Source of the DNA: a virus
Reading direction: 5' to 3' (one strand)
Length of the DNA stretch: 21,308 bases
IMG/VR virus record: IMGVR_UViG_3300044675_004111
Location: 1-21,308 of that record
The translations under genes were made by a program, and so were the position numbers. The notes beneath the pieces were generated by a model that worked only from the letters and a program-made list of their open reading frames with translations, was not told the origin of the DNA and did not search any database. This document shows, piece after piece, positions 1 through 21,308 of the stretch. How positions within the stretch are numbered: the stretch's first letter is position 1; each line of letters opens with the position of its first letter.

Positions 1-3000
1 CCAGCGACAACATTTTCCCTATTCTCAAGGTCGTCAAACTTGTTCCCGAAGTCAGCCTTGAATTTTTCTAATTTGGCATCAGCAGCATCAGCATCAGGCT
101 TATCTGCGGCTGGAGCCTCTACTGGAATACCTTCTACAATTCCATTTTCATCAGTTGGCATAAAGTCCATTTTTTGAATTGTAAAGTTTTTCATTTGGCC
201 ACCTTCAAAGCCACCAACATTTACATTTCCATTTTGTGGATTTACCCAGACGCGCTTAGGAGTAAAGTTTCTTGCTTTTCCGTTGTACATAAAAGCAATA
301 GCATCTCCATCAGCAATTGCTTGCTCAATTTGCTCTTTCAAATCTTCTTCTTTGTCTCTACCTAGGTTTCGGTCAACTAAAGCACGAATCCTTTGCCCCT
401 GAGCCCGTACTGGTTCTTGTGGCTCTACATCAACAGGTGCCCCATCTTTTGCTTCTTGGAACCCTGCAAGCCATTCGTTCCAGAGTTCAGCCTTATTAGG
501 TCCAGCAGGTCCAAACTCCCACATTTCCATAAACTCTTTGTCGTTTGCTGGTAGTTGATTTCCTCTACCACCTCTAGCAAATGCTTGACGTCCTAATTCT
601 TTTGCTCTAAGTTTTTTAGCCTTTTGGTCGTCTTCTGCTTTAGGTAATGCTGGCTCTACCTTAGGCTCTTTTACAACACGTCCGCCAGGACCTTCAATGC
701 CAAGTCCACGATCTACTGGCTTTGCTTTTGGTCCACGGAAATCAGGAAGAACAATGTCAGTGTTATCTCCCTTTTGAAGAATAAGATTTCTACCCTTCAG
801 TTCACGGCCACCTTGACGGAATGCCCATTTTTCATCTTCACCTTCAAATTGAATGATAAGTTTGTCTAGGTAAATAACTCCTTTACGGCCTTGACCACCA
901 GCCTTTTGACCTTCTTCAACTTGTGCGCCCATACGAGCCTTTACAACACCACGGCCCCACTTAGCATTTTTTACTGGGTCCTTGAAGCGAACAACATCTC
1001 CCTCTTGTAGGGCAATGCCATTTCTATCTTCGTAGAATCCTTCTTCTTTATATCTTCCACCCATTGGGCGACCCTCTTTAGCAACAATTCTTTCTCCAAG
1101 AGGCTTACGCTTAATTTGTCCACGCTTTGCTCCAGGAACTGCTTTTGTTCCCTTTGGCTCATCAATAATTTCAAACTCTTGATCTTCAACACCAGGACGA
1201 CGAATGTTACGAAGCGGTGAGTCAGCCTTGAAGTAGCGAGGTTCAATTCTTCCATTGACACGGTTTTGAATCATGAATTCATACCTATCAAGGACACCGA
1301 TGTAGCGTGCTGCAAGAACTTCCTCGAAGTTACCCCAGAATGGAGACCAGAAGAAATCGCCAACTTGAACTTCTTGGGCTTCAATAGGTGCTAAACGACC
1401 AGCGTTTTCCTCAACCCAAGCGTTATCTTTTTCTTTTGCCTTTTCTTCTTCAATTTTTGCTTTTGCATCTTCAGATAGAGGTTTTGGCTCTCTCTTTTTC
1501 TTCTTCTTTGGCTCTTCAAATACAGGTTCGTTATATCCTCCGCGTCCAAAACCATCTTTTTCAGCAGACCAGGCTTTAGGAAGTTCATCTCTTACTGCAC
1601 CTGTTTCTTCGTTCTTCCACTTTCCATCTTCTTGAAGAATATAAACTTCTTCTCGTGGAGGAACTCCAGGAGCACTCGGTATAAATTTAACGCGGGCTTT
1701 AGTGCCAACAGGTCTTCCATTAATGTTCTTTGGCGCATCTTTATCTTCTACTGGTTGTTCTGGATTTTGAAGAGCGTCAACTACACGAGCAATAAACTCG
1801 CGGCCTTCTTTCTCTGCCTTATCTTTGTCAGGATGATTTGTAGTCTGATTTGCTAACAAATCTCCGTCAAGGTCACGAACAACAGCGTCTGCTTGGAAGT
1901 CTGGCTTCTCGTCGCCAACGTTTTGAATCTTGATGTCTCCAGCAAGATTGTCTGGTAGGTCTTGTACTTCAATAATTTGTGGGGCATTGTTGGCATCGCC
2001 TGGAATGTCTCCGCGAGCAATAGGAACATCTTTTGCTCGTGCCTCTTCTGGCTCTGCTTGTTCCTTACGCTTTTGGTCAAGCAAATCTTTTGCATGAAGT
2101 TTGATAAGTGCTTCACCCTCTGCTTTAGCACCTTCAGCAGTTCTGTACTCTTCTTCTACTCTGTAGATTTCATTTCCATCATCGCTATTGTGGATAAGTG
2201 CACGAAGTGCAAATCTTCCTCCAGGTGTCTTATCAATAATAATTGTGCCAATGCCAATGCCTGGAAGACCAAAAGCATCAAGCCAAATTCTCTCTGCTCC
2301 TACCTCTTCTGCATTCTTATCTAAATCAACAGGGTCGTTAGCAATAAACGGTGCTGCTTCACCTTCTGGCATAACTTCTGGAACATTCAAATCTTCTGGA
2401 TTCTTAGGACGACGAACTCCGTCTAAGAACACTGTATGGAAATGTTCGTATGTAGAAACTTCTCCGTTTTCAATATTACGTCGATAAACTCTAACTTTTC
2501 CTGGCTCAAGACCAAACTCTTCTCCACCACGAAGAGCAACTACTTGCCAGATAATGTTTCCATCCTTAGAAGACATAAAGTCTCCAGGAAGTAAATCACG
2601 CATACGAATATTTTCACGAGGTAGAAGAACGGCGTTGTCTGGGTTAAGCACCCAGTCGCGGTCCATCATTCTCATCTTTCCTTGAGGGAACATCGTGTTA
2701 GGTGTGAAATCAAGAACTACAACTTCATCACGAGCACGAACTGGTTCTGGCTCAAGGCCGACAGGACCAGCATCAATATTTTCGCCAGGGTTTGGAGTAC
2801 CAACAGCATCTTTTACAGCACCATCAGTGTTTACGGGCTTGCCATTGAGACCATCTCGCATTGCCTTAGCAGCAGCGTATTCAGCAAGTTGTCCTTCGTA
2901 AGCATCGAAGGCTGCGTTATATCCATCCATCTTTGCCACATACTCATCGTTGCGAGCATCGACATCAAACAAATCTTTACCAGCATCAAGTTCAATTCCC

Positions 3001-6000
3001 TTGTCAATAAGAGCATTGAAAATCTTTGCTGCTGCTTCTGCATCAGCATCTGCTGCGTGCCAATTTTCTAAGTCAACGCCAAGATGTTTAGCAAGGTTTC
3101 CTAAAGCGTAATGATTTTTACGGCCCTTAGGAGCCTGAGGACGGTTTTCCTTAGGTTGGTCTTTGAAGATGTCTCGTGCCATTGGCAGAATGTCTAATAG
3201 ACCTCCTGGAGCCCAGTCAAGACCATGACGGTCAGCAAGACGACGAGCAACTTCATCATCAAAAACCATATTTTGTGCGCCGAAGATTGCATTTGGTCCT
3301 GCCCACTCCAAGAACTGACGCATTGCATCTTCTTGGTTTGGTTGCTGACCTAAGAAATCATCATTGAGTTTGTTGCCCTTGTCATCTACAGCGTTAGGGA
3401 TTCCATCTGTATCACGACCAGCATATGTATCAGCAATAGAGCGACCTGGGTTCATAAAAATATTTACGCGGTCAATAATTTCACCGTTGCGAACACGAAC
3501 ACCAGCAACTTGCCATGGCTCGTTGCCATCTTCTGGATCTACTCCAGTTGTTTCAAAATCAAAGAAGACTAAATCTTTATCCTTAAGAAGTTCACGGAAC
3601 TTATTCCAGTCTCCACCTGCTTCACGAGCAATTGCAGCCATATCACCTTGGAAGGCTGGCATTTCAATCTGACGTGGAGGTGTAGGGCGTCGCACAGCGA
3701 CAGCATTAGGAATATCTTTATCTTGCTCTGCAACATTATCCTTCTGGTTAATAACTGGAAGGTCTGCTGGTGCTTGCCACAAGGCTGCGGCCTCATCAAG
3801 TTTCTTCTGATGCTCTGCACGCTTGGCAGGGTCCTTATCTGGACGCCATTTACCATCAACAACGTTGTGAGGTTGGTGTAACTCTTCTAAATCACCCTTT
3901 GCAGGTGGTTCAACGTTACGAATAACATCGATAGGGCCGTTTGCCTTCCACTCTTTTCTTTGAGTGACGTGTCCTGGGTAGTAACCCTCAACACTGACAA
4001 ACTCTGGCTTTGTGTTTTCGTCAACAAAAATTCTTTCAATTACAAAGTGACCCTTCTTAGGGTCTGTAGTTACATCTCCAGCCTTCAAATCAGCAGCACG
4101 AGAGATAACACGATGTGGCTGGTTTGCTGGTTCTGTTGGGTCAACAAAACGCTTCTTTGCTGCGTCTAGTTGTATGTCGTAGTCAGCACGAGCAGCATCA
4201 AAGGCTGCTTGGTCTTCTGCCTTAGCAAATCCCCAAGAGCCATCTGCGTTTTTCTTTCTGCGACCAAAATCTTTTTCTTTTGGCTTAGAAAGAACTGGTA
4301 GGTCTCCCATTTCAGGAGCCTGTGCGCCACGAATTACTGGAATCTCACGCCATTCATTCCACTGCTTTGTATCTTGTTCGACATGGCCTGGGTAGTAACC
4401 CTTAATCTTTATGCGATCTGTTCCTGGAACTTTCTCGCCAACTTCTGTAATTACAAAATGGTCGCCAACAGTAATATCACCAGGCAAAATGTCTTTTGCT
4501 TTTACAGTAATACGAATTGGTGGTCTATTTCCATTTCCACCTGGAGGTGTTGGTCCATCTCCACCGTCCCCTGGGGCTGGAGCAGGTGCAACGTTTGCTG
4601 CCGCTGGATATTCTTCAAATCCGTCTGGAATCTCTTGTAATCCATCAACCTCAAAATCATCTGGGGCTGCTGGTCTAATGTTTTTGTTTTCTGGAACAGA
4701 AACAATGTCTAAACCTTTTTCACCTTCTGTAGCAGTGCCTGGCTTGCGCTCTGCTGCAACTGGAAGTTCTGCAACTGGTGCATTTCCATCTGGGAAATCT
4801 CCAGCCTGTTCTGAAATACGCTTTTCTTTTCCAAAGGCTGCCCAGCGTTCTCTTTGAGCAGGACGAGGCATATCAACTGCCCATGATGTTTCAAAATCAT
4901 CTAAAGCGCTCTTGTAGGCTTCTGTATGGTTATCTGGGTTAGCGAAGAAATCTGCAATCTCCGCTTGAGTCATTGAATCAAAAGCGGCAATCTGTTCGTC
5001 AGAAAAACCATAGCCTTTAGCAAACTCTTTAATTTTTTCACGAGATGCTTTTGCATACTCTGCCTTGCGAGCATCTAGGTCTGCCTGTACTTCATCCCAG
5101 TTTTCATAAGTCTTTGGTTCAACAAGACCATTGCGGTCTTTTACAGTTATCTTTCCATCTTTATCAGTAGATGCTTCAAAGTTATTCAAACCATAAACGT
5201 TGTTATAGTTTTCTGGAAGAGCACGGCCAAACATTCTTCCTACTGTTTGTGAGATTCCCCAACCCTCAGGAACATTACGTCCTTGGTCATCAACACGGGC
5301 TTCAGCATTGGCTTTTAGTTCTGCTATGCGGTCTTCGACAGCCTTTCTTTCTGCTGCTTGCTCTGCCATCAAACGCTCGTAAGCATTCATTGGCTTTGCT
5401 TCAGTTGGAAGGTCTAGAGGAAGTTCTGCTTGTTGCTCTTCTTGTCCAACAAATCCTTCATCAGCAATTGACTTAACAAGTGCGTTTGTATCTTCTCCAA
5501 GAAGTTGTAAAGCATCACGCACTGCTTCTACAGGAACGTTTGCTACAAACTCTTCGCCATCATCATCTTTCATAGACACGTTTGCGTGTCCTGGAATTGG
5601 ATTACCTGGCTCAATACCACGCTTTAGTTCTTCAACAAGTTTTTCTTTTTCAACAGACTGCGCCAAGAAAACAGGGTTGTCGCTAAATCCAACTGGAAGA
5701 TTTTCATTCTGGTCTTCTTCAGTAACTTCTTTCCAGTTTTGGTATGGCTCAGGATTGATTTTGTGATATCCCGCTGGCATATCAATATCATCATTTTTTG
5801 GAAGATAAGGAGTGTGGTCTTTAGTTTTCATAAATTCAGCCATCTCGGCTTCGCCAAGACCATCTAATACAACTGGAAGTGGAACTAGGTCCATCTCTTC
5901 TTTATTGAAATCTGGAATCTCTGCTGCTGGTGCCTCATCTGCGTCGCGCTCAATAGTTCTTTCAAACGCTTCAGCAATATCTGGATTAGGTCCACTAACA

Positions 6001-7505
6001 TTCTCTGAGCCCTTACGGAAGTCAGCAAGTGCTTCTTCGTTTTGTTTAGTTCCAAGTTTTTTGTCGTAGATTCTTGCAAGTTCTAGAGGAGCATCTTCGC
6101 CAGCCTCTTGAAGAGCAAAAAACAATGCTTCTGCTGGAACAAACTCGTCTCCGTTATTGAAACCAAGTGCTCCATAGCCAGTTGCGTTTTCGCCATCTTC
6201 TTTTGGAATAACTGCTTCTTCTAAAGCAGCAACTAAATCACGAGGGTCATACTTTTGTGCAAGTTCTACAGGGTCATCAGTAAAATCTGTTGACTCTTCA
6301 TCAATACGACCTTCAGGGTCATATGATGAATCTGGGTTAATTATTTTTGCGCCTTCAGGAATAGCAAAAGCAAAAGCCGCTGCTTTTTCTTTAGGTTTTA
6401 TAATTTCTTGTTTTTGTTTTTGTTGTTCTTTTGCTTCTGGAAATTCTGTTTCCTGAGAAGGCTTATCAATTTCATCAATCTTATCTAAAATCTCTGACCA
6501 AGATTTGGCATCGATAATTGGGCCTTTGCCATTGCTTGCAGTTAGATTACCAAAATCATCCTTAGTAACTCTCCACTCTTCATTCTTCCAAGTGTAGCCA
6601 CCTAATTTTTCCCAGCCGTCTGGTGCTTCAACAAATTCAATATCTTCTTCGTTTATTACATCATCGCTAACTGAATAACGAACTGGTGCTTTGCTAAATC
6701 CGTCAGCAGTTGGATTAAGGATTGCTTTTACGAACTCGCCCTTTGAAGGTGGAATTTTAGCAATTCGACCATCTGGAAGTTCTACAAGAACATTTTCTCC
6801 ATCATTGGAGTCCATAAGAGTTTTACCAACAACGCTAAATACTTTTCCAGCACGACGAACTAGAGCACGAAGACCTCCGCCTTGGTATGCGAATCGACCT
6901 TTGCGGTCACGACGTTGTAGTTTTGCACGAAGAGAACGAGCAATTGGAGAATTTCCATCGCCCATAGCAGCAAGCAATGTCTCGGTTGGCAAAGTTCCTT
7001 GTGGTAGACCAGCAAGAATTGAGTTGTAGTAAGTGTGTTCTACAGAGCCAAACTCTGAAGTAAGTGCTGATGCAAGAATTACTCGTGCACGTTCATCTGT
7101 AATTCGTGCGTCATCAACAAACCAACGAGCACGAGAAGATTCTAAAGCAGATGCTGTAAGAGAGTGGTCACGAGTTGAGCGTGGGTGTGAGATTGGAAGT
7201 AAATCTGTGTGTGAAAGAGTTAAAGAGTTGTTCTTATTGTTTTGAGCAAGGTTGATGTACTGAGTAAGTTCCTTCAAAGCCATATGCTCACGTAGTGAGA
7301 ATGGAAGATGACGTGTTGCTTGAAGTGAGCGAAGAACTACAGTAAATGCTGCCTTCTTTGTGATACGGCGAGAAGTATTAGCATTTGTGTTCGCCTGTTC
7401 AATTACAGAAAGTGCTGACTCACGAATACGAAGAGCCTGGCTCATTGATTGAGAGCGACGTCCCTCTTCTGAAATTGCGTGACTTAGTCTGCGAATTCTG
7501 CTCAC
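1..7505 (-). CDS. Giant phage protein (partial) with embedded DEDDh exonuclease domain
   Basis: An open frame runs from a GTG at 7505 to the left edge, so at least 2,501 residues are visible and the C-terminus is missing. The GTG lies two bases after the stop of the gene before it, with AGGAAGG about nine bases upstream. Around residues 1300-1500 there is a complete DEDDh (RNase T/DnaQ-like) exonuclease signature: VFFDFETTG with D1316 and E1318, a second-motif D1416 in NMVFDDE, and HAADAD with H1483 and D1488. The rest is mostly charged, Pro/Glu/Lys-rich linkers joining small domains. Two related units contain GYYPGHV at 1036 and 1174, and LxxGD segments occur near 1641, 2049 and 2169. Residues 101-120 share a motif with the preceding gene product. 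Its position after the portal suggests a head-associated or ejected virion protein; that role is inferred. The exonuclease assignment is strong; the whole-protein function is unknown. Confidence 0.85.
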   Translation of the reverse strand, partial: MSRIRRLSHAISEEGRRSQSMSQALRIRESALSVIEQANTNANTSRRITKKAAFTVVLRSLQATRHLPFSLREHMALKELTQYINLAQNNKNNSLTLSHTDLLPISHPRSTRDHSLTASALESSRARWFVDDARITDERARVILASALTSEFGSVEHTYYNSILAGLPQGTLPTETLLAAMGDGNSPIARSLRAKLQRRDRKGRFAYQGGGLRALVRRAGKVFSVVGKTLMDSNDGENVLVELPDGRIAKIPPSKGEFVKAILNPTADGFSKAPVRYSVSDDVINEEDIEFVEAPDGWEKLGGYTWKNEEWRVTKDDFGNLTASNGKGPIIDAKSWSEILDKIDEIDKPSQETEFPEAKEQQKQKQEIIKPKEKAAAFAFAIPEGAKIINPDSSYDPEGRIDEESTDFTDDPVELAQKYDPRDLVAALEEAVIPKEDGENATGYGALGFNNGDEFVPAEALFFALQEAGEDAPLELARIYDKKLGTKQNEEALADFRKGSENVSGPNPDIAEAFERTIERDADEAPAAEIPDFNKEEMDLVPLPVVLDGLGEAEMAEFMKTKDHTPYLPKNDDIDMPAGYHKINPEPYQNWKEVTEEDQNENLPVGFSDNPVFLAQSVEKEKLVEELKRGIEPGNPIPGHANVSMKDDDGEEFVANVPVEAVRDALQLLGEDTNALVKSIADEGFVGQEEQQAELPLDLPTEAKPMNAYERLMAEQAAERKAVEDRIAELKANAEARVDDQGRNVPEGWGISQTVGRMFGRALPENYNNVYGLNNFEASTDKDGKITVKDRNGLVEPKTYENWDEVQADLDARKAEYAKASREKIKEFAKGYGFSDEQIAAFDSMTQAEIADFFANPDNHTEAYKSALDDFETSWAVDMPRPAQRERWAAFGKEKRISEQAGDFPDGNAPVAELPVAAERKPGTATEGEKGLDIVSVPENKNIRPAAPDDFEVDGLQEIPDGFEEYPAAANVAPAPAPGDGGDGPTPPGGNGNRPPIRITVKAKDILPGDITVGDHFVITEVGEKVPGTDRIKIKGYYPGHVEQDTKQWNEWREIPVIRGAQAPEMGDLPVLSKPKEKDFGRRKKNADGSWGFAKAEDQAAFDAARADYDIQLDAAKKRFVDPTEPANQPHRVISRAADLKAGDVTTDPKKGHFVIERIFVDENTKPEFVSVEGYYPGHVTQRKEWKANGPIDVIRNVEPPAKGDLEELHQPHNVVDGKWRPDKDPAKRAEHQKKLDEAAALWQAPADLPVINQKDNVAEQDKDIPNAVAVRRPTPPRQIEMPAFQGDMAAIAREAGGDWNKFRELLKDKDLVFFDFETTGVDPEDGNEPWQVAGVRVRNGEIIDRVNIFMNPGRSIADTYAGRDTDGIPNAVDDKGNKLNDDFLGQQPNQEDAMRQFLEWAGPNAIFGAQNMVFDDEVARRLADRHGLDWAPGGLLDILPMARDIFKDQPKENRPQAPKGRKNHYALGNLAKHLGVDLENWHAADADAEAAAKIFNALIDKGIELDAGKDLFDVDARNDEYVAKMDGYNAAFDAYEGQLAEYAAAKAMRDGLNGKPVNTDGAVKDAVGTPNPGENIDAGPVGLEPEPVRARDEVVVLDFTPNTMFPQGKMRMMDRDWVLNPDNAVLLPRENIRMRDLLPGDFMSSKDGNIIWQVVALRGGEEFGLEPGKVRVYRRNIENGEVSTYEHFHTVFLDGVRRPKNPEDLNVPEVMPEGEAAPFIANDPVDLDKNAEEVGAERIWLDAFGLPGIGIGTIIIDKTPGGRFALRALIHNSDDGNEIYRVEEEYRTAEGAKAEGEALIKLHAKDLLDQKRKEQAEPEEARAKDVPIARGDIPGDANNAPQIIEVQDLPDNLAGDIKIQNVGDEKPDFQADAVVRDLDGDLLANQTTNHPDKDKAEKEGREFIARVVDALQNPEQPVEDKDAPKNINGRPVGTKARVKFIPSAPGVPPREEVYILQEDGKWKNEETGAVRDELPKAWSAEKDGFGRGGYNEPVFEEPKKKKKREPKPLSEDAKAKIEEEKAKEKDNAWVEENAGRLAPIEAQEVQVGDFFWSPFWGNFEEVLAARYIGVLDRYEFMIQNRVNGRIEPRYFKADSPLRNIRRPGVEDQEFEIIDEPKGTKAVPGAKRGQIKRKPLGERIVAKEGRPMGGRYKEEGFYEDRNGIALQEGDVVRFKDPVKNAKWGRGVVKARMGAQVEEGQKAGGQGRKGVIYLDKLIIQFEGEDEKWAFRQGGRELKGRNLILQKGDNTDIVLPDFRGPKAKPVDRGLGIEGPGGRVVKEPKVEPALPKAEDDQKAKKLRAKELGRQAFARGGRGNQLPANDKEFMEMWEFGPAGPNKAELWNEWLAGFQEAKDGAPVDVEPQEPVRAQGQRIRALVDRNLGRDKEEDLKEQIEQAIADGDAIAFMYNGKARNFTPKRVWVNPQNGNVNVGGFEGGQMKNFTIQKMDFMPTDENGIVEGIPVEAPAADKPDADAADAKLEKFKADFGNKFDDLENRENVVA

Positions 7506-7507
7506 TC

Positions 7508-8461
7508 TTATATACCTTCCTCAAACTCTGGTAATAAATCTCCATCAAGACTTGCATGACCCAAAGATGCTAAAAGCGAAGCACGAAGAAAAGGGTCATC
7601 GCCATTTCTTACGCCGCGAAGCCAACTTGCTCTAATTGCTTCTTCTGCTTCATATCCATAACCTGAATACTCTGCCATAGCAAGGATAGCGTCTTCTGGA
7701 TATAGGTAATCTTCTTTATTTTTTAGTTCAATATTAAGTTCTTGCTCGTATGCAAACTCTTCAACATCTTTCATAGATGTTTTTCCTTCTTTTTTGATTA
7801 CGCCATCAGGAAGAACAGCAAAACGACATACTCCCATTGGCTCTACAGGTAGGGAAATGATTTGGCATTGGTCTCCGCCAGCATAAAGAACGCAGTTGGC
7901 GCAATGAACGCCGATTTCTTGGTCTTTGTTATCTGCCGCAGATGTGTAGCCAGCCCATATGCCAGTTTCATCTTCATTAAACTTTCCATACTTGGTAGCA
8001 ATCTCAACAAGTGCTGCTGCTAACTCTTGTTCTTCTGGAACAAGACCTGCTGCTGTAATTGAATTAAATTTTTTAGTAGAACGAGGATGTCCAGAAGGTA
8101 AAAGGTCATTGTCAGTGGTGTAAGCAGAGTTAGTAGGCTTTCCAGACTTGAGAAGTTTTAGAAAAGCATTGACGCGACCCATAGCCCATTGATTGCGATT
8201 CATTCCAGGACGATGCGAGACACTAAATGCTCCTGCGCCACGGCGATAGACCGCTTTGAGCATTCCTAGCGATGCTTTACGTCCAGATGGTGCTTTTTCA
8301 TTATGCTTAGAAACTTTTTCTTTCAAAGATGCTTCAACTGATGCTGAAAATTTTACTTTGCGTGCTTCTTTAGTTCCTTTAGCAGAATCTTTTTTGTTTT
8401 TTGATGAACCTTTAATCTGATCAGACTTCGGTGCTGGTGTCTGGCTGATTGTCTTCGACAT
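7508..8461 (-). CDS. Head-region protein with YRRG/SHRPG motif and Cys4 cluster
   Basis: A 317-residue product, third-last gene of the visible structural operon. I prefer the ATG at 8461, with GGAAGGCGG upstream, over a TTG at 8539 that would overlap the portal gene by 119 bases; the ATG still overlaps it by 41. The N-terminus is Lys/Ser-rich. Residues 72-86 read YRRGAGAFSVSHRPG, followed by a WAMGRVNAFL helix and DNDLLPSGHPRST at 117-129, a pattern I associate with a domain of unknown function widespread in phage proteins (DUF5824-like; recalled, not searched). Cysteines 187, 190, 199 and 212 (CANC, C, C) look like a zinc or iron-sulfur site. The C-terminal third is acidic. Location right after the portal suggests a minor head or assembly role, but no catalytic motif is evident. 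Confidence 0.8.
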   Translation of the reverse strand: MSKTISQTPAPKSDQIKGSSKNKKDSAKGTKEARKVKFSASVEASLKEKVSKHNEKAPSGRKASLGMLKAVYRRGAGAFSVSHRPGMNRNQWAMGRVNAFLKLLKSGKPTNSAYTTDNDLLPSGHPRSTKKFNSITAAGLVPEEQELAAALVEIATKYGKFNEDETGIWAGYTSAADNKDQEIGVHCANCVLYAGGDQCQIISLPVEPMGVCRFAVLPDGVIKKEGKTSMKDVEEFAYEQELNIELKNKEDYLYPEDAILAMAEYSGYGYEAEEAIRASWLRGVRNGDDPFLRASLLASLGHASLDGDLLPEFEEGI

Positions 8462-10190
8462 TTGGTTCACCGCCTTCCGCAGGTGCTCCAGAAGTTGCTT
8501 GTTGTAGAAGTTGTTCAACACTTTCAGGTAGCGGAGCAACAGATGCGCCTTGTTGAGCCTCTCTTACCTTCATCATAAGTTCAGGACTTAGTGCACCAAG
8601 CATTGCTTCAGTAAGTTCAGGTGTGATTGCTCCCTTTTCAAAGAGCATTCTGATTCCAACTTCTTCTGCTGTAGGTGTATCAGATGCAGAGAAGCCGTGA
8701 GCACGACGCCATGTCTCTCCAGAGATAATTCCTCTGTCAAATCCAGAGTCAGCATCCATTGCTCTGTCATTGCGAGTTGAAACTGCGCTTGGGTCATACC
8801 AAACAACAATTCTGTCAACCTCAGTTGCGTTGAAACCTTGAGCAGTGAGGTATGGGCGTAGATAGACGATAGTCAAAGCATCTGCAATGAGCAACATCAA
8901 TGGTTCAATGTGTGCCTTGTAGAGTGCTTCGTCAATTTGTAGAGCGTTCGAATATTTCACATTGGCAAGACCAGTGACTACATCCTTTGGAACATCTAAA
9001 CCTTGAAGGATACGTTCAAGAACACGGTCTGCACGTTGAGCCAACGCAGGGTCGAACGAACGCTCAAACTTAAATTGTTTAATGGCATCGCCAAGTTCGG
9101 CAGGGCCACGAATGATAAGCGGAACAACTGCTGATGCGGATTCTTCATCACGAATCGGAGTTGTCATTGCATCAATAAGTTGTTCTTCAAACTCATCTTC
9201 TGCTTCTTCTGCTGTAAAGCCAGGATTTAATTCACTGTCTGCCTCATCATATGGATAGTCAGGGTCGCCTTGTGCAGCAACTGATAAACCATCTGGTAAG
9301 TAAAGAGCGCCAGCGTTTAGGCGAGAGCGTGCTGTTGCACGGAATGTTCTGTTGAGCAAAAGAAGTTCTGCGCAAAGGTCTAGAAGACCGCGTAGTGATG
9401 AATCTGCTTCATCTGAGTAACGTGGATGTGAACGCCAAATGCGTCCTACGAATGCACCATTAGCAAGACGATTAACTCCTATAGATCCACCTGCTGTTTG
9501 TTCACGGCGACCAATAACGTTGTATCCACCACGAGCATCTGCCATAATTTCATCAACGGAACGAATGTCCCAAGATTCAGGAACGCCTGATCCCTTTTTC
9601 TCTGGCATCTGAACTAAATAACATTCACCAGCAACTGAAAGATTAAGTGCTGCATCCTTAAGAAGTCCTGCTTGTCCGCCGTATGCAGAATCTAAACGAG
9701 CAAGTGCTCTTTCTGCGGCAGCAGCAAGACGTGGATCAATAATTCGTGCATTGCGTACAGATGTTGGGGACTCAGATGCGTTCTCTACAACCGCTGCATA
9801 AATTCTAATTCGTGAAACAACTGATGCAACAAGGTTGAAGGCATACTTCACTTCACCGATTGCGTCGTAGTATTCCCATGCTTCTGCTTGCCATGCTGAT
9901 GAACCAGCGGCGCGACGTTGTCTAAATTGTTCAAACTCGCCTTTATCATTAATTTTGATTTGAACTGCGGCAGCAGTTAAAGAACGTGGAGTTGAATATG
10001 CAACAGAAGATGCAGGTGATGATAAAAATACTGAGGCAGGTCCAGAAACTTTAGAAGAACTACGACGAGCAACTAATTGTGTAGAGCGAGTAGTAGATTT
10101 TGATTTACCCTTTTTAGGCGAGGATGCTTTCTTGGGAACGGCAGGACGAACAGGTTCACTGGATGGTTCTTCGCGTTTGAATACGCCCAC
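8421..10190 (-). CDS. Phage portal protein
   Basis: A 589-residue protein starting at a GTG with GAGGAG seven bases upstream. The first 60 residues are basic and Ser/Pro/Lys-rich. The core looks like an actinophage portal: FNLVASVVSRIRIYA helix near 117, a WDIRSVDEIM strand region, a long LLDLCAELLLLNRTFRATA helix near residue 280, and GLDVPKDVVTGLANVKYSNA followed by a hydrophobic helix in the region expected to form the clip/stem. The C-terminus is Glu/Pro-rich and low complexity. Portals form the dodecameric ring through which DNA is packaged and ejected, binding terminase and head-tail connectors. The large terminase usually lies nearby but is not in this window. Identification rests on recalled family patterns and length, not a database search. 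Confidence 0.8.
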   Translation of the reverse strand: MGVFKREEPSSEPVRPAVPKKASSPKKGKSKSTTRSTQLVARRSSSKVSGPASVFLSSPASSVAYSTPRSLTAAAVQIKINDKGEFEQFRQRRAAGSSAWQAEAWEYYDAIGEVKYAFNLVASVVSRIRIYAAVVENASESPTSVRNARIIDPRLAAAAERALARLDSAYGGQAGLLKDAALNLSVAGECYLVQMPEKKGSGVPESWDIRSVDEIMADARGGYNVIGRREQTAGGSIGVNRLANGAFVGRIWRSHPRYSDEADSSLRGLLDLCAELLLLNRTFRATARSRLNAGALYLPDGLSVAAQGDPDYPYDEADSELNPGFTAEEAEDEFEEQLIDAMTTPIRDEESASAVVPLIIRGPAELGDAIKQFKFERSFDPALAQRADRVLERILQGLDVPKDVVTGLANVKYSNALQIDEALYKAHIEPLMLLIADALTIVYLRPYLTAQGFNATEVDRIVVWYDPSAVSTRNDRAMDADSGFDRGIISGETWRRAHGFSASDTPTAEEVGIRMLFEKGAITPELTEAMLGALSPELMMKVREAQQGASVAPLPESVEQLLQQATSGAPAEGGEPNVEDNQPDTSTEV

Positions 10191-10226
10191 AGATTTACTC
10201 CTCGTCTTCGTTACGGAACACCAGGA

Positions 10227-10520
10227 CTACCTATCCTCGTGTGCGGATAACAAGCCAGCAATAGCAGAAAGCGCTAAGACTATTTCAACTACTTGCGTGG
10301 CCTCTGGAATAATGATACGGGATATTACAAGTAATGATGCGACCCAAACACTAGTACACCACATACAGGTAAAGAAATACCCGAACTTATTGCTCTCTGG
10401 AGGGAACTTTTCCCATATCCAGTTACGGGGTTTATCAAAAATCTCGTCTCTAACTATCAACCTAGATATTCTGTAGGTCGCTAGTCCAGCAATTGCTAAC
10501 TGGAAGAAGTCTGTAATCAA
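10227..10520 (-). CDS. DUF1360-family small membrane protein
   Basis: A 97-residue protein with the DUF1360 pattern: an N-terminal hydrophobic segment running into YRISRLIVRDEIFDKPR, then TCMWCTSVWV (a CxxC at a membrane border) and two hydrophobic helices near residues 50-90. Such proteins are common in actinophages and Bacillus phages; function is unknown. The start is a TTG inside a TTGA overlap with the upstream stop, and GGGGGA sits five bases before it, which strongly supports this non-ATG start. It lies between two unknown genes and the portal, so it is co-transcribed with structural genes. Possible roles include lysis or membrane association, without direct evidence. Confidence 0.8.
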   Translation of the reverse strand: MITDFFQLAIAGLATYRISRLIVRDEIFDKPRNWIWEKFPPESNKFGYFFTCMWCTSVWVASLLVISRIIIPEATQVVEIVLALSAIAGLLSAHEDR

Positions 10521-10876
10521 TTATCCCCCTGAACCATCAAAGTGCTTCCATAAGGGCTCCAAGAACGCAAGCGTGAGCCGCATCCACAGTTGTCATCCTT
10601 TTTGAAGGCTATAAGTTTTCCTGTTTCGGTAATCACTCGATGTACCTTTTCGTATTTCTCATAAAAAGTAATATTTTCTTGGAACACTAGATTAGGTCCT
10701 GACGGAGAGTCTACAGCGATAAGCAACTTATTGTTGAAAACCACGACACGACACCTATCAAGCCTTCTGGTTCCTTTCGGGGCAGCACCTTTGGGCATCA
10801 ACTCTCTCAAATCCTCTAAAGAATTCGGTTCTGCCAAAGCAACTACTGATGGAAATACATCTGCTTGTACTCTCAC
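10517..10876 (-). CDS. Unknown protein with CGCGSRLRSW C-terminal motif
   Basis: A 119-residue protein I cannot assign. It begins at a GTG in a GTGA overlap with the preceding gene, with GGAG six bases upstream. The middle is a beta-rich pattern (RCRVVVFNNKLLIAV, then LVFQENITFYEKY). Near residues 96-108 it has DDNCGCGSRLRSWSPYG, a compact Cys-rich turn that could bind metal. It is followed by a TTGA overlap into the DUF1360 gene, so translation of the two is probably coupled. Its place just upstream of the portal suggests a phage structural or packaging accessory, but this is only context. Confidence 0.75.
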   Translation of the reverse strand: MRVQADVFPSVVALAEPNSLEDLRELMPKGAAPKGTRRLDRCRVVVFNNKLLIAVDSPSGPNLVFQENITFYEKYEKVHRVITETGKLIAFKKDDNCGCGSRLRSWSPYGSTLMVQGDN

Positions 10877-11220
10877 TTAGTCTCCGTGTATTCAGATGGT
10901 ATGTGGAACTCAAGCCAGCCAAGATAAGACTTAGCAAGAGTTAGTGGGACTAGTAGAGGCTTCTCTCTAGTTGCTTTCTCTGGTGTTAGAAAGGTTTCTA
11001 AGTCGCTAGGCTGTTTAGCAACAGGGCAATACATCCAAGACTCTGTTTCCTGAAGTGTTGCTAATGGAAAAGCAATAGGGTAGTGTGATTTTTCAGAGGT
11101 AAGTGTCTCTAAACGTCTGGCGTTAGGTCTGGACTTTACTTTTTTAGGGTTGAACCAGACTGCTACTACAAGGTCTTCTTCAGAGTATGTGCCAGAAGTG
11201 TTTTTATAGGTTCTAGACAT
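10873..11220 (-). CDS. Unknown protein in structural operon
   Basis: A 115-residue protein of unknown function, second gene of the leftward operon. The start ATG at 11220 overlaps the previous gene's last codons by eight bases, with AAGGCGA upstream. Composition is mixed, with a VVAVWFNPKKVKSRPNARRL segment near the N-terminus, a single Cys near the middle, and a hydrophobic WLEFHIPSEY near the C-terminus. No signal peptide, membrane segment or recognised domain is visible. Co-directional overlap on both sides shows it is part of the operon. Confidence 0.7.
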   Translation of the reverse strand: MSRTYKNTSGTYSEEDLVVAVWFNPKKVKSRPNARRLETLTSEKSHYPIAFPLATLQETESWMYCPVAKQPSDLETFLTPEKATREKPLLVPLTLAKSYLGWLEFHIPSEYTETK

Positions 11221-11713
11221 TGCTTAGTCGCCTTGCCATTGCTCTGTAGGTAACTCCAGCGGCTTCAGCGATGTCCGCAGCGGGTACGCCACGGTCTCTA
11301 AGTTCTTTTGCAATCGCTGTGAGTTCCTTGTTGGCTATCGCAAGGGGGCTATTGCTTGGTGTCTTTGCTCTATATCTCTTTGAGAGGTCAGCAAGTTGCT
11401 TGAGTTGAGGTCTCAACTCTGGCGGAACGCTTGGGGAGATAGACCTCATGCGTGGGGCATTGTTTAGTGGGGCGGTAGAGGTTAAAGATTTAGGTGGGGT
11501 AGGTGGGACTGGCCTTCTCTGCTCTTCTGACTTAGCATTCTTGACCCAGAAGTGAACTGTTGACTTAGGACGAACAGGTTTGAGTGAGTTAGCAATTACA
11601 GCCAATGACCAGCCAGCCTCCCAAAGGGCACGGAGGCGTGGGGGAAGCATTTCATCTGGAAGACTGGACAAAAATCTCACCTCATCATCTGGGAGTCTTG
11701 TCTTTTTCTTCAT
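11213..11713 (-). CDS. Double helix-turn-helix protein, first gene of structural operon
   Basis: A 166-residue protein with two apparent HTH units. The first (about residues 27-58) is LRALWEAGWSLAVIANSL followed by a VHFWV recognition-like helix. After a Pro-rich linker comes a helical segment (100-140), then a second HTH at 143-163 (VPAADIAEAAGVTYRAMARR). The order HTH, Pro linker, long helix, C-terminal HTH is shared with the plus-strand protein at 14003-14668. As first gene of an operon leading to the portal it could be a small terminase-like DNA-binding subunit or a transcription regulator of the adjacent control region; the sequence does not decide. The ATG at 11713 has TAGGAT/AGGGG just upstream. 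Confidence 0.75.
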   Translation of the reverse strand: MKKKTRLPDDEVRFLSSLPDEMLPPRLRALWEAGWSLAVIANSLKPVRPKSTVHFWVKNAKSEEQRRPVPPTPPKSLTSTAPLNNAPRMRSISPSVPPELRPQLKQLADLSKRYRAKTPSNSPLAIANKELTAIAKELRDRGVPAADIAEAAGVTYRAMARRLSNV

Positions 11714-11738
11714 ACCCCTATCCTACAGGGTTTTTTAG

Positions 11739-11870
11739 ATGCCGTACAAGACTAAAGCAGCAAAATCATTGGACGACAAAGACGAATATATGAACCTTTC
11801 CATATTTTGGTTTTGGCCTGTGACAAGGCTCTGCATAGTATTAACACTTTTCCAAATCGTTTCCGGATAA
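11739..11870 (+). CDS. Possible 43-residue membrane mini-protein
   Basis: A short frame starting at ATG 11739, 25 bases from the divergent operon start. The first 18 residues are charged (MPYKTKAAKSLDDKDEYM), then one hydrophobic segment with aromatic residues (SIFWFWPV, then LCIVLTLFQIV). The topology looks protein-like, but the ribosome binding site is weak (CAGGG) and no promoter is clear upstream. It would also overlap the likely promoter of the leftward operon, so it may be spurious. Confidence 0.25.
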   Translation: MPYKTKAAKSLDDKDEYMNLSIFWFWPVTRLCIVLTLFQIVSG

Positions 11871-12216
11871 AAATAAACTACAGACAACTTTTTATTTTTT
11901 TCTTAGGTTCTGAAGTCTTAGGTAATCTTTTTTTATTATTTTATTTATTTATTTGGGCTATAAGACTTTTATTGAGGCGTTCTTGTCTCTAAAAACTTAC
12001 AAACAATTATTATTTATTTTATTTTCTAAACTTTCTCTAGTGTCTAGTGTTATCACTTGGTCATCTCTCCGGCTGACTAACTTACAAACAACTTGGCTAG
12101 TGTCTTAGACATAAGGGGGCTAAGTGTCAAGGCTTTTGATAACGATTAGATAACAAGGGGGCTAGGCTCTTGTCTAAAGGTGTGATACAAAACACTAACA
12201 AAGACTAGGACAATAC
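11871..12216. other. AT-rich intergenic control region with iterated short motifs
   Basis: No convincing gene. The left half is extremely AT-rich (runs such as TTTTTATTATTTTATTTATTT). The right half repeats short words: CTTACAAACAA at 11996 and 12081, CTAGTGTC near 12038 and 12097, and AAGGGGGCTA twice between 12110 and 12165. It lies between divergent operons, each of which includes a double-HTH gene. This could be a control region, operator cluster or replication origin; no initiator gene or classical iteron array proves an origin. Confidence 0.4.
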
Positions 12217-12245
12217 TTGACAATAGTCTAGGCGTGTTCTAGTGT
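12217..12245 (+). promoter_or_regulatory. Sigma70-type promoter for the 73-residue gene
   Basis: TTGACA, 17-base spacer, TAGTGT; about 45 bases upstream of the ATG at 12290. It shares the TAGnnT -10 form with the next four promoters. Confidence 0.65.
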
Positions 12246-12289
12246 TAGGTATGTAGTCAAAGGGGCTACACGAAAAGACAGGAAAAGAA

Positions 12290-12511
12290 ATGACACAACA
12301 CGGGGTAAGCATTACAACTGAAGGACATAACTACAACTTCGTAGTAGATACCACCGCACAGGTTAGAGACTTGCTACTCAACACCACCGCACCAATTACT
12401 GAGGTAATTGTTATGGAAGAAGGCTACGGCAAGGAAGCCCGTATGCTAAACGCTGAGGAAATCTTGGCTATTGTCCTCAACCACCCAAAGCCAGCCCTAT
12501 CTCTAGTCTAA
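12290..12511 (+). CDS. Small unknown protein, cassette 1
   Basis: A 73-residue soluble-looking protein, first of the rightward cassettes. ATG is preceded by AGGAAAAGAA. The N-terminal half alternates polar and hydrophobic residues (beta-like, TTEGHNYNFVVDTTAQ), followed by an acidic stretch (VMEEGYGKEARMLNAEE) and a helix ILAIVLNHP. No known domain recognised. It has its own promoter and its own intrinsic terminator 15 bases after the stop, so it is probably a monocistronic accessory or early gene. Confidence 0.7.
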   Translation: MTQHGVSITTEGHNYNFVVDTTAQVRDLLLNTTAPITEVIVMEEGYGKEARMLNAEEILAIVLNHPKPALSLV

Positions 12512-12525
12512 TAAACTAGGCAAGG

Positions 12526-12549
12526 AAGCCCCCGCAAGGGGGCTTTTTT
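12526..12549 (+). terminator. Intrinsic terminator after cassette 1
   Basis: AGCCCCC-GCAA-GGGGGCT hairpin followed by TTTTT, directly downstream of the 73-residue gene. Confidence 0.9.
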
Positions 12550-12587
12550 GTTGCCAAAAGTATGACCAGTCATCTGCCTTTTAGGGC

Positions 12588-12616
12588 TTGACAAGCGTGG
12601 AACAGTATCATAGTCT
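12588..12616 (+). promoter_or_regulatory. Promoter for the 52-residue membrane protein
   Basis: TTGACA, 17 bases beginning AGCGTGG, TAGTCT. A 7-bp hairpin (TAAGCAC/GTGCTTA, loop AGAGA) lies in the leader just after the -10. Confidence 0.75.
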
Positions 12617-12660
12617 TATCTCATAAGCACAGAGAGTGCTTACAGACAAGGGGAAATAAA

Positions 12661-12819
12661 ATGACAACAGCACTACTTCAGATTATCGCAGGCGCACTAC
12701 TTCTAAACACACCTCTCATCATCCTATGGATTATGGAAGCCCGCAAGGTGAGCAAGCCAAAGCGCAAGGCGTCCAAGCCTGAGAACTTCGCAGTAGAAAA
12801 CTTCTGGGCAACTAACTAA
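12661..12819 (+). CDS. 52-residue single-span membrane protein, cassette 2
   Basis: A short frame with ATG preceded by AAGGGGAAATAAA. Residues 4-25 form one hydrophobic segment (LLQIIAGALLLNTPLIILWIM), followed by a basic tail KVSKPKRKASKP and a C-terminal NFWATN. The basic flank predicts a cytoplasmic C-terminus. Own promoter, own terminator. Function unknown; small phage membrane proteins of this kind can be holin-like, anti-holin or superinfection-exclusion factors, but nothing in the sequence chooses between them. Confidence 0.7.
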   Translation: MTTALLQIIAGALLLNTPLIILWIMEARKVSKPKRKASKPENFAVENFWATN

Positions 12820-12829
12820 AACTTACAGA

Positions 12830-12855
12830 GAAGCCCCCCGCAAGGGGGGTTTTTC
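12830..12855 (+). terminator. Intrinsic terminator after cassette 2
   Basis: AAGCCCCCC-GCAA-GGGGGG hairpin followed by TTTTTCTTTT. Confidence 0.9.
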
Positions 12856-12895
12856 TTTTGCCCTAAAGATGTGATAGGAAACACACCCTAAAGAC

Positions 12896-12924
12896 TTGAC
12901 AAGCGTAAGACACTAGCATAGGCT
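12896..12924 (+). promoter_or_regulatory. Promoter for the 80-residue Cys protein
   Basis: TTGACA, 17 bases beginning AGCGTAAG, TAGGCT. The 20 bases before the -35 (ACACACCCTAAAGAC core) are nearly the same as those before the promoter at 13357, showing duplicated cassette boundaries. Confidence 0.75.
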
Positions 12925-12953
12925 TATCTTATAAGCACAAACAAGGGGGAAAG

Positions 12954-13196
12954 ATGAAAAACAAAAAGAAAGTAGTAGGACTTGGAAAGGTCTGCTATTC
13001 CTGCTCGGTAGAGATTATGAGCAACGAGGATTACACCGCACTAGTCCATAAACAAAAAGGCGCAGAGACTATGGCACTAGCGCACACAGACTGGACAGGT
13101 TGCCAAAAAGCCATAAATCGCCCAGAGAGCAGACTTGAATACCGCTTACAGGTATCAAGACAAAGGGAAAGCGAAGCCTCGCTAACCCTAGTCTAA
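12954..13196 (+). CDS. Small CxxC protein, cassette 3
   Basis: An 80-residue protein with ATG preceded by AAGGGGGAAAG. It opens with a Lys-rich segment, then VCYSCSVEIMSNEDYTALVH, where the CYSC pair resembles half of a zinc knuckle; a third Cys lies near residue 50 (WTGCQKA) with nearby His residues that could complete a site. The C-terminal third is charged and helical. No family recognised. Own promoter and terminator. Confidence 0.7.
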   Translation: MKNKKKVVGLGKVCYSCSVEIMSNEDYTALVHKQKGAETMALAHTDWTGCQKAINRPESRLEYRLQVSRQRESEASLTLV

Positions 13197-13202
13197 AAAC
13201 TA

Positions 13203-13227
13203 AAAGCCCCCGAAAGGGGGTTTTTTT
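13203..13227 (+). terminator. Intrinsic terminator after cassette 3
   Basis: AAGCCCCC-GAAA-GGGGG hairpin followed by seven T. Confidence 0.9.
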
Positions 13228-13230
13228 CTG

Positions 13231-13292
13231 GCGAAGGTAGCCAAAAAGTAAAAATCTGGCTAACCGGTTCTACTTCTACAAACAACTTTCGC
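13231..13292. repeat. Boundary element 1 (AAAAAGTAAAAA plus CTACAAACAACTT)
   Basis: Lies between the terminator of cassette 3 and the promoter of cassette 4. GCGAA/TTCGC arms enclose GGTAGCC/GGCTAACC, a stem with one bulge whose loop is the 12-mer at 13243-13254. CTACAAACAACTT follows at 13276-13288. On the minus strand the order is AAGTTGTTTGTAG, then TTTTTACTTTTTG. Confidence 0.6.
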
Positions 13293-13356
13293 AGACTATC
13301 CGCACACAGCGTTCTAAACCCTAGACTAAATGTGTCCTAAAACACACCCTAAAGAC

Positions 13357-13385
13357 TTGACAAGCGTAAGGCTATGCCATAGTAT
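13357..13385 (+). promoter_or_regulatory. Promoter for the 57-residue basic protein
   Basis: TTGACA, 17 bases beginning AGCGTAAG, TAGTAT. Confidence 0.75.
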
Positions 13386-13414
13386 TATCACTAAGACAAG
13401 GGAAAGGAAAGAAA

Positions 13415-13588
13415 ATGCGAGGACTACCTGATAGCGCAATAGTAGGAACTTACAAACGCCTACACCGCAAGCCAAAGCGTAAAGCACCTATTGTTAGTTA
13501 TGACGAGCAAGCAGAAATAATTGGTAAATTATTCTCTTGGGTCGTAGTAAAAGCAATAAAAGCAACGCACAAAGTAATTTATAAATAA
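13415..13588 (+). CDS. 57-residue basic protein, cassette 4
   Basis: A short frame with ATG preceded by AAGGGAAAGGAAAG. The N-terminal half is strongly basic (TYKRLHRKPKRKAP), followed by an acidic patch (DEQAE) and an amphipathic C-terminal helix (IIGKLFSWVVVKAIKA). The charge suggests nucleic-acid or membrane-surface binding, which is inference. Unlike the other cassettes there is no terminator: the next promoter -35 starts four bases after the stop, so transcription likely continues into the DUF3846 gene. Confidence 0.65.
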   Translation: MRGLPDSAIVGTYKRLHRKPKRKAPIVSYDEQAEIIGKLFSWVVVKAIKATHKVIYK

Positions 13589-13591
13589 AAC

Positions 13592-13621
13592 TTGACAAGG
13601 GCTATTCCTATGGTCTAGCCT
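13592..13621 (+). promoter_or_regulatory. Promoter for DUF3846 gene
   Basis: TTGACA, 18-base spacer, TAGCCT, immediately after the previous stop codon. Confidence 0.65.
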
Positions 13622-13649
13622 TACACTTATCAAACAGAAAGGAAATAAA

Positions 13650-13985
13650 ATGCTTGCTATCAAACTAAATGCTGAAGGACAAGCAGAGGAAGTCCAACTA
13701 GCAGATGAAGGTTCTCAACTAGAGCAACTTCAATCTGCCGTAGGCGGACTTGTTCAAGCGATAGACTTCACCGCAGACTTGACAATCTGGGTAAATGAAG
13801 AAGGAAAACTTTATGGGTTGCCAATCAACCCTATGGCAACTTTCTTATGGGAAAAGTATTTCGGACTTACTGACTTTATTTGTGGAGATGTAATCTTCAC
13901 AGGTGGCACAGGTGAGGAAGGCGAAACGCTAGGACTCAATGATGAAACCGCGAAACAACTTCGTGAGTTTCTCCGTATTGACTAA
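13650..13985 (+). CDS. DUF3846-family protein
   Basis: A 111-residue acidic protein matching the recalled DUF3846 pattern: a central VGGLVQAIDF, then TIWVNEEGKLYGLPINPMAT, and FICGDVIFTG near residue 85. DUF3846 proteins occur widely on phages and actinobacterial plasmids; function is unknown. ATG is preceded by AAAGGAAATAAA. The next gene starts 17 bases downstream, so the two probably share a transcript ending at the terminator at 14689. Confidence 0.8.
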   Translation: MLAIKLNAEGQAEEVQLADEGSQLEQLQSAVGGLVQAIDFTADLTIWVNEEGKLYGLPINPMATFLWEKYFGLTDFICGDVIFTGGTGEEGETLGLNDETAKQLREFLRID

Positions 13986-14002
13986 CTCAAACAAAGGACA
14001 AA

Positions 14003-14668
14003 ATGACAACCGCAATCAACTTCCGCACTAACCCCGGCCAACTAGAAAAGGCTCACGGGGCACGCTACGCAATTAGAACAGAAAGACCTACTTTCTATCG
14101 CAGGGCAGGGCAGAACAAAATAGCAAAACTACAACTACCTGAAAATGTGGTTGTGGCTTTTTCTATGCTGACAAGCCCACTAGATAAAAAAATGAGAAAC
14201 GATTATGTAGTGGCGTTAGTAGGTGCTGGCTGGACACAAGCGTCCGTAGCGAGAGCGTCTAAATTATCTCCGCAGATGATTAGAGTAATTCTAAACTCTC
14301 ACACTAGCACAGGCGTTCCGCCAACGCTATTTGTTCCACCCGTTCCAAAGCACGCACCAAAGGTAGGGCAATCTCGTTATGTAATGCCTACACCTGAACT
14401 ACTGGCAAGGCTGAAGGAACTTCAACCCTACGCACAGCAGGTAAGAGCAAACAGCCCTCGCTTTCGCGCTGAGGCTGAGGAATACACCTACCTACTCAAT
14501 CAAGCACACAACGAACAAAAAGTTACTCTCTATCGCTTGGCAAAGTTATTAGGAGTAACTACTTCGGCACTTGCTTTCCGCTTGGTTCGGTATGGATACC
14601 GCACAACTACACTAGGAAAATCTTCTTCCTACAAGCCCGTTCTACACAAAAACAGAAGCACAGTCTAA
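14003..14668 (+). CDS. Double helix-turn-helix protein, rightward copy
   Basis: A 221-residue basic protein with AAAGGAC just before the ATG. Residues 66-98 form an HTH (YVVALVGAGWTQASVARASK, then a recognition-like QMIRVIL). A Pro-rich linker (VPPTLFVPPVPKHAPK) leads to a helical block at 131-170 (PELLARLKELQPYAQQ) and a second HTH at about 174-197 (VTLYRLAKLLGVTTSALAFR). The layout and several positions (AGW after the first helix, LKxL, a GVTxxAxAxRL end) match the 166-residue protein at 11213-11713, so I infer paralogy. Likely DNA-binding, perhaps acting on the control region between them. It ends just before a strong terminator. Confidence 0.75.
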   Translation: MTTAINFRTNPGQLEKAHGARYAIRTERPTFYRRAGQNKIAKLQLPENVVVAFSMLTSPLDKKMRNDYVVALVGAGWTQASVARASKLSPQMIRVILNSHTSTGVPPTLFVPPVPKHAPKVGQSRYVMPTPELLARLKELQPYAQQVRANSPRFRAEAEEYTYLLNQAHNEQKVTLYRLAKLLGVTTSALAFRLVRYGYRTTTLGKSSSYKPVLHKNRSTV

Positions 14669-14688
14669 GTTCTGGTTCTGGAATAAAG

Positions 14689-14724
14689 AAAGCCCCCTAG
14701 TTTTTGCTAGGGGGTTTCTTTTTT
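14689..14724 (+). terminator. Intrinsic terminator ending the rightward block
   Basis: AAAGCCCCCTAG and CTAGGGGGTTT arms around TTTTTG, followed by CTTTTTT. Confidence 0.9.
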
Positions 14725-14764
14725 GACGCCTTATGCCGTCCTTCCAAACTCCACACAAGGACGC

Positions 14765-14819
14765 AAAAAGTAAAAAACAACGCCCTGCAAGTCAAGTTTA
14801 AGTGACGAGCAAGGCGTTG
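14765..14819 (-). terminator. Terminator of lysis pair, using a repeat copy as its T tract
   Basis: On the minus strand CAACGCC and GGCGTTG arms enclose a 28-base loop and are followed by TTTTTTACTTTTTGC, which is the conserved 12-mer (14765-14776). It sits 14 bases after the peptidoglycan-binding-like gene. The loop is long for a classical terminator. Confidence 0.55.
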
Positions 14820-14832
14820 ATTTTGTTAATAC

Positions 14833-15312
14833 TTAGTTAGTGACTTCTACTGAAGTCCCTTCGAACAAACAAGAGATTAGTTTCTCGTCCTGAGCATTGA
14901 CTTTTTCTACCGAAGTCTTAGCAAACTGAGCGAGAGACTTCATAGTCCCTGCACTTAGCCAACCAAACTTGTCACTACCCGCATCGAGAAAGCCGAGTTC
15001 GACAAGACGGAATTGCACCAAACCAACTGATGCAGAATTTCTGGATTTCGACTCGAAAACAAGGTTCGACAACGAAACAACTTTTTTAGATGCAGCAAGT
15101 TTTGACGGGGCTGGTGCATCATTTTTACTTTTTGCCTCTTCGACAGGTGCAGCAACAGCAACAACTTCTTCAACAACTTCTGCTTCTAGAGTTTCTGGCT
15201 CTGTCCACACGGGTTCGGGTTGCGCTGGTGGGGCAAATGTAGGGACAACTTCCGCACTCTCAAGCACGGGTGTTGGCTCTGAGACCTCAGGTTCTTTGGC
15301 GTTCTCTATCAA
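14833..15312 (-). CDS. Peptidoglycan-binding-like protein paired with transglycosylase
   Basis: I place the start at a TTG (15312) overlapping the upstream stop as TTGA, because GAAGGAG lies eight bases before it; a frame from 15345 would ignore that signal. The product is 159 residues. The first half is acidic and rich in Pro, Val and Glu (low complexity, linker-like). Near residues 95-138, VGLVQFRLVELGFLDAG through GTMKSLAQFAK resembles the three-helix peptidoglycan-binding domain (PF01471-like pattern). There is no signal peptide. With the transglycosylase it may act in host lysis or as a separate wall-targeting subunit. It carries one copy of the 12-mer within its coding sequence (15122-15133). 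Confidence 0.7.
   Translation of the reverse strand: MIENAKEPEVSEPTPVLESAEVVPTFAPPAQPEPVWTEPETLEAEVVEEVVAVAAPVEEAKSKNDAPAPSKLAASKKVVSLSNLVFESKSRNSASVGLVQFRLVELGFLDAGSDKFGWLSAGTMKSLAQFAKTSVEKVNAQDEKLISCLFEGTSVEVTN
15122..15133 (-). repeat. 12-mer copy inside the peptidoglycan-binding-like gene
   Basis: Minus strand reads GCAAAAAGTAAAAAT, coding for AKSKN. Confidence 0.85.
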
Positions 15313-15941
15313 GGGGTTACTCCTTCGGGAAACTTCTTGAGCCAAGATTCATAGCGTTCTTGGTCTACACCATTATACCCGCTACCAACTTTCCAAGCCT
15401 CCCATTTTTCGCCACCATTACTCATGTGATAAGCAATCTCAGCATTGACTACTGGGTTGAATAGTTCCGCATTTGATTTGAGGTCAAACTTTTCTCGGCG
15501 GTCTACTCCTAGTCCGCCAATCATATTAATCTGGAAGATTCCGTATGAAGAGTCGCCTGTTCTTGTATTGCCATTGAAGGCAATAGGGCGACCATTAGAC
15601 TCCTTCTTCACAACAGCCCAAGCGACCTTTAGGGCTTTGCCCTCAAACCCAACGGCATAGAGCAGTTGAGCGAGTTCTTCGTCCGTGAAGGTGGTTCGCT
15701 GGTCAGCAAACCTCTGGAGTTGTAGAGCCTTGATTTTTTCCTTATGGGCGACGATTTCAGCCTCGATAAGTTGTTCGTAGGTTTTCTTTTCTTGCTGTTG
15801 CTGCTGCACTTCGACAACAGTTTTTACTTTTTGTTCGTCTGCGTTGGACGCTTGAACATAGGTAGAGAAAGTCGAAATAACTCCAACCGAAAGCAATACG
15901 CTCAAGATTTGTTCGACAACTCTGCTCTTAGTTTTCTGCAT
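15309..15941 (-). CDS. Secreted lytic transglycosylase / lysozyme-like protein
   Basis: A 210-residue protein. I choose ATG 15941 because AAAGGA lies six bases upstream; an ATG at 15965 has a weaker site. Residues 1-33 form a signal peptide or anchor (basic MQKTKSR, then VVEQILSVLLSVGVIS). A Gln/Lys-rich coiled coil follows (about 40-75). The catalytic region has AWAVVKKESNGRP with the probable catalytic Glu114, then TGDSSYGIFQINM and HMSNGGEKWEAW, the GLYF-type lysozyme-like fold used to cleave glycan strands. It is followed by a TTGA-coupled wall-binding-like partner and preceded by a structured leader. One copy of the 12-mer lies in the coiled-coil region (15821-15832). It could be an endolysin or a virion-associated wall hydrolase. 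Confidence 0.85.
   Translation of the reverse strand: MQKTKSRVVEQILSVLLSVGVISTFSTYVQASNADEQKVKTVVEVQQQQQEKKTYEQLIEAEIVAHKEKIKALQLQRFADQRTTFTDEELAQLLYAVGFEGKALKVAWAVVKKESNGRPIAFNGNTRTGDSSYGIFQINMIGGLGVDRREKFDLKSNAELFNPVVNAEIAYHMSNGGEKWEAWKVGSGYNGVDQERYESWLKKFPEGVTP
15821..15832 (-). repeat. 12-mer copy inside the transglycosylase gene
   Basis: Minus strand reads ACAAAAAGTAAAAACT, coding for QKVKT, a different reading frame from the copies at 15122 and 16731. Confidence 0.85.
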
Positions 15942-15965
15942 TGATTTTCCTTTGTTTGGGGACAT

Positions 15966-16100
15966 GGACTCTGCGTTGTATAAACCGCAGTTGGGTTGCT
16001 GACTAAGCCAACCGAGCCACCCTCATTGGGGAGACAGGTATTACTTACCTTTCCTAAGTTTGTCGTTAGGTCGTATGTCGTTCATAGGTAATACTCTATC
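15966..16100 (-). promoter_or_regulatory. Structured leader upstream of the transglycosylase
   Basis: A 135-base interval between the zinc-ribbon gene and the transglycosylase. On the minus strand it can form a long-range GTATTAC/GTAATAC pairing, a GGTTGGCT-TAGTC-AGCAACC hairpin (one bulge), and a CTGCG/CGCAG hairpin ending 17 bases before the chosen start region. A 14-codon frame starting at ATG 16084 with a stop near 16042 lies inside. I could not match it confidently to a known riboswitch class. Confidence 0.45.
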
Positions 16101-16125
16101 ACAGGAAAGTCAGGAAGGTAGCCTT

Positions 16126-16242
16126 TTACAGGCACTTTCCGCAACAAGCCCCGTGGTTGTAGTCGTTTTCATACAGGGAAAACTGGCTACCGCACTTCCA
16201 ACAGGCTATGTAAATGATTTGTTTTTTCTTGGTTTTTGTCAT
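16126..16242 (-). CDS. 38-residue zinc-ribbon-like protein
   Basis: A very short frame with AAAGGGGAAG five bases before the ATG and a perfect-spacing promoter upstream (16264-16292). It is Lys-rich at the start (MTKTKKKQIIYIA), followed by CWKCG and, 17 residues later, CCGKC, giving a minimal two-knuckle Cys4 arrangement. It stands alone ahead of the transglycosylase leader, with no terminator between them, so read-through is possible. The promoter, ribosome site and Cys pattern together make it credible despite its size. Confidence 0.7.
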   Translation of the reverse strand: MTKTKKKQIIYIACWKCGSQFSLYENDYNHGACCGKCL

Positions 16243-16263
16243 TTTCTTCCCCTTTCATAGACA

Positions 16264-16292
16264 ACAATACAATAGTCCAAGTTCTTTGTCAA
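16264..16292 (-). promoter_or_regulatory. Promoter for zinc-ribbon gene and possibly the lysis pair
   Basis: TTGACA (16287-16292), 17 bases, TATTGT (16264-16269), 22 bases before the ATG. Confidence 0.75.
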
Positions 16293-16299
16293 GCGACAC

Positions 16300-16362
16300 G
16301 CCAAAAGAATAGAGACCCTCTGACGGGGGAAGGTTTGTGTCAGAGAGCCTCTAGTCCAACTT
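16300..16362 (-). ncRNA. Candidate short hairpin RNA or operon terminator
   Basis: On the minus strand GAGGCTCTCTGAC and GTCAGAGGGTCTC (16339-16351, 16312-16324) pair over 13 positions including wobbles, around a 14-base loop ACAAACCTTCCCCC, followed by TATTCTTTT. A possible promoter at 16364-16392 would start transcription just upstream. It may simply end the five-gene operon. Confidence 0.4.
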
Positions 16363-16363
16363 C

Positions 16364-16392
16364 ATTATGTCATACTATTGACAGGAAATCAA
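16364..16392 (-). promoter_or_regulatory. Possible promoter before the 13-bp hairpin
   Basis: TTGATT (16387-16392), 17 bases, CATAAT (16364-16369), located after the stop of the 51-residue gene with no gene following for 120 bases. Confidence 0.4.
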
Positions 16393-16395
16393 GTC

Positions 16396-16551
16396 CTAAG
16401 GTTTCTCCCTTATGGACAGAACAGCCGAAGTAATCGCCACAGCGCCGAGGGCTAAGGACACATCTGAGTCTCCCCAGATAGCCATTACAACAGCGAGCGC
16501 AGATGCCACGCTGGCAACTACCGCAGACCAAACTACATTGAGATTATTCAT
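16396..16551 (-). CDS. 51-residue membrane protein (holin candidate)
   Basis: ATG at 16551 lies within the last codons of the HTH gene (eight-base overlap), with GCAGGAA just upstream. Residues 6-26 (VVWSAVVASVASALAVVMAIW) and 32-46 (SLALGAVAITSAVLS) are hydrophobic segments separated by an acidic turn GDSD; the tail REKP is short and charged. Two spans in about 50 residues is compatible with a small holin, and it lies upstream of the transglycosylase, though in a separate unit. The function is inferred from topology and context only. Confidence 0.65.
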   Translation of the reverse strand: MNNLNVVWSAVVASVASALAVVMAIWGDSDVSLALGAVAITSAVLSIREKP

Positions 16552-16747
16552 TTCCTGCCTTCTTTCTTTTAGGGCTAGTTCTACCTCTGAGACGGGCTGA
16601 AGGGTCTCTCAAAACAACTCCACTACTACGAATCGCTTTCCTCGCTGTCCTATAACAGACACCAAGTTCTTCAGCCACATCATCTATGGCAAGACCAGAG
16701 TTGTATAACTTTGCAGCATCAATCTCTATCTTTTTACTTTTTGCCAC
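16544..16747 (-). CDS. Small helix-turn-helix protein
   Basis: A 67-residue protein with a GTG start at 16747. Residues 9-36 give a clear resolvase-like HTH: DAAKLYNSGLAIDDVAEELG followed by VCYRTARKAIR. The C-terminus is very basic (ARLRGRTSPKRKKAG). This compact fold is frequent in actinophage genomes as a DNA-binding regulator or recombination-directionality factor; no integrase is visible, so regulation is more likely. The conserved 12-mer overlaps its first codons (AKSKK), so a protein binding that site could affect this gene's expression. Confidence 0.75.
   Translation of the reverse strand: MAKSKKIEIDAAKLYNSGLAIDDVAEELGVCYRTARKAIRSSGVVLRDPSARLRGRTSPKRKKAGNE
16731..16742 (-). repeat. 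12-mer copy at the start of the small HTH gene
   Basis: Minus strand GGCAAAAAGTAAAAAG begins within codon 2 of the HTH gene. Confidence 0.85.
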
Positions 16748-16754
16748 TTCTGAA

Positions 16755-16931
16755 TTACGCCTTTCGTTTCTTCTTTTTTATCGCTTTGTAGATGAAATAA
16801 GAAAGCACACCAACTATCAACGCAGGTGTATAGACAGCAACGCTGAAGAAGTTTGATGATACTTCTATCCACTCAAACTGACAGGCAAGACCGCAATCCA
16901 TTGGGTCAAGCATTACATTAGTTTCTTCCAT
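16755..16931 (-). CDS. 58-residue single-span membrane protein
   Basis: ATG at 16931 overlaps the previous stop as TAATG, with GGGAGGA six bases upstream. A polar N-terminus with two Cys (MDCGLACQFEW) is followed by a hydrophobic span at about 29-48 (FFSVAVYTPALIVGVLSYFI) and a strongly basic tail (YKAIKKKKRKA). The topology predicts N-out, C-in. Two external Cys could form a disulfide. Function unknown; it belongs to the tightly packed operon of tiny genes. Confidence 0.7.
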   Translation of the reverse strand: MEETNVMLDPMDCGLACQFEWIEVSSNFFSVAVYTPALIVGVLSYFIYKAIKKKKRKA

Positions 16932-17098
16932 TAGATTCCTCCCTTCACCTTCTCGTAGTGAAGTTCAGTTAGTTCTTTACGAAGTCTGTTGTTCTCCCGT
17001 ATCAACTTACCTTGCGCTCTGATACCAACAACCATAACAAAGCATGAACCCGCAAGCGCAATAATTATTGCGAACATTGTTCCATTATCAAGCAACAT
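16931..17098 (-). CDS. 55-residue membrane protein with coiled-coil tail
   Basis: I choose ATG 17098, which overlaps the end of the Cys-rich gene and has AGGAAGGAAG about eight bases upstream; an in-frame extension to 17188 would duplicate the coding region of that gene. Residues 7-26 (TMFAIIIALAGSCFVMVVGI) span the membrane. Residues 30-48 (GKLIRENNRLRKELTELHY) form a likely coiled coil, a layout like Rz/spanin-type or holin-associated small proteins, though no lipobox or paired partner is clear. Confidence 0.7.
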   Translation of the reverse strand: MLLDNGTMFAIIIALAGSCFVMVVGIRAQGKLIRENNRLRKELTELHYEKVKGGI

Positions 17099-17246
17099 TT
17101 GATTCTTCCTTCCTGTTAGATAAAGCAATCGCATTGGCGCAGGTGTAGCACCACTTCTCTGTTTCAATACCACCAAGCAAGAACGCATCTACGCCTGAAT
17201 AAACTAACTCCGTGCTTTCGCAAGTAGCATTTATACATTTCTTCAT
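17088..17246 (-). CDS. 52-residue Cys4 protein
   Basis: ATG at 17246, preceded by AGGGA about ten bases upstream and by a 12-mer copy directly abutting the start. Cysteines at residues 4, 9, 33 and 36 (CINATC and CYTC) suggest one zinc site joining the two halves. Between them is a hydrophobic loop (VYSGVDAFLLGGIE). The N-terminal KKC resembles short actinobacterial and phage zinc-ribbon proteins. It is translated just ahead of the coiled-coil membrane protein with an 11-base overlap. Confidence 0.7.
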   Translation of the reverse strand: MKKCINATCESTELVYSGVDAFLLGGIETEKWCYTCANAIALSNRKEESNVA

Positions 17247-17257
17247 TTTTACTTTTT
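17246..17257 (-). repeat. 12-mer copy abutting the Cys4 gene start
   Basis: Minus strand GGGAAAAAGTAAAAATG; the last A is the first base of the ATG. The only copy lacking the leading C. Confidence 0.85.
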
Positions 17258-17259
17258 CC

Positions 17260-17511
17260 CTATCTTTCTTCTTTGTCTAGTTTGATAAACACTTCATTTG
17301 TTTTTATTTGAGGCATTGGTAGTGCTTCCATAAAGGCTCTTGCTTCGGCACTTGTCTTTAGTTCAGACCATTTCTCAAACTGCTCATCACTCATAAAAGC
17401 AAACTTTAGTAAAAACTCCGCACGAGGTGTGCTAAGTCTTTCTCTGCTTTTGATAAAAGAGGCTTCTCTTTTTGCTAAAGCATTTGCTTTTTTAGTTCTC
17501 CAACCTGACAT
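17260..17511 (-). CDS. 83-residue basic helical protein
   Basis: ATG at 17511 preceded by AAGGGGGTAG. The N-terminal half is basic and helical (WRTKKANALAKREASFIKSR), the middle has FLLKFAFMSDEQFEKWSEL, and the end is charged (FIKLDKEER). No Cys, no membrane segment. No known domain recognised. It is in line with the preceding small secreted protein and the following Cys4 gene, so it is probably in the same transcript from the promoter at 17734. Confidence 0.65.
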   Translation of the reverse strand: MSGWRTKKANALAKREASFIKSRERLSTPRAEFLLKFAFMSDEQFEKWSELKTSAEARAFMEALPMPQIKTNEVFIKLDKEER

Positions 17512-17532
17512 TATTACTACCCCCTTTAGTTA

Positions 17533-17688
17533 TTATGGATACAACAGGTCTAAACAAAATTGATTCATTTGTTCTGTCGGCACTTTACACATCTCAGGTG
17601 TAGTAGCGTCAAGAGCCCAAGCGAACAAAGCAAGCAAAATAAGTCCAACGGCAATTCTGCGTCTAATAAACTTTGCTTCTGTTTTCAT
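17533..17688 (-). CDS. 51-residue membrane-anchored or secreted protein
   Basis: A short frame with AAGGGAGAAAGAC before the ATG at 17688 and a good promoter upstream. A basic start (MKTEAKFIRRR) is followed by a hydrophobic segment (IAVGLILLALFAWAL), then a polar exterior with two Cys (MCKVPTEQMNQFC) that could form a disulfide. It is either a signal peptide with a tiny secreted product or a single-span anchor. First gene of the operon running down to 16396. Function unknown. Confidence 0.7.
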   Translation of the reverse strand: MKTEAKFIRRRIAVGLILLALFAWALDATTPEMCKVPTEQMNQFCLDLLYP

Positions 17689-17707
17689 TTTGTCTTTCTC
17701 CCTTTTC

Positions 17708-17728
17708 TATTGACTTTCCTAGTCAATA
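17708..17728 (-). promoter_or_regulatory. 8-bp inverted repeat just downstream of promoter
   Basis: TATTGACT-TTCCT-AGTCAATA, placed about six bases after the -10; could be an operator or a leader hairpin. Confidence 0.55.
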
Positions 17729-17733
17729 CCCTA

Positions 17734-17762
17734 AGATTACAGCCTTCCTGACCTTTTGTCAA
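17734..17762 (-). promoter_or_regulatory. Promoter of the small membrane/Cys/HTH operon
   Basis: TTGACA (17757-17762), 17 bases containing GGTCAGGAAGG, TAATCT (17734-17739). A second GTCAGGAAGG lies just upstream of the -35. Confidence 0.75.
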
Positions 17763-17785
17763 ACCTTCCTGACTTTCGGCGTGTC

Positions 17786-18319
17786 TTAGTTTCTCCACGC
17801 CGAAACATCAACTTCACTCAGCCACTTCTCAAAGCGACCATTGAACAAGGCGTGCTTGCTTCTCTTAGCCCGTATCAAGTCAATCGCTTCTTGTGGCGTG
17901 TAGCCCTCACGAATAAGGACTAGAGCCATAATTAGACCACTTCGGTTCATACCTGCTTGGCAACGAATAAGGACACGCTGTCCTCGCTTCCACTCTGCGT
18001 GAGCCATACGAACAATTCCTTGTAAATCATTTGGGTCAAAGTCTGCCATGTCGCTGTCATAAAATCCGAAACGGATTTCCTTGACAAACCAATCAACAGG
18101 ATTAGCCCAAGCGTAGGCTGTAATCACAAAATCAAAGTTCTTTTTTGTAATTGCTGGCGTTGCTAGTTGGTCATAAATGTCGTCATCATCAGTTCCACCC
18201 TGCCATAAGCCGGGCAATAACTCAGACCACAATTCTTTTGGATAGTCAATCGTATAAGAGCGTGGTGCTATTTTTGTTTCTAGTAGTTCTAGTGCTTCAT
18301 CTTGTGGAGAAGTGTTCAT
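17786..18319 (-). CDS. Dual-specificity/tyrosine phosphatase-like protein
   Basis: A 177-residue protein with ATG preceded by AAAGGGGAAATAC. The active-site loop VLIRCQAGMNRSG (Cys120, Arg126, Ser127) fits the Cx5R(S/T) signature of cysteine phosphatases; a DSDMAD region (88-93) could supply the general acid. The usual His before the catalytic Cys is Arg119. The N-terminal LLPGLWQGGTDDDD resembles the entry strand of dual-specificity phosphatases, and the C-terminal helices complete a minimal domain. Such genes occur in actinophages; the substrate here is unknown. It has its own promoter. Confidence 0.8.
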   Translation of the reverse strand: MNTSPQDEALELLETKIAPRSYTIDYPKELWSELLPGLWQGGTDDDDIYDQLATPAITKKNFDFVITAYAWANPVDWFVKEIRFGFYDSDMADFDPNDLQGIVRMAHAEWKRGQRVLIRCQAGMNRSGLIMALVLIREGYTPQEAIDLIRAKRSKHALFNGRFEKWLSEVDVSAWRN

Positions 18320-18342
18320 TTGTATTTCCCCTTTCTATGGAG

Positions 18343-18372
18343 AGTTTATCATACCTTCCTGACATTTGTCAA
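18343..18372 (-). promoter_or_regulatory. Promoter of the phosphatase gene
   Basis: TTGACA (18367-18372), 18 bases beginning AATGTCAGGAAGGT, TAAACT (18343-18348). TGACA and TGTCA form an inverted repeat at the -35. Confidence 0.7.
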
Positions 18373-18378
18373 ATCGGC

Positions 18379-18612
18379 TTATGAAACTTTTTTCTTGCGC
18401 TTACGCACTACTTTCTTTTTCAAGTCATACTTTTGCTTGGCATACCAGCCAAGACCAAAGAACAGAACAAGACCTAGAGCAGAGGCGTCAATCATTATCA
18501 TAATGAACAGAACCGCAATAACTACTAAAGCGATTTTCTTATAGATAATCTTCTCTACCTTCGTTGTTCGGTATGCGTATTTGAAATCACCGAATAGCCA
18601 ATCTCTAAACAT
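18379..18612 (-). CDS. 77-residue two-span membrane protein
   Basis: I prefer ATG 18612, with GGGGGAA five bases upstream; the in-frame extension to 18660 would run through the promoter. A polar N-terminus (MFRDWLFGDFKYAYRTT) precedes a hydrophobic stretch at residues 28-42 (ALVVIAVLFIMIMID) and another at 43-52 (ALGLVLFFGLGW), then a very basic tail (LKKKVVRKRKKK). It could be one long hairpin or two short spans with cytoplasmic ends. Monocistronic, with the same promoter type as the phosphatase downstream. Function unknown. Confidence 0.7.
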   Translation of the reverse strand: MFRDWLFGDFKYAYRTTKVEKIIYKKIALVVIAVLFIMIMIDASALGLVLFFGLGWYAKQKYDLKKKVVRKRKKKVS

Positions 18613-18637
18613 AAGTTCCCCCTTCTTAGGTATCCAC

Positions 18638-18667
18638 ATACTATCAAACCTTCCTGACATTTGTCAA
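18638..18667 (-). promoter_or_regulatory. Promoter of the 77-residue membrane protein
   Basis: TTGACA (18662-18667), 18 bases beginning AATGTCAGGAAGGT, TAGTAT (18638-18643); near twin of the phosphatase promoter. Confidence 0.75.
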
Positions 18668-18670
18668 GTC

Positions 18671-18778
18671 CCTTCAGCAAACAACCCAAGTTGTTTTTAC
18701 TTGCAGCGGATCTGAAGGAGAGTTTTTACTTTTTGCTAATGCACCACCGGGCCCTCGATTTGACCAAGTTGTTTATAG
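18671..18778. repeat. Boundary element 2 (inverted repeats plus 12-mer)
   Basis: Between a terminator and a promoter. CCTTCAG/CTGAAGG (18671-18677, 18712-18718) encloses the palindrome AAACAAC-CCAA-GTTGTTT. The 12-mer complement TTTTTACTTTTTGC starts at 18723 and runs on as TAATGCAC. AAGTTGTTTATAG closes it at 18766-18778, able to pair with AAACAAC. Same architecture as the element at 20912-21013. Confidence 0.6.
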
Positions 18779-18786
18779 TTGCCAAA

Positions 18787-18813
18787 GAAAAAACCCCCGC
18801 ATCAACGGGGGCT
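18787..18813 (-). terminator. Intrinsic terminator of the 74-residue gene
   Basis: Minus strand AGCCCCCG-TTGATG-CGGGGG followed by TTTTTT. Confidence 0.9.
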
Positions 18814-18833
18814 TCTCTAAAATCTGTTGGGCT

Positions 18834-19058
18834 TTAGTTCTTGACCAGAACCGCTTTATCAAACTCTTTGGCACACTCTCTGCCTATGTTCCAGAACCCC
18901 TGTGAGTCTGCTTCGCTGGCTGGGTGTAGCACCGCACCACCTGTGGATACATTTACTAGGTAAGCGTTCTTACCTGTCTTGCGTCCGCATTGAATACAGT
19001 AGTTCTCGTAGTTGCCATTAGGCTCTACCCAATTTACAAAATCTCCGAAAGAAATCAT
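18834..19058 (-). CDS. 74-residue CxxC protein
   Basis: ATG at 19058 preceded by GGGGGTG. CIQCGRKTG at residues 21-29 is a zinc-knuckle half; the second half may be a single Cys in IGRECAKEF near residue 62, giving an incomplete three-Cys set with a possible His in VLHPAS. The pattern resembles small phage proteins that bind zinc and contact host enzymes, but no family is recognised. Own promoter and own terminator. Confidence 0.75.
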   Translation of the reverse strand: MISFGDFVNWVEPNGNYENYCIQCGRKTGKNAYLVNVSTGGAVLHPASEADSQGFWNIGRECAKEFDKAVLVKN

Positions 19059-19090
19059 TTATTTCACCCCCTTCCTTCTTTGATAAGTTA

Positions 19091-19119
19091 ATCTTACTAC
19101 ATCTCTAAACAAAAGTCAA
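19091..19119 (-). promoter_or_regulatory. Promoter of the 74-residue gene
   Basis: TTGACT (19114-19119), 17 bases, TAAGAT (19091-19096), directly after the stop of the 55-residue acidic protein. Confidence 0.7.
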
Positions 19120-19126
19120 ATACCTT

Positions 19127-19294
19127 TTATTCACCCCCACCCAAACCTAAGACTTCATCTAGCCAAACTTCCGTGTTGAGCCTAAAGGCTTCGTGTTCCA
19201 TAGCGTCTAGGTCAGGTGTGTCCATTACTAGCACTAACTCATCTTCTGGCTCGTATTGCTTTCTTGCCTTTCTTGTTTGTTTCAGTTTTAGCAT
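19127..19294 (-). CDS. 55-residue acidic mini-protein
   Basis: ATG at 19294 with AGGAGGAAG immediately upstream. A basic N-terminus (LKLKQTRKARKQYEP) turns sharply acidic (EDELVLVMDTPDLDAMEHEAF), ending WLDEVLGLGGGE. The acidic helix WLDEVLG is echoed in the 30-residue protein encoded next to it (LWDLLDEVEKD). Such small acidic proteins in phages can be DNA mimics or enzyme inhibitors; this is inference. Its leader contains a hairpin shared with the neighbouring gene. Confidence 0.6.
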   Translation of the reverse strand: MLKLKQTRKARKQYEPEDELVLVMDTPDLDAMEHEAFRLNTEVWLDEVLGLGGGE

Positions 19295-19324
19295 TTCTTC
19301 CTCCTCTTGGGATTATTTATCCCT

Positions 19325-19350
19325 CTACTTATTAACGACGATTAAGTAAG
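19325..19350 (-). promoter_or_regulatory. Leader hairpin, copy 1
   Basis: Minus strand CTTACTTA-ATCGTCGTTAA-TAAGTAG followed by AGGGA and the AGGAGG ribosome site of the 55-residue gene. Stem sequence differs from copy 2 while the loop core ATCGTC is kept. Confidence 0.55.
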
Positions 19351-19367
19351 CCAAAAGTCAATGACTC

Positions 19368-19460
19368 TTAGTCTTTCTCCACTTCATCTAGCAAATCCCA
19401 CAGGACAGGTTCTAAGGCTTTACTTAGTTCGTCTAGTTTCTGTTGTAGTGTCTTTTCCAT
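19368..19460 (-). CDS. 30-residue acidic mini-protein
   Basis: A very short frame with AAAGGAGGAAAG nine bases before the ATG at 19460, one of the strongest ribosome sites in the window. The product, beginning MEKTLQQKLDELSKALEP and ending LWDLLDEVEKD, is a single amphipathic acidic helix. Preceded by the hairpin at 19490-19514, followed 73 bases later by the 55-residue gene. The size makes it uncertain, but the shared upstream arrangement supports translation. Confidence 0.5.
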   Translation of the reverse strand: MEKTLQQKLDELSKALEPVLWDLLDEVEKD

Positions 19461-19489
19461 TGAGGCTTTCCTCCTTTCTGTTTTTCCCT

Positions 19490-19514
19490 CTACCTCTTAT
19501 GACGATTGAGGTAG
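19490..19514 (-). promoter_or_regulatory. Leader hairpin, copy 2
   Basis: Minus strand CTACCTC-AATCGTCATAA-GAGGTAG, a perfect 7-bp stem, followed by AGGGA and AGGAGG as in copy 1. Confidence 0.6.
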
Positions 19515-19615
19515 GCATTTCTCAATGGATTATTTTTGTGACCTATTTCACAGGCAAAATGTCCGTTTTGTCTTCACATCATTTGGGTCAGGGTTTCTGG
19601 GATTTTAGACTTCTC

Positions 19616-19692
19616 AAATTGTTTGTAGTGTGCAAATGCACTGGGCGCTATTGCAGGTTTTTACTTTTTGCCACAGCGTCCCACTGCAAATT
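19616..19692. repeat. Boundary element 3 (AAATTGTTTGTAG plus 12-mer)
   Basis: AAATTGTTTGTAG at 19616, then TGGGCGCT and AGCGTCCCA arms (one bulge) around a loop holding TTTTTACTTTTTG (19658-19669). TGTAGTG can pair with CACTGCA outside. Lies after the terminator of the 105-residue gene. Confidence 0.55.
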
Positions 19693-19722
19693 AAATAAAA
19701 ATACCCCGCACTAGGCGGGGCA
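19692..19722 (-). terminator. Intrinsic terminator of the 20415-19737 operon
   Basis: Minus strand TGCCCCGC-CTAGT-GCGGGG followed by TATTTTTATTT. Confidence 0.85.
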
Positions 19723-19736
19723 TTTCTAATTGTTTG

Positions 19737-20054
19737 TTAGTCGTCTTCAGCAAAATCCCCTTGACCAATTAGGGTTTCGAATCCAGCGTTAGGGTTTTCG
19801 TGATTAGTGCTAACCGCTTCAATAAATCTAAGCCCGCAAGAATCTTCATACCACTCTTGCAGTGTCGCAAGCATTACATCAGGTGTGGCATCTTCTTTAG
19901 TAATAAGTGGGTCGTAGCCATAAGTTCTCATTAGTTCTACCTGTTCATTGTCCATAAGCAGATAAATCTTGTGGCAAGTATCAAAGGCAATAGCCTTAGC
20001 CTCGCTAACTCTTTCTTTTACCAAAGTATCAAATACTTCTGTTAGTGTGCTCAT
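19737..20054 (-). CDS. 105-residue acidic protein, unknown
   Basis: ATG at 20054 in a TAATG overlap with the gene before it. Mostly helical and acidic: VFDTLVKERVSEAKAIAFD, then KIYLLMDNEQVELMRTYGY, MLATLQEWYEDSCG, ending in a disordered acidic tail (GQGDFAEDD). Two Cys are far apart. No family recognised. Last gene of a three-gene operon ending in a strong terminator. Confidence 0.7.
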   Translation of the reverse strand: MSTLTEVFDTLVKERVSEAKAIAFDTCHKIYLLMDNEQVELMRTYGYDPLITKEDATPDVMLATLQEWYEDSCGLRFIEAVSTNHENPNAGFETLIGQGDFAEDD

Positions 20055-20287
20055 TACCTATCCAATCTAAGTATTCTTACAAGTTCGCTAGCAGTTATTT
20101 CCCAACCAGCATCTGTCTTTACGGCAGTAGCAGGGTGAGGCACTATGTCGGCAGGTAATACGACTACCGCATCATAGTTTTCTTCTTGATAAAACTCCCA
20201 AGCCTTGATAGCAGGTTCTGCATAGTCAAGTGGTAGTGGTGGATAAAAGTTTCCACGCAAGTGATAACTCATTGAGATAGTGTTCAT
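20054..20287 (-). CDS. 77-residue unknown protein
   Basis: ATG at 20287 in a TAATG overlap with the Cys4 gene. The start is aromatic and Pro-rich (YHLRGNFYPPLPLDYAEP), followed by a helix (AIKAWEFYQEENYD), a beta strand AVVVLPADIV, and WEITASELVRILRL. It may be a small alpha/beta domain. No known motif. Middle gene of the operon. Confidence 0.65.
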   Translation of the reverse strand: MNTISMSYHLRGNFYPPLPLDYAEPAIKAWEFYQEENYDAVVVLPADIVPHPATAVKTDAGWEITASELVRILRLDR

Positions 20288-20415
20288 TACGCTACCTCAC
20301 AATCGTGTCCATACCCAATTTCATTGGGTGTAAGTGCTTTCTCGCACTCACCGCAAATAGGGACAACCTTGCCACTCGCATAGAGTGCTAGGTGCTTTAG
20401 AATCATGTCGGACAT
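20287..20415 (-). CDS. 42-residue Cys3 zinc-knuckle-like protein
   Basis: A short frame with AGGGGG eight bases before ATG 20415 and a good promoter. An N-terminal helix (MILKHLALYASGK) is followed by VPICGECEKALTP, then GYGHDCEVA. CxxC plus a His and Cys near the end (HDC) could form a CCHC-type site. It starts a three-gene operon by TAATG coupling. Confidence 0.65.
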   Translation of the reverse strand: MSDMILKHLALYASGKVVPICGECEKALTPNEIGYGHDCEVA

Positions 20416-20447
20416 TTACTTACCCCCTGTAAGTTGTTGTTGTAGCA

Positions 20448-20476
20448 AGTGTAACACTTTACCAAAGTAAAGTCAA
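20448..20476 (-). promoter_or_regulatory. Promoter of the 20415-19737 operon
   Basis: TTGACT (20471-20476), 17 bases, TACACT (20448-20453). The spacer contains an inverted repeat CTTTAC/GTAAAG that could be an operator. Confidence 0.75.
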
Positions 20477-20479
20477 GTA

Positions 20480-20710
20480 TTATTTCTTATTCTTTTTTGA
20501 GTCTTGAAACTTTTTTTCGCAGGTATCGCTAAAGCAAACATTATCTTTGTCGGTGTTGTAAATAGAAAGTTTCTTTTCGCAGATAACGCAGAAACGAATC
20601 TTTGTGTTTATTTTTGTTGGTGTTCTACCCGGCCCCGCAATACCACGACCCGCGTAATAAGTTGGGCGAAGATAAACTCTGCCAAACTCGTCAAACTCTA
20701 CTGAATCCAT
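20480..20710 (-). CDS. 76-residue Cys4 zinc-binding-like protein
   Basis: ATG at 20710 preceded by AAAGGGGGAAAA. The N-terminus (MDSVEFDEFGRVYLRPTYYA) is mixed, then a Gly-rich turn GRGIAGPGRTP, then RFCVICEKKLS and, 11 residues later, VCFSDTCEKKFQ: a typical four-Cys treble-clef or zinc-ribbon finger, followed by a Lys-rich tail. It could bind nucleic acid or a host protein. It lies behind an unusual structured 5' leader and its own promoter. Confidence 0.8.
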   Translation of the reverse strand: MDSVEFDEFGRVYLRPTYYAGRGIAGPGRTPTKINTKIRFCVICEKKLSIYNTDKDNVCFSDTCEKKFQDSKKNKK

Positions 20711-20726
20711 TTTTCCCCCTTTTAGG

Positions 20727-20803
20727 TTCGGTAGGGAGTCGTATTGTTTCCGCCCCTTGCAAGTTATAGGCGTTCAGGTGACCAGCGACTTCCCCCTACC
20801 GAA
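20727..20803 (-). promoter_or_regulatory. Structured 5' leader closed by a 10-bp stem
   Basis: Minus strand TTCGGTAGGG (20794-20803) and CCCTACCGAA (20727-20736) pair perfectly. Inside, AGTCG pairs with CGACT next to the first stem, leaving a GGA bulge, and CGCC pairs with GGCG around a TATAACTTGCAAGG loop. The stem begins near the predicted transcription start and ends about 16 bases before the ATG. Not matched to a known riboswitch or ribozyme class. Confidence 0.6.
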
Positions 20804-20810
20804 TAACTGA

Positions 20811-20839
20811 AGGATAGCATTTTAGGATAGGCAAGTCAA
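20811..20839 (-). promoter_or_regulatory. Promoter of the 76-residue Cys4 gene
   Basis: TTGACT (20834-20839), 17 bases, TATCCT (20811-20816). Confidence 0.75.
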
Positions 20840-20911
20840 GTAGTGTCGCAAATTATTTTTACAAGGGCTAACGCAAATCGTTTCATAGGTTGTTCAACCA
20901 GGTATTAACGA

Positions 20912-21013
20912 CTACCAACAATTCCAGAAGGTCACCAGCAGCGGCAGCAGTGCATCAGCAAAAAGTAAAAATCTACGGCACGCCGGTCCTCACAGCACAG
21001 AAGTTGTTTGTAG
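20912..21013. repeat. Boundary element 4 (imperfect terminal inverted repeat plus 12-mer)
   Basis: CTACCAACAATT (20912-20923) and AGTTGTTTGTAG (21002-21013) can pair at 11 of 12 positions, one of them a wobble. The interior carries the 12-mer (20960-20971) in a TGCATCAGCAAAAAG context that, reversed, matches the GCTAATGCAC context of the element at 18671. A GGTTG-TT-CAACC palindrome lies just outside at about 20888. This is the only copy opposed to local transcription. Confidence 0.6.
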
Positions 21014-21030
21014 TTTGCCTTAACTAGGTA

Positions 21031-21308
21031 TTAAAAATGCTGCACATTTATATAGATAGGCGCACTTGTGTTAGGGTCAAGTTTGGCAGAGATAGTCAAT
21101 GCTTGTCTGATTAGCGTCTTGGCAGTTGCCAGAGTCCTCTTTCTTGTTTCTAGAGTCCCCAGCAAAGCACCCAGAGCGTAAGCACTTCCAGAACCAATGG
21201 CATAAACCCCACTCTCGTCCCGTGCCCACGAATAGTCGTTGCCAATCTCATAGACAGTTCCATTTATAAGAACCATCACTTGGCTATCTTGGTCGCCATC
21301 TTTTGAGT
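21031..21308 (-). CDS. HslV/proteasome-like Ntn-hydrolase, C-terminal part
   Basis: The open frame continues past the right edge; 91 residues are visible and the N-terminal catalytic part is missing. An internal GTG at 21279 is probably not the start, because the frame stays open upstream with coding-like residues. The pattern GVYAIGSGSAYALGALLG followed by a helical region (ATAKTLIRQALTISAKLDP) and a short TSAPIYINVQHF tail is the C-terminal half of the HslV/proteasome beta fold, where IGSG and the following helix are conserved. I infer a phage-encoded Ntn hydrolase, but the catalytic N-terminal Thr cannot be checked here. Confidence 0.7.
   Translation of the reverse strand, partial: SKDGDQDSQVMVLINGTVYEIGNDYSWARDESGVYAIGSGSAYALGALLGTLETRKRTLATAKTLIRQALTISAKLDPNTSAPIYINVQHF

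Follow-up and report, generated by a model that had tools for sequence, protein, structure and literature searches.

A repeated polar DNA word, possibly a binding site for a gene-control protein, in large uncultured viruses of Actinobacteria

To our knowledge, the polar repeated words reported in actinophages include the stoperators, the SAS/ESAS motifs and a motif of cluster EC phages, and a mechanism is known for the stoperators only. The L5-type stoperators of cluster A mycobacteriophages are short asymmetric sites that number more than 20 in a genome. They occupy promoter regions and the short gaps between genes, most of them point the same way with respect to transcription, and their sequence varies by lineage (PMC9283540, PMC6550527). 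SAS and ESAS motifs occur in cluster K mycobacteriophages and cluster EF Microbacterium phages (PMC3203893, PMC7302621), and an 18-bp repeated motif is found in 12 copies in the cluster EC Microbacterium phage Quhwah (PMC7302621). The word considered here, the 12-mer AAAAAGTAAAAA (the core), is carried by a group of large actinobacterial viruses, all uncultured, and gives the impression of a binding site for a viral gene regulator, in a previously undescribed form.

Core copies, core types and constraint

The window analysed is a 21,308-base IMG/VR fragment (IMGVR_UViG_3300044675_004111) that contains nine copies of AAAAAGTAAAAA, whereas dinucleotide shuffles average 0.06 copies, with a maximum of one, and a second set of shuffles averages 0.03. 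An earlier note on this DNA had listed nine 12-mers and put the chance expectation far below one copy: each was found where it had been placed, and the shuffles agree. The leading C that it called usual is present in eight of the nine copies (17246 has a G), GC starts seven of them, and the first 13 kb indeed lack copies, the nearest matches (two mismatches) lying only at 8391 and 11889. The reading frames given for the in-gene copies, AKSKN (15122), MAKSKK (16731) and QKVKT (15821), are likewise correct. The copies are:

13242-13254, plus strand: core CAAAAAGTAAAAA, co-directional, between a terminator and the TTGACA promoter of a plus-strand operon
14764-14776, plus strand: core at a convergent junction; orthologous copies in five relatives adjoin a leader hairpin
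15122-15134, minus strand: core inside a peptidoglycan-binding protein gene (KSKN); copy conserved in 33 distinct orthologous sequences
15821-15833, minus strand: core inside a lysozyme-like (SLT_3) gene, frame QKVKT; only close relatives retain the copy
16731-16743, minus strand: core at codons 2-6 of a 67-aa HTH gene (MAKSKK)
17246-17257, minus strand: core overlapping an ATG (GGGAAAAAGTAAAAATG), between an SD-like sequence and the start codon
18723-18735, minus strand: composite-site core, flanked by a terminator and by the promoter 18667-18638
19658-19670, minus strand: core 3' of the terminator hairpin 19728-19696
20959-20971, plus strand: core opposed to the flanking genes

Because the window is only a fragment, longer relatives were brought in, collected via the portal protein. 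Of 30 portal relatives, 19 retain the 12-mer, while its reversed control gives no match, with one exception. Exact core copies number about 8-28 per virus across the group; long type-A records among the portal relatives hold 15-28 exact copies of AAAAAGTAAAAA against 0.02-0.1 expected, and no other 12-mer is as enriched in any of the type-A records analysed. The core is also sharp, with 120 exact copies versus about 41 one-mismatch neighbours (36 variants, six records), and the full site reads RG(C/T)AAAAAGTAAAAA. In the longest records, sites are distributed in the early small-gene region only. The early region of the cultured Microbacterium relatives Pumpernickel and Zooman has no comparable word, and DSL-LC01 has no core.

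Related lineages carry other cores, GGGGTAAAAA (type B) or [CG]GATAAAAA, which are exclusive of type A, and some of these lineages retain the E elements described below. Type-A records contain no GGGGTAAAAA, type-B records contain 8-13 copies of it and none of type A, and L032 has 12 type-C copies and none of A or B. Core replacement is seen at two orthologous places: types B and A are exchanged at the identical position inside the peptidoglycan-binding gene, and types A, B and C at the junction before an HslV-like gene (site-orthology table for all B and C sites, Fisher p = 0.045, the table being too small to carry much weight). In the peptidoglycan-binding gene, the codons AAA AGT AAA are frozen across 33 distinct orthologous sequences with protein identities of 37-100%, while elsewhere in these orthologues lysine is encoded by AAG and AAA at 139 to 115, and AGT accounts for 78 of 424 serines. 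Such frozen codons indicate that the DNA is selected, in line with the earlier proposal that DNA or RNA, rather than the peptide, is conserved.

Position, orientation and composite sites

Some 63-92% of these sequences is called coding, yet about 79% of 193 sites fall between genes. In the window, seven of the eight non-convergent copies are co-directional with transcription, as the earlier note had counted, the exception being the opposed copy at 20960. The comparison of orientation with gene direction that it suggested shows the 12-mer to be polar across genomes as well: 160 of the 187 tandem or in-gene sites are co-directional with transcription and 27 opposed, and none of the 40 in-gene sites is among the opposed ones. 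Where operons are reversed, the sites are flipped in 17 of 17 cases (Fisher p = 1e-12, uncorrected for shared ancestry), and a genome-direction signal (replication, packaging or Chi-like) is thus ruled out.

The surroundings of the core are less uniform. Ordinary TTGACA promoters are present 50-140 bp downstream of cores, and -35-like boxes are enriched 60-140 bp downstream; some cores directly follow terminators, and many composite sites occupy the stretch separating a terminator from the promoter that follows. About 38 of the 112 intergenic co-directional sites are within 25 bp of a called start, most sites being farther away, and an ATG overlaps or abuts the core at about 35 co-directional sites, some of these ATGs being internal. 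Among 178 unique sites, no conserved block stands at a fixed distance from the core, and no information above 0.14 bit is present beyond the core, its three leading bases and immediate flank; a MotA-like or sigma promoter with fixed spacing is ruled out by the absence of such a block. Similarly, no RNA structure is found at the sites (mean z -0.14 to -0.37) and no Rfam family matches them, ruling out a structured RNA.

Approximately half of the sites are composite, with AAGTTGTTTGTAG-like elements (E elements) flanking the core on one or both sides at a distance of about 36-57 bp, and with a density of 8.9 per kb around cores versus 0.51 per kb in the background. In the window, they are:

13276-13288, minus strand: E element CTACAAACAACTT, 33 bp past core 13243
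15076-15083, minus strand: E element AAGTTGTT, downstream of core 15122
15160-15167, minus strand: E element AAGTTGTT, upstream of core 15122, with a second copy at 15172-15179
15768-15775, plus strand: E element (AAGTTGTT read on the plus strand), near core 15821
18688-18695, plus strand: E element on the promoter side of core 18723
18766-18773, plus strand: E element on the terminator side of core 18723
19617-19628, plus strand: E variant AATTGTTTGTAG, near core 19658
21001-21013, plus strand: E element AAGTTGTTTGTAG, 41 bp past core 20960

The orientation of upstream E elements matches that of the core at 37 to 8, and at 14 to 0 where the core opposes the gene; since their polarity follows the core, core and E elements form a unit whose polarity is its own. 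E elements downstream of the core point either way, and at no fewer than 18 sites the entire composite unit runs against transcription. A search of genome contigs with the composite pattern returned 16 isolated, chance-like matches in unrelated bacterial taxa, none of them actinobacterial, and a host element is ruled out.

Possible function and candidate proteins

Polarity, sharpness, composite anatomy, constraint on the DNA, lineage-specific core types and confinement to one region can be read from the sequences themselves. The account that we tentatively prefer, while leaving considerable room for others, is that the 12-mer is the core of an asymmetric operator controlling early transcription via a phage-encoded protein. 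Most likely, such a sequence-specific protein would bind DNA at the core; gene junctions would offer it the core only, boundaries between transcription units the flanking E elements as well, and the bound core would exert polar control of early-region transcription. Transcription might thereby be stopped, started or insulated: most plausibly, elongation and read-through would be lowered at junctions, and initiation altered at the TTGACA promoters just downstream of composite sites. It speaks against this operator that an elongation block between a terminator and the next promoter would meet little transcription. A more elaborate version, possible though rather doubtful, is a composite polar operator in which one protein reads the lineage-specific core and a second the conserved E elements, forming a nucleoprotein that would program early transcription in a clade of large virulent phages; core specificity would change from lineage to lineage in the manner of immunity types, even though the phages are apparently not temperate.

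Which protein could bind the core? Two related genes of the window come into question:

11213-11713, minus strand: 166-aa two-HTH protein, the only universal HTH gene found, a putative binder
14003-14668, plus strand: 221-aa two-HTH paralogue, missing from part of the core-bearing phages

The 166-aa protein is a candidate with modest confidence, and a role in packaging is an alternative: cultured relatives have this universal two-HTH gene within their packaging cluster. Residues of its HTH1 track core types A, B and C in a manner confounded with phylogeny, and its type-specific residues are no more numerous than those of other proteins. The paralogue is not required, being absent from the core-bearing G027, G025, L034 and L051, nor is the 67-aa HTH protein at 16544-16747, absent from G018, which has 17 cores. 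The gene downstream of a conserved core doublet is not a recognisable repressor, and the idea that doublets mark a repressor gene was rejected.

The phages look virulent from their gene content, and a lysogenic use of the core is therefore not obvious. Tyrosine integrase (PF00589) and ParB (PF02195) are absent from 11 records, several of them fragmentary, in a search covering these two families. Should the phages indeed be virulent, lysogeny would drop out as the purpose of a stoperator-like system, which would instead have to time lytic growth or act in competition between phages infecting the same cell.

Other functions have to be weighed against this operator. The core could act in RNA, as a AAAAAGUAAAAA mark in early transcripts through which a phage RNA-binding protein would control translation, processing or antitermination. 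Co-direction with transcription, the overlapping or abutting ATGs and the cores directly after terminators would fit, while the placement of composite sites between terminator and promoter, the downstream E elements in both orientations, the inverted units, and the lack of structure and of an Rfam family make it rather unlikely. Similarly, a start-associated role, tuning translation starts as proposed for SAS/ESAS of cluster K and EF phages, is suggested by a short, asymmetric, highly conserved word near many start codons with a second linked element (PMC3203893, PMC7302621); given that only about a third of the intergenic co-directional sites are close to a called start, that in-gene and terminator-promoter sites have no start association, and that SAS overlaps a ribosome-binding site, which the core does not resemble, this seems very unlikely.

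A polar early or middle promoter, whose core would be read by a phage RNA polymerase or a sigma-like factor, is quite unlikely: besides the missing fixed-distance block, many cores abut a start codon, so that a downstream transcription start would fall inside the gene, ordinary promoters are already present downstream in the same regions, and no single-subunit RNA polymerase was found in a search lacking a ringing control. In its favour are the polarity, sharpness and junction position of the core, and one two-HTH paralogue that scores above the Sigma70_r4 cut-off; the weak fold matches of this family are mostly to sigma chains and not significant. Finally, cores at gene borders of a mosaic region, and one small serine recombinase in each near-complete genome, would suit a cassette-boundary word promoting exchange of small genes, or a recombinase site. 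This is highly improbable, as the in-gene copy and its E elements are conserved in the 33 orthologous sequences, core types change together genome-wide, and DSL-LC01 has the recombinase but no core.

Comparison with described actinophage words

The likeness to L5-type stoperators raised in the earlier note, which allowed for an unrelated analogue, holds as a functional analogy and is not supported as family membership. As with stoperators, there are many asymmetric sites (15-28 per long record), matched to transcription, at short gene junctions and promoters, with lineage variants. Unlike stoperators, the cores are restricted to the early region, include in-gene copies and are nearly invariant, sharper than reported stoperators (PMC9283540), and about half have flanking E elements, none being reported for stoperators. 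The usual lysogeny genes, tyrosine integrase and ParB, were not detected in the 11 records, nor was any significant L5-type repressor match among the listed PDB sequence and fold matches of the two-HTH proteins. That phages differ in whether one gene carries type A or type B at the same codons makes both specificity switching and the matching of site and protein directly testable.

The core shares with SAS/ESAS an asymmetric, highly conserved 13-bp word, mostly in one orientation and linked in about half of cases to a more variable second element. SAS, however, lies at the ribosome-binding site directly before starts, which the core does not, and ESAS is an inverted repeat immediately upstream, whereas E is a single element 36-57 bp off on one or both sides; moreover, ESAS differs between cluster K subclusters, while here it is the core that differs. 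The Quhwah motif is also asymmetric, in the same orientation, in small intergenic gaps and in virulent phages, but it is fixed at 21-30 bp before start codons, has no reported flanking elements or in-gene copies, and is unrelated in sequence. Taken together, the best reading is an operator that would work like the cluster A stoperators and SAS/ESAS, and would belong to neither.

Origin of the window and distribution of the core

The window, a 21,308-base IMG/VR record with 43% G+C, carries a phrog_776 portal gene (8421-10190) whose product is 73% identical to that of Actinomycetia phage DSL-LC01 (OQ999401.1), itself assembled from a metagenome (PMC10611076), and 57-61% identical to those of the Microbacterium phages Pumpernickel and Zooman; on sequence grounds, it derives from a relative of large actinophages. 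All gene calls were made within this analysis. A - strand reading frame of 2501 aa (3-7505), still open at the edge of the window, holds, by eye, a stretch resembling a DnaQ-like exonuclease (VFFDFETTGVDPEDG).

The nine exact copies of the 12-mer AAAAAGTAAAAA, the putative operator core that the earlier note had located between 13243 and 20971, all lie where it placed them (shuffle mean 0.06), and the leading C that it called usual is present at eight of them; seven start with GC. A portal search returned 80 loci. Of 30 underlying records in which exact matches to the 12-mer were counted, 19 contain it, with up to 28 copies each, and the reversed control gave a single match overall. Some records overlap (G019 with G020, G027 with G028), so that counts are not independent, and deduplicated figures are given where stated. 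A further 14 records, reached through a composite pattern, all contain the 12-mer. In the 133-kb related record G031, 14 of 15 copies fall within 1837-19990 and one at 132,554, with none across the other 112 kb, and copies are similarly confined in G019 and G028. The core is the top-enriched 12-mer in each record tested that bears this word (type A); the records lacking it are in part structural-region fragments and in part of a different core type. It is preceded by the consensus RG(C/T) (of 178 unique sites, 167 have R at -3, 147 have G at -2 and 152 have C or T at -1), and in six records 120 exact cores stand against about 41 one-mismatch sequences summed over all 36 variants.

Polarity, composite sites and lineage-specific types

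Among 193 sites, 120 lie between genes and are co-directional, 27 lie between genes and are opposed, 40 lie inside genes and without exception follow their direction, and 6 are of other kinds. Where genes run opposite to the main direction the cores are flipped as well (17/17; Fisher p = 1e-12, ignoring shared ancestry), and core orientation thus tracks transcription, not genome direction. In many cases the core shares bases with a stop codon (TAG at -4 to -2) or with the start codon (AAAAATG); others lie directly after a terminator hairpin, 60-140 bp ahead of a TTGAC box. Judging from codon usage and alignment, the in-gene core is constrained at the DNA level: 33 distinct orthologous sequences of a peptidoglycan-binding gene (37-100% protein identity) all keep it unchanged and in one reading frame, although AAG is commoner than AAA in these genes and AGT encodes only 78 of 424 other serines.

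Other readings of the repeat were considered. A two-block promoter was rejected, as nothing is kept at a fixed distance downstream of 178 unique sites, and a host element was ruled out by the composite-pattern search. Regarding an RNA element, core sites showed no enrichment of RNA structure, and Rfam gave zero family matches.

A second element, E (AAGTTGTT, extended form AAGTTGTTTGTAg.T), lies about 36-57 bp from the core on either side, at 8.9 per kb in the flanking zone versus 0.51 per kb elsewhere; of 179 deduplicated sites, 36 are flanked by E on both sides and 89 lack it. Upstream E is oriented as the core (37:8), also at cores that point against the gene (14:0), so the composite has a polarity of its own. 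Core doublets, spaced by 31-38 bp, occupy the same conserved place in several related records:

G008, 20952/20990, core doublet
G019, 27662/27695, core doublet
G028, 98965/98996, core doublet
G025, 50161/50192, core doublet

Downstream of the doublets lies a TTGACAAA promoter, in some cases with a very short leader.

Core types are mutually exclusive among records. G029 and G030 lack the 12-mer and carry GGGGTAAAAATT with the same E elements alongside; L057 (type B) has eight copies of GGGGTAAAAA, each at a gene junction and in forward orientation, and its early stretch lacks E elements; L032 (type C) has twelve of [CG]GATAAAAA. The position within the peptidoglycan-binding gene holds AAAAAGTAAAAA in type-A records and GGGGTAAAAAA plus an upstream E in the type-B record L237, and the junction before an HslV-like gene holds the A core in 9 of 10 type-A orthologues, B in L057 and C in L032. 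The right part, TAAAAA, is common to all types and the left half differs; we infer that a separate protein domain may read each half.

Promoters and promoter-like repeats were noted as well. A - strand promoter family in the window (18667-18638, 18372-18343, 17762-17734) has a conserved spacer, TTGACAaatGTCAGGAAGGTttGATAgT, with counterparts in L032 and L058 (TTGACAAAGTGCAGGAAGGT), and this motif may be another operator. On the + strand, three 50-bp repeats (12571-12620, 12879-12928, 13340-13389; TTGACAAGCGTAAG..CATAGTATTATC), 68-100% alike, precede small genes. DSL-LC01 carries 16 copies of GATTCTAAAGATGTTATAATAGAATC from 24794 to 43304, an extended -10 box within a palindrome, some copies being changed on both sides in step (AGATCT), each shortly upstream of a repeated SD word, ACGACGAAAGGACAA.

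Candidate binder and lifestyle

The window has three HTH genes:

11213-11713, - strand, two-HTH protein
14003-14668, + strand, two-HTH protein, paralogue of the former
16544-16747, 67-aa HTH protein

The second and the third are each absent from some core-bearing phages and were rejected as required binders. The first is universal, and its HTH1 differs by core type (IA.S and PKST in A versus IG.S and PKTT in B/C; three discriminating positions), while HTH2 shows no such difference. Since discriminating positions in the whole protein (10/166) make up a share similar to that in other proteins, the match is no more than suggestive, and the product of 11213-11713 may be considered a candidate core binder. 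A packaging role is equally possible, because the gene at the equivalent place in Pumpernickel and Zooman sits among terminase genes. AlphaFold models of the two-HTH proteins (pLDDT 83.5 and 75.6) predict two helical HTH domains and a linker; a fold search with them gave zero significant matches. The family, which includes L324:6321-6908 in a related record, reaches three or more paralogues per phage, and the N-terminal HTH of one paralogue exceeds the Pfam cut-off for Sigma70_r4.

Neither a tyrosine integrase nor ParB was found in 11 records, and G019, G030, G031, G032, G033 and DSL-LC01 each have one small serine recombinase (open frame of ~222-252 aa). DSL-LC01 is temperate according to BACPHLIP (PMC10611076), so that these phages may be either virulent or temperate.

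Comparison with known polar words

By titles among the matches listed, no literature was found on the exact core words in a phage context. Cluster A stoperators are alike in number, asymmetry, polarity and lineage-specific variants, but the middle of L5-type sites varies (PMC9283540), whereas the present core is sharper; the two-domain L5-type repressor (PMC9283540) would share the broad plan of the modelled two-HTH proteins. SAS/ESAS have a two-part build, as here, and cluster EC phages a polar 18-bp motif whose function is not known. The system fails defining tests of stoperators and of SAS/ESAS, yet on paper would resemble both in its working.
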